Assembly: GCA_947630705.1 (NCBI GenBank)
Contig: CANRIK010000003.1
Coordinates: 105,653-169,652 of the forward strand
Direction of reading: 5' to 3'
DNA from: an uncultured Clostridia bacterium
GTDB taxonomy: Bacteria > Bacillota > Clostridia > Christensenellales > Borkfalkiaceae
DNA: 64,000 nt
Below, one piece after another: positions 1-64,000 of the stretch (position 1 is its first letter; the number at the start of each line of letters is the position of its first letter). A model generated the notes under the pieces. The model saw nothing but the letters and a program-made list of their open reading frames with translations. It made no database searches and was not told where the DNA came from. The position numbers and the translations under genes are program-made.

Positions 1-230
1 AGGCCTTCATCTGTGACGACAGGGTATTTTTGGGAAGTTACAACTTCGATTACCGCTCCATGAGAGTAAATTACGAGTGCGGAATTATGCTCGACGGCAT
101 AATATGCGAGGAAGTCGAAGCCGACTTCGAAGATTGTCTGAAACGCTCCGAAACTCTCACGGAGAGCAAAATTTCTCCGGCAAAGAGAATTTCTCGCTTT
201 GTTCTGCGGCTGTTCGCTCCGCTCATATAG
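1..230 (+). CDS. Cardiolipin synthase / phospholipase D family, C-terminal fragment
   Basis: This is the 3' end of a gene entering from the left; the open frame runs from base 3 to a TAG at 228-230. It carries GSYNFDYRS, the segment just after the second HKD motif in bacterial cardiolipin synthases, preceded by a DDRVFL stretch that fits the end of H-x-K-x4-D. The enzyme would join phosphatidylglycerol molecules at the membrane. The catalytic H-K-D residues lie mostly outside the window, so the family call rests on the flanking signature and C-terminal length only. Confidence 0.65.
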   Translation, partial: AFICDDRVFLGSYNFDYRSMRVNYECGIMLDGIICEEVEADFEDCLKRSETLTESKISPAKRISRFVLRLFAPLI

Positions 231-247
231 CTTAACGCGCTCTTTAA

Positions 248-276
248 TTGACAATTAATTCAAAAAATTGTATCAT
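248..276 (+). promoter_or_regulatory. Promoter of the HAD phosphatase gene, predicted leaderless
   Basis: TTGACA (248-253), a 17-base spacer and TATCAT (271-276). Only six bases separate the -10 box from the ATG at 283, so transcription should start at or next to the A of the start codon. No Shine-Dalgarno sequence is present. Confidence 0.6.
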
Positions 277-291
277 ACTTGTATGATACAA
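268..291. repeat. Perfect 11-bp inverted repeat covering the -10 box and start codon
   Basis: TTGTATCATAC and GTATGATACAA face each other across a 2-base spacer. The dyad covers the -10 element and the first codons of the HAD gene. It looks like an operator; similar TTGTATGATACAA-like dyads are bound by some GntR-family repressors, but no regulator is encoded next to it. Confidence 0.55.
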
Positions 292-1071
292 CTTATCGCA
301 AGCGATCTGGACGGCACGCTGCTGCTCCCGGGCGGAAAAATCCCCGACGGAACCTTCGGGCTTATAGAAGAACTTCATAAGAAAGGCATAATCTTTGTTC
401 CGGCGAGCGGTCGGCAACTGCCGAATCTCAAAAAGCTGTTCGCTCCGGTGCTCGATAAAATCGCGATAATCGCGGAAAACGGCGGACTTGCATACTTCGG
501 CGGAGAAGTAGTTTTTTGCGACCCCACTCCTCCCGAAGCCGTGGCCTACGCCATTGACATTATCGAAAAAACGGAAGGTCTGCATCCGCTGCTGTCGTGC
601 GAGGACGCGGCGTTTTTCAGAAGCGGATTTGAGCCATTTTACGAAAAAGTCAAGGCCTCTTACTCGTCATTTTACAGAGTGGAAGATTTTTCCGAAATCA
701 TCAAAAACCGCACTGTTTTGAAGATTTCCGTCTGGGACGAGATAGCGCCGTGCGCTTCGCACGGGGGAAAGATATTGCCTCCACTCATCAAAGGACTGCG
801 CACAATGGTGTCCGGCAGAGACTGGCTGGATGTTTCTGCGCCGCTTACAAACAAGGGCAGAGCGTTGAGGTCTCTGCAAGAGCGGCTGAACATAGGCGAG
901 GACGAATGTATGGGATTCGGCGACCATATGAACGATCTGGAACTGCTTACGGCGTGCAAAACAAGATATGTGACTGCCAACGCTTTTGCCGGTCTGAAAG
1001 AGCATATACCCGATGAGGTGCCTTCCAACGCGGAGGGCGGAGTTATAAAGAAAATAAAGGAGCTTTTATGA
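283..1071 (+). CDS. HAD superfamily Cof-type phosphatase
   Basis: The 262-residue product starts with the HAD motif I DLDGTLL at its N-terminus, where the first Asp is the nucleophile. It ends with GDHMNDLELL, the motif IV Asp pair of the Cof (IIB) subfamily; a cap domain lies between. Such enzymes dephosphorylate sugar phosphates, FMN or similar cytosolic substrates; the substrate here cannot be read. The ATG at 283 is preferred over the upstream TTG at 268 because the protein motif begins just after it. The stop overlaps the next gene's ATG (ATGA), so the two are translationally coupled. Confidence 0.85.
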   Translation: MIQLIASDLDGTLLLPGGKIPDGTFGLIEELHKKGIIFVPASGRQLPNLKKLFAPVLDKIAIIAENGGLAYFGGEVVFCDPTPPEAVAYAIDIIEKTEGLHPLLSCEDAAFFRSGFEPFYEKVKASYSSFYRVEDFSEIIKNRTVLKISVWDEIAPCASHGGKILPPLIKGLRTMVSGRDWLDVSAPLTNKGRALRSLQERLNIGEDECMGFGDHMNDLELLTACKTRYVTANAFAGLKEHIPDEVPSNAEGGVIKKIKELL

Positions 1072-1625
1072 GAGATTCAAAGCCATATGCAAAGAGTGCG
1101 AAGTTATTGATAGCTTCGGATATACACGGTTCCGCAAAGTATTGCAGAGAAATTCTGAACGCCTTTGAACGCGAGGACTGCGATAAACTGCTGCTCTTGG
1201 GCGACATTCTGTATCACGGACCGAGAAATCCTCTTCCCGAGGAATATGCGCCGGCGGAGGTCGCGCGTCTTTTGAGCGCCGTAAAAGAAAAAATAATTTG
1301 CGTGCGCGGCAACTGCGACAGCGAAGTGGATCAGATGGTTTTGCCCTTTCCCATGCTTTCGGATTATGCGGCAATCTATGCGGACGGGAAAACGATTTAT
1401 CTCTCTCACGGTCATAAGGAGACTCCGCCCTTGACGTCTGACGACGTGTATATCACGGGTCACACTCACGTGCCGCTCTGCTCTCGCGAAGAGGGATTTC
1501 TACACCTTAATCCGGGCTCTGTTTCCCTACCCAAAGACGAAAAGCAGACGAGGGGATACATACTGTACGAAAACGGAAAGTTTACATTCAAGAACTTAAA
1601 TGGCGAAATTTACGTCGAAGCGTAA
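1068..1625 (+). CDS. yfcE: YfcE/MJ0936-type metallophosphoesterase
   Basis: A 185-residue calcineurin-like phosphodiesterase. The metal-binding motifs appear in order: ASDIHG, GDILYHGPRNP, VRGNCD, SHGH and GHTHVP. The HGPRNP segment is typical of the YfcE subfamily. The family hydrolyses phosphodiesters in the cytosol; its physiological substrate is unsettled. The gene shares a 4-bp ATGA overlap with the HAD phosphatase, and the pair probably acts on related phosphorylated metabolites. A strong hairpin follows directly. Confidence 0.85.
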   Translation: MRDSKPYAKSAKLLIASDIHGSAKYCREILNAFEREDCDKLLLLGDILYHGPRNPLPEEYAPAEVARLLSAVKEKIICVRGNCDSEVDQMVLPFPMLSDYAAIYADGKTIYLSHGHKETPPLTSDDVYITGHTHVPLCSREEGFLHLNPGSVSLPKDEKQTRGYILYENGKFTFKNLNGEIYVEA

Positions 1626-1635
1626 CATTTTTCAA

Positions 1636-1674
1636 AATTAAAGCGCCGCGCATACAATGCGCGGCGCTTTAATT
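1636..1674. terminator. Bidirectional intrinsic terminator
   Basis: A perfect stem runs from the A/T-rich flanks through AAAGCGCCGCGCAT and its complement around an ACA loop. A-rich and T-rich flanks on both sides let it end the yfcE transcript on plus and the small membrane protein transcript on minus. Confidence 0.85.
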
Positions 1675-1680
1675 TTAAAC

Positions 1681-1914
1681 TTACGCCTTGGCAAAAATGA
1701 GATGCTTGAAGAGCAGGCACCAAACCAAGTCTACCCAACCGAAAACCAAACCGAAGAAAGTAACGAGAATAGCTACTACTATGGTTATAAGGCTCTTGGT
1801 TTTAAGGGCTGCCGACCATCTTACGAGAATTTCCGTTACCCAGTTGACAACGGGGATCAACAGAAGGAGTATCTGAATGAGACGGCTTTGTTTATTAAAC
1901 CAGGTTGCAAACAT
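1681..1914 (-). CDS. Small membrane protein, paralogue A
   Basis: A 77-residue protein with two or three hydrophobic segments (about 12-30, 41-58 and 60-70) and little else. Its last third (FGWVDLVWCLLFKH) matches the end of the neighbouring paralogue (MWIVDLVCVLMYGH). It has its own promoter and the Shine-Dalgarno AAGGAG. It is unlike any family I can name with confidence. The hydrophobic layout faintly resembles small stress-induced membrane proteins such as YqaE/Pmp3, but I see no diagnostic motif. Confidence 0.65.
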   Translation of the reverse strand: MFATWFNKQSRLIQILLLLIPVVNWVTEILVRWSAALKTKSLITIVVAILVTFFGLVFGWVDLVWCLLFKHLIFAKA

Positions 1915-1945
1915 TTTATGTATCTCCTTTTAATTTATTAATATT

Positions 1946-1973
1946 ATTATATCACTTATTGAATATATGTCAA
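1946..1973 (-). promoter_or_regulatory. Promoter of small membrane protein A
   Basis: TTGACA (1968-1973) and TATAAT (1946-1951) with a 16-base spacer that reads TATATTC at its start and GTGA at its end. The promoter of the paralogue at 2335-2362 has the same boxes, the same 16-base spacing and similar spacer ends. Confidence 0.8.
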
Positions 1974-2021
1974 TTAATTGAGACAAAATTCGTCACAAAT
2001 TTAATTCCCGAAAAAAAATAA

Positions 2022-2047
2022 TTCTCCGCACTGAACCGTGCGGAGAA
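2022..2047 (-). terminator. Intrinsic terminator of small membrane protein B
   Basis: Stem TTCTCCGCAC/GTGCGGAGAA with a 6-base loop. On the minus strand it is followed by a run of T (complement of the A-run at 2011-2018). Confidence 0.85.
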
Positions 2048-2061
2048 AATATTTCTTGATT

Positions 2062-2301
2062 TTAGCCCAAAAGAAAAGCATGACCGTACATCAATACGCA
2101 TACGAGGTCAACAATCCACATGAAGAATGCACCGGGTATTACCGTAAGAATTGCCAGAACAAGGTAAAGGGCGTCAATGGGGCTCTTTGTAGCCTGATTG
2201 ATGATTCTGCAAACTCCGTAGAAAATTTCTACCATGGGTATGCAGAGAAGAAGTTTAACAATGAGAGGCAACTCATTTACTTTTTTGATTAAATCCTGCA
2301 T
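2062..2301 (-). CDS. Small membrane protein, paralogue B
   Basis: A 79-residue protein with hydrophobic segments near 12-32 and 43-74 and a conserved DLV motif near the C-terminus, shared with the gene at 1681-1914. A clear AAGGAG lies upstream of the ATG. It has its own consensus promoter and its own terminator, so each copy is a separate transcription unit. Its function is unknown; a role at the membrane is the only supported statement. Confidence 0.65.
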   Translation of the reverse strand: MQDLIKKVNELPLIVKLLLCIPMVEIFYGVCRIINQATKSPIDALYLVLAILTVIPGAFFMWIVDLVCVLMYGHAFLLG

Positions 2302-2334
2302 ATATGTATCTCCTTATTTTTATTTTCAGATAAT

Positions 2335-2362
2335 ATTATATCATTTACAAAAAATATGTCAA
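2335..2362 (-). promoter_or_regulatory. Promoter of small membrane protein B
   Basis: TTGACA (2357-2362), 16-base spacer and TATAAT (2335-2340). Upstream at 2386-2401 lies an inverted repeat ATGTAAA-AA-TTTACAT that could be an operator. Confidence 0.8.
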
Positions 2363-2455
2363 GAAAATAGGAAATATTTATTTAAATGTAAAAATTTACA
2401 TATTTTATCCCGACGTTTATATTATATTGTTCTGCGCCTCTAATAATGACGGGAA

Positions 2456-2487
2456 AAACAAAAACCGGACGGCCAAGCGTCCGGTTT
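2456..2487 (-). terminator. Terminator of the S10-spc-alpha operon
   Basis: Stem AACCGGAC/GTCCGGTT with an 8-base loop. On the minus strand it is followed by TTTGTTTTT, just past the rplQ stop. It ends the long ribosomal transcript. Confidence 0.85.
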
Positions 2488-2500
2488 GATTCTTATAGGT

Positions 2501-3007
2501 TTATACCAATTCGATTATGGCTTCTTCGGCCGCGTCGCCTCTGCGCGCGCCGAGCAGATAGATACGGGTGTATCCGCCGCCCTGTCCGAGTTCTTCCTTC
2601 CTCTGCGCGTACTTGGGCGCAATTTCATTGAAGAGCTTTTCCATGAGGGGATGCTGAATATCGGCGGTACGCTCCTTAAAATCCTTCTTCTTCTCGTTGA
2701 AAGGCTTGACCTCTTGAAGGTCGCGGAGCTTACCCATAAGCGCGCGGCGGACGGCAAGTTTCTTGGGGCTGTCCTTTACGTTCTTTACGGTTATCTCCTT
2801 GCCCTTTTTATCGGTAGACTTTACGTCGAACTCGATATTGTCGTCGTAAACGCTGATTGCCTTTGTGATTATCTTTTCAACGTACGGTTGAAGCTCTTTG
2901 GCCTTTGCCGCCGTGGTGGTTATTTTTCCGTACCAGAGAAGGTCGGACGCTTGATTTCTCAAAAGCGCTTTCCTCTCGCTTGCCGTTCTTCCCAATTTAC
3001 CGGGCAT
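2501..3007 (-). CDS. rplQ: Large subunit ribosomal protein bL17
   Basis: bL17 sits near the peptide exit tunnel rim of the 50S subunit. The N-terminus (KLGRTASERKALLRN) and the following LLWYGKITTT segment are standard. At 168 residues it is much longer than the usual 115-120. The extra material lies in the middle (about 50-130, rich in K, D and E) before the conserved C-terminal GGGYTRIYLLGARRGD block. It is the last gene of the operon, 3 bp after rpoA. Confidence 0.95.
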   Translation of the reverse strand: MPGKLGRTASERKALLRNQASDLLWYGKITTTAAKAKELQPYVEKIITKAISVYDDNIEFDVKSTDKKGKEITVKNVKDSPKKLAVRRALMGKLRDLQEVKPFNEKKKDFKERTADIQHPLMEKLFNEIAPKYAQRKEELGQGGGYTRIYLLGARRGDAAEEAIIELV

Positions 3008-3010
3008 AAT

Positions 3011-3964
3011 TTAGTCCTCCTTGTTTGAAAGTGAAAGTCCGTAAGAAGCAAGTTTGTTTATTACTTCGTCGAGAGATTTTCTGCCCAGATTTCTTACTTT
3101 GAGCATCTCGTCTTCCGACTTCCTCGTGAGATCTTCCACCGTGTGTATGTTTGCGCGCTTTAAGCAGTTGTAGGAACGAACCGAAAGGTCCATGTCCTCG
3201 ATTGCCATAGCGAGTATCTTTGCCTGCTTGTCGTCCTCGTTTTTGACGAGTATGTCCATATTCCTTATGGATTCGGACAAATCGACGAAGAGCGAAATAT
3301 GGTCCTGCATTATCTTTGCGGCAAGGGAGACTATTTCCTTGGCACTGAATGCGCCGTTTGTCCACACTTCGAGCGTGAGCTTATCGTAGTCGGTATTCTG
3401 ACCTACGCGCGTGTTTTCTACGGAATAGTTGACCTTTTTTACAGGGGTGTAGATGGAGTCTATGGGAATATAATCCAAAAGCTCCGTCTTTGTATGGTCA
3501 GCACCCTTGTATCCGCGGCCGCGGCCTATGGTTATTTCCATATCTATTTTGCCGCCGGCGTCTACCGTGCATATGTGCTGGTCGCCGTTGATTATTTCTA
3601 TCTCGGCGTCCTCGGCTATGTCGCTTGCCTTGACTTCACAGGGTCCTTCCTTATAGAGATGGACGACTTTTACGTAATCCTTATCGGTTACGGACGTCTT
3701 TATTGCGAGCGTCTTTAAATTGAGTATTATTTCCGTTACGTCCTCTTTTACTCCGGCAACCGCGGAAAACTCATGCTTTACGCTGCCGTCCATAAAGCGG
3801 ATACCCTGCGCCGCCGCGCCGGGAAGCGCTGATAAAAGTATGCGCCTCAGGCAGTTGCCTATTGTAAGACCGAAGCCCTTTTCGAGAGGTTCTACGACTA
3901 CCTTTGCATAAGACTGGTCTTCGCTCTCTTCTACCTCGATTTTGGGCATATCCATTTCGATCAT
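3011..3964 (-). CDS. rpoA: RNA polymerase alpha subunit
   Basis: A 317-residue alpha subunit, normal length. The N-terminal dimerisation domain has [19 protein letters not shown]. The C-terminal domain (about 245-310) has the helix-hairpin-helix segment [12 protein letters not shown], which contacts UP elements and activators. It assembles the polymerase core by binding beta and beta'. It sits in its classic place between rpsD and rplQ; rpoB and rpoC are not in this window. Confidence 0.97.
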
Positions 3965-3991
3965 AAAACTTCCTCCTCTAACGATTTAATA

Positions 3992-4615
3992 TTACTTGGA
4001 GTACAGCTCGACAATCATATGCTCTGCAATCTGACTGTCAATATCGTCCCTTGCGGGCAGCGATAATATTTTGCCCTCTAACTTTGTGGGGTCGAACTCA
4101 ACCCATTTGGGCATATTCGCCGCCTTCATCGACTTTATATCTTCAAAGTATTTGTTGGAAGTCTTGCTTTCCTTTACGGTGATTACGTCGCCGACCTTTA
4201 CGATATAGGAGGGTATGTTTACTTTTTTGCCGTTTACAAGGAAATGTCCGTGGCTTACGAGCTGACGGCTCTGCGCTCTGCTTGCGCCGACGCCCATACG
4301 GAATATTACGTTGTCGAGCCTGCGTTCGAGAAGGGAGAGCATATTTTCACCCGTTATTCCCTTCATGCGGTCCGCCTGCTCATAATAGGAACGGAACTGT
4401 CCTTCCTGTACGCCGTATATTCTCTTGACTTTCTGCTTTTCGCGGAGCTGCTGTCCGTATTCGGAGACCTTCTTTCTCGCCGCACCGTGCTGGCCGGGAG
4501 CCATGGGTCTCTTTTCAAACGGACACTTGCCCGTATAGCACTTATCGCCCTTTAAAAAGAGCTTTCCGCCCTCTCTTCTGCAAAGGCGGCATTTAGCCTC
4601 TCTGTAAGTTGCCAT
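3992..4615 (-). CDS. rpsD: Small subunit ribosomal protein uS4, zinc-binding form
   Basis: A 207-residue primary 16S rRNA binder and 30S assembly starter. The N-terminal CRLC plus KCYTGKC gives four cysteines, so this is the zinc-containing C+ form. The S4 RNA-binding domain lies near 97-160 ([19 protein letters not shown]). It lies 14 bp after rpsK and 27 bp before rpoA. In many bacteria S4 represses its own operon; no obvious S4 target was recognised here. Confidence 0.97.
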
Positions 4616-4629
4616 TTTCTGTTACCTCC

Positions 4630-5028
4630 TTATACTCTGCGACGCTTGGGCGGTCTGCAACCGTTATGTGCTATGGGCGAAACGTCGGAAATAAGAGTTA
4701 TTTCCACTTCGCACGCGCCGATTGCCCTGATTGCCGACTCTCTGCCGGCGCCGGGGCCCTTTACGTACACTTCTACCGAACGGAGACCGTGCTCCTTTGC
4801 GGCTTTTACGGCCGTCTCCGTTGCCATCTGCGCCGCAAAAGGCGTGCCCTTACGGGAGCCCTTGAAGCCCAGACTGCCGGCGGATGACCAGCTTATTGCG
4901 TTGCCTTGAAGGTCGGTTACCGTAACTAATGTGTTGTTGAAAGAGGACTGAATGTGCACCTGACCCCTGTCAACTTTTTTAAGCTCTCTGCGCTTTCTGG
5001 TTGTGGTTTGCTTTTTTTGCTGTGCCAT
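4630..5028 (-). CDS. rpsK: Small subunit ribosomal protein uS11
   Basis: A 132-residue 30S platform protein near the mRNA exit. The core motifs [31 protein letters not shown] and the C-terminal [10 protein letters not shown] tail are intact. Spacing to rpsM and rpsD is 14 bp on each side, which fits one transcript. Confidence 0.97.
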
Positions 5029-5042
5029 TTATTTCGTCCTCC

Positions 5043-5417
5043 TTACTTCGCGCCCTTCTTCTTTGCGACCGTACGACGGGGACCCTTACGGGTTCTTGCG
5101 TTGGTCTTGGTGGACTGACCGCGCACGGGCAGACCCTTTCTGTGTCTGACGCCGCGATAGCAGCCTATTTCCATAAGTCTTTTGATATTGAGTGAAACTT
5201 CGGTGCGAAGTTCGCCTTCGACCCTCACGTTGTGGTCGATATACTCTCTGAGTTTGGAAACGGTGGTCTCGTCAAGATCCTTGACGCGCGTATCGGGATC
5301 CACTCCCGTTGCGGCAAGAATTTTCTGGCTGGTTTTGAGACCTATACCGTAGATGTAAGTAAGTCCTATTTCGACTCTCTTTTCTCTGGGTAAATCTACA
5401 CCGGCAATACGTGCCAT
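5043..5417 (-). CDS. rpsM: Small subunit ribosomal protein uS13
   Basis: A 124-residue 30S head protein that contacts P-site tRNA and bridges to the 50[19 protein letters not shown] at the start, [14 protein letters not shown] in the middle and the basic KKKGAK tail are typical. The start is preceded by AAGGAG. A 227-bp non-coding stretch separates it from rpmJ, unusual inside this operon. Confidence 0.97.
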
Positions 5418-5644
5418 AGTAATTACTTTCTCCTTAAAATTTTTAAATTATGGTATATATGAACCGCAGAACGCGCCGACCGCGATAAAAAAGGAATGTA
5501 CGGTTGCGCCGTTTGCGAAATTGTTTTTTATTTTAACGCAGAAACGCACGGCAATAGGAAACTCCGCCGCCAGACAAACGCGTATATGAATTTATACGGG
5601 TCGGCTCGGAATTTTCCGCATCGAACGCGCGCTTGCGTTTATTA
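5418..5644 (-). other. Intercistronic region rpmJ-rpsM, possible structured leader
   Basis: 227 bp without a coding sequence inside an otherwise tight operon. On the minus strand it can form small hairpins, such as CGGAA-AA-TTCCG and CGTATA-N6-TATACG, and ends with AAGGAG before rpsM. I see no convincing promoter or T-run terminator. It sits where the alpha operon leader lies in other bacteria, so a ribosomal-protein binding site is possible but not demonstrated. Confidence 0.35.
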
Positions 5645-5761
5645 TCAGCCCTGACGCTGCTTATGGGATTTGTTCTTCGAGCAAATAATCATAACTTTGC
5701 CGTTACGCTTGATTACTTTGCATTTGTCGCACATGGGTTTTACGGAAGGTCTTACTTTCAT
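5645..5761 (-). CDS. rpmJ: Large subunit ribosomal protein bL36
   Basis: A 38-residue product translated from the minus strand that begins [15 protein letters not shown] and ends SHKQRQG. Zinc ligands C11, C14, C27 and H33 are present, so this is the zinc form. It is one residue longer than the common 37, with the extra residue between the last Cys and His. A Shine-Dalgarno AAAGGAG precedes the ATG. It lies between infA and rpsM as in most Bacillota. Confidence 0.95.
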
Positions 5762-5781
5762 GATTTTTCTCCTTTTCGCGC

Positions 5782-6003
5782 TCAATTTTTACTGCGCCAA
5801 GTTATTCTGCCTTTTGTCAAATCGTAAGGGCTCATTTCAAGTTTTACGTTGTCGCCCTCGATTATCCTTATATAGTTCAATCTCAATTTACCGGAGATAT
5901 AAGCTGTTATCACGTGCCCGTTGGAAAGTTTTACTTTGAAATTTGCATTGGGCAGGCACTCTATAACTTTGCCCTCGGTTTCGATTACGTCGTCTTTAGA
6001 CAT
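5782..6003 (-). CDS. infA: Translation initiation factor IF-1
   Basis: A 73-residue single OB-fold protein that blocks the A site during initiation with IF-2 and IF-3. It starts [13 protein letters not shown] and ends GRITWRSKN, both typical. Its first eight bases overlap the end of the KOW-domain gene, implying coupled translation. Confidence 0.97.
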
Positions 6004-6301
6004 TTGTCGTCTCCTCGCTTTCTGTTTGGGGGGTATTATAGATTTTCAATGCGGAATATATTTCCGTATCGAAAACTTGTCTGCCTTCGAGGAGTTTTTC
6101 GGCTATCGCCTCGGCTCTGTCGGGCAAAAGTATCAAGTGCTTTATATTCTTTTTTTTGGGCGTCGCGAGCCTTTTGAAGTTTCCGTCTACGAGCATAACC
6201 GTGCCGTCGGCGTTGACCGCCTTTATGAGATAATATCTGTCTTTATCTCTACCCTGTCGGCTCTTGCAAACACCGCCCACTTGCGGCTCTTTTACCTTCA
6301 T
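5996..6301 (-). CDS. KOW-domain RNA-binding protein (L14e/L27e-like)
   Basis: A 101-residue protein with a KOW-like SH3 barrel. [20 protein letters not shown] resembles the start of archaeal and eukaryotic L14e/L27e proteins, and [19 protein letters not shown] continues the fold. Clostridia commonly carry this gene between map and infA. Its role is not established; binding ribosomal RNA is the family expectation. It overlaps infA by 8 bp. Confidence 0.8.
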
Positions 6302-6309
6302 ATCGCTCC

Positions 6310-7056
6310 TTAAAGAGTTAATATCTCTACGCCGTCCTCTTTGATAAGCACCGTATTCTCATAGTGCGCCGCCGGCTTGCCGTCGGCAGTGGTCACCGTC
6401 CAACCGTCGCGCTTATCGAAATTGACTTTGTATGTTCCCATATTTATCATCGGCTCAATACATATGGTCATGCCGGCTTTTAGCCGTATCCCCGTGCCCT
6501 TCTTACCGTAATTGGGAACGGAAGGATCTTCATGCATATCTCTGCCGATGCCGTGCCCTACAAGGGCGCGGACTACTCCGTAACCGTGGCTCTCCGCATG
6601 GGTCTGCACGGCATAACCTATGTCGTACAGCGGCACTCCGGCCTGCAAGCCCTCTATGGCTTTGAAAAAGCACTCTTCGGTAACTTTTACGAGTTCTCTC
6701 TTCTCTTCGGACACGTTGCCGATCAAAAAGGTTCTCGCCGCGTCGCCGTTGAAGCCGTCTTTTTCGGCGGTTATGTCTACGGAGACTATATCGCCGTCGA
6801 GAATTACCCTGTCAGACGGGATACCGTGCACGACTACTTCGTTTACGGAAACGCAGGAGCTTGCCGGAAATCCGCCGTAACCGAGACTTGACGGCGTGGC
6901 GCCGCAAGAGGTTATATATCTGTAAACAAGTTCGTCCACCTGCTTGGTGGTCATTCCGGCGTGAATGTTTCTGCCTACGAATTCAAGCGTCTCTTTTACA
7001 ATTCTGCAACTTTCGCGCATGAGTTCGATTTCATGTTCTGTTTTAATGTGTATCAT
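6310..7056 (-). CDS. map: Methionine aminopeptidase, type I
   Basis: A 248-residue cytosolic metalloenzyme that removes the initiator Met. The two metal-binding Asp are visible in VSVDITAEKDGFNGDAARTF, and the His and Glu ligands in VGHGIGRDMHEDPSVPNYG, CIEPM and ENTVLI. Length and the absence of an N-terminal zinc extension fit type Ia. The ATG overlaps the end of adk by 4 bp. Confidence 0.96.
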   Translation of the reverse strand: MIHIKTEHEIELMRESCRIVKETLEFVGRNIHAGMTTKQVDELVYRYITSCGATPSSLGYGGFPASSCVSVNEVVVHGIPSDRVILDGDIVSVDITAEKDGFNGDAARTFLIGNVSEEKRELVKVTEECFFKAIEGLQAGVPLYDIGYAVQTHAESHGYGVVRALVGHGIGRDMHEDPSVPNYGKKGTGIRLKAGMTICIEPMINMGTYKVNFDKRDGWTVTTADGKPAAHYENTVLIKEDGVEILTL

Positions 7057-7682
7057 ATCAACTTGTCGAGACGGCCGCAGATCCGGTCGAAAACTTCTTC
7101 GGGAGAGCCCTTGCCGCCGTCAACGGCGACTAACTTGCCCTGCGCCTTGTAATAGTCTATAAGGGGCGCCGTCTGTTTCGCATATGTTTCGAGCCTTGCC
7201 GCAACCGTTTCGGGGTTGTCGTCCGCTCGACGATACAGCTCTTTGCCGCATTTCTTGCAGGTCGTGGCGCCGTTCAACGTGGAAATATGATAGCTCTCTC
7301 CGCACGAACATACTCTTCTTCCGCAGATTCTGTCCATAAGAAGCGAGGGGTCAACGTCGATATTTAAGCAGATATCGACGTCGGCAAACTTATCGAGCTG
7401 TTCCGCCTGATAGATATTCCTCGGGAAGCCGTCGAGCATGTAACCGCTCTTCGCGTCATCCCAGCCCAATCTGTCTTTAACTATATCGCATGTGACGGAA
7501 TCGGGTACGAGCTGTCCCTTGTCGATATAAGACTTGGCGAGTTTACCTATTTCTGTGCCGCCCTTGATGTTTGCGCGGAATATGTCGCCCGTGGAAATGT
7601 GCAGAAGGTGATACTTATCTGCGAGCATGCTCGCCTGCGTTCCCTTGCCCGCCCCGGGCGCGCCGAGAAGAATTATGTTCAT
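7053..7682 (-). CDS. adk: Adenylate kinase, zinc-lid form
   Basis: A 209-residue enzyme that interconverts ATP plus AMP with two ADP. P-loop GAPGAGKGTQ is at the N-terminus, and DGFPRN is the AMP-site motif. The LID domain carries CSCGESYH and CKKCG, four cysteines for structural zinc. The ATG at 7682 is chosen because MNIILLGAPG is the standard N-terminus; the TTG at 7694 would add four residues. It follows secY as in most Gram-positives. Confidence 0.97.
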   Translation of the reverse strand: MNIILLGAPGAGKGTQASMLADKYHLLHISTGDIFRANIKGGTEIGKLAKSYIDKGQLVPDSVTCDIVKDRLGWDDAKSGYMLDGFPRNIYQAEQLDKFADVDICLNIDVDPSLLMDRICGRRVCSCGESYHISTLNGATTCKKCGKELYRRADDNPETVAARLETYAKQTAPLIDYYKAQGKLVAVDGGKGSPEEVFDRICGRLDKLI

Positions 7683-7712
7683 GTTTTCCCCCAATCAAAG
7701 TCCCTTATTTAC

Positions 7713-9071
7713 TTATTTAAGGAAGCCCTTGTAGTTCTTCATCATAAGCTGACTTTCAAGCTGCTTGTCGAGTTCGAGCGAAACCGAAACGACGATCAGT
7801 ATACCCGTTGTAGAGAATACCGAAAGAAGCGTGAGGTTGCTCATACCGAGATTCGCCAAAATCATGCTCAAAATCGAAGGTATGAATGCTACAAGCGAAA
7901 GGTATATCGCTCCGAAGAGCGTTATACGGTTGTTTATTTTTTTCAGATACATTGCGGTGGGCTTGCCGGGACGAATACCCTGAATGAAGCCGCCGTTCTG
8001 CTGAATTGTCTTGGACACGTCCTCCGGATTGAACTGCATCGACGCATAGAAGAACGAGAAAAGGAATATGAGAACACAGAGCGCAATCATGTATAAGAGC
8101 TGTCCGTACCACATGGGCGAGGCTCCGGAGAACCATATCTGTATTCCTTCGTTTGCTCCCGTATCCGGCCAGAACATCGAAATGAGCATCTGGGGGAAAG
8201 TTATTATGGCAAACGCGAAGATGAGAGGCATAACGCCCGAACCGGAAATCCTTATGGGGATAACGGAGGACTGGCCGCCGTACATTCTTCTGCCCTTTAC
8301 CTGTTTTGCATACTGCACCGGAATTCTTCTCTCGGAGAGGTCTACCGTGACAATCGCCGCAAATTCTATTACGGTAAGTATCACAAAGCCGAGAAGTTCC
8401 CAGAACCTTGCGGTGTTGCCGCTGAAACCCTCGACGAGGTTTGAAACTATCGTGAGTCCGGCGGTGGAAAGTATGCCGATGAAAATTATGAGGGAGATGC
8501 CGTTGGAAATGCCGTATTCGGTTATTCTTTCGCCTATCCACATTACGAGCATTGCGCCCGCCGTGTAGACTACGGTGAGGAATATTCCGGCTATCCATGT
8601 GGCAGCCGTTTCGTTCATTGCGCTTCCGGGAATTACGCCGAAAATTTCAAGGCGCAGAGCGTCGCCGTTTACGCCGAAGTTGACTATAATTCCTATTGCC
8701 TGCGCAACCGCAAGCGCTATGGTTACGTAACGGGTTATCTGGGCTATCTTCTTTCTGCCCTCTTCACCCTGCTTCGAAAGACGCTCCAACGCCGGAATAC
8801 CGACGGTGAGAAGCTGGATTATAATCGAAGCGTTGATGTAGGGGCTGATGCCGAGCGCAAACAGAGTGGCGTTTTGAAGCGAGCCGCCGGTGATCGACGA
8901 CAGAACGTTGAGAAAATCGTTGCCGCTTATCGCGCTGCTGAATTGCTCCGGATCGATACCCGGGACGGGTATGTAGCAACCCAGACGGAAGATGAGAAGA
9001 AGCAGGAGAGTTATCCATATCTTCTTCCTTATCTCCTTTACCTTAAAACAATTTTTTATTGTTTCGAACAT
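7713..9071 (-). CDS. secY: Protein translocase channel subunit SecY
   Basis: A 452-residue inner-membrane protein with ten predicted spans that forms the protein-conducting channel with SecE and SecG. Typical landmarks are the N-terminal FRLGCYIPVPGID, GISNGISLIIF and RRIPVQYAKQ in the cytosolic loop. secE is also in this window (28624-28863). The gene is 36 bp after rplO and 30 bp before adk. Confidence 0.97.
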   Translation of the reverse strand: MFETIKNCFKVKEIRKKIWITLLLLLIFRLGCYIPVPGIDPEQFSSAISGNDFLNVLSSITGGSLQNATLFALGISPYINASIIIQLLTVGIPALERLSKQGEEGRKKIAQITRYVTIALAVAQAIGIIVNFGVNGDALRLEIFGVIPGSAMNETAATWIAGIFLTVVYTAGAMLVMWIGERITEYGISNGISLIIFIGILSTAGLTIVSNLVEGFSGNTARFWELLGFVILTVIEFAAIVTVDLSERRIPVQYAKQVKGRRMYGGQSSVIPIRISGSGVMPLIFAFAIITFPQMLISMFWPDTGANEGIQIWFSGASPMWYGQLLYMIALCVLIFLFSFFYASMQFNPEDVSKTIQQNGGFIQGIRPGKPTAMYLKKINNRITLFGAIYLSLVAFIPSILSMILANLGMSNLTLLSVFSTTGILIVVSVSLELDKQLESQLMMKNYKGFLK

Positions 9072-9107
9072 TGCTGACCTCTTTCCGCCCGAACGGGCGA
9101 GAAATTT

Positions 9108-9557
9108 TTATTCTGAAACCTCTGCACTGCCGCCGGCTTTTTCGATGGCGGCCTTGGCGCTCTCGGAGAATTTAGCCGCTTTTACGGTCAACGCGACTTT
9201 GAGTTCGCCGTTGCCGAGAACTTTGAGTCCTACGGAATTCTTTACTTCCTTTGCAAGCGAATGTGCCGCTACATACCCGAAGTCAACTACCGTGCCGGCC
9301 GGCAAATCGGCAAGCTGGCCGAGATTGACTATCGTGTAGTTCTTTGCCCACTTGTTGTGGAAGCCGCGCTTGGGAACGCGTCTGTGCATAGGCATCTGGC
9401 CGCCCTCGAAACCGGGACGTACGCCGCCGCCCGAACGCGCCCATTGACCTTTATGGCCCTTGCCGGAGGTTTTGCCCAATCCGGAACCTATGCCTCTGCC
9501 GAGTCTCTTTGCGGAGGTTCTTGAACCCTCTGCGGGCTGTAATGTGTCTATTCTCAT
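9108..9557 (-). CDS. rplO: Large subunit ribosomal protein uL15
   Basis: A 149-residue 50S protein with a long N-terminal extension that threads into 23S rRNA. RLGRGIGSGLGKTSGKGHKG and the GFEGGQMPMHRRVPKRGF block are conserved. It starts 3 bp after the rpmD stop. Confidence 0.97.
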   Translation of the reverse strand: MRIDTLQPAEGSRTSAKRLGRGIGSGLGKTSGKGHKGQWARSGGGVRPGFEGGQMPMHRRVPKRGFHNKWAKNYTIVNLGQLADLPAGTVVDFGYVAAHSLAKEVKNSVGLKVLGNGELKVALTVKAAKFSESAKAAIEKAGGSAEVSE

Positions 9558-9560
9558 TGC

Positions 9561-9740
9561 TTACTCCTCCACTTTTTCGACTTTAAGAAGGTACGAAATC
9601 TTGTTTATCTGCCCGAGATTGGCGGGAGTTTCTTCAAGGATCTTGTACTGTCTGATCTTCTTTAATCCGAGCGCTTCGACGGTGGCCTTTACGGTCTTAA
9701 CTTCATTCGAAGGGCTCTTTACCAACGTTACTTTTATCAT
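9561..9740 (-). CDS. rpmD: Large subunit ribosomal protein uL30
   Basis: A 59-residue product beginning MIKVTLVKSPSNEVKTVKAT and ending LLKVEKVEE. It matches the short bacterial uL30 fold in length and in the LGLKKIRQ segment. It fills the gap between rpsE and rplO exactly (12 bp and 3 bp spacing), and a GGGAGGC Shine-Dalgarno precedes the ATG. Confidence 0.95.
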   Translation of the reverse strand: MIKVTLVKSPSNEVKTVKATVEALGLKKIRQYKILEETPANLGQINKISYLLKVEKVEE

Positions 9741-9752
9741 TTTCTGCCTCCC

Positions 9753-10289
9753 TTACGCGTTGACCTCTTCCACCGTCTTACCGCGTGCCGCGGCAACTTC
9801 TTCGGGAGACTTCAAATCAACGAGTCCCTGAATGGCCGCCTTTACGCAGTTGATGGGATTGGAAGTGCCGTGGGATTTGGTTCTGACGTCCTTAACTCCG
9901 GCGGCCTCCATTACGGCACGCACCGGACCGCCGGCTATAACGCCGGTACCTTCGGCTGCCGGCATCATAAGTACGGAGCCTCTGCCGAATACGCCGAGCA
10001 CGGTATGAGGGATAGACGTGCCTTGTAGACTGACTTTCTTCATGTTCTTCTTGGCTTGGGCGTTGGCCTTTTCGATTGCCTCGGGAACTTCCTTGCTCTT
10101 GCCCATTCCGTATCCTACCGAGCCCTTGCCGTCGCCGACGACAACGAGCGCGGCAAAGCGCATATTTCTGCCGCCCTTGACCGTCTTTGTTACGCGGTTG
10201 ACCTGAATGAGCTTCTTGATGAGCCCGTCGTCTTCTTGCTGTCTTCTCCTCTGGTCTCTTCTTGCCGGTCTTTCTTTCTTTTCTTCCAT
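9753..10289 (-). CDS. rpsE: Small subunit ribosomal protein uS5
   Basis: A 178-residue 30S protein at the mRNA entry site, important for decoding accuracy. The dsRNA-binding-like domain begins [37 protein letters not shown] and the GAGSV-like block [16 protein letters not shown] follow. The ATG at 10289 ([12 protein letters not shown]) is preferred to an upstream in-frame start inside rplR because it has GGAGCG spacing and a normal length. Confidence 0.97.
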
Positions 10290-10299
10290 AATACGCTCC

Positions 10300-10668
10300 T
10301 TATAATTTGAGTCCGGCTTCCCTTGCGCCGTCTGCAACCGCCTGTACGCGTCCCGTATAGAGGTAGCCGCCTCTGTCGAATACAACCGTCTCTATTTTGA
10401 GAGCGACAGCTTTTTCGCCAGCTATTTTACCGACAACTTTGGCTGCGTCGGTCTTGTTGAGACCGGCAATCTTTGCCTTTACGTCCTTTTCCATAGTGGA
10501 CGCGGAACAGAGCGTCACGCCCTTTACGTCGTCTATTACCTGAACGTAAATATGGTTGAGGCTGCGGAATACGCTCATTCTGGGAGTTTCCGCCGTGCCG
10601 CTGACCTTTTTGCGTACGCGTGTATGTCTGCGGAGCCTTTCCTGATTTTTATCTATCTTCTTAATCAT
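10300..10668 (-). CDS. rplR: Large subunit ribosomal protein uL18
   Basis: A 122-residue 5S rRNA-binding protein. [32 protein letters not shown] and the C-terminal [14 protein letters not shown] motif are all present. A 65-bp gap with two small hairpins separates it from rplF. Confidence 0.97.
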
Positions 10669-10733
10669 AATTTCTCCTTATTAGGCAACAAACCTTGCGG
10701 TTTTTTGTATCCCATTGAAATTTTCACGGGATA

Positions 10734-11282
10734 TTACTTCTTGCCCTTGCCTCCCGTCTTGCCTTCCTTGCGCTCGATTACTTCGCCCTTATAGGCTATG
10801 CCGTAACCGTGATAGGGCTCGGGAATTCTGACTTTACGGATATTCGCCGCAGTCTGTCCGACAACGACTTTATCTATACCGGATACCGTAATCTCCTTGT
10901 CGCTGGGGCATGCAAAAGTGATTCCGGCCGGCTCCGTAAACTCGATCGGATGGGAAAATCCCACGTTCAGAACGAGCTTGTTGCCGCTCTTGGAAACTTT
11001 CCAGCCTACGCCGTTGACGTTGAGGCTGATGGTGTAGCCCTCGGTCACTCCCACAACCATGTTGTGAAGGAGCGCGCGATAGAGTCCGTGCTTTGCGTTT
11101 GTGCCTTCGGCGTCGCCGGTGGTGAGTACGTGCGCAGACGCGCCCTCGACTTTGATATCGATATCGCCTGTCACTTTCTGGGTGAGGGTGCCCTTGGAAC
11201 CTTTGACCGTAAGAAGTCCGTTTTCAAACGTGACCGTTACGCCGGCGGGCAGTGTTACGGGTAATTTACCTATTCTTGACAT
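10734..11282 (-). CDS. rplF: Large subunit ribosomal protein uL6
   Basis: A 182-residue protein near the factor-binding centre of the 50S. SRIGKLPVTLPAGV opens the protein. The conserved C-terminal block RKVRIPEPYHGYGIAYKGE carries the usual KP-x-P-YKGKGI-like signature in a slightly divergent form (HGYGIAYKGE). It ends with a lysine and glycine rich tail. Confidence 0.97.
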   Translation of the reverse strand: MSRIGKLPVTLPAGVTVTFENGLLTVKGSKGTLTQKVTGDIDIKVEGASAHVLTTGDAEGTNAKHGLYRALLHNMVVGVTEGYTISLNVNGVGWKVSKSGNKLVLNVGFSHPIEFTEPAGITFACPSDKEITVSGIDKVVVGQTAANIRKVRIPEPYHGYGIAYKGEVIERKEGKTGGKGKK

Positions 11283-11296
11283 ATTAAATTACCTCC

Positions 11297-11689
11297 TTAC
11301 CAGATGTAGCAGAGCACTTCGCCGCCTACGTTTGCGGCCTTTGCCTGCTTGTCGGTCATTATACCCTTGTTGGTGGAGAGAACAGCCACTCCCAGACCGT
11401 CCATAACCTTGGGCATATTTTCAACGCCGGCATAGGTGCGGAGTCCGGGCTTGGATACTCTCTTCAAGCCGTTTATAACGTTCTGCTTTTTACCTATATA
11501 TTTAAGGGTGATAATCAGTTTGCCGTTGTATCCGTCCTCGGCCACTTTTACGTCGGAGACGTAGCCTTCCGAGAGCATGATATCGGCAATAGCCTTCTTC
11601 ATATTGGATGAGGGAATCTCAACCGTTTCCTTATTTGCGCTTATGGCATTTCTCACACGAGTGAGCATATCTGCGATAGGATCTGTCAT
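11297..11689 (-). CDS. rpsH: Small subunit ribosomal protein uS8
   Basis: A 130-residue 16S rRNA central-domain binder. [15 protein letters not shown] is the canonical start, at 11689, with GGAGG-like Shine-Dalgarno upstream; the longer in-frame start at 11710 lacks support. The C-terminal [17 protein letters not shown] segment binds RNA. In other bacteria S8 represses the spc operon; no S8 target was identified here. Confidence 0.97.
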
Positions 11690-11703
11690 TTCAATTCTCC
11701 TCC

Positions 11704-11889
11704 TTACCAACTCGATTTTTTAACGCCGGGAATCTGTCCCTTGTAAGCGAGGTTTCTGAAACATATACGGCATACTCCGTACTTGCGCAGAACCGCGTGA
11801 GGTCTGCCGCAGACAGAGCAACGCGTGTATTCGCGCGTGGAATACTTCTGGGGCTTCTGCTGTTTGTTTATCATCGATTTTTTTGCCAT
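11704..11889 (-). CDS. rpsN: Small subunit ribosomal protein uS14, zinc type
   Basis: A 61-residue short S14 with CSVCGRPH and [12 protein letters not shown], so two CxxC pairs bind zinc. It ends with the invariant [13 protein letters not shown] tail. The zinc form is standard in the spc operon of Gram-positive bacteria. Confidence 0.96.
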
Positions 11890-11899
11890 ATATATCTCC

Positions 11900-12487
11900 T
11901 TACTTCTTGAAGGGCATTCCCAGCGCCCTTAAAAGTTCTCTCGCTTCTTCGTCGCTCTTTGCCGTTGTTACTATGCAGATATCCATGCCCCTTATTTTTT
12001 CAACCTGATCGTATTGAATTTCGGGGAAGATAAGCTGTTCTTTTACGCCCATGCAGTAGTTGCCTTTGCCGTCGAAACTCTCGGAAGGCACGCCTCTGAA
12101 ATCGCGCACTCTGGGAAGAGCTATGGAAATGAATTTATCGTAGAAATCGTACATCATTCTGCCGCGCAGCGTAACCTTCAAGCCGATGGTCATGCCTTCG
12201 CGCACTTTGAAGTTCGCAACCGATTTCTTTGCCTTTGTGAGTATGGGCTGTTGTCCGGTTATCTGCTTCAATTCGTTCTGCGCGATCTGAATGGATTTCG
12301 CGTTGTCCTTTATATCGCCGAGACCCGAACTTATGACTATTTTCACAAGTTTGGGAACTTCCATGGGATTCTTGTAACCGAATTTGTTTTCGAGATAGGG
12401 CACGACTTCCTTTTCGTACTGTTCCTGAACTCTCGACTTGTAAACCTTTGCGGGCTTTTCCGCCGCAGTCTTTTTAGTAGTAGCCAT
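11900..12487 (-). CDS. rplE: Large subunit ribosomal protein uL5
   Basis: A 195-residue 5S rRNA binder of the central protuberance that touches P-site tRNA. The core from [22 protein letters not shown] through [20 protein letters not shown] is standard. About 14 extra basic and alanine-rich residues ([14 protein letters not shown]) extend the N-terminus. Confidence 0.97.
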
Positions 12488-12498
12488 CGCGCGCCTCC

Positions 12499-12924
12499 TT
12501 ATTCGGTTACGCCGCTTTCGGTTTCAGCGGTCTCTTCTTTTTTAGCACGCTTTCTGACGCGCTTTTTGGGCTCTTCCTTCTTGGCCGCTTTCGCCGCCGC
12601 CTTGGATACGTAGCCCTTGTCGAGCACAGCTCCGCACTTGCCGCATACGCGTACTTTCTTGCCTTCGACTATGCTGTGCTTTACCCTTATCGCCTTTCCG
12701 CACGCGGCGCACACAACCATTACGTTGCTTGCGTCGATGGGAGCCGGCATTTCCACTATTTGAGATACCTCGTTGGCTTTTCTCGCCTTCTTGGATTTCT
12801 TGTGAAGGTTTACGCCTTCGACTACCACCGTGCCTTTCTTGGGAGAAGTGGCTATTACGTTGCCCTGCTTGCCGGCATACTTTCCGGTGATAACCAAAAC
12901 ATTATCATTCAATTTTACGTTCAT
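12499..12924 (-). CDS. rplX: Large subunit ribosomal protein uL24 with zinc pairs and charged tail
   Basis: A 141-residue assembly initiator of the 50S with an N-terminal KOW domain ([14 protein letters not shown]). CAAC and CGKC give two cysteine pairs, common in this family. About 35 residues rich in K, A, R and E extend the C-terminus beyond the usual 105 and may be disordered. The ATG at 12924 fits the MNVKLNDNV start; a longer frame runs into rplN. Confidence 0.96.
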
Positions 12925-12940
12925 TGCTATTCTCCTTTGA

Positions 12941-13309
12941 TTACAGCACTTCGGGGGCAAGCGATATTATCTTCATATAGTTCTTTTCACGAAGCTCTCT
13001 TGCTATCGGTCCGAAGATACGCGTGCCGCGAGGTTCCTTGTTTGCGTTTATTATGACCGCGGCGTTGTCGTCGAACGTGATATGCGTTCCGTCGTCGCGT
13101 CTGATGCCCTTGGAGCTGCGCACGATTACGGCCTTTACCACTTCGCCTTTTTTAACCGCGCCGCCGGGAGCGGCAGTCTTGACGGAGCATACTATTACGT
13201 CGCCGATATTGGCATACTTACGCCCCGAGCCGCCGAGCACCTTTATGCACATGAGCTCCTTTGCGCCGCTGTTATCCGCGGCTTTGAGCCTTGTTTGAGG
13301 TTGTATCAT
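12941..13309 (-). CDS. rplN: Large subunit ribosomal protein uL14
   Basis: A 122-residue subunit-interface protein of the 50[21 protein letters not shown] and the C-terminal [14 protein letters not shown] block are diagnostic. It has a strong AAAAAGGAG Shine-Dalgarno and follows an unusual 190-bp non-coding gap. Confidence 0.97.
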
Positions 13310-13499
13310 AAATCTGACTCCTTTTTGATTTGAAACTTACAACATGTTTGCAGAGGATTGCTCCCTGCGCACATAAGCGAGGTGAGTTGCCACGCTCTCC
13401 TTTGCGCAAGAAAAGCAATCATGTCACGCCTTCCGCAAAATCGTAATTAACATTGTAATCACAGCGGAAGTTATGCGCGGAAAACTCCGCGAAAACAGC
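13310..13499 (-). other. Intercistronic region rpsQ-rplN with stem-loop
   Basis: 190 bp without a gene at the junction of the S10 and spc blocks. Directly after rpsQ the minus strand can form CGCGGA-N4-TCCGCG (13476-13491), without a T-run, so it is more likely a processing or stabilising hairpin than a terminator. A second imperfect hairpin (GCAGG-GAGCAAT-CCTCTGC) lies closer to rplN. No convincing promoter was found. Confidence 0.35.
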
Positions 13500-13760
13500 T
13501 TATTTGGCCTTTTCGATAATCTCCGCTACGCGCCAATTCTTGTTTTTAGACAGCTTGCGCGTCTCGACTATTCTGACCGTGTCGCCTTCGCCGCACTCGT
13601 TTTTCTCGTCGTGCGCCTTGAAGCGCGTGGTCTTGGTTATCGTCTTTTTATAGAGGGGGTGCTTGGATTTTTCGGTAACCGCCACGACTACCGTTTTATC
13701 CATTTTGTCGGATACGACTATGCCCACTCTTTCCTTTCTTAAAGTTGTCCTTTCTTCCAT
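13500..13760 (-). CDS. rpsQ: Small subunit ribosomal protein uS17
   Basis: An 86-residue OB-fold 16S rRNA binder. [20 protein letters not shown] and the [17 protein letters not shown] block are canonical. It is 12 bp after rpmC and is the last gene before a 190-bp gap. Confidence 0.97.
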
Positions 13761-13772
13761 TTCCTGCTCCTT

Positions 13773-13967
13773 TTACGCCTTTAACTGCCTTTCACGGATT
13801 ACCGTATTCACCCTTGCGATATCCTTTTTCACAAGATTTATCGACATGGGGTTTTCAAGCTGTCCGCTCGCATGGCGGAAGCGCAGATTGAAGAGTTCGG
13901 TTTTGAGTTCGCGCAGCTTATTATCAAGTTCCGCGTCGGTTAAATTGACTATTTCCTTAACCTTCAT
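13773..13967 (-). CDS. rpmC: Large subunit ribosomal protein uL29
   Basis: A 64-residue two-helix protein near the exit tunnel, the docking site for SRP and trigger factor together with uL23. [22 protein letters not shown] and [11 protein letters not shown] are typical. The ATG at 13967 (MKVKEIVN) is preferred over a GTG nine bases upstream because of better Shine-Dalgarno spacing. It overlaps rplP by 11 bp. Confidence 0.95.
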
Positions 13968-14391
13968 TTGCTTCACCGCCTTCCTGTTCTTTCACTATGA
14001 ACTTGCATTTTACGGGCAGTTTGTGGCTCGCAAGCCTCATTGCTTCCCTTGCAACGTCCTCTGTGACGCCGGCCATTTCGAACATTACTCTGCCGGGCTT
14101 AACCGTTGCCACCCAATACTCTACGGAGCCTTTGCCCGAGCCCATACGGGCTTCGGCCGGATGACGGGTTATAGGTTTGTGGGGGAATATATCTATCCAG
14201 ACCTGTCCGCCGCGCTTTATGAATCTGGTCATTGCTATACGCGCCGCCTCTATCTGGTTGGATTTTATCCAGCCGCACTCCTCCGCAACAAGTCCGTACT
14301 CGCCGTACGCTATCTTGTTGCCCTTTTGCGCCGAACCGTGCAACTTGCCGCGGTGCTGCTTTCTTCTTTTAACTCTCTTGGGGATTAACAT
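13957..14391 (-). CDS. rplP: Large subunit ribosomal protein uL16
   Basis: A 144-residue protein at the A-site and central protuberance. [19 protein letters not shown] is the expected N-terminus, and the [20 protein letters not shown] block is conserved. It starts 1 bp after the rpsC stop and overlaps the start of rpmC, so translation is probably coupled. Confidence 0.97.
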
Positions 14392-14392
14392 T

Positions 14393-15061
14393 TTAATCTT
14401 CGCCTCCCTCGGATATTATAAGTTTTCTGTTTTCGAGCACTTCACCCTTGTATATCCAGCACTTTACGCCGAGCACGCCGAAAGTGGTGTGCGCTTCGGC
14501 AAATCCGTAATCTATGTCGGCACGGAGTGTTTGAAGGGGTATGGAGCCCTCGTGATAGCTCTCGGTGCCGGCGATCTCTCTGCCGTCGAGTCTGCCGCCG
14601 ACCGTTATCTTGACGCCCTTGACGCCCGACTTCGCAACCTTTGCTATCTGCTGTTTTACGGCTCTCCTATAAGATACGCGCTTTTCAAGCTGGGCGGCTA
14701 CCGCCTCCGCAACGAGTTGAGCGTCCTGATCGATCTTGTCGATCTTCCTTACGTTTATTATTATCACTTTGCCCTTGGTGAGCTTCGCAAGATCTTTCTT
14801 GATGACTTCCACTTCGGAACCGGCCTTGCCTATCAGCACGCCCGGGCGTCCCGTGTAGATGCCTATCTCTATCTTGTTTGCCGCGCGGACGATGGTGATT
14901 TTGCTTATCGCCGCTTCATAATACTTTTTCTTTAAGAAGGTGCGGATCTCATTGTCCTCTTTGAGGTGCGCGGGGAACGTCTTCTTGTCTGCGTACCACT
15001 GCGTATCCCATGAGGAAATTATTCCGACTCTCAAACCGTGAGGATTAACTTTTTGTCCCAT
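14393..15061 (-). CDS. rpsC: Small subunit ribosomal protein uS3
   Basis: A 222-residue protein at the mRNA entry channel of the 30[21 protein letters not shown] is the standard start. The KH domain [21 protein letters not shown] follows, and [15 protein letters not shown] ends the S3 C-terminal domain. No tail extension is seen. Confidence 0.97.
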
Positions 15062-15071
15062 ATCTATCTCC

Positions 15072-15461
15072 TTAAACCTTCTTTGCGTCGAGTATTACAG
15101 TCACGTGGCTGGTTCTCTTCAAAATCGCATGTCCGCGTCCCTTGGATACGGGCTGCATTCTTTTGAGGTGAGGGCCGCCGTCGGCGAACGCCTCTGCTAC
15201 TATCAAGTCGTTCCTGTCCATTCCGTTATTGTGCTCCGCATTCGCAGCCGCAGAAAGCAAAACCTTTTTCACTTCCTCGCTGCCGCCCTTTGTACAATAG
15301 GTGAGAATGGCTTCGGCTTCCTCTACCGACTTGCCACGTATAAGGGCGAGCACGGTTCTTATTTTGTAGGGGGAAATTCTCAGATATTTCGCCGTTGCGT
15401 AAGGACGCTTATCTTTACTCTCGGCAATTTTCTGCGTTTTCTTATTCATATTGCTTGCCAT
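15072..15461 (-). CDS. rplV: Large subunit ribosomal protein uL22
   Basis: A 129-residue protein whose beta-hairpin lines the exit tunnel. The core runs from AKYLRISPYKIRTVLALIRG to the hairpin LKRMQPVSKGRGHAILKRTS and the final HVTVILD. About 20 extra lysine-rich residues precede the usual start; the ATG at 15461 with GGAG spacing supports them as real. Confidence 0.96.
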   Translation of the reverse strand: MASNMNKKTQKIAESKDKRPYATAKYLRISPYKIRTVLALIRGKSVEEAEAILTYCTKGGSEEVKKVLLSAAANAEHNNGMDRNDLIVAEAFADGGPHLKRMQPVSKGRGHAILKRTSHVTVILDAKKV

Positions 15462-15471
15462 GGTTCACTCC

Positions 15472-15747
15472 TTACTTCTTGGCGGCGGTCTTTGCCGCAT
15501 GTCCCTTGAACGTTCTCGTGGGAGCAAACTCGCCGAGCTTGCAGCCCACCATATCCTCCGTAATATATACGGGAACGTGCTTTCTGCCGTCGTAAACGGC
15601 TATCGTGTGTCCTACCATCTGGGGGAATATCGTTGTCGCGCGAGACCACGTCTTTATAACTTTCTTCTCGCCGGCAGCGTTCATCGCCTCTATTCTTGCC
15701 ATAAGTCTGGCTTCGGCATAAGGTCCTTTTTTAACGCTTCTTGACAT
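15472..15747 (-). CDS. rpsS: Small subunit ribosomal protein uS19
   Basis: A 91-residue 30S head protein that pairs with uS13. [16 protein letters not shown] and [23 protein letters not shown] in the centre are diagnostic. It lies 13 bp after rplB with GGAGG upstream. Confidence 0.97.
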
Positions 15748-15760
15748 TGTGTATTCCTCC

Positions 15761-16588
15761 TTAATTGATTCTCTTCAAAATAAACTTGGAAGTAGGATTC
15801 TTCTTCTTTCTCGTCTTGTAACCGAGAGCCGGTTTGCCCCAAGGCGTCATAGGTCCGGCATGACCGACGGGGCTCTTGCCCTCGCCGCCGCCGTGAGGGT
15901 GGTCGTTGGGGTTCATTACCGAGCCGCGGACGGTGGGACGGATACCCAGATAACGGGTTTTGCCGGCCTTGCCCACGCGGATTATTTCGTGTTCGAGATT
16001 GCCTACCTGACCTACCGTGGCCTTGCAGGTTATGGGAACGAGCCTCATCTCGCCCGAAGGCATGCGGAGCGTTGCGTACGCCCCCTCTTTCGCCATTATC
16101 TGGGCGGATATTCCGGCCGCTCTCGCAATCTGCGCGCCCCTGCCGGGTTTGAGCTCTATCGCGTGAACTACCGTGCCCACGGGAATTTCCGAAAGGGGAA
16201 GTGCGTTGCCGGCTTTGATGTCCGCGCCGGAGCCCGAAACGATTTTATCGCCGACGTTGAGTCCTACGGGTGCGAGAATGTACTTCTTTTCGCCGTCTGC
16301 ATACGCAACCAAAGCGATATTCGCGGAACGGTTGGGATCGTATTCGATACTCTTTACTGTTGCCACGATTCCGTCTTTATTGCGCTTGAAATCGATAATT
16401 CTGTATTTTATTTTGTTTCCGCCGCCTATATGACGTACGGTTATTTTACCCTGATTGTTTCTGCCGCCGGTCTTGCGCTTGTCGTGCAACAAGCTCCTCT
16501 CGGGCTTGGTGCTCGTGATTTCGGTGTACGCGCTTACCGTCATAAAACGACGCGCGGCAGACGTGGGTCTGTACCTTTTAATTGCCAT
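15761..16588 (-). CDS. rplB: Large subunit ribosomal protein uL2
   Basis: A 275-residue protein near the peptidyl transferase centre. [18 protein letters not shown] starts it, and the [10 protein letters not shown] block near the C-terminus contains the conserved His-rich loop ([11 protein letters not shown]). The ATG at 16588 sits seven bases from GGAGG, better than the GTG two codons upstream. Confidence 0.97.
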
Positions 16589-16600
16589 TTTCACTCCTCC

Positions 16601-16891
16601 TTACGATAACGAGTTGAAGAACTCAATCGCCTTGGAGTCAGCTTTGAGCTGGACGACTGCCTTCTTGTAATCGGGGGTGTAGCCCTCGTATTTTCCCATT
16701 CTCTTCTTCTTGCCCTTGCAGTTTACGGTGTTTACGCTCTCAACGCTTACGCCGAACAGCTTTTCGACAGCCGCCTTTATCTGCTTTTTGTCGGCAGACT
16801 TCTTTACTATGAAAGAATACTTCTTGTCGGCTATCCCGTCGTAACCTTTTTCGGTCAAAAGGGGCTTCAATATGATATCTTCGGCAAACAT
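16601..16891 (-). CDS. rplW: Large subunit ribosomal protein uL23
   Basis: A 96-residue exit-tunnel protein and docking site for trigger factor. ILKPLLTEKGYDGIADKKYSF and VESVNTVNCKGKKKRMG are standard. It shares one base with the rplD stop (TAATG arrangement). Confidence 0.96.
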   Translation of the reverse strand: MFAEDIILKPLLTEKGYDGIADKKYSFIVKKSADKKQIKAAVEKLFGVSVESVNTVNCKGKKKRMGKYEGYTPDYKKAVVQLKADSKAIEFFNSLS

Positions 16892-17517
16892 TATTCTCCG
16901 TAGACCTCCTCGATTTTTTCAACCGCCGCCTTGGTCAGAACGACCTTCGCGTTGGCTACCACTTCGTAAGTGGATATCTGCGCTACGGGCAGAGTGGAGA
17001 GCTTTTCGACGTTTCTTGCGGCGAGGATAACCTTTTCGTCGGCGTTGTCCATTACGACAACCGCGCTCTTGTTGAGGTTCAGCGCCTTCTTGAACGCCTC
17101 CATCTCCTTCGTCTTGCCCTCTTTCACTTCAAGACTTTCGACTACGACAAGCTCGCCGTCGGCAACCTTTTTGGAAAGCGCGGATATGAGCGCGGCTATC
17201 TTCGCCTTCTTGTTCATATCTTTGGAATAATCGCGGCTCTTGGGGGCGAATACCACGCCGCCCTTCGTCCACTGGGGAGCCCTTATGGAACCCTGACGCG
17301 CGTTACCTGTGCCCTTCTGCCTCCACGGCTTTCTGCCGCCGCCGCGGACTTCCGTACGGGTAAGAGTGGATTTCGTACCCTGTCTTTCGTTTGCAAGGCG
17401 AGTTACGACAGCCTGATGAATGAGCGCTTCGTTGTACTCCGCGCCGAAAACCTTTTCGGAAAGACTCATCTCTCCGGCTTCGGTGCCGTCCATTTTATAT
17501 ACTTTGATATTAGGCAT
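16891..17517 (-). CDS. rplD: Large subunit ribosomal protein uL4
   Basis: A 208-residue protein with a loop reaching the exit tunnel (GGGRKPWRQKGTGNARQGSI). In gamma-proteobacteria L4 also represses the S10 operon by attenuation; the S10 leader here contains a terminator-like hairpin that could serve the same purpose. It is 14 bp after rplC and overlaps rplW by one base. Confidence 0.97.
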   Translation of the reverse strand: MPNIKVYKMDGTEAGEMSLSEKVFGAEYNEALIHQAVVTRLANERQGTKSTLTRTEVRGGGRKPWRQKGTGNARQGSIRAPQWTKGGVVFAPKSRDYSKDMNKKAKIAALISALSKKVADGELVVVESLEVKEGKTKEMEAFKKALNLNKSAVVVMDNADEKVILAARNVEKLSTLPVAQISTYEVVANAKVVLTKAAVEKIEEVYGE

Positions 17518-17531
17518 CTGTCTTGTCCTCC

Positions 17532-18161
17532 TTATTTAACGGTGTCGTTTATGGTAACGACCGCACCGTTGGGTCCGGGAACCGAACCTTTTATAAGCAA
17601 ACAGTTTCTCTCTGCGTCTACTCTCACCACTTCGAGGTTCTGTATGGTGACGTTTTCAACGCCGTATTGACCGGCAAGTCTCTTGTTTTTGAAAACTCTC
17701 GAAGGCGAGCTGTTTGCACCCATGGAACCGGGCTCTCTGTGTACGGGACCGACGCCGTGCGTCTCTTTAAGTCTGTGCTGGTTCCATCTCTTGATGACGC
17801 CCGTAAATCCGTGACCTTTCGTTACGCCGTGAACGTCCACTCTGTCTCCGGCGACGAACACGTCCGCCTTTACTTCCTTGCCCACTTCGTAAGAAGAGAG
17901 GTCGGACAGGCGGAACTCTTTGAGCACCTTGCAGGGCTTTACGTTTGCCTTTTTGAACTGTCCGAGGTCGGGCTTGGAAAGCGACTTCTCTTTGGCCTCG
18001 TCAAAACCGAGTTTCAAAGCGGCATAGCCGTCTTTTTCAACAGTTTTGATCTGCACTACGGGGCAAGGACCGGCTTCGATTACGGTTACCGGTATCACTT
18101 TGCCCTCCGCCGTAAATATCTGGGTCATGCCAGCTTTACGGCCGATGATTGCTTTATTCAT
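17532..18161 (-). CDS. rplC: Large subunit ribosomal protein uL3
   Basis: A 209-residue protein close to the peptidyl transferase centre. [20 protein letters not shown] opens it; [19 protein letters not shown] and [20 protein letters not shown] are the expected internal motifs. A 117-bp gap without notable structure separates it from rpsJ. Confidence 0.97.
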
Positions 18162-18278
18162 TGATAAAGTTCCTCCGTTTTATTTTTATTTGGAGATACC
18201 GCGCCTTGTCGTTGCGCCGGCCTGTTCGGTCTGCCGTCGGCAACAATGCGTAGAGTATCTAAAAAACTTATTGACTCT

Positions 18279-18578
18279 TTAAAGTTTGATTTTGATATCC
18301 ACGCCGGCCGGCAAATGCACCGTGTCGAGAAGTTTTGCGTTGGGGGTGTAGATATCTATTATCCTCTTGTACGTTCTCTGTTCGAACTGCTCGCGGCTGT
18401 CCTTGTCTTTGTGGGGAGAACGGAGAATTGTAACTATCTCTTTTTCCGTGGGAAGAGGAACGGGTCCCGAAATTTTGGCTCCGCTCTTTTTCATGGTCTC
18501 CACAATGCGCTGCGCGGCGAGATCCACAAGCTCGTGGTCGTATGCCGCCAATTTGATTCTGATTTTCTGTCCTGCCAT
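18279..18578 (-). CDS. rpsJ: Small subunit ribosomal protein uS10
   Basis: A 99-residue 30S head protein that also serves with NusB in antitermination. [20 protein letters not shown] and the [19 protein letters not shown] loop are diagnostic. It is the first gene of the operon, 230 bp downstream of a consensus promoter. Confidence 0.97.
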
Positions 18579-18811
18579 AATCGCTCCTTTTTATACTAAC
18601 AAAAAATTTTTCTCTCGTGTCAACTTAACCGTGTGTATCGCAGCAAGGGCGTTAAAAAAACACCTTACGGTGTTACGCAACCAAAGCTACGGTTAGTCGC
18701 TCGGGTCAAAGCCCGAACATTTGTCAGCGCAAATTATCTGTTTCCGCCGCTTTGAAAGGGGAATTTTGCAGTAACTTTACGCCTCAACCCATACGCACTT
18801 TTCAAACACGC
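18579..18811 (-). promoter_or_regulatory. Structured leader of the S10 operon with attenuator hairpin
   Basis: About 230 nt lie between the predicted start site and rpsJ. On the minus strand a hairpin AACACC-GTAA-GGTGTT is followed directly by seven T (18653-18674), an intrinsic terminator inside the leader. Upstream are smaller hairpins, including CGGG-CTTTGA-CCCG and AACC-N8-GGTT. This layout matches transcription attenuation as known for L4 control of S10 operons; the identity of the regulator here is inference. Confidence 0.6.
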
Positions 18812-18817
18812 TTGACT

Positions 18818-18846
18818 ATTATATAATTAAAAAAAACGATTGTCAA
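18818..18846 (-). promoter_or_regulatory. Promoter of the S10-spc-alpha operon
   Basis: Perfect consensus: TTGACA (18841-18846), 17-base spacer with a T8 tract, TATAAT (18818-18823). No comparable promoter was seen inside the following 16 kb of tightly packed genes. Confidence 0.9.
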
Positions 18847-18855
18847 ACGAATTTA

Positions 18856-18911
18856 TGCCCCGTTTTGAGGATTTTTGCGGCTTTTTCGCCCTTTTTTGCC
18901 CCGTTTTGAGG
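18856..18911 (-). repeat. Two 15-bp direct repeats upstream of the S10 promoter
   Basis: The sequence CCTCAAAACGGGGCA (minus strand) occurs at 18856-18870 and 18897-18911, 41 bp apart (about four helical turns), starting 10 bp upstream of the -35 box. The position suggests binding of a regulator. The rest of 18912-19138 is A/T-rich and shows no gene. Confidence 0.6.
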
Positions 18912-19138
18912 CAAATTCGGCAGACGGGAGAAAATTGTGTTTTTTTGACGCCAAAAGGCACAAGATATTGATTTTTTATTGCAAAAAACGACAAATTTTT
19001 TATGCCGTAAAAACCTCAAATTTTACTATTAAATTTTCTTATAGATTTTTCAAAATGTTATATAGCTCAATTTTTGTAAAAATATAACACTTTTTTCGGA
19101 AAAATTCGGCTCCGAACAAAAAATACGTCAAAAAAACA

Positions 19139-19163
19139 GTCGCGCGGCATGAAGCCGCGCGAC
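19139..19163 (-). terminator. Terminator of the 800-residue lipoprotein gene
   Basis: Perfect 10-bp stem GTCGCGCGGC/GCCGCGCGAC around a 5-base loop. On the minus strand it is followed by TGTTTTTTTG. Confidence 0.85.
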
Positions 19164-19227
19164 ATATTTTAAGTTTGGTATAAGGCTTTTATATCAACTC
19201 AATCGTTGGTATAAGATTTTTTTCGGC

Positions 19228-21630
19228 TCATTCGGCCGGAGTTGCACTATTCGCCTCCTGCGGCAGAGCGGGCACCGTGGTCGCGTTCTTATCACAGAAC
19301 TGATAGTAGTAGCCGTCACTGCTGCCGGTGTTTCTTTGAACAAATTCCACGCTGCCGTTCTGGTTGAAGCGTATGATATACTCATTGCTGTCATCGCTCA
19401 AACGATAACCCTTTACGAGACTATCATATTTGGCGGTCATTTCGGCAAGAGATTTTTCTTCGGAAGAAACATGGAACCCCTTCCCCAGCATATAATCAGC
19501 CACACCAAAATAGGTTGTATCTTCCTCTTCATACTTCTTCCATTCATAACCTATTCCAAGGGTAGCGTCTTCATATGCGTATTCGACCTTACTGTAATGG
19601 CCTTCCTCTCCGGCTTTCGGGGTGTAAGTGGTATACTCCGTAACTCCCGTATAATCGCCTTGACTGCTTACGACTGCGACGGTGATAACGCCATCGTTTC
19701 CCCAGCTTATGTAAGTGGTTGAGTGTTCTACCTTTATCGTGAGAGACTTGACGGTGGAATCCCAACCGCTTATAAGCGCGCTCCACTCCGACGCTTCAAT
19801 GTCATTGCCTACATCCTTGGGCAGATTCAGTTCGATTATATTCGTGTTGAAGGACAAACTTACAGACTTTAAAGACGATCCAGTTCCCGTGGATACACTG
19901 TAACTATAACCGCCCCAATACTGCTCGTTGTCGCTGCCATTGACATTTAATTCAACATCCTTACCTTCGACCGTCACGCTGTATTCAATATAACCTGACG
20001 CAACACCGCTTACAACTACGTCGTCGTATTTATCCAAAAGAGAGAAATATAAGCGACATTCTTCGGGCAGCAATTCTTTTAATTTTGCCAAGGCTTCGCC
20101 GGTGATAGTCTCCGTTGAAGGATCTCCCCAGCTCTCTATCTTCCTGTTGTAGTTTTCTCCTTCTATAACGGCCTCGTAAGTTTTCATCTCCGTTCCGGAT
20201 ATGCGATAGAGCTTGGCGGACTTCAATTCATTCTGTTCGCTATGCTCATGCAACAGCAAGCCCAGAGAGGTATTCAGATAATACTCGTCATTATTATATC
20301 CACTGCTGTAATCGTAAGTATTGAAACATACTGTGCCGTCCTCCGAGATGGCGGAAGTCATCAAAGGCTGCCAATCGGTTATAATTTTTGTGGAGCGTAT
20401 ATGTTCGGGGTCTGCGCTCTTTCTCTCCGTCGGAATTTCCACTTCGGTGGAGCCTATGTCGGATATTACATAGGAATAAATCTCGGATGATTCAATAACT
20501 ATCTCATGTTCTCCCTCTTCCGCCCATGTGATAGGGGATTCGGAGGGCTCGGAGACGGACATGGAGCCCATAGCTGTCATTACAGTCTCCAAATTCATGG
20601 ACGTGGTAAGCGTCATCTCCACGGAAGTGACTTTGCCGTTTTCCACTACGATAGAGAGATTAGGGGTGGGCATGGGTCCGGTTGAAGAATAGTAGTATTC
20701 GGGCAACAGCGGCGCCGAATAGGTCTTTCCGTCTGCGCCGAGCGTGAAATCGTCGATTAAATCGGCTATCGTGCCCGTTTTGAAGTTATCCGGATCTTCC
20801 GGATCGCCTATGCCGTAAGTCTCGTTAAGATAGCTTACCAACTCCGGCAGAACCTGCTCTTTGAGGCTGGCTTTTGCCGCGGCCTGATCCTCATAGCCCG
20901 TAAATGTATTCACTTCATTGGCTACTGCCGAATCTTCCATATCCCAATCGAGTTCGTAGGCTTTGATTTCGCCGCCGCTACTGCCCGACGCGACTGCCTC
21001 GTAATACTTCGTATAATATACGGACTTATTAGTATCCTCATTATAATAGGCATTGTGACCGTCGGAAATCTTGCCGTTTGCGTAGTCATATTTAAACACA
21101 TACTCTTCGACATTAATTTCAAAAGGATTTGTTGATACGGGATCGTGGCCTCCCGGAACACTGGACAATAACATCGCACTCAACGAGGAAAATGTAATAG
21201 GCATTCCGTCCGGACCGCCCATAGCGAGCGTGCCGTACACAAATTCCTGCGGATCTGCCGAGGGATTGTCGGGGTCGGGCGCCGCCTTTTTAGCGGGATC
21301 CATCTTCACGCCGTCGTACTTGATTTCACCGTTGGTTGAATTCGTTTCGGTCAAAGTGAGGTTGTCGAGATTGTAGGTAGCGTCGATAGCGGCTTCGAGA
21401 GGGGATTTCTTTTCTCCCTCATCATCGCCCGTGCCCGTACCCGTGCCTGTGCCGGAACCTGTGCCTGTTCCCGAGCCGGAGCCGGAGCCCGAACCGGAAT
21501 CGTTTTGATTCTGGTTCTGATTGTTGTTCTGATTGTTGTCAGGGTCGTTGGGTTCTCCGCAGGCGGCCGCGCCTATGGCAAGCGAACCGGCGAGCAGTAA
21601 ACTCAAAATTGTGGTGACAAATCTTTTCAT
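19228..21630 (-). CDS. Large secreted lipoprotein of unknown function
   Basis: The 800-residue product has a signal peptide with a lipobox-like GAAAC (Cys24). A low-complexity linker of N/Q and then S-G and G-T repeats follows (about 25-70), and then a long globular region rich in Y, S, T, D and E. It should be anchored to the outer face of the membrane with the linker spanning the wall. I recognise no domain. The linker DNA is an imperfect hexanucleotide repeat that could vary in length without shifting frame. It has its own promoter, a complex leader and a terminator, and occupies a slot between fusA-like and S10 genes. Confidence 0.8.
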   Translation of the reverse strand: MKRFVTTILSLLLAGSLAIGAAACGEPNDPDNNQNNNQNQNQNDSGSGSGSGSGTGTGSGTGTGTGTGDDEGEKKSPLEAAIDATYNLDNLTLTETNSTNGEIKYDGVKMDPAKKAAPDPDNPSADPQEFVYGTLAMGGPDGMPITFSSLSAMLLSSVPGGHDPVSTNPFEINVEEYVFKYDYANGKISDGHNAYYNEDTNKSVYYTKYYEAVASGSSGGEIKAYELDWDMEDSAVANEVNTFTGYEDQAAAKASLKEQVLPELVSYLNETYGIGDPEDPDNFKTGTIADLIDDFTLGADGKTYSAPLLPEYYYSSTGPMPTPNLSIVVENGKVTSVEMTLTTSMNLETVMTAMGSMSVSEPSESPITWAEEGEHEIVIESSEIYSYVISDIGSTEVEIPTERKSADPEHIRSTKIITDWQPLMTSAISEDGTVCFNTYDYSSGYNNDEYYLNTSLGLLLHEHSEQNELKSAKLYRISGTEMKTYEAVIEGENYNRKIESWGDPSTETITGEALAKLKELLPEECRLYFSLLDKYDDVVVSGVASGYIEYSVTVEGKDVELNVNGSDNEQYWGGYSYSVSTGTGSSLKSVSLSFNTNIIELNLPKDVGNDIEASEWSALISGWDSTVKSLTIKVEHSTTYISWGNDGVITVAVVSSQGDYTGVTEYTTYTPKAGEEGHYSKVEYAYEDATLGIGYEWKKYEEEDTTYFGVADYMLGKGFHVSSEEKSLAEMTAKYDSLVKGYRLSDDSNEYIIRFNQNGSVEFVQRNTGSSDGYYYQFCDKNATTVPALPQEANSATPAE

Positions 21631-21664
21631 TTACCTTCTCCTTTACTTTTTTTGCAAATAAAAA

Positions 21665-21689
21665 ATGTGCTTCCAAACCGAAAGCACAT
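21665..21689 (-). terminator. Terminator-like hairpin in the lipoprotein leader
   Basis: Stem ATGTGCTT/AAGCACAT with a 9-base loop, followed on the minus strand by TTTTTATTT, only about 35 bases before the lipoprotein start codon and downstream of its promoter. This position fits an attenuator. Confidence 0.6.
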
Positions 21690-21713
21690 CTGCAACCGTA
21701 CTTCCGATTTGTC

Positions 21714-21810
21714 ACCACACAAATTTTTATTTAACCGTATAATACACAGTTTAAAAAGTACACGATGCCGAAGATATGGTCGTGTATTATACGGATTTAA
21801 TTTGTGTGGT
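21714..21810 (-). repeat. Long inverted repeat at the 5' end of the lipoprotein mRNA
   Basis: Arms at 21714-21747 and 21782-21810 are complementary over about 29 bases, with one 5-base insertion. Both contain CCGTATAATACAC and ACCACACAAA. The predicted transcript starts at about 21810, so the RNA would begin with this hairpin. An alternative inner stem TACACGA/TCGTGTA competes with the outer pairing. Confidence 0.65.
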
Positions 21811-21816
21811 ATCTTG

Positions 21817-21845
21817 ATTGTATCACTTTCGCCGTGAAATGTCAA
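21817..21845 (-). promoter_or_regulatory. Promoter of the 800-residue lipoprotein gene
   Basis: TTGACA (21840-21845), 17-base spacer, TACAAT (21817-21822). The predicted start falls at the edge of the long inverted repeat, leaving a leader of about 180 nt. The remaining bases up to the EF-G gene (21846-22016) hold the plus-strand promoter at 21946-21974. Confidence 0.75.
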
Positions 21846-21945
21846 CAGTATAGATAAATTTGCGGAGCTTGCGGACGGAAATTTCCGCAAGGGGAAAGGG
21901 ATAAATCATTTCGGAAAAGGTTGGGCAAAAATTTTAAATTTGCTA

Positions 21946-21974
21946 TTGAAAAAATGCGCCGTATGGCTTATAAT
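21946..21974 (+). promoter_or_regulatory. Promoter of the EF-G paralogue
   Basis: TTGAAA (21946-21951), 17-base spacer, TATAAT (21969-21974), followed by a 42-base leader with AAGGTGG before the ATG. Confidence 0.75.
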
Positions 21975-22016
21975 GGTATAAATAACTGCCTCTGAAAGGC
22001 GCAATAAGGTGGAAAA

Positions 22017-24062
22017 ATGATTATTTCTTCTAAAAACATCAGAAACGTAGCCATAATAGGGCACAGCGGCGAGGGCAAGACAACTCTCTGCGAAGCTATG
22101 CTGTTCAACGGCGGCGCAATAGACAGAATGGGGTCTGTCGCGGCCGGAACCACGGTAATGGACTACGACGAACAGGAAAAGACCAAACAACTGTCCATAA
22201 ACGCCGCGTGCGCGTATCTTATATGGAAAGAAGTAAAAATCAATCTGATAGATTTGCCCGGGTTTTACGACTTCGAGGGCGAGAGAAACGAGGGACTTGC
22301 CGCCTGCGGCGCAGCGGTGCTCGTCATAGGCGCAAACGGCATACTGCCGATAGGCTCGGAAACGGTTGTGGACCACTGTCTGAAACTCGGCAAACCGCTC
22401 GTAATATTCATAAACGGCATGGATAAGCCCAATGCAGACTATGTGGGAACGGTGAACGCGCTCCGCGAGAAATACGCCGGAAAACTTGCGCCCATTCAGA
22501 TACCCATAATGCAGGACGGGAAGATGACGGGATTCGTGAACGCTATTCAGGAGAAAGCGTACAAATTCTCTTCGACGGGCCGCGTGGAAACGGAAATACC
22601 CGAAGAACTGAAAGCGCGCATGGAGGAAATGCAGGCGAGCCTTATGGAGACCGCCGCGGAAAACGACGATGTGCTCCTCGATAAATACTTCAACGACGGC
22701 AAACTTTCCAAAGAGGACACCGTCCACGGCATAAGAAAAGGCATAGCCACCGGAAACGTATTTCCCGTCATGGCGGGAAGCGCTCTTCAAAACAGAGGCG
22801 TTATAAATCTTTTGGACGAAATCGTGAGATATATGCCCACCGCAAACGAGAGAAAGAACTCCATTGCAACCGACTATAACTCCGACGAACTCATAAACGT
22901 GACCTGCGAGGATGAAGGAGCCTTTGCGGCGCAGGTGTTCAAAACGACTTTCGACCCCTACACCGGTAAGCTCAATTATATTAAGGTGTTCCGCGGCTGT
23001 CTGAAAACGGGCATGACGGTATACAACGCCAACAAGGGCGCAGAGGAAAGAATAGGTCAGATATTCATGCTCCGCGGCAAAAAGTCGGAGCTGGTGACCG
23101 AGCTCTCCGCCGGAGATATAGGCGCAGTGAACAAGCTCAACAATACCGACACAAACGACACGCTGTGCGCCGTGGGCACGAATATACAGTTCGATGCAAT
23201 CAACTTTCCCCGTCCCTCCCTCTCGATGGCCGTTTCCGCCGCGGTGAAGGGCGACGAAGAGAAAATCTTTTCGGGATTTTCGAAAATGCGCGAGGAGGAC
23301 TATACTTTCTCGATAGAAAAGAGAGCCGAGACGGGAGAAATGATTTTAAGCGGTCAGGGCGAGACGCACATAGAGGTGCTTGCAAAGAGATTGAAGGCGC
23401 GCTACGGCGTGGACGTCGTGCTCTCCGAGCCCAGAATACCTTACCGCGAGACCATACGCGCCATTGCAACCGCCGAGGGCAAACATAAAAAGCAGACGGG
23501 CGGACACGGACAGTACGGGCACTGCAAGGTGCGCTTCGAACCGTGCGAGGCCGAATTCGAATTCGCAGACGAAGTTGTGGGCGGCGCCGTGCCCAAGCAG
23601 TATATTCCTGCGGTCGAAAAGGGACTCAAAGAGTGCATGAGCCGCGGAGTGCTTGCCGGATATCCCGTTATCGGCGTGAGGGCGGTGCTCTTCGACGGAA
23701 GCTATCACGAGGTGGATTCCTCGGAAATGGCATTCAAAGCGGCGGCGGCGCTCGCCTTCCGCGATGGAATAAAGAACGCCAAACCAGCTCTTTTGGAACC
23801 TATTTTAAAACTGAAAGCCGCAGTGCCCAACGATTATCTCGGCGCGGTTATGGGGGATATCTCGAAGAGGCGCGGCAGAATTATAGAGAGCGCTACCGAG
23901 GGCGACGTTACCACCGTAATTGCCGAAGTGCCTCTTGCCGAAACAGCGAAATACGCAACGGACCTGCGCGCAATGACGCGCGGTCAGGGCAAGTTCTCCA
24001 CCGAGTTTTTGAGATACGAGGACGTACCCCCTCAAATCGCCGAAAAGATTATAAACGGCTGA
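22017..24062 (+). CDS. Elongation factor G paralogue (EF-G2-like translational GTPase)
   Basis: A 681-residue protein with all five EF-G domains: P-loop GHSGEGKT (15-22), G5 GSAL, and the domain IV segment GGHGQYGHCKV. Several GTPase motifs differ from canonical EF-G. G3 reads DLPGFYDF (79-86), lacking the catalytic His of DTPGHVDF. G4 reads NGMD (133-136), lacking the Lys of NKxD. This matches the divergent second EF-G group of Bacillota, whose job is unclear, rather than the essential translocase. It is the only plus-strand gene between 2 kb and 32 kb, set where fusA would lie in the usual str operon order. Confidence 0.85.
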   Translation: MIISSKNIRNVAIIGHSGEGKTTLCEAMLFNGGAIDRMGSVAAGTTVMDYDEQEKTKQLSINAACAYLIWKEVKINLIDLPGFYDFEGERNEGLAACGAAVLVIGANGILPIGSETVVDHCLKLGKPLVIFINGMDKPNADYVGTVNALREKYAGKLAPIQIPIMQDGKMTGFVNAIQEKAYKFSSTGRVETEIPEELKARMEEMQASLMETAAENDDVLLDKYFNDGKLSKEDTVHGIRKGIATGNVFPVMAGSALQNRGVINLLDEIVRYMPTANERKNSIATDYNSDELINVTCEDEGAFAAQVFKTTFDPYTGKLNYIKVFRGCLKTGMTVYNANKGAEERIGQIFMLRGKKSELVTELSAGDIGAVNKLNNTDTNDTLCAVGTNIQFDAINFPRPSLSMAVSAAVKGDEEKIFSGFSKMREEDYTFSIEKRAETGEMILSGQGETHIEVLAKRLKARYGVDVVLSEPRIPYRETIRAIATAEGKHKKQTGGHGQYGHCKVRFEPCEAEFEFADEVVGGAVPKQYIPAVEKGLKECMSRGVLAGYPVIGVRAVLFDGSYHEVDSSEMAFKAAAALAFRDGIKNAKPALLEPILKLKAAVPNDYLGAVMGDISKRRGRIIESATEGDVTTVIAEVPLAETAKYATDLRAMTRGQGKFSTEFLRYEDVPPQIAEKIING

Positions 24063-24216
24063 CGGCGGCCATATAAAACTACCGTCGAAGAAAAATGCAA
24101 ATCGGGTCATCGGAAATAACTTCACCCATACACGAAAGTCGGCACGGTAGTTTAATCAATATTCAATAACCATTCAATAAACATTTATCAGTCAGAATTA
24201 ATCAGAATTAATCAGT

Positions 24217-24250
24217 AAGAGCCGCGGAGCGAAAACGCTCCGCGGCTCTT
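24217..24250. terminator. Strong terminator hairpin after the EF-G paralogue
   Basis: A perfect 15-bp stem, AAGAGCCGCGGAGCG and its complement around an AAAA loop, followed by TCAAATT on the plus strand. The T-run is short but the stem is very stable. Confidence 0.7.
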
Positions 24251-24428
24251 TCAAATTATGCGTCTGTATTATTCGAATTATTTAGTCGCGACGGAATAAG
24301 ATAAAGGCGAGAAATTAAAAAGCCCCCGAAAGTTCAAAAAAACCAAACAAACTGGGGAACGATTTCAAAAGACTGCCGCGACAGCGTGTGCAAAAAACGA
24401 GTCTGAACAATTCAAGCAAAAAGAAAGG

Positions 24429-24444
24429 GGGGCTTCCGCCCCCT
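24429..24444 (-). terminator. Terminator of the cyclophilin-like lipoprotein
   Basis: Stem GGGGGC/GCCCCC with TTCC loop. On the minus strand it is followed by CTTTCTTTTT, directly downstream of the stop codon. Confidence 0.8.
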
Positions 24445-24455
24445 TTATATCAAAA

Positions 24456-25379
24456 TCAATAGCCTATTACTTTTATCGTCTTTATTACAATGGGTTGCGA
24501 CGGCAAAACGAAATCGACTTCTATTCCGCGGTCGGAATCCTTTTCAGAGAAATTCTCATAATTATCGACGTTCACGTCGTTGGCGGAGACGCTGGTCACA
24601 CTGCCGTCGAAGTATTCGTCTATGGCGTCTATAAGGTCGGTAAGCGCAGACGTGCTGTCCATCTTGCCGAAAACGCAATACTTGTCCTCGGAGTAAGACG
24701 AGCTCGCCCCGACTTGCATGGCGAATACGGAAGTGGCGCAGTTGTATTTATAGTCGCGCATGTACGGCTGGTCGTTTTCGAAACGCACGTACGCTTTCTG
24801 CGTAGCGGACTTTTCGTAATAGAACATTTTGAGAACGCCCATCTCCGCGTTGAGCGCGCCGTTCTCTATTTCGTGAAATTTATTGCTGTCAAACTCGCCT
24901 ACGAGCGTGGGCAGAGCGGATTCGGAGTCGATGACCTCTTTGCCGCTGTCGTCATACTTCGTCTTGGCAAAAACCGTGGGGGTCAACGTTCCGTCGTTGA
25001 CAAGCTCCGAATATTCGCTCTCCTTGGAGTGATTTTCGAGATAATCCGCATAGGCCTGAACCGCCGAACTGTGAGCGTAATCGTCGGCATTGTAGGAATA
25101 TCCGCCGGAGAACCAATCGGACGTGCGGTAATTATGAATCAAAACGTCGTTATAAAAGCCGCTCTCGGAGAGCTCGATAAAGTGGCGGACGGTGTTGGGA
25201 TACATGTCCCTGTAAAGAGTGTAATCGAGCTCATAGACGACCTCGTTGAACTCCACGCTTATGCGCACTTTCGGATGAGCCGTTTCAATGTTGCATGCGG
25301 CGGAAGAAAGGGTTATGGCGCAAGTCATTCCGATGACACATGCGGCGGCAATCAATTTTTTGACAAGTTTTTTAAACAT
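24456..25379 (-). CDS. Cyclophilin-type peptidyl-prolyl isomerase-like lipoprotein
   Basis: A 307-residue protein with a signal peptide and Cys in SSAAC (about residue 29), so membrane-anchored outside. YPNTVRHFIELSESGFYND matches the start of cyclophilins, and CVFGKM late in the protein matches the usual YTVFGKV strand. Between them lie long insertions (about 90-200), so the fold is decorated. The canonical catalytic F-H-R region reads IHNYRTSDWFSGG and is degenerate; activity is uncertain. It would help exported proteins fold. Confidence 0.7.
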   Translation of the reverse strand: MFKKLVKKLIAAACVIGMTCAITLSSAACNIETAHPKVRISVEFNEVVYELDYTLYRDMYPNTVRHFIELSESGFYNDVLIHNYRTSDWFSGGYSYNADDYAHSSAVQAYADYLENHSKESEYSELVNDGTLTPTVFAKTKYDDSGKEVIDSESALPTLVGEFDSNKFHEIENGALNAEMGVLKMFYYEKSATQKAYVRFENDQPYMRDYKYNCATSVFAMQVGASSSYSEDKYCVFGKMDSTSALTDLIDAIDEYFDGSVTSVSANDVNVDNYENFSEKDSDRGIEVDFVLPSQPIVIKTIKVIGY

Positions 25380-25409
25380 AGTTTGTTCCTATTTTACCTA
25401 TACTTCTTT

Positions 25410-25438
25410 ATTTTACCTTTATTTGACACACTCGTCAA
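25410..25438 (-). promoter_or_regulatory. Promoter of the cyclophilin-like lipoprotein
   Basis: TTGACG (25433-25438), 17-base spacer, TAAAAT (25410-25415). The -35 box is part of a dyad TTGAC-N6-GTCAA that could be an operator. Confidence 0.65.
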
Positions 25439-25459
25439 GCAATTTGATCGGCTTTGACA

Positions 25460-25486
25460 AAAAAAAGGCGAGGGTCCGCCCTCGCC
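25460..25486 (-). terminator. Terminator of rplJ-rplL
   Basis: Stem GGCGAGGG/CCCTCGCC with a 4-base loop, followed on the minus strand by eight T. It ends the operon directly after rplL, so rpoBC does not follow. Confidence 0.9.
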
Positions 25487-25501
25487 TTTTTCATATCGCT
25501 A

Positions 25502-25885
25502 TTATTCCAGAACGGCGTTTGCACCGGCTGCTTTGAGGTCGGCAAGAATCTTCTCCGCCTCTTCCTTGGCTACGTTCTCTTTGAGAACACCGCCCTTCTC
25601 TACTGCGGTCTTTGCTTCTACAAGTCCGAGACCGGTGAAAGCGCGTACAACTTTGATAACGTCGATCTTCTTTGCGCCGGCGTCTTTAAGTACTACGTTG
25701 AATTCGGTCTTTTCTTCGGCTGCGGGAGCTGCCGCTGCGCCTGCGCCGGCTACGGGAGCCGCCGCTACTGCTACGGGAGCCGCAGCGCTTACGCCGAACT
25801 CCTCTTCGATTGCCTTTACAAGTTCATTGAGTTCAAGAACGGTCATGCCCTTGATTTCTTCTATCATCTTTTTAACGTCTGCCAT
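25502..25885 (-). CDS. rplL: Large subunit ribosomal protein bL7/L12
   Basis: A 127-residue stalk protein, present as dimers on uL10, that recruits translational GTPases. N-terminal dimerisation helix ([17 protein letters not shown]), an alanine, valine and proline hinge, and the factor-binding domain ending [18 protein letters not shown] are clear. The ATG at 25885 ([10 protein letters not shown]) has AGGAG upstream; longer frames are not needed. A terminator follows. Confidence 0.96.
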
Positions 25886-26029
25886 TTTTATTTCTCCTGA
25901 ATTTTTTATTTTTTTGTTTGCGCATTTTAGGTCGCGCTTCCTGTGTTTACGATAGTCTTTGATATCGAGGAAAAGTCCCCGTTGCATCCGGCGCGAAACA
26001 CACGCCGCGTTTTGCCGTCCGTAACGTCC

Positions 26030-26551
26030 TTACGCTCTCTTTTCCGCCACTGCGTTGAGCGCACGGGGAAGAGCCGAAAGCATATTGGAGAGAACTCCGG
26101 CAAGGTTTGCGACGGGAGCCTGCAAGGAACCGAGCAGTTTTGCCAGAAGTTCTTCCTTGGTAGGCATAGTCGCGAGGTCTTTTACGCCCTTTTTATCGAC
26201 GTAAGAGTTGTCAACGAACGCGCTCTTCAAGGTTATCTTGTTCTCGTAATCCTTGGCGGCGGCAACCATTATCTTCGCCGCGCCCGTCTCGTCGCCGCAG
26301 AAAGTAACCGCGGTGGGACCGTTGAGGTCGGAATCGAAATCCTTGTAGCCCAAATCGTTGAAAGCCTTTCTCACAAGCGTGTTCTTATACACCTTGTATT
26401 CGCAGCCAGCCTGTCTGCATTTATTGCGCAGTTCGGAGACTTCGGCGACGGTGAGTCCGACGTAATCGACAAAGATTACAGACTTCGACGCCTTGATTTT
26501 TTCCGTTATTTCGGCGATGACCGCTTTTTTTGCTTCGAAATTAGCCGACAT
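26030..26551 (-). CDS. rplJ: Large subunit ribosomal protein uL10
   Basis: A 173-residue stalk base protein. The N-terminal VIAEITEKIKASKSVIFVDY and the RQAGCEYKVYKNTLVRKA segment bind 23S rRNA; the C-terminal helix near 140-170 carries L7/L12 dimers. It is preceded by a typical L10 leader and followed 144 bp later by rplL. With L12 it represses its own operon in Bacillota. Confidence 0.96.
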   Translation of the reverse strand: MSANFEAKKAVIAEITEKIKASKSVIFVDYVGLTVAEVSELRNKCRQAGCEYKVYKNTLVRKAFNDLGYKDFDSDLNGPTAVTFCGDETGAAKIMVAAAKDYENKITLKSAFVDNSYVDKKGVKDLATMPTKEELLAKLLGSLQAPVANLAGVLSNMLSALPRALNAVAEKRA

Positions 26552-26599
26552 TTTTACCTCCTATAAGAGTTGCATACGCATGCGCCGAAGCGCCGCGAA

Positions 26600-26722
26600 A
26601 TGAAAATTTCCTGTTGCCGCACGGACAACAGGAAAATAACGGTTACTGTGTTTATTTTCTCTGCCTCCGTGGGATATTGAGCTGAAAGCACCCACCTTCT
26701 ACGGCTTCGGAAATTCAATTTT
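26600..26722 (-). promoter_or_regulatory. L10 (rplJL) autoregulatory leader with attenuator
   Basis: The leader RNA contains CCGAAGCCGUAGAAGGUGGG and the partner CCCACGGAGGC, which fit the conserved L10 leader with its kink-turn-like internal loop. Downstream is a strong stem TTTCCTGTTG/CAACAGGAAA (26607-26635) followed by TTTTC on the minus strand, the expected terminator. In Bacillota L10(L12)4 binding stabilises premature termination. Confidence 0.7.
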
Positions 26723-26729
26723 CTTTGTT

Positions 26730-26758
26730 ATTATATCCGTAAACTTGCGGCCTGTCAA
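26730..26758 (-). promoter_or_regulatory. Promoter of rplJ-rplL
   Basis: TTGACA (26753-26758), 17-base spacer, TATAAT (26730-26735), directly downstream of rplA. Confidence 0.88.
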
Positions 26759-26782
26759 CCGTTTTTTTGCGGATTTTCGAAT

Positions 26783-27472
26783 TTAGCCCTTGTTGTAAGC
26801 CACTTTCACGCCGGGCCCCATCGTCGCGGACATGGTGACGCTCTTTATATACTGACCTTTCGCCGCAGCCGGCTTTGCCTTGACTATGGCGTCCATGAGA
26901 GCGTTGAAGTTCTCGACTATCTTATCGGCTCCGAAAGATTTCTTGCCGATGGGCACGTGAATTATCGCGGTTTTATCGAGACGGTATTCCACCTTGCCGG
27001 CTTTGACTTCCTTTACCGCCTTGGCTACGTCCATGGTGACCGTGCCGCTCTTGGGGTTGGGCATCAATCCCTTGGGGCCGAGTATACGACCTATTCTACC
27101 TACCATACCCATCATATCGGGAGTGGTGATCATAACGTCGAAGTCGAACCAGTTCTGCGACTGAATACGCTGAATGGTTTCTTCCGCGCCTACGTAATCC
27201 GCGCCGGCCGCCTGTGCCGCGTCCGCCTTTTCTCCCTTTGCTATGACGAGCACGCGGAGAGTTTTACCGGTGCCGTTGGGAAGAACGAGCACGCCGCGGA
27301 CCTGCTGGTCTGCCTGACGGGGGTCTACGCCCAGACGGATATGGAGTTCTATTGTTTCGTCGAACTTTGCCTTTGCGGTGTCGATGGCTATTTTTGCAGC
27401 CTCCGCAATATCATAAGATTTGGAGCGGTCGTACGACTTTACGCTTTCGGCATATTTTTTAGACATCTTCAT
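26783..27472 (-). CDS. rplA: Large subunit ribosomal protein uL1
   Basis: A 229-residue protein of the mobile L1 stalk that guides E-site tRNA out. [40 protein letters not shown] and the C-terminal [10 protein letters not shown] are canonical. The first ATG at 27472 has AAGGAGG eight bases upstream. L1 is the likely repressor of this operon through the rRNA mimic upstream of rplK. Confidence 0.97.
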
Positions 27473-27485
27473 AGCGCGTACCTCC

Positions 27486-27911
27486 TTACTCCTCCACCGT
27501 CACGCCCATAGAGCGCGCGGTGCCCTTTACCATGCTCTTCGCCGCTTCGAGATCGTGGCAGTTCAGATCGGGCAACTTCGTCTTTGCTATCTCCTCAACC
27601 TGCGCCTTCGTCAGCTTGCCTACCTTGTCGCGATTGGGACGGGCGGAAGCCGTTTCGAGACCCAACGCCTTCTTTATGAGAACGGGCGTGGGGGGCGTTT
27701 TGAGAACGAAAGTGAAACTTCTGTCCTGATAGATCGTTACTACGCAGGGAATGATCAATCCGGCCTGCGCGGCGGTCTTTGCGTTGAACTCCTTGGTAAA
27801 GCCGGGAATATTGATTCCGTGAGGGCCCAGCGTAGAACCTACGGGGGGCGCCGGAGTAGCTTTACCTGCGGGGAGCTGCAACTTTACTACCGCAGTTATT
27901 TTTTTAGCCAT
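27486..27911 (-). CDS. rplK: Large subunit ribosomal protein uL11
   Basis: A 141-residue GTPase-centre protein. [30 protein letters not shown] is the proline-rich N-terminal domain, and the C-terminal RNA-binding domain ends [16 protein letters not shown]. It is the first gene after the L1-binding leader and lies 13 bp before rplA. Confidence 0.97.
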
Positions 27912-27928
27912 AAAAAATTTCCTCCGAA

Positions 27929-27975
27929 GTGGTTATCGCGAGCGTACCATGAAAAGATTTAATACGCTCTCCCAC
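27929..27975 (-). promoter_or_regulatory. L1-binding rRNA mimic in the rplKA leader
   Basis: On the minus strand the RNA reads GUGGGAG, then a stem AGCGUA/UACGCU, then CGCGAUAACCAC. The 23S rRNA L1-binding site has GUGGGAG opposite GA(A)AUACCAC, so this is a close copy. It ends a few bases before the rplK Shine-Dalgarno CGGAGG, where bound L1 would block initiation, as known for L11-L1 operons. A small hairpin AAGTCC-GTGC-GGACTT at 27980-27997 lies upstream. Confidence 0.7.
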
Positions 27976-28077
27976 ATATTGTAAAAGTCCGCACGGACTT
28001 ATTACTTTTATTTACGCTTATTTACATGGCGGAAATCCGCCGTACGCGCCGACTGCAATTATCTTGCCCGTGAGCGC

Positions 28078-28611
28078 TTATAATTTTTTTATCTGTATAT
28101 ATTCCACTTCAACGTCGGTATTTCTGCCGAACATCTGAATATTTACTTTGGCTTTCTGGGCGGCGTCGTTGAGTTCGGTTATAACTCCGTCGAAGCCCTC
28201 CAAAGGTCCGGAATCCACCGCTACTCTGTCGCCTACGGCAAAGTCGGCGTCCACCACTATCTCTTCGAGGCGCATCTTGCGTATCTCCGACTCTTTCATG
28301 GGAATCGGACGTCCCTGCGGACCCACGAAACCGGTTACGCCGCGAGTATTGGTCACCCAATACCAGAGCTGGTTGGAATATATCATCTTTATGAACACAT
28401 AGCAGGGCAGCAGCTTGCGCTCGACTATCTTGCGCTTGCCGTTCTTCTCCTCTATGGTCTGTTCCATGGGGATTTTGACGTCGAATATCATATCCTGCAA
28501 GTTGTTGTTTTCAATGAGACGGAAGAGACTGTCTCTCACCATCGACTCATAACCCGAATAGGTATGCAGAATGTACCAGCAGGGATTTTCGGGATCGGCT
28601 ACCATAGTCAT
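28078..28611 (-). CDS. nusG: Transcription elongation and antitermination factor NusG
   Basis: A 177-residue protein with the NGN domain (CWYILHTYSGYESMVRDSL, YVFIKMIYSNQLWYWVTNTRGVTGFVG) and a C-terminal KOW domain (FAVGDRVAVDSGPLEGFDGVI). It couples polymerase to ribosomes and Rho. GGAGGTG lies five bases before the first ATG. It lies between secE and rplK as usual. Confidence 0.97.
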   Translation of the reverse strand: MTMVADPENPCWYILHTYSGYESMVRDSLFRLIENNNLQDMIFDVKIPMEQTIEEKNGKRKIVERKLLPCYVFIKMIYSNQLWYWVTNTRGVTGFVGPQGRPIPMKESEIRKMRLEEIVVDADFAVGDRVAVDSGPLEGFDGVITELNDAAQKAKVNIQMFGRNTDVEVEYIQIKKL

Positions 28612-28623
28612 AGCGACACCTCC

Positions 28624-28863
28624 TTAACTCTGACCTATATTGGTTATCAAGTTCAACAGCTCCTGCAAGCCGTAATTTATGCCGGTTACCACTACGGTGA
28701 AGGCTACGACGACAACCAGAACGACGCACGTAGCTTTTACCACCTTGGGAAAAGTGGGCCACGTCACTCTTTTGAGTTCGGAGAAGGTCTCTTTGAGTTT
28801 TCTTCCGGCACGCACAAAGATATTGGGTTTCTTTGCGCCGGTATCCTTTTGGTTATTGGCCAT
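28624..28863 (-). CDS. secE: Protein translocase subunit SecE
   Basis: A 79-residue single-span clamp of the SecYEG channel. ETFSELKRVTWPTFPKVVKA is the conserved amphipathic helix before the membrane span (about 44-66). It lies 12 bp before nusG. Confidence 0.96.
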   Translation of the reverse strand: MANNQKDTGAKKPNIFVRAGRKLKETFSELKRVTWPTFPKVVKATCVVLVVVVAFTVVVTGINYGLQELLNLITNIGQS

Positions 28864-28878
28864 AACAAACCTCTTAAA

Positions 28879-29046
28879 TTACTTGCTTTCCTTGTGTTCG
28901 GTGTGCTTTTTGCAGAACGGGCAGTACTTGGACATCGTAAGTCTGTCAGGATCGTTGCGTTTGTTCTTATAGCTGTCGTAATTGCGGTGTTTGCATTCGG
29001 TGCACTCTAATGTGATCTTTGTTCTTACCTGTGCTTTGGTTGCCAT
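28879..29046 (-). CDS. rpmG: Large subunit ribosomal protein bL33, zinc type
   Basis: A 55-residue product read from the minus strand: [20 protein letters not shown] at the start and [15 protein letters not shown] at the end. The two CxxC pairs bind zinc. It is the first gene of rpmG-secE-nusG-rplK-rplA. The Shine-Dalgarno is CGGAG. Confidence 0.95.
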
Positions 29047-29070
29047 GTTGGAAAACTCCGTACAAAAAAA

Positions 29071-29093
29071 TTACACCCCTTTTTGCGGTGTAA
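29071..29093 (-). other. Stem-loop at the 5' end of the rpmG transcript
   Basis: TTACACC/GGTGTAA with a 9-base loop, then seven T on the minus strand. It begins at the predicted transcription start, so it may be a 5' stabilising hairpin or a very early terminator. Confidence 0.55.
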
Positions 29094-29097
29094 AGAG

Positions 29098-29126
29098 AGT
29101 TTAACATATAAATGGAGAGCTGTCAA
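29098..29126 (-). promoter_or_regulatory. Promoter of rpmG-secE-nusG-rplK-rplA
   Basis: TTGACA (29121-29126), 17-base spacer, TAAACT (29098-29103). Confidence 0.8.
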
Positions 29127-29154
29127 CTTATTTTTTTCGGTTTTTTGAAAATTT

Positions 29155-29934
29155 TTATATTTCGTACCACTCGTTTTCGGTGGGAACGACAGTCCGCACT
29201 TCGGGCAGAACCTCCCTTGCGGCCTCGGCGAACCTGCCCGTGTTTACCGAACGGGTAAAGGGCGGAAAGGCGTTGTCGAAGTGGTCTATTATCACCGCTT
29301 TGGGCGTGAGCGTGCGCAAAAATCCCTTCATATATCTGTCCATGCGCGTGCGCCCCTGATAAGGAAAGACGAGCATGTCGGCGTCCTTCGGATACTCCGC
29401 GTCGTCAGCCATGCCGGCGGAACCGAGCACGAGCAGTTTCTTGCCGCCGCTCTGCACCTCGAAGGCATAGATGTCATCTCTACCCGACATTTTAAACCGC
29501 TTCATGATTTTGAGATTTCTCACTCCCGACGCAAAACGGCAATATGTGAGAGGATTGAATACTATGCCGAGCACGGTGGCGGCGTCGAATTTGCAGTGAC
29601 GTCCCTTGTAAACGCGGACGGAGATGTCCCCGACCTCCACTCTATCGCCCGACACTATGGGGCGCATGAGTCCGATGGGAATATTGTTTTCGGCGGCAGT
29701 GCGAATACCGTCGGGAGAGACGTAAACGTCTTTAACGTTTCCGCTCTCAAAAACGGAAATATCGCTGAAATGGTCGAAGTGCGGATGAGTAATAAATACG
29801 GCTTCGGCGGTGACGGCCTCGTCTACGGGAAGGGACGGAAGTTTTTTATTTCTTTTTAAATACGGGTCTATAAGTATCCGCGTCTTTTCGCCCTCGATGA
29901 GAAGGGAAGCCGTTCCGTACCACTTTATCCTCAT
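29155..29934 (-). CDS. MBL-fold metal-dependent hydrolase (UlaG-like)
   Basis: A 259-residue beta-lactamase-fold protein without signal peptide. The metal-binding HPHFDH motif is at residues 50-55 and a later Asp and His are in DADMLVFPYQG and VIIDHFDN. The N-terminal MRIKWYGTASLLIEG resembles UlaG/YtnP-like cytosolic hydrolases. The substrate is not deducible. It has its own promoter and a GC-rich leader of about 125 nt. Confidence 0.75.
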   Translation of the reverse strand: MRIKWYGTASLLIEGEKTRILIDPYLKRNKKLPSLPVDEAVTAEAVFITHPHFDHFSDISVFESGNVKDVYVSPDGIRTAAENNIPIGLMRPIVSGDRVEVGDISVRVYKGRHCKFDAATVLGIVFNPLTYCRFASGVRNLKIMKRFKMSGRDDIYAFEVQSGGKKLLVLGSAGMADDAEYPKDADMLVFPYQGRTRMDRYMKGFLRTLTPKAVIIDHFDNAFPPFTRSVNTGRFAEAAREVLPEVRTVVPTENEWYEI

Positions 29935-30065
29935 ATGCTTTTCTCGTCCACGAACGGCCTTTTTTTGTGACGTTGAAAGTCAAAGCCGCCTATGCGCCGC
30001 GTCCTCGCGCCCTTAAAACGCCACAATGCGTCCTTCAAAGGCCGCCGCGAGCAAACAATGTCCGT

Positions 30066-30094
30066 ATTATATCACATATTCGGCTACTGCACAA
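30066..30094 (-). promoter_or_regulatory. Promoter of the MBL hydrolase
   Basis: TTGTGC (30089-30094), 17-base spacer, TATAAT (30066-30071). Confidence 0.6.
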
Positions 30095-30152
30095 ACGATT
30101 TCGACGCCGCAATGAAAAATAGAGCGAAAAATCGGGCGTCATACCGAAAAAA

Positions 30153-31382
30153 TTATTCCGGTTGATAGATATACTGCTGCGCCGTGACCGTCACGCTCTT
30201 GGTCTCGCCGCCGAGATAGTAATAGCTCGTACCGAAGAAAGCGCTTGTCGTGCGAGTCAAAATGTCTTTATACTCTATCGTGACCTTATCTCCCGCCTTT
30301 ACGCCGCCGATGACCTCGTTGGCAAGGGTTGTAAGGGAATATGAGCCGCTTCCGCTCGCGGAGAGGTCGGTTTTCTCGCCGTTTACCGTAATCGACCGCA
30401 CGGCTTTCAGTGTGTTCGTCCATGAGGCGTATATGGGGCTGGATTCCGCCGCCTGCGCTATGAGATAATTGCCTCTCGCGAGCAAGGATGAATCAGAATA
30501 GAGCGTTGAATACGAAAAGGTGAGGTCCATTCTCGCGTCGCCCTCCACATAGCCGTAAGAGACGACCTCGTCCCCCGCCTCGACGTGGGTATCTATCAGC
30601 TCTTTTGCGGCAAAACGCGCGTCGTTGGCAGGAATGGCGAAGTTCAGACCTTCCACCTGCCTGTCGTTGTACGTCTCGTATCCGGAGTTGATTATCCCGA
30701 CAAGTTTGCCGTCCGAATCGAAGAGTCCGCCGCCGGAATTGCCGCCGTTGGTCAGAGCGTCTGTCTGCATAAGGGTCATTGAACCTATCTCGCTTATATT
30801 TACGGCTCGGCGAGTTGCGGAGACTATTCCGTGAGTTACCGTTCCGCCGAGAATTCCGAGAGGATTGCCTATGGCGTACACCTCCGTACCTACCTTGACG
30901 GAATCGCTGTCGGATATGAATGTCGCCAACGAGAAACTCACGCCCTCCGGCGGAGTCACCGTCAGAACGGCGATATCGCGTTTCAACGAACTGCCCACGA
31001 GCCGCGCCTCATAGGTTTGGGTGGACTCCGTTCCGTCGTCGGCTATCGAAAGCACGTCTACCGTGAACGACTTTCCTCCGTCAATCACGTGATGGTTTGT
31101 GATTATGAAATATTGGTTTCCGCTCTCCGCCTTGGAAATCACCACTCCGCTGCCGGCGGAAGAGGAGACGTCGTTGTAACTTGTGACGTCCACCACCGTC
31201 GGCCGTATGTTTGCGAGCATTTCGACGGTCGAGGAATATTGTTCCTCCGATTGAGCGAGCGTCATATTCACATTATAGTTTTTGGTTTCGCCGGAGACGC
31301 CTCCGGTACAGCCGGCAAGCGACAGCGCAAGGGCAGACGCAAGCGCGGCGGACAAAATTTTTAATACAGTCGATTTTTTCAT
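30153..31382 (-). CDS. HtrA/DegP-like S1C serine protease lipoprotein without PDZ domain
   Basis: A 409-residue surface protease. The signal peptide ends in a canonical lipobox LAGC (Cys25). The trypsin fold shows the triad His98 (NHHVID), Asp136 (KRDIAV) and Ser216 (NGGNSGGGLFD). The usual PDZ domain is absent; the last 140 or so residues are Y, S and T rich and of unknown fold. It likely cleaves or senses misfolded exported proteins. The ATG at 31382 fits the signal peptide; five upstream residues in frame are unlikely. Confidence 0.85.
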   Translation of the reverse strand: MKKSTVLKILSAALASALALSLAGCTGGVSGETKNYNVNMTLAQSEEQYSSTVEMLANIRPTVVDVTSYNDVSSSAGSGVVISKAESGNQYFIITNHHVIDGGKSFTVDVLSIADDGTESTQTYEARLVGSSLKRDIAVLTVTPPEGVSFSLATFISDSDSVKVGTEVYAIGNPLGILGGTVTHGIVSATRRAVNISEIGSMTLMQTDALTNGGNSGGGLFDSDGKLVGIINSGYETYNDRQVEGLNFAIPANDARFAAKELIDTHVEAGDEVVSYGYVEGDARMDLTFSYSTLYSDSSLLARGNYLIAQAAESSPIYASWTNTLKAVRSITVNGEKTDLSASGSGSYSLTTLANEVIGGVKAGDKVTIEYKDILTRTTSAFFGTSYYYLGGETKSVTVTAQQYIYQPE

Positions 31383-31487
31383 TTCTGCTGACCTCAACGC
31401 AACATATTATAGACGGCTCGTGTGAAAAGTAAGTGTTTTTTGCCGTGCAATTCGGGCAAATTTTTATTTGAGTTTATTTAAAAAGAT

Positions 31488-31514
31488 AACGGGTGCGCAA
31501 GACACTCACCCGTT
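31488..31514 (-). terminator. Terminator of the SecB-like gene
   Basis: Stem AACGGGTG/CACCCGTT with an 11-base loop, then ATCTTTTT on the minus strand. Confidence 0.75.
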
Positions 31515-31561
31515 GTTAAATTATATTTCAGATCGTAAAACAATTCCCCCTATCGGAGGTT

Positions 31562-31996
31562 TCAGTTGAGATTGGAACCGACCGTGAACGCGTACTGCTC
31601 TCTGTCCTCGGGGAAAATGGGGCCGTTGATTATGGGCAGATTGAGCGGAGCGATATACGCGCTCGCCGTTATATTTGTTACGGCCGCGCGGAGATAGGGA
31701 TAGATGAGCCTTGTGGCTTCGATGACGAAGTTTCTTTCGTCGGCGTCGTTTTTGATTTCGGTAACTTCGAAAATGCCGACTATCGTCACGTTTATGTCAA
31801 AGGGCTTGGGTTCATCTTCGGTGCTCTCCACCTTTACGGAGAGCGCCACAAAGTTAAGTTTATCGTTGTTGTTGACTTTTCTCACCTGACGGGCAAACTG
31901 GGGCTTTATATCCAGTCTTTCATCGGGATTGAGGCGCACTCTGTTGAGTTTGAAGGAGAGCTCCTCCGCGGTAACGCCTTTCAATTCATATTTCAT
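31562..31996 (-). CDS. SecB-like export chaperone
   Basis: A 144-residue acidic cytosolic protein. The C-terminal LIYPYLRAAVTNITASAYIAP and LNLPIIN segments follow the SecB pattern (FPYvRe.i.....r..FP.LnL.PiN). SecB holds preproteins unfolded for SecA. Classical SecB is rare in Bacillota, where divergent SecB-like proteins are found, so the name is family-level. It is monocistronic with its own promoter and terminator; no toxin or antitoxin gene adjoins it. Confidence 0.6.
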   Translation of the reverse strand: MKYELKGVTAEELSFKLNRVRLNPDERLDIKPQFARQVRKVNNNDKLNFVALSVKVESTEDEPKPFDINVTIVGIFEVTEIKNDADERNFVIEATRLIYPYLRAAVTNITASAYIAPLNLPIINGPIFPEDREQYAFTVGSNLN

Positions 31997-32031
31997 ATAA
32001 AATTCTCCTGTCCGTTGATTTATTTACGGTT

Positions 32032-32060
32032 ATTATAAACTTTATGCGTGCAAAAGTCAA
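32032..32060 (-). promoter_or_regulatory. Promoter of the SecB-like gene
   Basis: TTGACT (32055-32060), 17-base spacer, TATAAT (32032-32037). Confidence 0.8.
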
Positions 32061-32100
32061 ACATACTTCCACTTTTATGGCATTTTTTTGCAAAAGCCGA

Positions 32101-32129
32101 TTGATATTTTCACTCGGATATATTATAAT
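32101..32129 (+). promoter_or_regulatory. Promoter of the RNase G gene
   Basis: TTGATA (32101-32106), 17-base spacer, TATAAT (32124-32129), divergent from the SecB-like promoter. The leader to the ATG is about 90 nt with AAAAGGAG at its end. Confidence 0.75.
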
Positions 32130-32226
32130 ATATAGGTCGTTGGAAATTTTACGCTCGGGAAAGTTTGCCCGATTGCGGCGAAATGCTCCCCATTTCGGAG
32201 CGCACGACATTTTCAAAAGGAGTATT

Positions 32227-33717
32227 ATGGCGCGAAAGACACTCTATTTCGACTCCTTCTGCGGTTACTTTATTTCCGCGGTCACGGAGAACGGAAAGAT
32301 GATAGAATTCAATTTCGAAAAGCGCGACACGGGAGTTGCCGTAGGCAATGTCTATAAGGGCAAGGTCACTCGGGTGCTCCCCGGAATGAGGGCCGCCTTC
32401 GTGGACTGCGGACTCAAAAAGAACTGCTATCTCTCGGCGGACGACCTCATTCCCGAAGGCGAAAAATATTTAAACGGCGATGAGCTCTCGGCCGCCATAC
32501 CGGAACTCCGCGTCGGAGACGAACTCCCCGTTCAGGTCACAAAGATGCCCAACGGCACGAAGGGCGCAAAAGTCACTCCGCATATTACAATCATAGGCAA
32601 GAGCCTCATATATATGCCCGATACTCCTTTCGTGGGAATCTCACGTAAGATAAACGACGCGGAACTGCGGAAAAATCTGCGGTTTGCCGCCGGCAAGCTG
32701 ATAAACGGAAACGAGGGGCTCATAGTGCGCACGGCCGCTCCTTATGCCAAACGCAGTCAGGTGGAAGAAGAGTTGAGCTACCTCAAAAACGTATATAACA
32801 ATATCTCCGAAAACTTCCCCCACGCGGCCACGGGCGCCCTCCTTTACGCAGATTTTGCACTGCCCATTCGAGTATTGAGAGACACCCTCTCCTCTGATAT
32901 CGACAGCATTGTTGTAGGCTCGCAGGAGCTTGCCGACCTCATTGAAAATATAGTAAATCTCTATCCCCCCAGAAGCCGTAAACCGGTCATACTGCAAGAT
33001 ACGGGCAGAGATCTTATGGAAGAGGTGGGGATCTCGAAGGAGTTTCTCGCCATACTCTCGCCGAAAGCAGAACTTGAAAACGGGGCGTATATTATAATCG
33101 AGCGCACCGAAGCTCTGACCGTTATCGACGTAAACACGGGAAAATTTACGGGGGACGACAGCCTCGAACAGACGGTGTACTATACAAACATCCTTGCCGC
33201 GCGCGAAATAGCCAGACAGGTGAGATTGAGAAATATCGGCGGCATAGTCGTTGTGGACTTTATAGACATGCAGAGCGAGGCGCACCGCAAGGCGCTCGTC
33301 GAAGAGCTTGAACGCGCCCTCAAAGACGACAGAGCAAAGTGCGCCGTCTCTCCCATGTCGCGGCTCGGACTCGTGGAATTTACGCGGAAACGCATAGGCG
33401 TCTCTCCTCTCTCCATTATGCTCGCACCCTGCAAGCATTGCTCGGGAACGGGCGCGACGAGGACTCCCGAATCGATTATTATAGGTCTGCGCGCAAAACT
33501 TTTGAATATGTTTGCGGACGGCGCAGGCGACGTCAGAATAGATATGAACAACGAGACCTATATGCGGCTGATGGACTGGAAAGAGATGCGCGACGACCTC
33601 AACGCACACGCGCACGGAGCAAAAATTTACGTCGTGCCGCACAGAACTTATCACGAGGAAAAGTTAGTCATACGTCTCGCTCCCTTTAACGTGCCATACG
33701 ACGCCGTGCTTGTGTAA
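32227..33717 (+). CDS. rng: Ribonuclease G/E family endoribonuclease
   Basis: A 496-residue endoribonuclease. The S1 domain near 36-115 begins VGNVYKGKVTRVLPGMRAAF. The catalytic DNase I-like part contains VIDVNTGKFTG and GGIVVVDFIDM with the Mg2+-binding Asp residues. CKHCSGTG is the Zn-link that dimerises the enzyme. It matures rRNA ends and degrades mRNA. The ATG at 32227 follows AAAAGGAG; earlier in-frame codons are upstream of the promoter and cannot be used. Confidence 0.93.
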   Translation: MARKTLYFDSFCGYFISAVTENGKMIEFNFEKRDTGVAVGNVYKGKVTRVLPGMRAAFVDCGLKKNCYLSADDLIPEGEKYLNGDELSAAIPELRVGDELPVQVTKMPNGTKGAKVTPHITIIGKSLIYMPDTPFVGISRKINDAELRKNLRFAAGKLINGNEGLIVRTAAPYAKRSQVEEELSYLKNVYNNISENFPHAATGALLYADFALPIRVLRDTLSSDIDSIVVGSQELADLIENIVNLYPPRSRKPVILQDTGRDLMEEVGISKEFLAILSPKAELENGAYIIIERTEALTVIDVNTGKFTGDDSLEQTVYYTNILAAREIARQVRLRNIGGIVVVDFIDMQSEAHRKALVEELERALKDDRAKCAVSPMSRLGLVEFTRKRIGVSPLSIMLAPCKHCSGTGATRTPESIIIGLRAKLLNMFADGAGDVRIDMNNETYMRLMDWKEMRDDLNAHAHGAKIYVVPHRTYHEEKLVIRLAPFNVPYDAVLV

Positions 33718-33739
33718 TATCAAAAGTTGCCTCAAATCA

Positions 33740-33768
33740 TAGACAAAGCGGATATTTTATGATAAAAT
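33740..33768 (+). promoter_or_regulatory. Promoter of the AraC-family regulator, predicted leaderless
   Basis: TAGACA (33740-33745), 17-base spacer, TAAAAT (33763-33768). The ATG follows six bases later and no Shine-Dalgarno is present, so the mRNA probably starts at the start codon. Confidence 0.5.
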
Positions 33769-33774
33769 ACGGAT

Positions 33775-34506
33775 ATGAATAAAATCGTCTTTGCGAGCGC
33801 CAACGGCGAGCCTTGTCCCAAATCGACCGACAAATACTATAAGATAATAGTTGCCGAAGGCAAGTGCGCGCTTCAATATGCGGACGGAAAGATAGAGTTC
33901 GGCATGGGTCAAGTGGCCGTGGTTCCGCCTCTTATCAAGTATTCGCTGTCCGGAGTGTCGCTTGCGGTGTATCTCGAACAGGCTCTGCTATCGTTCGGCA
34001 ACGTCGGCATAATCTCCGACGACGGTGCGCGCGGAATCGAGCACGCGGCGAAACAGGCCATGGAATATCTGCGTGCGGAGAGCTCCGACAAAAGCGTGCT
34101 CGCGGCGCTGGGAGGACTGATAGTGGCATACATAACGGAGTTTTCCGGAGGCGAGAAGCTCTCTCCCGTGGTGGCGGCGGTGCGCAAAGACATTCAAAAA
34201 AACCTTTCCACCCCCTCTTTCTCCCTTGAAGACAGTATCAAACAGCTTCCGCTAAACTACGACTACGTGCGAAAACTTTTCAAAAAAGAGACGGGGGTGA
34301 CCCCTCACGAATATCTGATGAACTCCCGAATGAAGCTCGCAAATGAGCTGATTTCGAGCGGTATCGGAAACAAATACAGCAATTATTCGGTGGGTCAGAT
34401 AGCCGAGGCGTGCGGTTTTTCCGAACCGCTGTACTTTTCGAGAGTTTTTAAAAAATATTTCGGAATATCGCCTTCCGAGGCTTGCAAAAAGGCGAGAAAC
34501 TCATAG
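33775..34506 (+). CDS. AraC-family transcriptional regulator
   Basis: A 243-residue regulator. The N-terminal part (1-130) resembles a small cupin sensor domain (GMGQVAVVPPLIKYSLSG). The C-terminal double helix-turn-helix covers about 145-240, with YVRKLFKKETGVTPHEYL and VGQIAEACGFSEPLYFSRVF, the second ending KKYFGISPSEA. AraC proteins of this size usually sense sugars. It lies 1.2 kb from the pectin island on the opposite strand, so control of that island is plausible but only inferred. Confidence 0.88.
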   Translation: MNKIVFASANGEPCPKSTDKYYKIIVAEGKCALQYADGKIEFGMGQVAVVPPLIKYSLSGVSLAVYLEQALLSFGNVGIISDDGARGIEHAAKQAMEYLRAESSDKSVLAALGGLIVAYITEFSGGEKLSPVVAAVRKDIQKNLSTPSFSLEDSIKQLPLNYDYVRKLFKKETGVTPHEYLMNSRMKLANELISSGIGNKYSNYSVGQIAEACGFSEPLYFSRVFKKYFGISPSEACKKARNS

Positions 34507-34552
34507 ACTTCGAAAATTTTTAAAATTAAAATAAATACCAAAGAGGATATAT

Positions 34553-35479
34553 ATGGCTTATTATCATGTTTTGTTGAACCCCTTTGCCGGACACAACGGC
34601 GTTGAAGAAGTAAAGAAAAATCTGCTTTCTATACTCGACGGAAATAATCTGACATTCACGGACGTCACTGCCTTAAAAGAGGAAAACGACCTGCAAAATC
34701 TCGTCTCGGCATTGGAGCCGGAGACGAAATTGGTCATTGCCGGAGGCGACGGAACTCTGAACAGATTCGTAAACGCCGTGGACTGCGACAATATCGCAAA
34801 CGAAATCTATCTCTTCGCGGCCGGCAGCGGAAACGACTTTTACGCGGATCTGAAAGCGCATGCGGACGAATATTTCCCCGAAAGTGAAAAATCGGCAATA
34901 GGCGAAAACTCGCTTTTGAAGATAAACCAATTTCTTCGGAATCTTCCCCAAGTTACCGTCAACGGCAAAAGCTATAAATTCATAAACGGCATAGGATACG
35001 GCATAGACGGCTACTGCTGCGAAGTGGGCGACAAACTCAAAGCCGCCGGAAAGAAGGTCAACTATACCTCTATCGCAATTAAGGGACTGCTCTTCCATTT
35101 CAAGCCGAGAGCCGCAAAAGTTTGGGTGGACGGCAAGGAGTATGAATTTAAAAAGGTGTGGATAGCTCCCACCATGAACGGCCGCTGCTACGGCGGAGGA
35201 ATGATTCCCACGCCCAACCAGAACAGAGCCGCAAAAGACAAGTTGAGCCTCTGCGTTATGTACGGAAAGGGCAAACTGAAAACGCTCATGGCCTTCCCCA
35301 AGATCTTTACCGGCGAGCACGTCAAAAAGGAAAAAATGGTCAAGATACTCGAAGGCAAGAGCATAACCGTGAAGTTTGCAAAGCCCTGCGCGCTTCAAAT
35401 CGACGGCGAAACAATATTGAACGTTTCGGAATACAGCTGTACGCTCGCCGAAGCCGCCGAAAAAGCGCTCGCGGCATAA
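34553..35479 (+). CDS. Diacylglycerol kinase family lipid kinase (DagK/YegS-like)
   Basis: A 308-residue enzyme with the catalytic GGDGTLNRFVNAV loop near 63-75 and AAGSGNDF at about 97. The C-terminal beta domain ends with IDGETILNV, typical of the family. It phosphorylates lipids such as diacylglycerol at the membrane face. GAGGATAT precedes the ATG. A strong terminator follows. Confidence 0.88.
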   Translation: MAYYHVLLNPFAGHNGVEEVKKNLLSILDGNNLTFTDVTALKEENDLQNLVSALEPETKLVIAGGDGTLNRFVNAVDCDNIANEIYLFAAGSGNDFYADLKAHADEYFPESEKSAIGENSLLKINQFLRNLPQVTVNGKSYKFINGIGYGIDGYCCEVGDKLKAAGKKVNYTSIAIKGLLFHFKPRAAKVWVDGKEYEFKKVWIAPTMNGRCYGGGMIPTPNQNRAAKDKLSLCVMYGKGKLKTLMAFPKIFTGEHVKKEKMVKILEGKSITVKFAKPCALQIDGETILNVSEYSCTLAEAAEKALAA

Positions 35480-35601
35480 AAGAGAACTCTTTGCCGTGTT
35501 GAAAAAAGGCGACATGGCGTCATTTCGGCTTTTTCGGAAAGTCAACTTTCAATTTTTAAATAGCTTTGCTTCAATAATATTTCAATATAAAAATAGAAAC
35601 C

Positions 35602-35637
35602 GCGCGCGGAACCTTTCGGTTCCGCGCGCTTTATTTT
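35602..35637 (+). terminator. Terminator of the lipid kinase transcript
   Basis: A 12-bp perfect stem, GCGCGCGGAACC and its complement around TTTC, followed by TTTATTTT. Confidence 0.88.
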
Positions 35638-35716
35638 ACACGCTGTTTTATTTGAATTCAAGCACTCAATTAAATATATTCTATTCGCTTTAAAATTAAC
35701 TGACTTTGAATATTTG

Positions 35717-36850
35717 TCAAAGTTGCTTTACTTCCGTGTACGCCATCACGAACGGGCCGGTGCCCTTTGCGTCGTTTTCGACTACGGGCTCGGATATGTA
35801 ATATTCGAAACTTCCGTCCCTGCGGCGATTGGATTCGGGACCGAGGCCGGCCATAAGGCAGATTCCGCCGAGATTAAGTTTGCCGTCCGTATCCGTAAGA
35901 TATCTGTTGCAGATACCGTCGAATACTTGCTTGCCGACTTTCGCAAACTTTTTATCCACAAATCCGAGGCGCGCGCCCTTCATCATTGCATAAGATATCA
36001 TTGCGCTTCCCGAAGTTTCAAGGTAGTTGCCCTCTCTGCCCATCTGGTCGGGAACCTGATAGAACATGTGACCTACGGGGTCGATATATTGTTCGAGACC
36101 CTCTATGGTGTCCTTGAAAATTTTAACGAGTTCGGCCTTGTATTCCTTTGCGTCGTCGGAAAAATAGCTTATGGCGTCTACGAGTCCCACAGTATACCAA
36201 CCGACGGAGCGGAGCCAGAAGGACTTGGAGAGTCCCGTCTTTTTATCCGCCCAGAACGCCGTTTTGGACCAGTCCCAACCGTGATAATAGAGCTTCTTCT
36301 CTTTATCGTACATATTGTCGTACACGGCTTTGAACTGCTTTACTATGTCGGCATAGTTTTTGCCGCCGTTGACTTCCGTCTCATAACGGGTGTAGAAAAC
36401 CTGCGCCATATAGAGCCCGTCCAGCCATACCTGATTGGGATATATCTGTTTGTGCCAGAAATTGCCGGCGCCCGTACGAGGCTGTTCGACAATCTGTTTG
36501 TGCAAAAGCTCTATTGCTTTATTGTACTTCTCCTTTCCCGTCTCGCGATACAAATCGAAGAGTATCCTGCCCTCGTTGAGATTGTCGAGGTTGTAGGTTT
36601 CAAGCTCGTAGCCGCGAATCGTTCCGTCCTCAAACACATAGTAATCCACGAATTTATCTATAAAATCAAGATATTTTTTCAATCCGGTCTGCTTATAAAT
36701 CGTGTAGAGCGACGTCATCATACAGCCGTCTATGTAGTTCCAAGCCGGTTTTTTGCCCTGCTTTATATTTTCTATGTTCCAAATCGGAGCATCGGGCGTC
36801 GTGTCCTCTATCAGTCTGTCTATGTACCTGTCGATTATCGAATAATCCAT
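35717..36850 (-). CDS. Unsaturated rhamnogalacturonyl / galacturonyl hydrolase, GH105
   Basis: A 377-residue (alpha/alpha)6 barrel enzyme without signal peptide. The two Asp expected for catalysis are at residue 89 (YNLDNLNEGR) and 144 (VWLDGLYMAQ), close to the positions known in YteR. It removes the unsaturated uronate from pectin oligomers by hydrating the double bond, giving 5-keto-4-deoxyuronate, the substrate of KduI encoded at 56357-57235. It is the last gene of the transporter operon, 14 bp after the GH28 gene. Confidence 0.88.
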   Translation of the reverse strand: MDYSIIDRYIDRLIEDTTPDAPIWNIENIKQGKKPAWNYIDGCMMTSLYTIYKQTGLKKYLDFIDKFVDYYVFEDGTIRGYELETYNLDNLNEGRILFDLYRETGKEKYNKAIELLHKQIVEQPRTGAGNFWHKQIYPNQVWLDGLYMAQVFYTRYETEVNGGKNYADIVKQFKAVYDNMYDKEKKLYYHGWDWSKTAFWADKKTGLSKSFWLRSVGWYTVGLVDAISYFSDDAKEYKAELVKIFKDTIEGLEQYIDPVGHMFYQVPDQMGREGNYLETSGSAMISYAMMKGARLGFVDKKFAKVGKQVFDGICNRYLTDTDGKLNLGGICLMAGLGPESNRRRDGSFEYYISEPVVENDAKGTGPFVMAYTEVKQL

Positions 36851-36864
36851 AAATTCACCTCCAT

Positions 36865-38406
36865 TTATTCCTCTGTCACCTTTTTGCAGTTATGCTTTAT
36901 AACCTTTTCGCCCACTACTCCGTCAAAAGTTACATTTTTAAGATACAGATGCTCTACATTGTCAACGTACAGTCCCTCTTTGCAGAAGTCGCGCACGTGT
37001 TCGAGCATAGCGGGCTTTGCCGGCTTTGCATCCGGTTTGAAATGAAAGCTGACGTTCTCTATTATAACCTCTTTTATGGGCTGTTCGACAAGACCGTCGA
37101 AATATCCGGCCATGCATTCGCAGTCAACGCACTCTATATCCTTGAATTTGAACTTGCCGAGATACGGCGTGCCGTCGTCCACGGGAGTCGAAGGATCGCG
37201 CGACCAGACGTACTCCGTATGACCGTCGGGATCGCAGAAATAGTACATGTTTATTACGAGCGGAGTTATGACGTTCTCCATTTTTATGTTTTCGAACAGA
37301 ACGCCGTCTATAATTCCGTCCTTACCTCTGCCGCGGCGCGACTTTATGCGCAGACCTCTGTCCGTATGCTTGAACACGCACTGGCAGACGGAAAGGTTCT
37401 TTACGCCGCCGCTCATTTCACTGCCCAAAACTATGGCGCCGTGTCCGTCTTGGAAGAGATTGTTGCGCAATGTATGGTGATTTGCGGGCGTTTTGAAAGT
37501 TCTGCCCATATGGAGCTTACCGCTCTTTATGGCGCAGCAGTCGTCGCCCACGCTGAATACGCAGCCGATTATATCCACATTGTCGCAGCTTTCGGGGTCG
37601 AGCCCGTCAGTGTTGGGCGCGGTGCTGGGATTCTGAATACGCAAATCGTAAAATTTGAGATTCTGCGAAAAGAAGGGATGAAGATTCCACGAGGCGGAAT
37701 TCTTGCAGGTTACGCCGTGAAAGACAACGTTACTGCACTTATTTAAAAATACAAGTCTCGGACGCGCCACTTTTCTGCCCTTGGGCGTCGTCCACCAAGT
37801 GGAATGGTCGGCGTTGCCGTTTATGGCGCCCTCTCCGACTATCCTGATATTCTTCTGTTTATACGCCGAAACGAAGGACTGATGGCAGTCGTGAAGCTCG
37901 CCCTCCCAGCTCGCAAGAAGCTGTTCCTTGCCGTCCACGAAAGTCCTCGCCGGAACGTAGGGGTAGTTTGTCTCGGTGACGTCCCCCAAAAGCTCCGCAC
38001 CCTTCTTGATTTCGACGGTGATATCGCTCCTCAAAACGATAGGACGGACGAGGAAACTGCCGCCTTCGAGCACGACTCTGCCGCCAACGGGACATTTATC
38101 TATCGCCATCTGCACGTAATACGTATCGTCGGTTACGCCGTCGGCCTTTGCCCCGAGAGATTTTACGTCTATTACTTCGGTATCCTTCGAAGTTTTGAAT
38201 TTAACGGAGCCTCTTTGGGAAGTTATGGTCACCGTGTATTCGGTATCTGGAGTGAGATTAAAGAGCGAAAACACGTTGGTGTCGCGTTCGCCGCCAACCA
38301 CTTCGCCGTTGAGAAATACTTTATATTTTTTAGGGCTGTAATAGGGATTGGTATTTTTCAGTTCGAAGCACGCAGACGTACTTGAAACGAACAGTTTTTT
38401 AAACAT
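36865..38406 (-). CDS. Polygalacturonase, GH28, cytoplasmic
   Basis: A 513-residue enzyme that hydrolyses alpha-1,4-galacturonide bonds. Residues 15-75 look like a fibronectin III-like domain, followed by the parallel beta-helix. Catalytic motifs are NTDG (265-268), GDDC (287-290), DGHG (320-323) and RIK (353-355). No signal peptide is present (it starts MFKKLFVSSTSACF but lacks a hydrophobic core), so it should act on imported oligomers, probably as an exo-enzyme. It overlaps the membrane protein gene upstream by 8 bp. Confidence 0.9.
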   Translation of the reverse strand: MFKKLFVSSTSACFELKNTNPYYSPKKYKVFLNGEVVGGERDTNVFSLFNLTPDTEYTVTITSQRGSVKFKTSKDTEVIDVKSLGAKADGVTDDTYYVQMAIDKCPVGGRVVLEGGSFLVRPIVLRSDITVEIKKGAELLGDVTETNYPYVPARTFVDGKEQLLASWEGELHDCHQSFVSAYKQKNIRIVGEGAINGNADHSTWWTTPKGRKVARPRLVFLNKCSNVVFHGVTCKNSASWNLHPFFSQNLKFYDLRIQNPSTAPNTDGLDPESCDNVDIIGCVFSVGDDCCAIKSGKLHMGRTFKTPANHHTLRNNLFQDGHGAIVLGSEMSGGVKNLSVCQCVFKHTDRGLRIKSRRGRGKDGIIDGVLFENIKMENVITPLVINMYYFCDPDGHTEYVWSRDPSTPVDDGTPYLGKFKFKDIECVDCECMAGYFDGLVEQPIKEVIIENVSFHFKPDAKPAKPAMLEHVRDFCKEGLYVDNVEHLYLKNVTFDGVVGEKVIKHNCKKVTEE

Positions 38407-39088
38407 TTAACGCTTTCTCCTTTTTCTTGTTCTTCAAGTGACGGACAAGCGCTACAACGCCGTCCTTTATGCCTATAAATACCATATCGATCGCTACCGT
38501 GATAACGCCGAACAAAAGAGGTTCGACGCCCGAAATCACCTTCGCCATTACAAGATACGTATAAGATACGGCTATCAGATAGCCGATTATTATGTAATAG
38601 AATATGTTGGCAAAGAAAGTCCAGAAACTCTTGAAAGGGAACGGAAACATCATGTACGCGTTATACTCCTTTCTATCCGATTCCATAAATCTGAACAGCG
38701 GATTTACGAGGATATCCACCACCATGCCCATAACCGCGCCCGTGAGAACGGCCTGATCGAGGTAGCCGGAGTTCGGCATGATTCCCATCATGATGAAGTA
38801 GCATACGGCGCCGGAAAACCAGAACTTGACAAATATTGCCTTTATCCATGTGGGGACTCTGCCCAAAAAATCGGTCTTGTACGGGTCGAATTCCTTATCC
38901 TTGCCGTTGCGCTTCACGTTGGCGGGATCGTATATCCCCATATTCGCGTTCATGGCATAATTGACGTCCTCTTCGAGTGTGGTAGTCTCTCCTTTGAGCA
39001 CGGCCACCAGCTCGTCAACTTTGTCCACTTTCAAATCGTAATAATTTTCGATTGTAGTTTCAGGTGATTTATTCTTCTTTTTTGACAT
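38399..39088 (-). CDS. Uncharacterised tetraspan membrane protein E of the pectin ABC operon
   Basis: A 229-residue protein: a charged N-terminal cytosolic region (1-80), then four likely spans (about 86-104, 111-130, 153-180 and 187-207) and a lysine-rich end. The ATG at 39088 follows AAAGGAAACAG; an upstream start would add 18 residues. I recognise no domain. Its place between the ABC ATPase and GH28 genes, with an 8-bp overlap to GH28, suggests a part in oligogalacturonide uptake or transporter assembly. Confidence 0.75.
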   Translation of the reverse strand: MSKKKNKSPETTIENYYDLKVDKVDELVAVLKGETTTLEEDVNYAMNANMGIYDPANVKRNGKDKEFDPYKTDFLGRVPTWIKAIFVKFWFSGAVCYFIMMGIMPNSGYLDQAVLTGAVMGMVVDILVNPLFRFMESDRKEYNAYMMFPFPFKSFWTFFANIFYYIIIGYLIAVSYTYLVMAKVISGVEPLLFGVITVAIDMVFIGIKDGVVALVRHLKNKKKEKALNV

Positions 39089-39162
39089 CTGTTTCCTTTT
39101 TGAAAAATAACCGACAAAGAGTATTTGCCGGTTATCGTTCACTTAAATTTTAATTCTGATAA

Positions 39163-39768
39163 TCAGTCTTCCTGAATATCGATGCCACCAGACATATTTT
39201 CGGTTGCGGATTCGAGTTTGATAGAAGTATCGATCTTCTTTATCAACCTGCTGTAAACGGGAAGGAGCGCAAATACTACCGCGGCAATCGCAAGGAGAAT
39301 TATATGCGCCAGAACATAGGGTTGAGCGGCTATGGCCTCCACTTTGTTCTGATGGTCGATAAGATAGAAGTGCATAGGCACATAATAACCTATATCGCAA
39401 CCTATTATAGCGAAAATCATTGCAAACGTCAAAACAATGAACACTATATTGGGCTTTTTACGCTTGGGGAACGAGTTCAAAAAGCATACGAGCACAAGTA
39501 TCGAAAGCAACGTGGAAATAAATGAACATATTCCAGTCGCCGGAAGCTGCGGCTCTTCTGCGGTTACGCCCATCGCCTGTCCGATTACAAACATTATAAA
39601 CATGTAATAAACGGAAGCTATTGCGAGGAACAGCAAAGCGATATTCTGCGGATGACGCTTTAAATTGACTATCTTCTTGCGGAGCCACTCTTTTGCCCTT
39701 GCACCGAACGAAGGCTTGGAGGACTCGGGGACGTCTGTATTTTCAATGTGAACGTTTTCTTCTGCCAT
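39163..39768 (-). CDS. Uncharacterised tetraspan membrane protein D of the pectin ABC operon
   Basis: A 201-residue protein with four likely spans (about 42-66, 79-97, 105-128 and 149-170). The N-terminus is acidic then basic (AKEWLRKKIVNLKRH) and the C-terminal tail is acidic. No known domain is recognised. It lies 13 bp after the ATPase gene. Shape and place match its neighbours D and E, but sequence identity between them is not obvious by eye. Confidence 0.75.
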   Translation of the reverse strand: MAEENVHIENTDVPESSKPSFGARAKEWLRKKIVNLKRHPQNIALLFLAIASVYYMFIMFVIGQAMGVTAEEPQLPATGICSFISTLLSILVLVCFLNSFPKRKKPNIVFIVLTFAMIFAIIGCDIGYYVPMHFYLIDHQNKVEAIAAQPYVLAHIILLAIAAVVFALLPVYSRLIKKIDTSIKLESATENMSGGIDIQED

Positions 39769-39781
39769 TGCGGTTTCCTCC

Positions 39782-40876
39782 TTATATTATAGCCTTACCG
39801 GGCAGTTCATTGCCCTTTTCATCTTTTTGAGGCAACTCGAAGAAGTGCATCATGTCGGGGTCGAAACCTATCTGAATGGTATCGCCCACCCTGTAATTGC
39901 ACCACTCGGCAAACTTGCAGACGATCAATTTCTTGCCGCCCACCTTGCCGTGAACAAGCGTGTTCATTCCGAGGTTTTCGTTGTTGGTTATATCCAGCTC
40001 TATTTTCCCGTCGCGAGTGATATTTTCGGGACGTACGCCCAAAATCACGCCCTCGCCCTCATGGGAAGAAAGCTCCTTCTGCTGTGCGGCCGTAAGAGGA
40101 TAATCAAACAGGTCGCACTTGAAGTGTCCGCCCTCGATCTTGCCCTCGAACATGTTCATGGGAGGAAGTCCTATGAACGTTGCAACAAAGGTGTTCGCGG
40201 GTTTTTCATAGAGCTCTATGGGTTTGCCTATCTGCTGAACGTGACCCATGGACATGCACACGATTCTGTCGGCAAGCGTCAAAGCCTCGGTCTGGTCGTG
40301 GGTTACGTACATTATTGTGGCGTTGAGCTTCTTGTGGAGAAGTATAAGTTCGCGTCTCATCGAACCGCGCAGTTTCGCGTCGAGGTTGGAAAGAGGCTCG
40401 TCGAACAGGAACACTTTGGGGTTACGGACTATCGCACGTCCCATTGCAACACGCTGGCGCTGTCCGCCGGAGAGCTGACGGGGCTTTTTGTTGAGCTGAG
40501 TCTTCAAGTCGAGGATCTCCGCCGCCGCCATAACCTTTCTGTGAATGATTTCCTTATTCTCCTTGCGGAGAGTTAAGGAGAACGCCATGTTCTCGTAAAT
40601 CGTCATGTGTCCGTACAGAGCATAGTTCTGGAAAACCATTGCTATATCTCTGTCTTTGGGGGGCAACTGCGTACAATCTTTACCGTCGATTATAAGCGTG
40701 CCGGCCGAAATATCTTCAAGTCCGGCAACCATTCTCAAAGTGGTCGATTTGCCGCAACCGGAAGGTCCTACGAGGACTATGAATTCGCCGTCGGCAATGT
40801 CAAGGTTGAAATCGTATACAGCCTGCACGCCGCCGTCATAAATTTTGTCCAAATGTTGAATGTTTACTTCGGGCAT
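39782..40876 (-). CDS. MsmX/UgpC-type sugar ABC transporter ATPase, copy 1
   Basis: A 364-residue ATPase. Walker A GPSGCGKST is near 37-45, signature LSGGQRQRVAMGRAI near 135, Walker B KVFLFDEPLSNLD and the switch His in VTHDQTEA. The C-terminal regulatory OB-like domain (about 240-364) marks the CUT1 sugar importer class. It would power the permeases encoded upstream. It overlaps the preceding membrane protein gene by one base. Confidence 0.93.
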   Translation of the reverse strand: MPEVNIQHLDKIYDGGVQAVYDFNLDIADGEFIVLVGPSGCGKSTTLRMVAGLEDISAGTLIIDGKDCTQLPPKDRDIAMVFQNYALYGHMTIYENMAFSLTLRKENKEIIHRKVMAAAEILDLKTQLNKKPRQLSGGQRQRVAMGRAIVRNPKVFLFDEPLSNLDAKLRGSMRRELILLHKKLNATIMYVTHDQTEALTLADRIVCMSMGHVQQIGKPIELYEKPANTFVATFIGLPPMNMFEGKIEGGHFKCDLFDYPLTAAQQKELSSHEGEGVILGVRPENITRDGKIELDITNNENLGMNTLVHGKVGGKKLIVCKFAEWCNYRVGDTIQIGFDPDMMHFFELPQKDEKGNELPGKAII

Positions 40877-41478
40877 TATTGCACCTCCTCACTCGCTTGT
40901 TCGGCAACTTCGGGAGTTGCGTCCGCCACGGCGTTTTCGGCTTCGGCAGCCTTTGCCGCAGCCTCGTCGGCATCAACTTGTCTTATAACTTCCATAATGT
41001 CGATTTCGCCGGCCTCGACCTTCTTGTTGAATTCGGCAACCGCCTTGCTGCGGATATAACCGATTACGGCGGAGGCGATTTCAAGACCGCCGGAAGCCGC
41101 AAGCGAAATTGCCAAAATAAGGAACCTGCCTATATCGATTGCCGCGGGCTTTGCAAGAAGTCCGCCGAGAGGCAACCAGAAGATTCTTCCTATCTGGAAC
41201 GCGCCCAGAATAAGTTGAAGAATTACGAGCTTGCTGTCATAGCCTTTGACCTGTTCGGAAAGAAGGAAGGTCAGAAGCAGGAACATGAGGTTGAAAATAA
41301 CGTCGAACGCTATTGCCCACGTGGAATAATAGTCAGTGCCTACAACCGCGTACAGGAACATGAAGCAAAGGCAATCGCATGCGATTGCGCCGAGCGCAAG
41401 ATTTGCGGCCAGCTTGTTCTTCTTGTAACGCATTACGTCGGTGCTGATTACGGGATTGGAAACAGTATTGTTTTTCAT
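40876..41478 (-). CDS. Uncharacterised tetraspan membrane protein C of the pectin ABC operon
   Basis: A 200-residue protein with four likely spans (about 24-47, 53-73, 81-105 and 115-138) and a long C-terminal tail rich in A, E and D (150-200). No family is recognised. It overlaps membrane protein B by 4 bp (ATGA) and the ATPase gene by one base, so the three are translationally coupled, a strong hint of a shared complex. Confidence 0.75.
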   Translation of the reverse strand: MKNNTVSNPVISTDVMRYKKNKLAANLALGAIACDCLCFMFLYAVVGTDYYSTWAIAFDVIFNLMFLLLTFLLSEQVKGYDSKLVILQLILGAFQIGRIFWLPLGGLLAKPAAIDIGRFLILAISLAASGGLEIASAVIGYIRSKAVAEFNKKVEAGEIDIMEVIRQVDADEAAAKAAEAENAVADATPEVAEQASEEVQ

Positions 41479-42176
41479 ACCGCACCTCCTTCGAGAGCGC
41501 TGCCTTCAAGCAACTTCTTTTCGCCCTTCATAAGCAGAACCTTCCAAATAAGGTTCAATATGAGGACTATTGCGGCGACGATAACCAACGCGTAGACCAC
41601 ATACCCCAAAATGAACCAAAGCTGCGAACCGAGGTCGGGCTGCAAAACAGTAGTTGCCGGAGTATCTTTGGGCACATCGAAGGCAAAGTGAATTTTGCTT
41701 TGAGCGCCTATACCACGATATGTCTCGTAAGCGTCGCAGAAATACCAAGCGTTGAAATCCACGTTGAGGAATTTTGCATGCCACGACGCGTTCATTACCA
41801 AAAGTATTAATGATATTACAATGTCGCCTACGGCGCAGACGCCGGTAGCAACATAATTGCTGACGTAGTAATTTCTTCTCTTATTGCAACTTGTGATATA
41901 CAGGAGCACGGCGAGCAATATCATCACTATGCCCATAATCATAAGAAGATTGTTAAAGGCCTGTACGTCGTAATACAAGTCTACGCCATACTTTCCCTCC
42001 GCCGGCGTAAAGAGCGGCGTCTGTACAGAGCCCTCTTCGGTCGAGGTTATCTGCACGGCCTGGCCGAGCTCGGAAAGAGAGCCCGAGCAATAGCAAAACG
42101 CATATACCAGAGCCAATGCGCCGACGAGCAGCATTGCAAGGCATATGTATTTTTGGAATCTCATCTGAGTTTTCAT
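41475..42176 (-). CDS. Uncharacterised tetraspan membrane protein B of the pectin ABC operon
   Basis: A 233-residue protein with spans at about 10-30, 73-95, 107-130 and 183-215. Two sizeable outer loops lie between spans 1 and 2 and between 3 and 4 (the latter with WHAKFLNVDFNAWYFCDAYE); these could contact the binding lipoprotein. No known domain is recognised. The Shine-Dalgarno GGGGGAT lies inside a possible hairpin (see 42185-42228). Confidence 0.75.
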   Translation of the reverse strand: MKTQMRFQKYICLAMLLVGALALVYAFCYCSGSLSELGQAVQITSTEEGSVQTPLFTPAEGKYGVDLYYDVQAFNNLLMIMGIVMILLAVLLYITSCNKRRNYYVSNYVATGVCAVGDIVISLILLVMNASWHAKFLNVDFNAWYFCDAYETYRGIGAQSKIHFAFDVPKDTPATTVLQPDLGSQLWFILGYVVYALVIVAAIVLILNLIWKVLLMKGEKKLLEGSALEGGAV

Positions 42177-42184
42177 ATTTTATC

Positions 42185-42228
42185 CCCCGAAAGGTTTTTC
42201 GGGGCGCCCGCGCTCACGCGAGCGCCCC
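42185..42228 (-). other. Overlapping stem-loops between binding-protein gene and membrane protein B
   Basis: Stem 1: GGGGCGC/GCGCCCC (42201-42228) with an inner CGCG stem. Stem 2: CCCCGAAA/TTTCGGGG (42185-42204). They share the same four bases and cannot form together. Stem 2 buries the Shine-Dalgarno of membrane protein B. No T-run follows, so this is likely an mRNA-stabilising or translational element, not a terminator. Confidence 0.55.
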
Positions 42229-42273
42229 TCAAATAACTTATATAGTTGATTTACCTTTTTCTGCCGTATGGCA

Positions 42274-44805
42274 TCAGAACGTGTACTGCTGATTCTGCTC
42301 GTTGTAAGTTCCGGTCATGCCATTGAGAATGATGTAGTTCATTATGCTCCAGAAGTTCTTGGATTCGCCCGACTTATATCCGGTAAGGCATCTCAACCAA
42401 GTCTGGTCTGTTGCGTCAAGAACGTCTCTCTGTATGTTGGAAGTAATGGGAAGTCCGGTGGGAACGCAGGTGAACCAGTAGTTGTTCTCGTCGATTGCAA
42501 GGCTGGGGCCCTTTACGGTGCCGAGCGCAAGCGCTGCGCCGACCTTGTTCGCGCCTTCTTTACCCATCTGTGCGGTGAGCTGGTTCTCGAAGGACTGATC
42601 CTTTACGCCTACGGGAAGGGTGGAACCGATAAGTTCACGCGCATAGTTTGTGAATGATCTTGCATCGGAACCTACAAAGTTATCGGAGCCGTCCTTACCT
42701 GAGAAATGGGAGTACAGAGCCGTAGTTATGGTAGGAGTTGCCTTGCCCTTGTAGATTGTGCCCTTATAGTACTTGCCCTTGTACTGGAAGCTGTCGGCTG
42801 CGCCCTTTGTGCCCGTCTCATTGTACCAGAATCCGCCAGCGCCGTTAGCATTGGTAGCCATGGGGCCGAAGGTGGAAACTATCTGGCCGTCTTCGGAGTA
42901 CAGGTAGTCTACAAATTGAAGAGCAGCCTTCAATTTTGCTTCGTTGCCGCTTTCGGCAAGAGCGCCGTTGAGCGCAAGACCGCCGGTCTTGGTGGAACGC
43001 CAGCTCTCGGTGAATCTGAATATTTCGCCGTCTTCGCCGTAAGTGCCGTTACCGTTTACATCCCACTTTGCAATGGGGGTCATGACGGGGCCGAACTTGT
43101 AGCCGTCGGGACGGGTAACGCCCGATACGCCGTTTTCTATTGCGATGGCGCCGGCCGTCTGAGTCTGCGAATAATCGTAGAGCATCATGGACTGGGTGGT
43201 GCCGTTTATGCCCTCTGCCGCCTTGAATGCGTCATAGCCTTCGTAGTTGGCGACGAGGTTCTCGGCTCTGAAATTGTGAAGGAGAGCCATTGCTTCCCAA
43301 TAATGAGCGTCGTTACGTGCGTCTTGAAGGGTGCCGTTGCTGTCGATATAGGTCTGCTCGAATCTGGAAGTTGCGCCGCGAGCGCCGAAGAGCTGTCCGG
43401 CAAGGGATACAACGTCGGGAGTTCTGTCGTTTGTGCCGTCACGGGCAGCTATACCTTGAAGGGTCTGGCCTTCTGCAACGAGTATGGAGGAGTTGGTCAT
43501 TGCGCAGCGGAGCAGAGCGCAGAGGTCGTCTGCGTCCCAGCAAGCGTCGTAACCGTTGAAGAGGTTTGCGCGCTTATCTGTCGCATAGTATGCGCTGCCA
43601 TCTTCCTTCTGATAGCATACGTCGATATATGCGCGGAAGAGATCGAGAAGCTGTGCGCCTGTTGCCTCGTTATTCTTCTTCAAAGCATAGTTCATAAGGT
43701 CGACTATGTTGCCGCTCTCTTCGTTGTAGGTTTCTCCGGCTATTGCCTTGTAAGCCGTGCCGAGAGCGCTGGATTCGTTCTTAACTGCGTCGAGTACGGC
43801 GTTATAGTTCTTTACGATGTTGATCTTTGCGGAGCCGTCTTCGTTGAGGCTTTCAACGGTGAGCTTACCGGCGGTAGCCATGTACGCGCCGACGCTGGGG
43901 GTCTCTGCGCAGACATCCTTAAAGGTTGCCGTGCTGGTGGAAGCGGTGCTGCCGTTCAGAAGTTTTGCAACGAGATCCTGACGAAGCAGGCAGTATCTTT
44001 CGATATCGTTGTAACCGTCGAAGTAGGGAGCAACGTAGAGAACTTTGCCCGAGCCGTTCGATGTATCCATACCGCTTTGAAGAAGGGACAGATATACGAT
44101 GGGGTTCTCGTTGAGGAACTTATTGAAGTTGGGCATATAGTCCAGATAGCTCGCAAGGTTCAGTATGCTGGTGCCGGCCGCGGCCTGAGATACGGCTACG
44201 GAGAGGTCGGTAGTGAACATATCGGTATTGGCATATGTTTTATCGGTGATCATTTGCGTAAGGTTGCTGCTGGACTGATACTTTTTATCATGACCCCAAA
44301 CGTCGTTCCATGTAATGTTGAGGTCTTGGCCCATCTGCTTCCATGCGGGTTTAGCGTCGTTGGTGGTGTACTGTACTCCGTCGGGAAGGGTGATGGTTTT
44401 AGCCGCCTTGAAGTGAGTACCGGTCGCTGCGTTGTTGTGACCGATAGCTATGTTGAGGGTTACGGGGTTTGTTCTCGCATAAGCGTCATAGTTAAGCGTG
44501 CCGTCCGCGTTGAGGACGTGATACTCGTCCTTGATTTCGGAAGTAGCGTCTTTAAGATAAGCCCAGTAGTTCTTCGCGGTGGTCCAACCGGTGTTGAACG
44601 CATTCTCTCTGACCTGAGACAGTCCTTCTTCCTTGGCACCGAGATCGCTAAGCAGCTTGGTTATCTTGGCGGTATCGATGGCGGCGCCGGTGTTCTCGCC
44701 CATTTGAAGAGCGTCTCCCGCACCGCAGGCTGCAAACGAAACTGCCATTGTGCCTGCCATAACCGTGGAAACCGCGGCAATGGCGAGTTTTTTGTACTTG
44801 TTCAT
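42274..44805 (-). CDS. Oversized extracellular solute-binding lipoprotein of the pectin ABC transporter
   Basis: An 843-residue lipoprotein. The signal peptide ends in SFAAC (about residue 27). The mature part has the two-lobed binding-protein style of the LplA/YtcQ group (aromatic and Asn/Asp-rich, Trp pairs such as TFTESWRSTK regions), but is about 300 residues longer than usual. It would capture oligogalacturonides outside the membrane. It lies between the permease genes and membrane protein B, flanked by stem-loops on both sides, which could raise its message level relative to neighbours. Confidence 0.85.
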   Translation of the reverse strand: MNKYKKLAIAAVSTVMAGTMAVSFAACGAGDALQMGENTGAAIDTAKITKLLSDLGAKEEGLSQVRENAFNTGWTTAKNYWAYLKDATSEIKDEYHVLNADGTLNYDAYARTNPVTLNIAIGHNNAATGTHFKAAKTITLPDGVQYTTNDAKPAWKQMGQDLNITWNDVWGHDKKYQSSSNLTQMITDKTYANTDMFTTDLSVAVSQAAAGTSILNLASYLDYMPNFNKFLNENPIVYLSLLQSGMDTSNGSGKVLYVAPYFDGYNDIERYCLLRQDLVAKLLNGSTASTSTATFKDVCAETPSVGAYMATAGKLTVESLNEDGSAKINIVKNYNAVLDAVKNESSALGTAYKAIAGETYNEESGNIVDLMNYALKKNNEATGAQLLDLFRAYIDVCYQKEDGSAYYATDKRANLFNGYDACWDADDLCALLRCAMTNSSILVAEGQTLQGIAARDGTNDRTPDVVSLAGQLFGARGATSRFEQTYIDSNGTLQDARNDAHYWEAMALLHNFRAENLVANYEGYDAFKAAEGINGTTQSMMLYDYSQTQTAGAIAIENGVSGVTRPDGYKFGPVMTPIAKWDVNGNGTYGEDGEIFRFTESWRSTKTGGLALNGALAESGNEAKLKAALQFVDYLYSEDGQIVSTFGPMATNANGAGGFWYNETGTKGAADSFQYKGKYYKGTIYKGKATPTITTALYSHFSGKDGSDNFVGSDARSFTNYARELIGSTLPVGVKDQSFENQLTAQMGKEGANKVGAALALGTVKGPSLAIDENNYWFTCVPTGLPITSNIQRDVLDATDQTWLRCLTGYKSGESKNFWSIMNYIILNGMTGTYNEQNQQYTF

Positions 44806-44841
44806 ATTTTTCTCCTTATAAAAATTTTCGCTTTTATTTTC

Positions 44842-44858
44842 AGCGGCGCAAGCGCCGT
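44842..44858 (-). other. Stem-loop between permease and binding-protein genes
   Basis: CGGCGC/GCGCCG hairpin without T-run in the 103-bp gap. It may be a processing or stability element that sets binding-protein stoichiometry. Confidence 0.4.
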
Positions 44859-44908
44859 CCGAGACATTTGGTTATTTTACAAAAATTATATTATTACAAT
44901 ACAGAGGA

Positions 44909-45829
44909 TTACTCCTTCACGCCGCCCATATTTACGCCCTTTGCAAAGTACTTCTGAATGAAGGGGTAAATTGCAAGGATGGGGATAATGGCGCAAATAA
45001 CCATGGAGTATACAACGGATACGGCGGAGTAGTCGGGATGGGTTGCCGCATAGGCCGCAACGTCGTCGCCCGAGGCCTTGCCGGATATGTTGGTGTAGGT
45101 ATCGATGAAGTCACGGATATACACCTGAACGGGCCACGAGAACGACTGCGTTCTCATTACCTTGTACGCCCAGAAGTAGCCGTTCCAACGGGAAATTCCG
45201 AAGAACAGAGCGACTGTTGCGATGGTGGCCTTGCTCATGGGGATATATACCTTGGTGAGAATCTGCAACTCCGTTGCGCCGTCTATTCTCGCCGCTTCCT
45301 CTATTTCGGAGGGAACGCCCTCGAAAGAGTTACGGAGAAGGATTATGTTGGTGGCGTTCATACCCATGGCGAGCACAACAGTCCATTTGAGGTCCACTAT
45401 GCCGAGATTTGCAAAAACTTCGGTAGTCGTCAGGTAGTTCTGATACTGGGGAACTATGCCGGCGGAGAACCACATTGTGAATACGAGGAAGAAGTTGAAG
45501 CCCTTTCTGCCGAGCAGTCTCTTTTTGGAGAGAGCATAGGCGCCGAGTATGGAATAGCCGAGCGCCCAGATAGTGCCGAGGAAGGTCAAGAACAGGGTAT
45601 TCGCATAGTTGGTCCAGAACATATTGTTGGTTATAACCGCAAGGAAGGCATCACCCTGAGGCTCTATGGGAACTATTACTACGCTGCCCTTATCTATTGC
45701 GCTGACCGAGCTGAACGAAGCCGACAGCGCGTACAACAGAGGATAAACGCAGAGAAGCGCAAAAACGATAAGAACGAAATAAGCTACGATCCGGAATATA
45801 AGTTCGGATTTTTCTGTTTTTCTTTTCAT
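44909..45829 (-). CDS. Sugar ABC transporter permease, LplC/YtcP-like
   Basis: A 306-residue inner-membrane protein with six predicted spans. The EAA loop that docks the ATPase reads EEAARIDGATELQILTKVYIP. The N-terminal ALLCVYPLLYALSASFS and final PFIQKYFAKGVNMGGVKE are typical of the LplC/YtcP permease group. It pairs with the permease 18 bp upstream. Confidence 0.92.
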   Translation of the reverse strand: MKRKTEKSELIFRIVAYFVLIVFALLCVYPLLYALSASFSSVSAIDKGSVVIVPIEPQGDAFLAVITNNMFWTNYANTLFLTFLGTIWALGYSILGAYALSKKRLLGRKGFNFFLVFTMWFSAGIVPQYQNYLTTTEVFANLGIVDLKWTVVLAMGMNATNIILLRNSFEGVPSEIEEAARIDGATELQILTKVYIPMSKATIATVALFFGISRWNGYFWAYKVMRTQSFSWPVQVYIRDFIDTYTNISGKASGDDVAAYAATHPDYSAVSVVYSMVICAIIPILAIYPFIQKYFAKGVNMGGVKE

Positions 45830-45847
45830 GGCTTGACTTTATCCTCC

Positions 45848-46927
45848 TTAATACAGCGATACGTTGGATGCCTTCTTTGCAACGGCGTTCGCGCCGAGCA
45901 CGAGGATCATACCGATCAGGTTATTGAGCATTTCTGCGGCAGTACCGAGCGCACGGCCGTCGGAGGCTCTCGTTTCAGACCACTGGTTGGAGAGAGTGGA
46001 GATAACCTGCGCAACGTCGTAGTTGCTGGTGCTGTTTGTACCGTTGCCCAACAGGAGGTAAATCTTTTCGTAGCCTACGGAAAGAAGTCCGCCTATCTTC
46101 ATTATGAGCATTATTACAACCGTCGAGAGGATTGAAGGGATAACGACGTATCTCATCTGCGCCATCTTTCCGGCGCCGTCTATCTGCGCCGCCTCGTACG
46201 AGGTGGGCGAAACGGCTATTACCGCGGCGAAGAATACTATCGAGTCGTAGCCGGCATGCTCCCACAAGTCGGTTATTATGTATATGGCCCTGTAATATTG
46301 AGTCGTGAACACAAGGCCGCTGCTTACGAGGTTTTTATCCGCACCGAAAGCCTTGAATACGGAAGCCACAACGCCTTCGCCCTGCAAACCGCCGGCCGTG
46401 CCGCGGAAGAGAATGAGCGTAAGCGATGTTACTATAACCGTCGAAAGGAACTTGGGAAGGTATACGCACACTTGAAGCACCGAACGAACGAGGTTGGAAC
46501 GAACTTCGTTAAAGAAGAGAGCCAGAATTATAGGCATCGGGAAACCGAACAACAGGCCGTAGAACGCCGTTATGAACGTGTTTCTGAAAGCAAGCCAGAA
46601 ATCGGGGCTCAAATCGCTGTCGGTGAACAAAACTTGGAAGTAACGCAAGCCCGCCCACGAGAAAGTGTTGACATGCAAAGTATCACCGGTCGAGGGGTCT
46701 TTGAAGCAGGCGGTCAGCTCATACATGGGCATGTACTTCCAAAGGAAATACACCAAAATCATGGGTATGAGCATGGCGTAAAGGCGCCAGTCCTTCAAGA
46801 CTGTAAAACCGGTGGACTTCCAGCTGTTCTTCTCGGCTTCGTCCCTTACCTTCTGGTCGGCCGCCATCGAATAGGTGCCGGTCAACTCATCATAGACAAG
46901 GAAGTCGTCGCATTTGAGTTTGAACAT
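45848..46927 (-). CDS. Sugar ABC transporter permease, LplB-like
   Basis: A 359-residue permease. It carries a cytosolic N-terminal extension of about 50 residues before the first span (WRLYAMLIPMILVYFLWKY). The EAA loop reads YEAAQIDGAGKMAQMRYVVIP. The LplB/YteP subgroup imports complex plant oligosaccharides such as rhamnogalacturonan fragments, in line with the pectinase genes downstream. The extension is longer than typical. Confidence 0.92.
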   Translation of the reverse strand: MFKLKCDDFLVYDELTGTYSMAADQKVRDEAEKNSWKSTGFTVLKDWRLYAMLIPMILVYFLWKYMPMYELTACFKDPSTGDTLHVNTFSWAGLRYFQVLFTDSDLSPDFWLAFRNTFITAFYGLLFGFPMPIILALFFNEVRSNLVRSVLQVCVYLPKFLSTVIVTSLTLILFRGTAGGLQGEGVVASVFKAFGADKNLVSSGLVFTTQYYRAIYIITDLWEHAGYDSIVFFAAVIAVSPTSYEAAQIDGAGKMAQMRYVVIPSILSTVVIMLIMKIGGLLSVGYEKIYLLLGNGTNSTSNYDVAQVISTLSNQWSETRASDGRALGTAAEMLNNLIGMILVLGANAVAKKASNVSLY

Positions 46928-47016
46928 TGAAATTTTTCCTCCATATCACATAGTGTCTTGTAATATACAAAAAGCATGCGCTTTTTTGCCGTAAGGTTGT
47001 TTTTCGTTTATTAATT

Positions 47017-47074
47017 ATAATGTATTGCGTTTAACGTATTCTTTTAATGCATTATTTCGTTAAATTAATGTATT
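47017..47074. repeat. Four direct repeats upstream of the LplB-like permease
   Basis: Copies of TTAAYGYATT (one reads ATAATGTATT) start at 47017, 47031, 47044 and 47065, in the 196-bp gap between the hexaspan membrane protein and the permease genes. They look like regulator binding sites for an internal promoter. No convincing -35 box was found near the TATAAT that overlaps the first copy on the minus strand. The rest of 46928-47123 is A/T-rich. Confidence 0.5.
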
Positions 47075-47123
47075 ATTGGATTAAAAGTTTCGGCGAGGCG
47101 ACGTCGCGGCGGCTTGCGCCCGT

Positions 47124-48038
47124 TTATTCCGTTTTGACGTCGATTTCCTCGGGGACGGCATCGTTTTGCACCGAATCGCTTTGTCCGACATTGTTTTGAG
47201 CGATATCTGCCGCGTGGGGTTCGGTATCGGCCTTTACCGCCGCGTTTTCGGACTCTTCGGAGATTTTATCGGCCGGCTTTGCCCTTTTTTCGGACTTGCG
47301 AGCCCTTTTGTCGGGCGTTTTGGGATTTTTATCGGCCGATATCGAGGCGGAAGGAACGGGTTTGTCGAACAAACTGCCGTAATCCGCGCGGAAGTACTTC
47401 AACTCGTCCTCGTTGAGTTCGGTGTAGCCCTCCCACTTGTCCTCGTCGGCCGGATGGCCCTTCTTCTCTTCTTCGAGGCGGAGAAGGTATTGCTTCTGGT
47501 CCTCCAACATTCCGTCAACTTTCCTCGCGACGAGGAGAACCATGGCCGCGAAGGCGCCGCTCAACAGATCCCAGAGGTTTTCGCGGAGCGTATCCACAAA
47601 ACCGAAACCGAAACATGCCGCTACCGTGCTTCTGCCCAAAAACACGAGCGCGGTTGCCGCAAGCGGATAAATCAGCGTGAGATACCATGTGGAAAAGAGC
47701 TTGTTTTTGGGAATTGCTTTGAATATAAACCAAGATAAAAGCAGAAATGCGTTGCCGACGGCATAAATGACATACATTTGCACCGTTGCACCGTAAAACA
47801 CACAATACAGAATCCCGTCGAGCACGGGGAAGATCGCACCGAACCAGTTCCAGCGAACCAACACGATCAGGGAAATCGCGTACATCAGCGAGATCGTAAA
47901 CGTCATATCGGGAAACCAATAGTTGAACGCCATGTAATTGACGGATTCAAGCAAAACCATAATCAACAGAAAGAGAAATAAATCCCAGAATTTATATTGA
48001 TTATAGGTTAATCTTCCGAATATGTTTCTATTGCTCAT
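47124..48038 (-). CDS. Uncharacterised hexaspan membrane protein A, first gene of the pectin ABC operon
   Basis: A 304-residue protein with about six spans (17-39, 45-62, 66-83, 86-105, 117-136 and 153-172). A short coiled coil follows (EDQKQYLLRLEEEKKG), then a 100-residue disordered tail rich in K, P, A, D and S. The compact six-span core recalls ECF transporter S components in layout only; no motif proves it. As the promoter-proximal gene of the transporter operon it is a candidate accessory subunit or sensor. Confidence 0.75.
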   Translation of the reverse strand: MSNRNIFGRLTYNQYKFWDLFLFLLIMVLLESVNYMAFNYWFPDMTFTISLMYAISLIVLVRWNWFGAIFPVLDGILYCVFYGATVQMYVIYAVGNAFLLLSWFIFKAIPKNKLFSTWYLTLIYPLAATALVFLGRSTVAACFGFGFVDTLRENLWDLLSGAFAAMVLLVARKVDGMLEDQKQYLLRLEEEKKGHPADEDKWEGYTELNEDELKYFRADYGSLFDKPVPSASISADKNPKTPDKRARKSEKRAKPADKISEESENAAVKADTEPHAADIAQNNVGQSDSVQNDAVPEEIDVKTE

Positions 48039-48102
48039 AATTTTTTATGGCTAAACAAAAAACGACAGAGCATGAAGTTACATTTTTACATTTAGCTTAC
48101 TC

Positions 48103-48131
48103 ATTATAACATAGGCTTTTTTAAAAATCAA
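48103..48131 (-). promoter_or_regulatory. Promoter of the 11-gene pectin transporter operon
   Basis: TTGATT (48126-48131), 17-base spacer, TATAAT (48103-48108). An 8-bp tandem repeat TTACATTT-TTACATTT on the plus strand (about 48078-48093) covers the predicted start region and may be an operator. Confidence 0.7.
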
Positions 48132-48142
48132 TACTTTTTTTA

Positions 48143-48171
48143 TTGTTTCACGAAAAAAATTATGATATAAT
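48143..48171 (+). promoter_or_regulatory. Promoter of the pectin methylesterase gene
   Basis: TTGTTT (48143-48148), 17-base spacer, TATAAT (48166-48171). It is back-to-back with the operon promoter; only 11 bp separate the two -35 boxes, so one bound regulator could control both. Confidence 0.7.
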
Positions 48172-48197
48172 ACAGTCGCAAATCAAGGAGACTGATT

Positions 48198-49142
48198 ATG
48201 ATTGAACTGCATCTCACCCCAAACGACGATTTGTCGGATATATTGAATAATCTGAATCAACCTGCCACCATATATTTGAAGAGCGGAATTTACAGGCAGA
48301 AGGTCGAGATAGAGAGGAACGATTTGACCGTTGTGGGCGAAAATCGTGAAACAACTGTTATAACTTATGACGATTACGCGCGTAAAATTCATGCCGACGG
48401 ACGGGAATACAATACTTTCAGAACCTATACTCTCTGCGTTACGGGGGAGAGGGTGAAACTTGAAAATCTGACCGTGGAGAACTCAAACTCCGACCCTCGC
48501 TCCGTGGGGCAATGCGTGGCGCTTTCGGTGAACGCGAAGGCGTTTTCGGCGGTCAACGTCGATTTGAAATCCACGCAGGACACGCTCTTTTCCGCGCCTT
48601 TCCCCGACGACCTCGTGAACAGATACCGCGGTTTTATCCCCGAAAACCAGCTGTATATGGAGGGCGGCTCTGCGCAACTCTATGAAAATTGCGGAATTTA
48701 CGGCACTGTGGACTTTATTTTCGGCTGCGGCGAGGCGTATTTTCACAAGTGCCGGCTCGTGTCCCTTCACGACGAACGGGGATACGGATTTGTGACCGCT
48801 CCGGCACATTCTCTCAAACAGGAGCGAGGTTTCGTGTTCATCGACTGCGATTTCATAGCCGACGGAGCCGAAGATGGTTCCGTCTATCTCGCGAGGCCTT
48901 GGAGAGATTTCGGGAAGTGCGAATTCATAGACTGTCGGCTGGGAGCGCACGTGAACGGAGCGCTCTATGACAAGTGGAACGACACCAACCGCGACAAGAC
49001 TGCGAGGTTTTCTCACCGCGGACTCGTTTCCGCCTCTCCGCTCTCTCCCGTCAAATGGAGCAAAGAGCTATCTGATGAAAAAACAAATGAAATTATAAAT
49101 ATGTTTGCCGCACGATTTAAGGGTATAAATCGTGAAAATTGA
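48198..49142 (+). CDS. Pectin methylesterase, CE8, cytoplasmic
   Basis: A 314-residue parallel beta-helix enzyme that removes methyl groups from galacturonate units. Catalytic Asp128 (QDTLFS) and Asp172 (GTVDFIFG), and the Arg233-Trp235 pair (LARPWRDF), are in place. No signal peptide is present: it starts MIELHLTPNDDL. Therefore it should act on imported methylated oligomers. AAGGAG precedes the ATG by eight bases. Confidence 0.9.
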   Translation: MIELHLTPNDDLSDILNNLNQPATIYLKSGIYRQKVEIERNDLTVVGENRETTVITYDDYARKIHADGREYNTFRTYTLCVTGERVKLENLTVENSNSDPRSVGQCVALSVNAKAFSAVNVDLKSTQDTLFSAPFPDDLVNRYRGFIPENQLYMEGGSAQLYENCGIYGTVDFIFGCGEAYFHKCRLVSLHDERGYGFVTAPAHSLKQERGFVFIDCDFIADGAEDGSVYLARPWRDFGKCEFIDCRLGAHVNGALYDKWNDTNRDKTARFSHRGLVSASPLSPVKWSKELSDEKTNEIINMFAARFKGINREN

Positions 49143-49180
49143 AGAATAATGGGCAATTCGGCATAAATACGCCTCAATTT

Positions 49181-49208
49181 AAAGCCCCGAGTGACTGCTC
49201 GGGGCTTT
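49181..49208. terminator. Terminator between pectin methylesterase and uxaC
   Basis: Stem AAAGCCCCGAG/CTCGGGGCTTT around TGACTG, followed by CTGTTTTTTG on the plus strand. It may also serve the converging uxaC transcript. Confidence 0.85.
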
Positions 49209-49264
49209 CTGTTTTTTGTTTATTCAATCAAGACGAGAGCGCGTCCTCACGCTCGGAAATTTCG

Positions 49265-50677
49265 TCAGAAACCGAAGTATTCCGCGGCGTTGTTGTAGCA
49301 GACGTCCTCCACTATCTTGCCGAGTCTGGGAAGTTCCTCAACGGGGTATTGTCCGCTTTCGACAAGTCTGCCGAGCATCTGGCAGAGGAGACGTCTGTAA
49401 TACTCGTGACGGGGATATGCGAGGAAAGAGCGGCTGTCCGTAAGCATGCCTACCGACTGCGCCACGAGGCCTACCTGCATAAGCGTTTCGAGATTCTGAC
49501 GCATGCCGTCCTGCTGATCGAGGAACCACCACGCCGTGCCGACCTGCACTCTGCCCTTTACCCCCTCTTTCTGGAAGCATCCGGCGAGCACCGTAAGCGC
49601 GTAGTTGTCGCGAGGGTTGAGGCAGTACAGAATGGTCTTGGGAAGATTGCCGTCCTTGTCGATTTCGCCGAGAAGCGCGGAAAGTTTCTCCATGTAAACG
49701 GCGTCCTCTATCGCGTCGAAGCCCGTGTCGGGGCCTATCTTTTCAAGCATGCTCTTGGAATTGTTGCGAAGAGCGCCTATATGATACTGCTGTACCCAGC
49801 CGTATTTGGCATATTCCTTTGCAAGCTCTATAAGAACGTAGCCCTTGTATTTATCTTGCTCTTCCGGAGATATGCTTTCGCCGTTCATGCCCTTCTTGAA
49901 GATTTTGTCGGCTTCCTCGTATGTGGAGGGAGCATAGCAAACCACGTCGAGGGCGTGGTCGGAGAGCTTGGAGCCCATGGAATCGAAGAACTTTATTCTC
50001 TCCGCAAGGGCGTCGAGCATGTCGCGGAGGTTATTTATGGGCTTGCCCACCACTCCGGCAAGCTGATCTACCCAGCTGCGGAACCATGAAAGTTCGACGT
50101 TTATTGCCTTGTCGGGACGGAAAGCCGGACGGACGCGAACTTTGAGAGTCTTGTCGGCGTTCATCTTTTTGTGCCATTCGAGACTGTCAACGGGGTCGTC
50201 GGTAGTGCAAACCGTCTTGACGTTGAATTTATACATCATCTCGCGCGCGGTGAGCTTTTCGAGAACCTTATTGGCTTTCTCCCATATCTTGGGGGCGTTC
50301 TCCTTATTTATTATGTCGTCTATGCCGAAATATCTTCTCATTTCGAGATGCGACCAGTGATAGAGGGGATTGCCCACGAAATAGGGCATGCTCTCGGCAA
50401 ACTGCATGAATTTTTTGTAGTCGTCGTCGGGGCCCGAGATGGAGTCCTCCTCATAGCCGCGCGCACGGAGAGCGCGCCACTTGTAGTGGTCGCCGTATCT
50501 GTCGCCGGCGCCCAACCAGACTTCGGCGAGGTTTCTGAATTTCTTATCCTCGTAAATCTCCTTGGGTTGAAGGTGGCAGTGATAGTCGATTATGGGCATT
50601 TTTTCGGCGTGCTCGTGATAGAGCTTTTTGGCCGTTTCGGTGTCCAGAAGAAAATCCTTGTCCATGAATGCTTTCAT
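49265..50677 (-). CDS. uxaC: Glucuronate/galacturonate isomerase
   Basis: A 470-residue TIM-barrel metalloenzyme that converts D-galacturonate to D-tagaturonate (and glucuronate to fructuronate). Typical landmarks are PIIDYHCHLQPKEIYEDK at the N-terminus and YNNAAEYFGF at the C-terminus. It is the last gene of the uronate operon; its ATG overlaps the uxaA stop (TAATG). Confidence 0.95.
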   Translation of the reverse strand: MKAFMDKDFLLDTETAKKLYHEHAEKMPIIDYHCHLQPKEIYEDKKFRNLAEVWLGAGDRYGDHYKWRALRARGYEEDSISGPDDDYKKFMQFAESMPYFVGNPLYHWSHLEMRRYFGIDDIINKENAPKIWEKANKVLEKLTAREMMYKFNVKTVCTTDDPVDSLEWHKKMNADKTLKVRVRPAFRPDKAINVELSWFRSWVDQLAGVVGKPINNLRDMLDALAERIKFFDSMGSKLSDHALDVVCYAPSTYEEADKIFKKGMNGESISPEEQDKYKGYVLIELAKEYAKYGWVQQYHIGALRNNSKSMLEKIGPDTGFDAIEDAVYMEKLSALLGEIDKDGNLPKTILYCLNPRDNYALTVLAGCFQKEGVKGRVQVGTAWWFLDQQDGMRQNLETLMQVGLVAQSVGMLTDSRSFLAYPRHEYYRRLLCQMLGRLVESGQYPVEELPRLGKIVEDVCYNNAAEYFGF

Positions 50678-52149
50678 TATAAAGTTACCCCCGTTTTGAA
50701 AATTGCAATTTCTTTGGTGTGATTGAGCTCGTTTTTGGAAGGCTTGCCGTTGGCGGTTTCGACTACGAGGTCAATGAGTTTTTCGAGCTGCGTATCGAAA
50801 TCGCTTTCGAGTACCGCGCCGGCGTTGAAATCGATCCAATTCGCTTTATTTTTGGCAAGGTCGGAATTGGTGGCTATTTTGAGGGTGGGCACAAATCCGC
50901 CGAACGGCGTGCCCCTGCCCGTCGTGAACAGCACGAGATGACAGCCCGCGGCAGCTATATTCGTTACCGCGCACATGTCGTTGCCCGGGCCGTTCAGAAG
51001 GTTCAATCCCTTGTGAGTCACGAACCCGTCGTCAAACACAACGTCCTCCACGGGGCCGGAACCGGATTTTTGCGTGCATCCCAAAGATTTGTCTTCGAGA
51101 GTCGTTATGCCGCCGGCCTTGTTGCCCGGGGAAGGATTTTCGTATACCTCCTGACCGTTCCTTATAAAATATTCCTTGAATTCGTTTATAAGTTTTACGA
51201 CCTTTTCGAAAGTGGCTCTGTCCTTCGCTCTGTTCATAAGGAGCTGTTCCGCGCCGAACATTTCCGGAACTTCGGAAAGCACGGTGGTGCCTCCGGCCGC
51301 GACTATATAGTCGGAGAAACGCCCCACGAGGGGATTTGCCGTGATTCCGGAGAGCCCGTCGGAGCCTCCGCACTTCAAGCCCACTTTAAGACAGGATATG
51401 TCCCTCTCCACGCGCTTGTCGGTCTTTATTACGTCGGCTATGGATTTGAGAATTTCCACGCCTGTTCCTATTTCATCCGCGACTTCCTGACATACGAGGA
51501 ATTTTATTCTCGATTCGTCTACCTCGCCGAGCGACTGTCTGAAAGCGGACATCTGATTGTTTTCACAGCCCAGCCCCAGCACAAGCACGCCGCCGGCGTT
51601 GGGATGGCGGACGATTTTCTGCAAAATGAGCTTCGTTCTCTCGTGGTCGTCGCCCAGCTGCGAACAGCCGTAGGGATGGGTGTAGGTGAATACGCCGTCG
51701 AAGCCCTCCGTGCCGTACTTCTCCTTAAAAGTTTCGACAATGAGCTTGGCCTGTCCGTTTACGCAGCCGACCGTGGGAATCACCCAGAGCTCGTTTCTGA
51801 TGCCCACGTCGCCGTTGGCGCGCTGATAAACGTTTACCTTGCGCGGCTTGACGGGTTTCAGATCCGTGGGTATTTTGTTGTAAGTGTATTCCAGCTCGCC
51901 CTTTAAGTTGGTGTGCACGTTATGGGTATGCACGTGCTCGCCGGCGGCTATATCCGCCGTGGCGTAAGCTATGGGGTTGCCGTACTTTATTATATGCTGC
52001 CCTTTCTTTATGGGCTTTAACGCAAACTTGTGACCCTTTGTTATGTCTTCCGTAAGAACTACGCCCTCGTGCTTCTCACCCTTTTTGAGATCGCAGAGCG
52101 CGACGGCCACGTTGTCGGCGCCGTTTATTATTATTGTATTTTTAACCAT
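50677..52149 (-). CDS. uxaA: Altronate dehydratase
   Basis: A 490-residue enzyme that dehydrates D-altronate to 2-keto-3-deoxygluconate. The small N-terminal SAF domain (about 1-90) is fused to the large catalytic domain; GCSQLGDDHERT, LGLGCENNQ and KCGGSDGLSGITANP are conserved. It overlaps uxaB by 8 bp and uxaC by one base. Confidence 0.95.
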   Translation of the reverse strand: MVKNTIIINGADNVAVALCDLKKGEKHEGVVLTEDITKGHKFALKPIKKGQHIIKYGNPIAYATADIAAGEHVHTHNVHTNLKGELEYTYNKIPTDLKPVKPRKVNVYQRANGDVGIRNELWVIPTVGCVNGQAKLIVETFKEKYGTEGFDGVFTYTHPYGCSQLGDDHERTKLILQKIVRHPNAGGVLVLGLGCENNQMSAFRQSLGEVDESRIKFLVCQEVADEIGTGVEILKSIADVIKTDKRVERDISCLKVGLKCGGSDGLSGITANPLVGRFSDYIVAAGGTTVLSEVPEMFGAEQLLMNRAKDRATFEKVVKLINEFKEYFIRNGQEVYENPSPGNKAGGITTLEDKSLGCTQKSGSGPVEDVVFDDGFVTHKGLNLLNGPGNDMCAVTNIAAAGCHLVLFTTGRGTPFGGFVPTLKIATNSDLAKNKANWIDFNAGAVLESDFDTQLEKLIDLVVETANGKPSKNELNHTKEIAIFKTGVTL

Positions 52150-53593
52150 TTACAAATTCCTCGACTGCCGCTCTCATGCCACGGGTTTCGATTGCTTCGA
52201 GATATTTCGCAACCGTCGCCGTGATTTCGGGATGAATGGCGTTCATATCCGTATCCCATGCTTCCTTCCAACCGAGGGCCTCGGAGGCGAGCTTTTTGTA
52301 GTCGCCCTTGAAATCGGCCCAGAGCTGCTTCCACTTCGCAAGATATTGAGGGTCGTCGTTGAGAGCTATATCTGCCTCTCCCCTCTTGCCCTTATGGAAT
52401 ACGACGAGCGCCGCAAACGAGAAGAGAAGATGTTGGGGAAGTTGACCCTTTATTCTTACGTAATCTTCCAGCGTGGGCAGAAGCCTCGTCTTGAATTTCG
52501 TTGTGGAATTCAGAGCTATCGACATGAGTTCATGACGAATGAAAGGGTTCTGATATCTCTCTATTACGCTGTTGGCGAATGCAACCATCTGATCCTGCGG
52601 CAGATTTATGGTGGGATTTACTTCGTTGAATATGAAGTCGCGCACGTACTTGCCTATTACGGGGTCGTTGACCGACTCGCCCACGGTGTCTATGCCGCAG
52701 AGATACGCAACGGGAACCATTGCCGTATGCGAACCGTTGAGAATTTTGACCTTTCTCTGTTTGTAGGGCTTTATGTCGTCCGCGAAAATCACGTTGAGAC
52801 CGGTGCTGTCGGCCGGCAGAACTTTCTGCACGTAGGGCTCCTTTTTAAGTACCCAGAGGTGGAAAATCTCGCCCTTTACAACGTTGTTGTCTATATATCC
52901 CGTCTCCTTCTGAATCTCTTCGATTTCGTTCTTGGGATATCCGGGGACTATTCTGTCTACGAGGGTGGACGTAAAGTGGTTGGCGGTATTCAGCCAATCT
53001 ATGAACTTCTTGTCCATCTTGTTTATTACGGCCAGCTCGTTAAGGCACCTTTTGAGTTCGTCGCCGTTGTTGTCGATAAGCTCGCAAGGCACTATTGCAA
53101 GACCCTTGTCGGCCGCGCCGTGATAGTGATCGTATCTCCTCTTCAAAAGGGCGAGCAGTTTGCCGGGATAGCTCTTCGGGCAAACGGAGAAATCGGTGTC
53201 GGTGGGGTCCACCGCTATGCCGGCTTCGGTCGTGTTGGAGATTACTATCTGCAAATCGTCGCTCTCGCCGTAAGAGAGGAATTTTTCGTAATCTGCAAAG
53301 GGATTTATGCAGTCGCCGATGACGTTTATAACCTGACTGTTCTTTACTATTTTTCCGCCGTCTATACCTTCCAGCCTCAAAGTGTAAAGGCCGTCCTGTG
53401 CGGCAAGTTCGTTTACTCTGCCGAAGGGCATGGGCTGAACGATTGCGACGTTGGCTTCTATCGCCCCCTTATCGTTGAGATTTTGCAGAATCCATTCCAC
53501 GAATGCGCGAAGGAAGTTGCCTTCGCCGAACTGCATGATCTTTATCTTTCTTTCGGGCACGTTTTTGATTATTTTTTTACTGATAAGTTCCAT
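52142..53593 (-). CDS. uxaB: Tagaturonate reductase
   Basis: A 483-residue NAD-dependent mannitol dehydrogenase-family enzyme that reduces D-tagaturonate to D-altronate. IKIMQFGEGNFLRAFVEWIL is the nucleotide-binding start; FKTRLLPTLEDYV near the C-terminus is typical. KILNGSHTAMVPVAYLCG contains the conserved active-site Asn and His. It could in principle be the fructuronate reductase UxuB, but pairing with uxaA favours UxaB. Confidence 0.92.
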   Translation of the reverse strand: MELISKKIIKNVPERKIKIMQFGEGNFLRAFVEWILQNLNDKGAIEANVAIVQPMPFGRVNELAAQDGLYTLRLEGIDGGKIVKNSQVINVIGDCINPFADYEKFLSYGESDDLQIVISNTTEAGIAVDPTDTDFSVCPKSYPGKLLALLKRRYDHYHGAADKGLAIVPCELIDNNGDELKRCLNELAVINKMDKKFIDWLNTANHFTSTLVDRIVPGYPKNEIEEIQKETGYIDNNVVKGEIFHLWVLKKEPYVQKVLPADSTGLNVIFADDIKPYKQRKVKILNGSHTAMVPVAYLCGIDTVGESVNDPVIGKYVRDFIFNEVNPTINLPQDQMVAFANSVIERYQNPFIRHELMSIALNSTTKFKTRLLPTLEDYVRIKGQLPQHLLFSFAALVVFHKGKRGEADIALNDDPQYLAKWKQLWADFKGDYKKLASEALGWKEAWDTDMNAIHPEITATVAKYLEAIETRGMRAAVEEFVNG

Positions 53594-53608
53594 ACTGTAT
53601 AACTCCGA

Positions 53609-55162
53609 TTAATTTTTTATTTTAAAATGCTGCATATTTTGCGGATTTTCCGAAATATCCTCTTCGACGGGCTGTAAGAAAGTCGCCTCCGCCTTACGAT
53701 CGGCCGAAACCGTATCGCCGCGCTCCGTTTTGCCGGAGATGTCGTCTCTGAAATCCCCCTTGCCGACTCTCGCGTAGCACGCGAGCGCAAGTATGAAGGA
53801 AACCACTCCCACTCCGACGTTGGATACGAGCATGCCGAGCCCCAATCCGCCGGGGCCGAAGTCGTAAAAACAGAAGAGCATTATCATAACTACGGGCAGA
53901 CGCAGAACAAACAGCCGCGACAGGTTGAATACCAAGGAAAGTTTGGTATAGCCCAACCCGTAAATAAAGCCCATGCTTGCCGCGTTGACGCCGAGAAACG
54001 GTATGCCCACAAGTTCGTATCGGAATATCTCCTCTATAAGCCGCCTCTGATACTCCGCCTCTTCGGCGGTCACGTCGCCGCCCTGCGAGAAAAATCCCGC
54101 GAGCCAGCCGCTTATGAAATTCAATATGAACGTGCCTATGAGAGCTATTGCGATATCCAGCGCCAGCGCCACCCAGAAGCATTTCAGAGCGCGCCTGTTG
54201 TTCCGCGCGCCTATATTCTGCGAAACGACGGTGGAGATGGCTTCTTCCGTGGCGGACGTGACGTTGGTCACCGCGCCGGCGACGTTGTTGGATACCCCGA
54301 GAGCGCCGGGAGCAAATCTGTTGTACTGCGTGCCGAGAGCGTTGACTATGACTTTGCCGAACGAAAACACAAACTTGCCCAGAAATACCGGCATGGAGAG
54401 TCTGACGTAGGGCTTCAATATGTCCGCCTTGAAGCGATTGTTCTTAAACGAATATGCGAAGAGATATTTCCGTCTTATGAGGTTGACCGCCGCATAAGAG
54501 GTTATTATGAGATTTGCAAACAGCGTGGACAGCGCTATCCATACCACGTCGAGATCGTACGCCTGTACGAAGAGCAGAGTAAGCGCTATCTTTACCGCCA
54601 TTACGACAAGGTTTATAAACAGCACGTTGGTCGTGGCTCCGCGCGACTTTTCAAAGGACAGAAAAGTCGAGTTGAATATGCCTACGCCGGCCGTTATTAC
54701 CTGAACGGCGAAATAACTCCGTCCCGCCGCAAGCAGTCTGTCGTCAAACTGCGCCGCGCGCAGAAGAGGATCGGTAAAAGGAAGAATTATCCCTACAAAC
54801 GCAAGCGATATCACGGCCGCAACCGTCAGGAATGTATTCGCCGCGCTCTTTGCGGAGGGGTAATCGTTTCTGCCTATAAACCGACTCACCATTATGGAGC
54901 CGCCGGTGGCGAGTCCGCCCCCGAGAGTGGTAAACAAATTCTGCAACTGGTTTGCCATTACCACCGCGGAGAGCACGTCGCCGCCCTTGTCCGCAACTAC
55001 CACCATGTCTATTATGCCGTAGACATAGGTGAACAAATTCAGGACTATCAGCGGAGCGGATATATACAGAAGTACGGCCAAAAGATTGCCGTTCAATATG
55101 AATTTGCGACGATTCAGATCCTTCTTCCCGACCGTTCCGCCGTTATCTTTTACCGTGTCAAT
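53609..55162 (-). CDS. MATE-family multidrug/organic efflux transporter
   Basis: A protein of about 517 residues with twelve predicted spans and the MATE layout (ISAPLIVLNLFTYVYGIIDMVVV, GNLLAVL; internal repeat in the second half). It sits inside the uronate operon, possibly exporting an intermediate. No ATG, GTG or TTG gives a natural start with a Shine-Dalgarno. The TTG at 55096 truncates the conserved N-terminus, while an ATT at 55162 overlapping the ATPase stop (ATTGA) would give the full protein. The start given is therefore uncertain. Confidence 0.8.
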   Translation of the reverse strand: MDTVKDNGGTVGKKDLNRRKFILNGNLLAVLLYISAPLIVLNLFTYVYGIIDMVVVADKGGDVLSAVVMANQLQNLFTTLGGGLATGGSIMVSRFIGRNDYPSAKSAANTFLTVAAVISLAFVGIILPFTDPLLRAAQFDDRLLAAGRSYFAVQVITAGVGIFNSTFLSFEKSRGATTNVLFINLVVMAVKIALTLLFVQAYDLDVVWIALSTLFANLIITSYAAVNLIRRKYLFAYSFKNNRFKADILKPYVRLSMPVFLGKFVFSFGKVIVNALGTQYNRFAPGALGVSNNVAGAVTNVTSATEEAISTVVSQNIGARNNRRALKCFWVALALDIAIALIGTFILNFISGWLAGFFSQGGDVTAEEAEYQRRLIEEIFRYELVGIPFLGVNAASMGFIYGLGYTKLSLVFNLSRLFVLRLPVVMIMLFCFYDFGPGGLGLGMLVSNVGVGVVSFILALACYARVGKGDFRDDISGKTERGDTVSADRKAEATFLQPVEEDISENPQNMQHFKIKN

Positions 55163-56255
55163 GCCTCTCTATGGAGTTTTCAACTATCTGTTCGGTCTCC
55201 TGATCGAATACGTACGCCGCTTTGTAAGGTACGGCAAACTTGAATTCGGAGCCCATGGCCGGAGTTTTATGAGGGTTGACTTTGAGAATTACGTTTACGT
55301 CTCCTACGTTGGCGTAAACGTTCGTAGTATCGCCGAGAAGTTCAGTGAGGTCTACTTTGGAGGATATCACATAGCGCTCCGCGCCCTTTGTGTCCACATC
55401 GATAGCTTCGGGGCGGAAGGCGAACACTACTTTTCTGCCTTCGAGCGCCGCAACGTCGTTGACGATGGGTTTAAGGTCGAGCGTGAGCTCGCCTACCGTG
55501 AGCTTGCCGCCCTCTACCGTGCCGCGGATGAAGTTCATGGGAGGCTCGCCTATGAATCCGGCAACGAACAGGTTCTGGGGATAGAAGTACAGTTCGTAAG
55601 GGGTGCCAACCTGCTGTATTCTGCCGGCGTTCATTACGACTATCCTGTCGGACATCGTCATGGCTTCGGTCTGGTCGTGAGTGACGTAAATGGTCGTCGC
55701 GCCGACCGAGCGGTGGATCTGCTTGATTTCGGAACGCATAGTAACGCGCTGCTTTGCGTCGAGGTTGGAGAGAGGTTCGTCCATGAGGAATATCGAAACC
55801 TTTCTGATGAGCGCACGGCCTACCGCCACACGCTGACACTGGCCGCCGGAAAGCGCACGAGGGAATCTTTCGAGGTAGGGTTCAAGTCCCAAAATCTTTG
55901 CGGTCGCCTGAACTTTCTCCTCTATTACGTCCGCGTCTATGCCTTCGAGAGTAAGTCCGAAAGCAAGATTTTCGTACACCGTAAGGTGAGGATAGAGCGC
56001 GTAGGACTGGAATACCATCGCTATTCCTCTGTCACGGGACGACATCTGGTTCGCGAGCTTGCCGTCTATTATGAACTCGCCCGCAGTGATATCTTCGAGG
56101 CCGGCTACCATACGGAGGGTCGTCGATTTTCCGCAGCCCGACGAACCTACGAGGCAGATGAACTCGCCGTCGTTGATTTCAAGGTTGAAATCGTGTACGG
56201 CGTGGAATCCGTTCGGATACACTTTGTTGATGTTTTTGAAAATAAGATGTGCCAT
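55158..56255 (-). CDS. MsmX/UgpC-type sugar ABC transporter ATPase, copy 2
   Basis: A 365-residue ATPase closely related to the one at 39782-40876. It has Walker A GSSGCGKST, signature LSGGQCQRVAVGRAL, Walker B DEPLSNLD and VTHDQTEA, and the C-terminal regulatory domain. No permease or binding-protein gene is in this operon, so it probably energises transporters encoded elsewhere, as multitask ATPases of the MsmX kind do. Confidence 0.92.
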   Translation of the reverse strand: MAHLIFKNINKVYPNGFHAVHDFNLEINDGEFICLVGSSGCGKSTTLRMVAGLEDITAGEFIIDGKLANQMSSRDRGIAMVFQSYALYPHLTVYENLAFGLTLEGIDADVIEEKVQATAKILGLEPYLERFPRALSGGQCQRVAVGRALIRKVSIFLMDEPLSNLDAKQRVTMRSEIKQIHRSVGATTIYVTHDQTEAMTMSDRIVVMNAGRIQQVGTPYELYFYPQNLFVAGFIGEPPMNFIRGTVEGGKLTVGELTLDLKPIVNDVAALEGRKVVFAFRPEAIDVDTKGAERYVISSKVDLTELLGDTTNVYANVGDVNVILKVNPHKTPAMGSEFKFAVPYKAAYVFDQETEQIVENSIERH

Positions 56256-56356
56256 TTTTGTTTATTTCCCCTATATAATATAAATTTTTATTTTTTGTAA
56301 ATTAAGATCCGCCGAAGCCGAGAGAATCGCGTCCTCTCCGCACGACGCTGTCTCCG

Positions 56357-57235
56357 TTACTTCAAATCGCGCGTTGCGATATTGTCCATATCGTCGTAGG
56401 CCTGATTCTCTCCGCACATACCCCATATAAAGGTATAATTGTGAGTTCCCACTCCGCTGTGAATCGACCAGCTGGGCGAGATTACGGCCTGCTCGTTATG
56501 CATTATTATGTGACGGGTTTCCTGCGGCTGTCCCATGAGATGGATTACCGCCTCCGATTCGGGAAGCTCGAAGTACATGTAAACTTCCATTCTTCTCTCA
56601 TGAGTATGGCTGGGCAGAGTATTCCATGCGGAACCGTCGGCTATTTCCGTCATGCCCATTGCGAGCTGACAGCTTTCGCAGACGTCGCCTATTATAAACT
56701 GATTGATAGTGCGCTTATTTATCGAGCTTGCGTCGCCGAGATGCCTCTGTACGCAATATCTGGTGCCTTCGGGGGGCTTTACTCCCTCTACGGGCTTGGT
56801 TATCTTTACGGTAGGATAGGCCTTGTGCGCCGGACTTGAATTTATGTAGAACTTCGCCGGATTTTTGGGATCGACCGAAGAGAATTTCACCTCTTTCGTG
56901 CCGAGTCCGACATATATGCCCTCTTTAAAACCTATGTCCCATTTCTTCCCGTCGAGGGTGATTACTCCGGCGCCGCCGATATTGATTACGCCGAGCTCCC
57001 TCCTTTCGAGGAAATATGCGGTAGCAAGGTCCTTGCACGTGCCCAGAGACAGCGTCTCTTTTACGGGCATCGCTCCGCCTGCGATAATTCTGTCCTGATG
57101 CGAATAGGTGAGAAGTATTTCATCCGCCTCGAACAGCTTTTCAATGAGATATTTTTCACGCAGTTCTTTTGTGGTATAGTGCTTTGAGTCGTCGGGATGA
57201 TTGGAATATCTTACATCAAATTTAAGCTCTTTCAT
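56357..57235 (-). CDS. kduI: 5-keto-4-deoxyuronate isomerase (DKI isomerase)
   Basis: A 292-residue cupin metalloenzyme that turns 5-keto-4-deoxyuronate into 2,5-diketo-3-deoxygluconate. [18 protein letters not shown] carries the metal ligands (H-x-H, E), and [19 protein letters not shown] is the second metal segment. The ATG at 57235 follows GGGAGGAAG; the longer frame overlaps the upstream gene. It processes the product of GH105. KduD, the next enzyme, is not in the window. Confidence 0.93.
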
Positions 57236-57240
57236 TATAT

Positions 57241-58080
57241 TTAAACTTCCTCCCATTTATTTTTTATGAAGGCAGTGCAGGGCACGATGTCCTCGCCCGT
57301 CGTGCCTTCGAGCACGAGCACGGCGTTTTTATCGTATGCCTTTATTCTGCCGAGGATCTTATCGAAATCGAACATACCCTTGCCCGGCGCCACCTGTTTG
57401 AGTTTTCCGTCCTCGAACACGCAGTCCTTTATATGGAAAACCAATATCTTTCCGGCAAAAGTCGTCAGACCCTCGTCGAGAATTTGAAGATAGTTGCGGT
57501 AGTTGGAAGCGTCGAGATAGTTGTATATGTCGAAAATTATCTTTATGTTGTCCGCGCCGATTGCGTCAACGGCGCGTTTGAGAGTTTTTACGTCGTAGCA
57601 GACGTGGCCGGCCGCGCCTTCCATTCCTATATACGCCCCCACGCTCTTCGCGTAAGCGGCAAGGTCGCCGAAGGTGTCTATGACCGTTTTGAGCGCCTCG
57701 TCGGTGCGGTTCCTGGGATTGTACGTCCATTTGTCGTCGTTGAAACTGCCCGTTTCCGAGCCGACTACCGGACAACCCAAGAGGTGGGAATAGGTAAGGT
57801 ATTCTTCGAATACCCGTTTACAGCGCGCAACTTTTTCCTTGTCCGAATGTACGGGATTGAAATAAGCGCCTATAAGACTTACGTCTATTCCGTTTTCTTT
57901 GAACGCTTTCCCGATACGCGCCGCGCTCTGTTCGTCCAAACCGCCCGGTGCGTACTTGATTTCGTCCATGAATTTATACGCGACGAGTTGGACGGCGGAT
58001 ATGCCGCAGGCGCGCGCCTTTTCAATCGCCGCGTCGAGCCCCTTTACGCCGAGGTCGTGCGTTCTGAATGCCACTTGCAT
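57241..58080 (-). CDS. Xylose isomerase-like TIM-barrel protein (sugar isomerase/epimerase family)
   Basis: A 279-residue protein of the AP-endonuclease-2-like barrel family. Possible metal ligands are Glu in IGMEGAAGH, Asp in IIFDIYNY, His in VFHIKDC and Glu in LVLEGTTGE. The family includes sugar isomerases, epimerases and deoxyribose-handling enzymes. Its place between kduI and kdgK suggests a uronate or keto-sugar substrate. The start was chosen at 58080 with AAAAAGGAT upstream; the stop nearly touches kduI. Confidence 0.75.
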
Positions 58081-58093
58081 AAAAATCCTTTTT

Positions 58094-58125
58094 CCGACGG
58101 AAGCCGTCGATACGGCTTCCGTCGG
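58094..58125 (-). other. Perfect intercistronic stem-loop between kdgK and the TIM-barrel gene
   Basis: A 14-bp stem, CCGACGGAAGCCGT and its complement around CGAT, directly before AAAAAGGAT, the Shine-Dalgarno of the next gene. No T-run follows. A role in processing, stability or translational control is likely. Confidence 0.6.
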
Positions 58126-58150
58126 CCGATGGTTTTGAATTTACCTAAAA

Positions 58151-59182
58151 TTATCTCTGCACACGGCCGGAACCGTCGCCGCCGGCAAGAGCCTCTACTT
58201 CCTTTCTCGATACGAGGTTGAAGTCGCCGGGGATCGTATGCTTCAATGCGGATGCCGCAACGCCGAATTCGAGAGCGGCCTTCCAATCTTTTCCGTCGAG
58301 GAATCCGCAGATAGTGCCGCCGGCAAAGCTGTCGCCGCCGCCTACGCGGTCTACGATGGGGCTGATGCGATATGTCTTGGAATGATAGAATTCTCCGGTC
58401 GCTCCGTTGTAAATGCATGCCGACCAGCCGTTATCGGAAGCCGAGTGAGATACGCGGAGAGACGAAATAGCGTATTTGAAGTGGAAGTCGCGAGTCATCT
58501 GTTCGAAGATGGACTTGTAGCCTTCGAGTTCGAGTTCGCCGCTGGTTACGTTGGTCTTGCCGGGCTTGTATCCGAGAACGAGTTCGGCGTCCTCTTCGTT
58601 GCCGATGCAGACGTCAACGTACTGCATAAGGTTCTTCATGACCTTCTGCGCCTTCTCGCTGCTCCACAACTTCTTGCGGAAGTTGAGGTCTACCGATACG
58701 GTTACGCCGTGCTTCTTCGCCGCCTTCAAAGCCTCTTCGGTGAGAACGGCCGCCGCGTCCGAAACTGCCGGAGTAATTCCCGTAAAGTGGAACCAATCTG
58801 CGCCCTCGAAGATTGCGTCGAAATCAAAATCCGCAGCCGTCGCGGTGGATATGGAGGAATGAGCTCTGTCGTAAATTACTTTCGAAGGTCTCATTGCGGC
58901 GCCGGTTTCGAGATAATATATACCGAGTCTTTCGCCGCACTTTGCGATGTGGTCCACCTCTACGCCGTACTTGCGGAGAGCGGCAACGGCGCACTCGCCG
59001 ATTTCGTTATCGGGAACGGCCGTTACAAATTCGGCCTTGTGTCCGTAGTTGGCGCAGGATACCGCAACGTTGGCTTCACCGCCGCCGTAGTTGATATCGA
59101 ACTCGTCGGCCTGAATGAACTTTTCGTTGTTGGGGGTGGAAAGACGAAGCATTATTTCGCCCATGGTTACGATTTTTTTCAT
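58151..59182 (-). CDS. kdgK: 2-keto-3-deoxygluconate kinase, PfkB family
   Basis: A 343-residue sugar kinase that phosphorylates KDG to KDPG. The N-terminal VTMGEIMLRLSTP and GGGEANVAVSCANYG are typical. The catalytic Asp lies in RVGGGDSFAGG (the usual GAGD reads GGGD, common in this subgroup). The ATG at 59182 follows GAGGAG; an upstream extension of 22 residues is not credible. Confidence 0.92.
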   Translation of the reverse strand: MKKIVTMGEIMLRLSTPNNEKFIQADEFDINYGGGEANVAVSCANYGHKAEFVTAVPDNEIGECAVAALRKYGVEVDHIAKCGERLGIYYLETGAAMRPSKVIYDRAHSSISTATAADFDFDAIFEGADWFHFTGITPAVSDAAAVLTEEALKAAKKHGVTVSVDLNFRKKLWSSEKAQKVMKNLMQYVDVCIGNEEDAELVLGYKPGKTNVTSGELELEGYKSIFEQMTRDFHFKYAISSLRVSHSASDNGWSACIYNGATGEFYHSKTYRISPIVDRVGGGDSFAGGTICGFLDGKDWKAALEFGVAASALKHTIPGDFNLVSRKEVEALAGGDGSGRVQR

Positions 59183-59284
59183 AATTTTTCTCCTCTTATA
59201 TGAAAAATATTTTTTATTTTTGTCGTTTATGATTCCGGAGCGCCGCATATCCCCCGTATTCCGAGGCCGCCGCGCCGCCGAGAT

Positions 59285-60268
59285 TTACTTTTTGAGAACG
59301 AGATGAACGGCAAAGCCGCCGAACTCGTGCTTCAAATACGCCACGTTCAGTATTCCTTCCGCATTGTATTTGAACGTCGTTTCATCCGCTTCGAAACCGC
59401 GGAGTTTGAGCTGGTACAGAGCGCGCTTTACGGAATTCGTGGCAATGGCGATGTGTCCGTTTGTTCCCTTGAAGGGCTTCTTCATCATCTCCATATACGT
59501 CGAAGCGAATACCGAGCTGTTGCCAACTTTCTTCGCAAATCCGAAAGCCGTCTCGAACTCGTCGGCAACGGCCTCCGCCTCTTCGGGGTTGGCGCAGTTG
59601 AGCCCGACGTGCACCATCTCGAAGCCCAGCATTTTGTCAATGGCCTCGCGGCAGAGCTTGGTTATGCCCTCCCAATCTTCGGCGGCGAGAAGTTTTTCGG
59701 GAACTATCCAGCTTCCTCCGCAGCAAACTATCTTCTTATACGAGAGGTAGTTGTTGAGATTGTCGGCGGTCACTCCGCCGGTAGGCATGAAGCGCATAGT
59801 GGTATAGGGGCCGCACACCGACTTGATATAGGGCAGTCCGCCGGCCTGTTCGGCCGGAAAGAACTTCGCAAAGTCGAGACCGAGTTCGAGCGCCTGCTCT
59901 ATTTCGCTTGCCGAAGACAGCCCGGGTGCGAAAGGTATTCCCTTGTCAAGGCAATGCTTTACTACCTTGGGGTTGAGCCCGGGAGCCACGCAGAACTTTG
60001 CTCCGGCCGCATAAGCGGCGTCGGCCTGTTCGCATGAGAGTACGGTTCCGGCCCCGACAAGCATGTCGGGATAGGCCTTTGTCATGCGGCGGATAACCTC
60101 GTCCGCACCGGCGGCACGGAAAGTCACTTCCGCGCAGTTGATGCCGCCGTCGCGCAGAGCTTTGGCGAGCTTTTCGGCGTTTTCAACCTTGTCCAGCTTG
60201 ATGACGGGCACGATACCTACGTTCCCGAGTTCTTCTACGAGTGCGTTCAGTTTTTCTTTTACAGTCAT
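59285..60268 (-). CDS. eda: KDPG/KHG aldolase fused to a C-terminal VOC domain
   Basis: A 327-residue fusion. Residues 1-212 are a class I aldolase that cleaves KDPG to pyruvate and glyceraldehyde-3-phosphate. Glu47 (CAEVTF) and the Schiff-base Lys135 (FAKFFPAE) are present, with GAGTV at about 72. Residues 214-327 form a vicinal-oxygen-chelate (glyoxalase-like) domain starting LGFEMVHVGLNC. The VOC part may bind metal or stabilise the enzyme; its function is unknown. It is the first gene of the uronate operon, and AAGGAG precedes the ATG. Confidence 0.9.
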   Translation of the reverse strand: MTVKEKLNALVEELGNVGIVPVIKLDKVENAEKLAKALRDGGINCAEVTFRAAGADEVIRRMTKAYPDMLVGAGTVLSCEQADAAYAAGAKFCVAPGLNPKVVKHCLDKGIPFAPGLSSASEIEQALELGLDFAKFFPAEQAGGLPYIKSVCGPYTTMRFMPTGGVTADNLNNYLSYKKIVCCGGSWIVPEKLLAAEDWEGITKLCREAIDKMLGFEMVHVGLNCANPEEAEAVADEFETAFGFAKKVGNSSVFASTYMEMMKKPFKGTNGHIAIATNSVKRALYQLKLRGFEADETTFKYNAEGILNVAYLKHEFGGFAVHLVLKK

Positions 60269-60759
60269 TTCATTCTCCTTTAAGGCATTTTATCACGCTA
60301 TACATTATAGAATATTAATCAAGCAAATTCTATGCACAAATCGGGCTCTTTTATATATTTTTCGGATATAATAAAATTTTCGGATTGCACGTGCGCGGCT
60401 ATAAAGCTCCGATACTTGAAAAAGCGCGCGACGGACATAAAACATAGACCGCAGACAAGCCATGAATTATAGGCAAACCATGACGTTCTCTCAGAACGCA
60501 CATGCCGTACAAGACGGGCGTTTGTCATAAACGGAAAAATGTGAACGGGCTCTTACATACATTGGGTAGAAGCGAACGGTCATATGCCGTGCGCAAGGCG
60601 GCGAGCGCATTTAATGCAGAGCAACGGCTGACATATACGGCGGCGGAAAATAATATAATTTCCGTAAGGATATCTATGCTGTAAAATCGGAATTTTCCGT
60701 CAATAATAATTAAAAACGCGATACGTATCGGGTTTTTGGGGATACGGGAGGGCAATCGA
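60269..60759. other. Intergenic region between the uronate operon and the Ca2+ ATPase
   Basis: 490 bp. On the minus strand a TATAAT at 60304-60309 lies 35 bases before eda but without a good -35 box, so the uronate operon may need an activator. On the plus strand a TATAAT at 60654-60659 may serve the ATPase, also without a clear -35. The middle (60330-60640) shows no gene, RNA family or repeat I can support. Confidence 0.5.
60719..60730. repeat. 12-bp palindrome before the Ca2+ ATPase gene
   Basis: CGATACGTATCG, flanked by AAAACG and GGTTTTT, lies 30 bp before the ATG. It can be an operator, or with its A and T flanks a short terminator-like hairpin in the leader. Confidence 0.45.
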
Positions 60760-63381
60760 ATGGAATATTATGCGCAGAGCCGAGAGGACGTCCTGAAAGA
60801 GTTGGGCTCATCGGAAAACGGCATTACGGACGAAGAAAGCAAAAAGCGTCTGGAAAGGGACGGTCCAAACGCCTTGAAAGCAAAAAAACGGAAATCGGCG
60901 ATAGCGAGATTTTTCGCACAGTTTGCCAATGCAATGATAGCCGTTCTTCTCGCGGCGGCGGCGCTCTCCGCCGGATTTGCCGTATACGGCCACATAGCTC
61001 ACGGCGAAGAACTGACCGAGCTTATCGACGCCGGAATTATTCTCGTGATAGTCATAATAAACGCCGTAATAGGTTTTGTTCAGGAGAACAAGGCGGAGAG
61101 TGCGCTCGAAACTCTGCGCGAAAAAAACAAGCCGTTTGCAAAGGCAGTGCGCGGCGGAGAGTTGAAATCGGTGCCGACGGAGGAACTGACCGTGGGAGAC
61201 ATAGTTGCTCTCGAAGCCGGAGACGTCGCTCCGGCGGATATGCGGCTGATCAGTTCCGCCTCTCTGAAAATAGAGGAATCCGCGCTTACGGGGGAGTCGG
61301 TGCCGAGCGAAAAACACGCGGAAGCGCTCGTTCGGGAGGGAGCGCCCCTCGGAGACAGGGAGAACATGGCTTATTGCGGCGGAACGGTGACCTACGGCAG
61401 AGGCAGAGGCGTGGTAACGGCCGTCGGAATGGACACCGAAATGGGCAAGATTGCCGACATGCTGCAAAGCGCGCGAGAAACTCCCTCTCCGCTCAACCGA
61501 CAGCTTGCAAAAACGGCAAAGGTCCTCTCCCTCATCGTGCTCTTTGCGGCGGCGGTGATATTTGTTGCGGAGGTCATAAGAAATCCATCGGAGTGGAGCT
61601 CGGCTTTCATGACGGCGGTCGCCATAGCCGTTGCCGCCATTCCGGAAGGACTGCCGGCGGTAGTCACGATAGTGCTTGCTCTGGGCGTACAGAAAATGTC
61701 CGCTAAAAACGCGATAGTTAGGAACCTCTCGGCAGTGGAAACCCTCGGGTGCTGTGAAATTATCTGCTCCGACAAAACGGGCACTCTTACCCTCAACAAA
61801 ATGACCGTAAAAGACGCTTTCGTTCCGTCCGGAAACGAACAGCTGTTAAAGGAAATTTTAGCTCTGTGCAACGACACTTCGGCGACCGCCTCGGGGCTGA
61901 CGGGAGACCCGACCGAAACCGCTCTGGTTGCGTACGCTTTCGGGGATAGGGGCGAAGGCTACGAAAAATTCAGAGAGCAAAACGAACGCACGGACGAACT
62001 GCCCTTCGACAGCCGCCGCAAACTCATGACCACAGTAAACCGCCGGAAGGACGGGATATATTCCTATACGAAGGGCGCGCCCGACGTGCTCTTGGCAAGG
62101 TGCTCCGAAATTTTGACAGAGGACGGCAAAAAACCTCTTACGGACGGGGATATTGCCCGAATAACCGCCGAAAACGCGGATATGTCGAGAAGAGCTTTGA
62201 GAGTGCTCGCCGCGGCATATTGCGAGGGCAACAGTTTGACAGAGAAGAATCTGACCTTTGTCGGGCTGGTGGGAATGATAGACCCTCCGAGACCGGAAGT
62301 CAAGGCCGCCGTAGCGAAGTGCCGCTCCGCCGGAATGAAGCCGCTCATGATTACGGGCGACCACCTCGAAACGGCGCGCGCGATAGCCGAAGAGCTGGGA
62401 ATTCCGGAAGAGGGCGACCTATGCGCCACTGGTGCGGAGCTCGACCAAATGAGCGACGAGCAACTCGACAGAGACATTATGAAGTACTCTGTCTTTGCGA
62501 GAGTGAGTCCCGAAAACAAAATAAGGATAGTTCGCGCTTTCAGAAATCAGGGCAGGGTTACCGCGATGACGGGAGACGGAGTAAACGACGCTCCCTCCAT
62601 CAAAGAGGCGGATATCGGCATAGGCATGGGAATCACGGGAACGCAGGTTTCGAAGGACGCGGCGGACATGGTGCTCTCCGACGACAACTTTGCCACAATC
62701 GTTGACGCCGTGGAAGAGGGCAGAAAAATCTATACAAACATAACCAAAGCCATACAGTTTCTGCTCTCCGCAAACATTGCGGAAGTGCTCTGCCTCTTTA
62801 TAGCCACCGTAATTCTCGGCGAACGGTTCCTGACCCCCGTAATGATACTTTGGGTAAACTTAATAACCGACTCCATGCCCGCGCTCTCTCTGGGCGCGGA
62901 AGCGGCCGAAAGGGACGTAATGAAACTGCCGCCGAGAAAGAGCGGACGTTCGCTGTTCGCCGGAGCAATGGGCAGGGATATATTCATTCAGGGCGCCATG
63001 CAGACCGCGCTGGTGCTCACCGCATATCTATTGGGAGAACACGTTCTGGATACGGCGCATTACGAAGTTTCAATGACTATGGCGTTCGTGAGCCTATGCT
63101 TTATACAGCTGTTTCATTCCTTCAATCTGCGCTCGCAGAAAGACAGCATACTCAATAAAAAGATATTTTCCAACGTATACCTCGACCTTTCTCTTCTCTT
63201 GGGAGCGGCGCTCACCGTCACGGTCGTCGTGACTCCTTTTTTCAACGGAATTTTTCATACGGCTCCCCTCGATTGGGCGGAATGGCTGACGGCGACAGGA
63301 GTCGCTCTGGCGATAATTCCGCTCGCGGAGCTCGAAAAACTCATATTGAAAATCACGGGAAAAAGAAAATCCTTAAAATAG
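60760..63381 (+). CDS. P-type Ca2+-transporting ATPase (type II, PMCA/SERCA-like)
   Basis: An 873-residue cation pump. It shows the actuator motif TGES (177-180), the span-4 ion site IPEGLP, the phosphorylated Asp338 in DKTGTLT, the KGAP nucleotide-binding motif (KGAPDVL), GDGVND (605-610) and the span-6 site NLITDSMPA. These define type II calcium pumps that expel Ca2+ from the cytosol. The ATG at 60760 follows GGGAGGG and starts MEYYAQSREDVLKEL; it is monocistronic with strong hairpins downstream. Confidence 0.94.
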   Translation: MEYYAQSREDVLKELGSSENGITDEESKKRLERDGPNALKAKKRKSAIARFFAQFANAMIAVLLAAAALSAGFAVYGHIAHGEELTELIDAGIILVIVIINAVIGFVQENKAESALETLREKNKPFAKAVRGGELKSVPTEELTVGDIVALEAGDVAPADMRLISSASLKIEESALTGESVPSEKHAEALVREGAPLGDRENMAYCGGTVTYGRGRGVVTAVGMDTEMGKIADMLQSARETPSPLNRQLAKTAKVLSLIVLFAAAVIFVAEVIRNPSEWSSAFMTAVAIAVAAIPEGLPAVVTIVLALGVQKMSAKNAIVRNLSAVETLGCCEIICSDKTGTLTLNKMTVKDAFVPSGNEQLLKEILALCNDTSATASGLTGDPTETALVAYAFGDRGEGYEKFREQNERTDELPFDSRRKLMTTVNRRKDGIYSYTKGAPDVLLARCSEILTEDGKKPLTDGDIARITAENADMSRRALRVLAAAYCEGNSLTEKNLTFVGLVGMIDPPRPEVKAAVAKCRSAGMKPLMITGDHLETARAIAEELGIPEEGDLCATGAELDQMSDEQLDRDIMKYSVFARVSPENKIRIVRAFRNQGRVTAMTGDGVNDAPSIKEADIGIGMGITGTQVSKDAADMVLSDDNFATIVDAVEEGRKIYTNITKAIQFLLSANIAEVLCLFIATVILGERFLTPVMILWVNLITDSMPALSLGAEAAERDVMKLPPRKSGRSLFAGAMGRDIFIQGAMQTALVLTAYLLGEHVLDTAHYEVSMTMAFVSLCFIQLFHSFNLRSQKDSILNKKIFSNVYLDLSLLLGAALTVTVVVTPFFNGIFHTAPLDWAEWLTATGVALAIIPLAELEKLILKITGKRKSLK

Positions 63382-63401
63382 GATATTTTGACATTACAAA
63401 A

Positions 63402-63427
63402 GCGCCCACGGCAACTGCCGTGGGCGC
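63402..63427 (+). terminator. Hairpin after the Ca2+ ATPase gene
   Basis: An 11-bp perfect stem, GCGCCCACGGC and its complement around AACT. The plus-strand T-run is poor; on the minus strand it is followed by TTTTGTAATG, so it may also end the LRR transcript. Confidence 0.65.
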
Positions 63428-63432
63428 AAATT

Positions 63433-63462
63433 GCGGCGAGCGCGAAATTTCGCGCTCGCCGC
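63433..63462. terminator. 30-bp perfect palindrome between convergent genes
   Basis: GCGGCGAGCGCGAAA followed at once by its complement. Together with the hairpin at 63402-63427 it separates the converging Ca2+ ATPase and LRR genes. Confidence 0.6.
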
Positions 63463-63497
63463 TCTCCGTACGTTTATTTTTTATTAAACTTCCCTAT

Positions 63498-64000
63498 TCA
63501 CGCCTCGCGTCTCCAATAATAATCGTCATAAGTTGATTTTAAGTAAGTTGCGTTTTCAGTAGGAGTGTCTACCGTTATGCTTTGCGCATCAGACATATCA
63601 CTGTTCCTGGCAACTTTCCAGTCAACAGTATTCTCAAAAGTTACGCTTGTAAGGCTCGTGCAATCATTGAACGCATACCTACCGATAAAGGTAACGCTGT
63701 CGGGTATGGTTATGCTTGTAAGGCTCGTGCCACTGAACGCCCTATCACCGATAGTTTCAAGTTTGCTATTATTGCCAAAATAAACGCTTGTAAGGCTCGT
63801 GCAATAGTAGAACGCATATTCGCCGATAAAGGTAACGCTGTCGGGTATGGTTATGCTTGTAAGGCTCGTGCAATAGTAGAACGCATATTCGCCGATAGAG
63901 GTAACGCTGTTGGGTATGGTTACGCTTGTAAGGCTCGTGCCACTGAACGCCCTATCACCGATAGTTTCAAGTTTGCTATTATTGCCAAAATAAACGCTTG
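63498..64000 (-). CDS. BspA-type leucine-rich-repeat protein, C-terminal part
   Basis: The minus strand stays open from the right edge to a TGA at 63498-63500, and the gene continues beyond the window. The translation shows 23- to 24-residue LRR_5 units such as SVTIPNSVTSIGEYAFYYC and SITIPDSVTFIGRYAFNDC, then a short unrepeated end with the final residues YYWRREA. Such proteins are usually exported and bind host or polysaccharide surfaces. The DNA repeats with a 210-bp period, so copy number may vary. Base composition is more A/T-rich than the neighbouring pump gene. Confidence 0.85.
   Translation of the reverse strand, partial: SVYFGNNSKLETIGDRAFSGTSLTSVTIPNSVTSIGEYAFYYCTSLTSITIPDSVTFIGEYAFYYCTSLTSVYFGNNSKLETIGDRAFSGTSLTSITIPDSVTFIGRYAFNDCTSLTSVTFENTVDWKVARNSDMSDAQSITVDTPTENATYLKSTYDDYYWRREA
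63714..64000. repeat. 210-bp tandem repeat within the LRR gene
   Basis: The block from 63714 to about 63790 is repeated without visible change at 63924-64000. In between are two near-identical 69-bp LRR units (63785 and 63854 onward). Identity at DNA level points to recent duplication or ongoing recombination. Confidence 0.8.

Follow-up and report, generated by a model that had tools for sequence, protein, structure and literature searches.

Five membrane proteins, here called A to E, are encoded in one block with the two permeases, the ATPase and the putative solute-binding lipoprotein of a CUT1-type importer in the window, that is, the whole stretch of 64,000 nucleotides of DNA from an uncultured Clostridia bacterium that was analyzed. 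The five occur in a fixed order across many genomes, with identities to the window's proteins of 17 to 90 percent, so that, over the sequences compared, their recurrence is far beyond chance. A membrane-embedded accessory complex was the best reading of these data, and we hold it with about as much confidence as doubt. Equally balanced is our judgement that A to E are built-in extra subunits of the importer; B, C and D are predicted to secure a dedicated ATPase under the permease pair. We infer that A to E physically assemble with the importer.

The genes form a minus-strand block (35717-48038) transcribed in the order A-LplB-LplC-SBP-B-C-ATPase-D-E-GH28-GH105 (Table 1). The open reading frames and gene order of the original prediction were all re-found on this strand at the same coordinates, together with the overlapping codons that it had reported for B, C and the ATPase and the overlap of E with the GH28 gene: the stop of B and the start of C share ATGA, the stop of C and the start of the ATPase share TAATG, and E and the GH28 gene overlap by 8 bases. 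Comparable coupling was found across the loci read, where B and C overlapped in 31 of 41 and C and the ATPase in 27 of 42, and where a distance of at most 60 bases separated the ATPase from D (41/43 loci) and E from the GH28 gene (34/39). Upstream of A, the putative operon promoter consists of TTGATT, a 17 nt spacer and TATAAT preceded by TG. The UxaA and UxaB labels given to genes past the pectinesterase gene, which would belong to galacturonate catabolism, are our own, as is the GH105 label on the Glyco_hydro_88 protein.

Table 1. Features of the importer locus and its surroundings in the window.
Feature	Position	Strand	Remarks
AraC-family regulator	33775..34506	+	past far end of cluster
Glyco_hydro_88 protein, taken as a GH105-type unsaturated galacturonyl hydrolase	35717..36850	-	PF07470
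GH28 polygalacturonase-like	36865..38406	-	
E, tetraspan protein	38399..39088	-	
D, tetraspan protein	39163..39768	-	
CUT1-class ATPase (UgpC/MalK-like)	39782..40876	-	Gly89
C, tetraspan protein	40876..41478	-	
B, tetraspan protein	41475..42176	-	
Putative solute-binding lipoprotein, 843 aa	42274..44805	-	Cys27; distant profile match to 5gub
LplC-like permease	44909..45829	-	PF00528
LplB-like permease	45848..46927	-	PF00528
A, membrane protein with predicted S-component fold	47124..48038	-	
Sigma-70-like site, putative operon promoter upstream of A	48103..48131	-	consensus match only
CE8-type pectinesterase, divergent from A	48198..49142	+	PF01095
UxaC, altronate dehydratase UxaA-like and mannitol-dehydrogenase-type UxaB-like genes	49265..53593	-	UxaC: PF02614

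Judged by their sequences, the permeases and the ATPase fall within the definition of CUT1 transporters. Both permeases matched PF00528 (BPD_transp_1) above the cut-off, and the ATPase scored 461.8 bits against NF008653 (cut-off of 432) and also passed the cut-offs of OB_MalK and TOBE_2. The genome holds 12 permease-domain matches in total. In a phylogenetic tree, a branch with support of 100/99 split 41 operon ATPases from eight second ATPases of the same class, namely the one encoded in the window at 55158-56255 and those that fell within the stretches read at seven other loci; this tree is in substance unrooted, and the ATPase of the divergent locus L161 stands between both groups on a long branch. 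Many diagnostic positions separate the two groups, among them residue 89 in the segment after the Q-loop, which we take to lie near the permease interface in MalK, and which was Gly in 38 of 41 operon ATPases and Pro in all eight second ATPases.

The lipobox cysteine of the solute-binding lipoprotein (Cys27) was invariant in 28 sequences, and the length of the protein ranged from about 680 to 965 aa across the loci read, the usual yardstick for such lipoproteins being about 450-550 aa. Its profile matched a single stretch of the solved solute-binding protein 5gub (E-value of 7e-4), whose ligand is presumably a glycosaminoglycan; Pfam returned only stray matches over the 28 members and none for the window's protein. 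Oligogalacturonides are the predicted substrate because of the GH28, GH88/105, pectinesterase and Uxa neighbors. The unusual length of the lipoprotein would also fit A to E being assembly or quality-control factors for it and the permeases, standing outside the working importer, and the tight gene coupling is compatible with co-translational assembly. However, it would be unusual for a single importer to require five factors of this kind, and the coupling of B, C and D is tighter to the ATPase gene (median gaps of -4, -1 and 11) than to the lipoprotein gene (96 bases); we consider this alternative unlikely.

The distribution of the cluster was followed from the genus outwards. Used as a single-sequence query, C matched 28 of 37 same-genus genomes, counting that of the window, and not one of 24 genomes from other families of the order. 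Up to 20 kb were read around each of the 27 other same-genus matches, and in all 27 loci the gene order was identical to that of the window as far as the contigs extend; A was missing in three of them (L035, L042 and L048) and E in the last of these, always at a contig end. A pectinesterase was present in 23 of the 27, and in L036 the GH28 and GH105 enzymes were encoded by a single long open reading frame. With small losses, the gene order also extends to four further families within the order and to two within the class. The survey thus found the conservation beside LplB/LplC permeases in related genomes on which the original prediction had been made to depend, and its absence, named there as the contrary outcome, was not seen.

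An E profile built from the genus only matched 18 of 297 genomes of the order, eight of them from the genus (own included) and ten from four other families. Genus-only profiles located C on the upstream side of E in all ten, the intervening genes being the ATPase and D or, in L161, a four-span open reading frame in the position of D; C accompanied E in each locus read. A wide C profile retrieved the same 18 among the 297 genomes and no additional one, a result that is not independent of that obtained with E since this profile includes sequences from the ten non-genus genomes. In the class sample, 5 of 391 genomes matched the E profile: the window's genome, one same-genus genome, a genome of another family that carries the cluster without GH105 (G633, L167), one of a further family in which the contig truncates the cluster (G585, L165), and G468. 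In the phylum sample (2/398), the window's genome and G468 were the matches. The match in G468 was rejected as false, as the protein hit, in its N-terminal part, is a MalF-like permease. These sparse matches indicate that, within the samples searched, the module is rare and mostly confined to one order of Clostridia, with some presence beyond. Among the named relatives of E are proteins of Candidatus Coproplasma and of uncultured Clostridia, whose titles suggest rabbit, chicken and ruminant hosts.

In agreement with the original claim that A to E match no known family, none of the window's A to E matched a Pfam or NCBIfam family above the cut-off. When the members of the wide alignments were scanned with Pfam, only scattered strays appeared: CD20-like (PF04103) in 3 of 23 B members (best E-value of 6e-6; 14.5 bits for the window's B against a cut-off of 27.9), DUF4293 in 3 of 23 C members (best 2e-4), DUF6057 in 5 of 23 D members (best 0.007) and MFS_1, also on D (best 9e-4), and single low matches for members of A and of E. 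A 322-aa relative of E (P0039) is called a DUF1097 protein by one source, and that family was absent from those listed for the window's E and for 24 members of the E alignment. Searches of the PDB by sequence yielded nothing useful for A, B or E, and the model of E, with four long helices, had no clear match in a fold search against solved proteins.

In most relatives, B, C and D have the four spans originally described. A simple hydropathy count gave four spans for B and D of the window and five for C and E, two of the five overlapping in each case. Among relatives, four spans were counted in 23 of 27 B, 25 of 27 D and 22 of 27 C proteins; E varied from 3 to 6 spans, with four in 14 of 26. 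The loops of B, C and D are basic on the cytoplasmic side and variable on the external one. B carries an RRNYYxxNY motif in a cytoplasmic loop and a WKxxLMKGEKxLL tail, and D a basic N-terminus with KEWxRK and an FPKRKKP loop. Within the genus, E shows the strongest conservation among the five, with a mean column identity of 51 percent. Comparison of C and D by hhalign gave a probability of 44 (P of 2.4e-4) over the first spans, and nothing was found for B-C and B-D; C and D may be distant paralogues. Outside the spans, which were placed by hand from hydropathy and models, 83 of 370 cytoplasmic and 3 of 140 external columns of A to E were at least 90 percent conserved. Permeases from these loci behave likewise, so cytoplasmic conservation says little about an interface and was dropped as proof of one.

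Protein A was predicted to adopt the S-component fold over about residues 11-185, followed by a conserved juxtamembrane helix and by a C-terminal tail of ~80 residues that is modelled at low confidence and absent from relatives. The model contains five long helices; by reading one of them, of 31 residues, as two, and from the S-component match, we arrive at six spans, and A so modelled has the six-helix S-component fold. The hexaspan topology first proposed for A agrees with our reading of the model; simple hydropathy gave five spans in the window and 4 to 7 in 24 relatives. A belongs to no known family in the sense that no sequence family passed the cut-off, but its fold is, by prediction, a known one. 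PF12822-type S-component families were not among the four families listed for 25 A members at E-values up to 0.1, and A did not match the MreD family PF04093.

With this predicted fold, and with one EcfT encoded elsewhere in the genome, A could be the substrate-specific S-component of a shared ECF module for a nutrient tied to pectin use, B to E being otherwise engaged. However, the AxxxA motif, which serves for docking on EcfT (PMC11109136), is present at any position of helix 1 in just 6 of 25 members and is missing from the window's A. Moreover, when 238 genomes of the order were searched with an A profile that includes the A protein of the window and members in the five matching genomes outside the genus, 10 matched, each of which belongs to the 18 that carry the cluster, and the most conserved residues of A outside its spans are cytoplasmic (12, against 0 external). 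We regard this explanation as distinctly unlikely. It is also improbable that A to E form a sensing unit in which A reads importer activity or ligand and signals, perhaps, to the nearby AraC regulator. An AraC-type regulator lies close to the cluster in many relatives too, and the S-component fold doubles as the sensor domain of 5TMR histidine kinases (PMC11109136); yet the Pfam and NCBIfam scans of A to E revealed neither a kinase nor a GGDEF nor any other output domain, and L161 keeps B to E without A, with an IclR regulator upstream.

L161, in genome G115, suggests a different substrate for the module. It retains LplB-LplC-SBP-B-C-ATPase-D-E next to genes for a DUF4962 protein, a heparinase II/III-like protein and a short-chain dehydrogenase. 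Identities to the window were 17 (C), 19 (B), 20 (E) and 21 percent (D), and the genus profiles matched C with 26 bits, E with 32 and, weakly, B with 17; D was assigned from its position and span count, being a four-span open reading frame that the genus profile of D did not match. A profile of 15 sequences of the L161-type E matched 6 of 297 genomes, namely G115 itself and five others, whose E proteins are of pectin type and were hit at the places already known; this supports the kinship of both types. Since L161 keeps B to E beside heparinase-like genes and without A, B to E appear to be tied to the transporter and not to the pectin enzymes, and we infer that they can serve another acidic polysaccharide. 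This locus also bears on the proposal that A to E form a substrate channel and anchor the cytoplasmic GH28 and GH105-type enzymes at the importer exit. The short distance between E and the GH28 gene noted above is in line with such a channel, as is the lack of any hydrophobic span in the GH28 and GH105-type open reading frames of distant loci, save for one GH105-type call in L158. Nevertheless, neither GH28 nor GH105 adjoins the B to E retained in L156 and L161, L157 lacks GH28, and in L160 GH28 lies upstream of A, which leaves this proposal very unlikely in our view.

In the accessory complex that we prefer, the long lipoprotein would deliver oligomers to the importer, and B, C, D and E would dock on LplB/LplC laterally and from the cytoplasmic face, fixing the ATPase there. 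In the pectin versions, the permease pair would be stabilized or gated by A, docked laterally in the manner of an S-component. Once inside, the oligomers would be cut by the cytoplasmic CE8, GH28 and GH105-type enzymes, and the products catabolized by the Uxa enzymes. More tentatively, and with somewhat more doubt than belief, we propose a new type of ABC importer for acidic polysaccharide fragments in gut Clostridia, namely a type I sugar importer permanently wrapped in a membrane sheath of four tetraspan subunits that lock in a private ATPase, together with an ECF-derived subunit with the S-component fold. If this holds, five extra conserved membrane proteins would change the inventory of components of a very common class of transporters, the S-component fold, familiar from ECF transporters, sensor kinases and MreD, would gain a use outside ECF systems, bacteria with genomes of 1.6 Mb would be seen to run a sugar importer with a private ATPase, and a pectin-uptake system would be marked in uncultured Clostridia of the animal gut.

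In the open-licence literature, outside which most subscription papers fall, we found no description of A to E and no subunit with the S-component fold in a sugar importer. DUF624 (PF04854) appeared neither in the results for the window's A to E at E-values up to 1, nor for the wide-alignment members of A, B, C and E, nor among the best 25 of 40 families for D, and it had no match in the genome, while a B. subtilis control did match; by these searches, A to E are not DUF624 proteins. We take YesL, YesV and YteU to be DUF624 membrane proteins. The claim that Yes-type pectin importers have no such partners did not hold, as a DUF624 gene lies immediately downstream of yesU in B. subtilis, which gives the yes locus, like the present one, a protein of unknown role within a rhamnogalacturonan/pectin importer locus (PMC6120924). 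Compared with the ECF S-components ThiT, PanT, RibU, FolT and BioY, and with MreD and the 5TMR kinases, A has no family match; it also lacks a conserved AxxxA and is encoded beside a type I importer, a class described as two NBDs and two TMDs plus an SBP (PMC7658222). Close counterparts include the CUT1 importers LplABC, YtcQP-YteP and YesOPQ of B. subtilis, which likewise combine two PF00528 permeases, an ATPase of the UgpC/MalK class and a lipoprotein, putatively solute-binding in the present case, within a pectin-use locus. YtcQP-YteP takes part in the uptake of polygalacturonan and rhamnogalacturonan, and MsmX is the common ATPase of the B. subtilis pectin importers (PMC5730181); the private ATPase held by B, C, D and probably E would substitute here for that shared protein. 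In contrast to the B. subtilis importers, the operon of the window contains its own ATPase gene and codes for five additional conserved membrane proteins, and its lipoprotein is longer and without a Pfam match.

When the sequence of C, one of the five membrane proteins (A to E) of the pectin operon, was used as a single query, no match was found in 9 of the 37 same-genus genomes (G003, G011, G018, G022, G025, G029, G033, G034 and G036). Since some of these nine are nearly complete, the importer system may not be universal across the genus. A variant cluster, L161 (G115:C17:1-20000), kept B to E without A, and its neighbours were a DUF4962 gene, heparinase II/III-like genes and an IclR regulator. 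The E protein of this locus is matched by 43 database proteins.

Within the genus, the approximately 45 residues ahead of the first span of the LplB-like permease are well conserved, with column means of 0.95, 0.80, 0.78 and 0.72 per ten residues. This N-terminus is a possible docking element. The C-terminus of A forms a tail of about 80 residues, modelled at low confidence, that is absent from the relatives of A.

A gene for a second ATPase, separate from that of the operon, is adjoined by a transporter gene that was judged MATE-like by eye. In seven other loci that were examined, a counterpart of this ATPase gene falls in the region surrounding the importer cluster. The ribosomal protein L10 leader was the sole Rfam gathering match within the window. 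A GC-rich stem-loop in the gap that separates the pectin operon's end from a convergent gene is a possible terminator.

Features located in the window
Feature	Position	Strand	Remark
L10 leader	26593-26722		
Convergent gene	34553-35479		
Stem-loop	35602-35629	plus	12 pairs, T tail
LplB-like permease N-terminus	46790-46927		
A C-terminus	47124-47365	minus	
Second ATPase	55158-56255		putative MalK class

Another importer-like cluster, L168 (G468:C6:74601-94600), encodes a five-span protein of 242 amino acids amid permease-like genes; it is a separate case of a membrane protein adjoining an importer, distinct from the A-to-E system.
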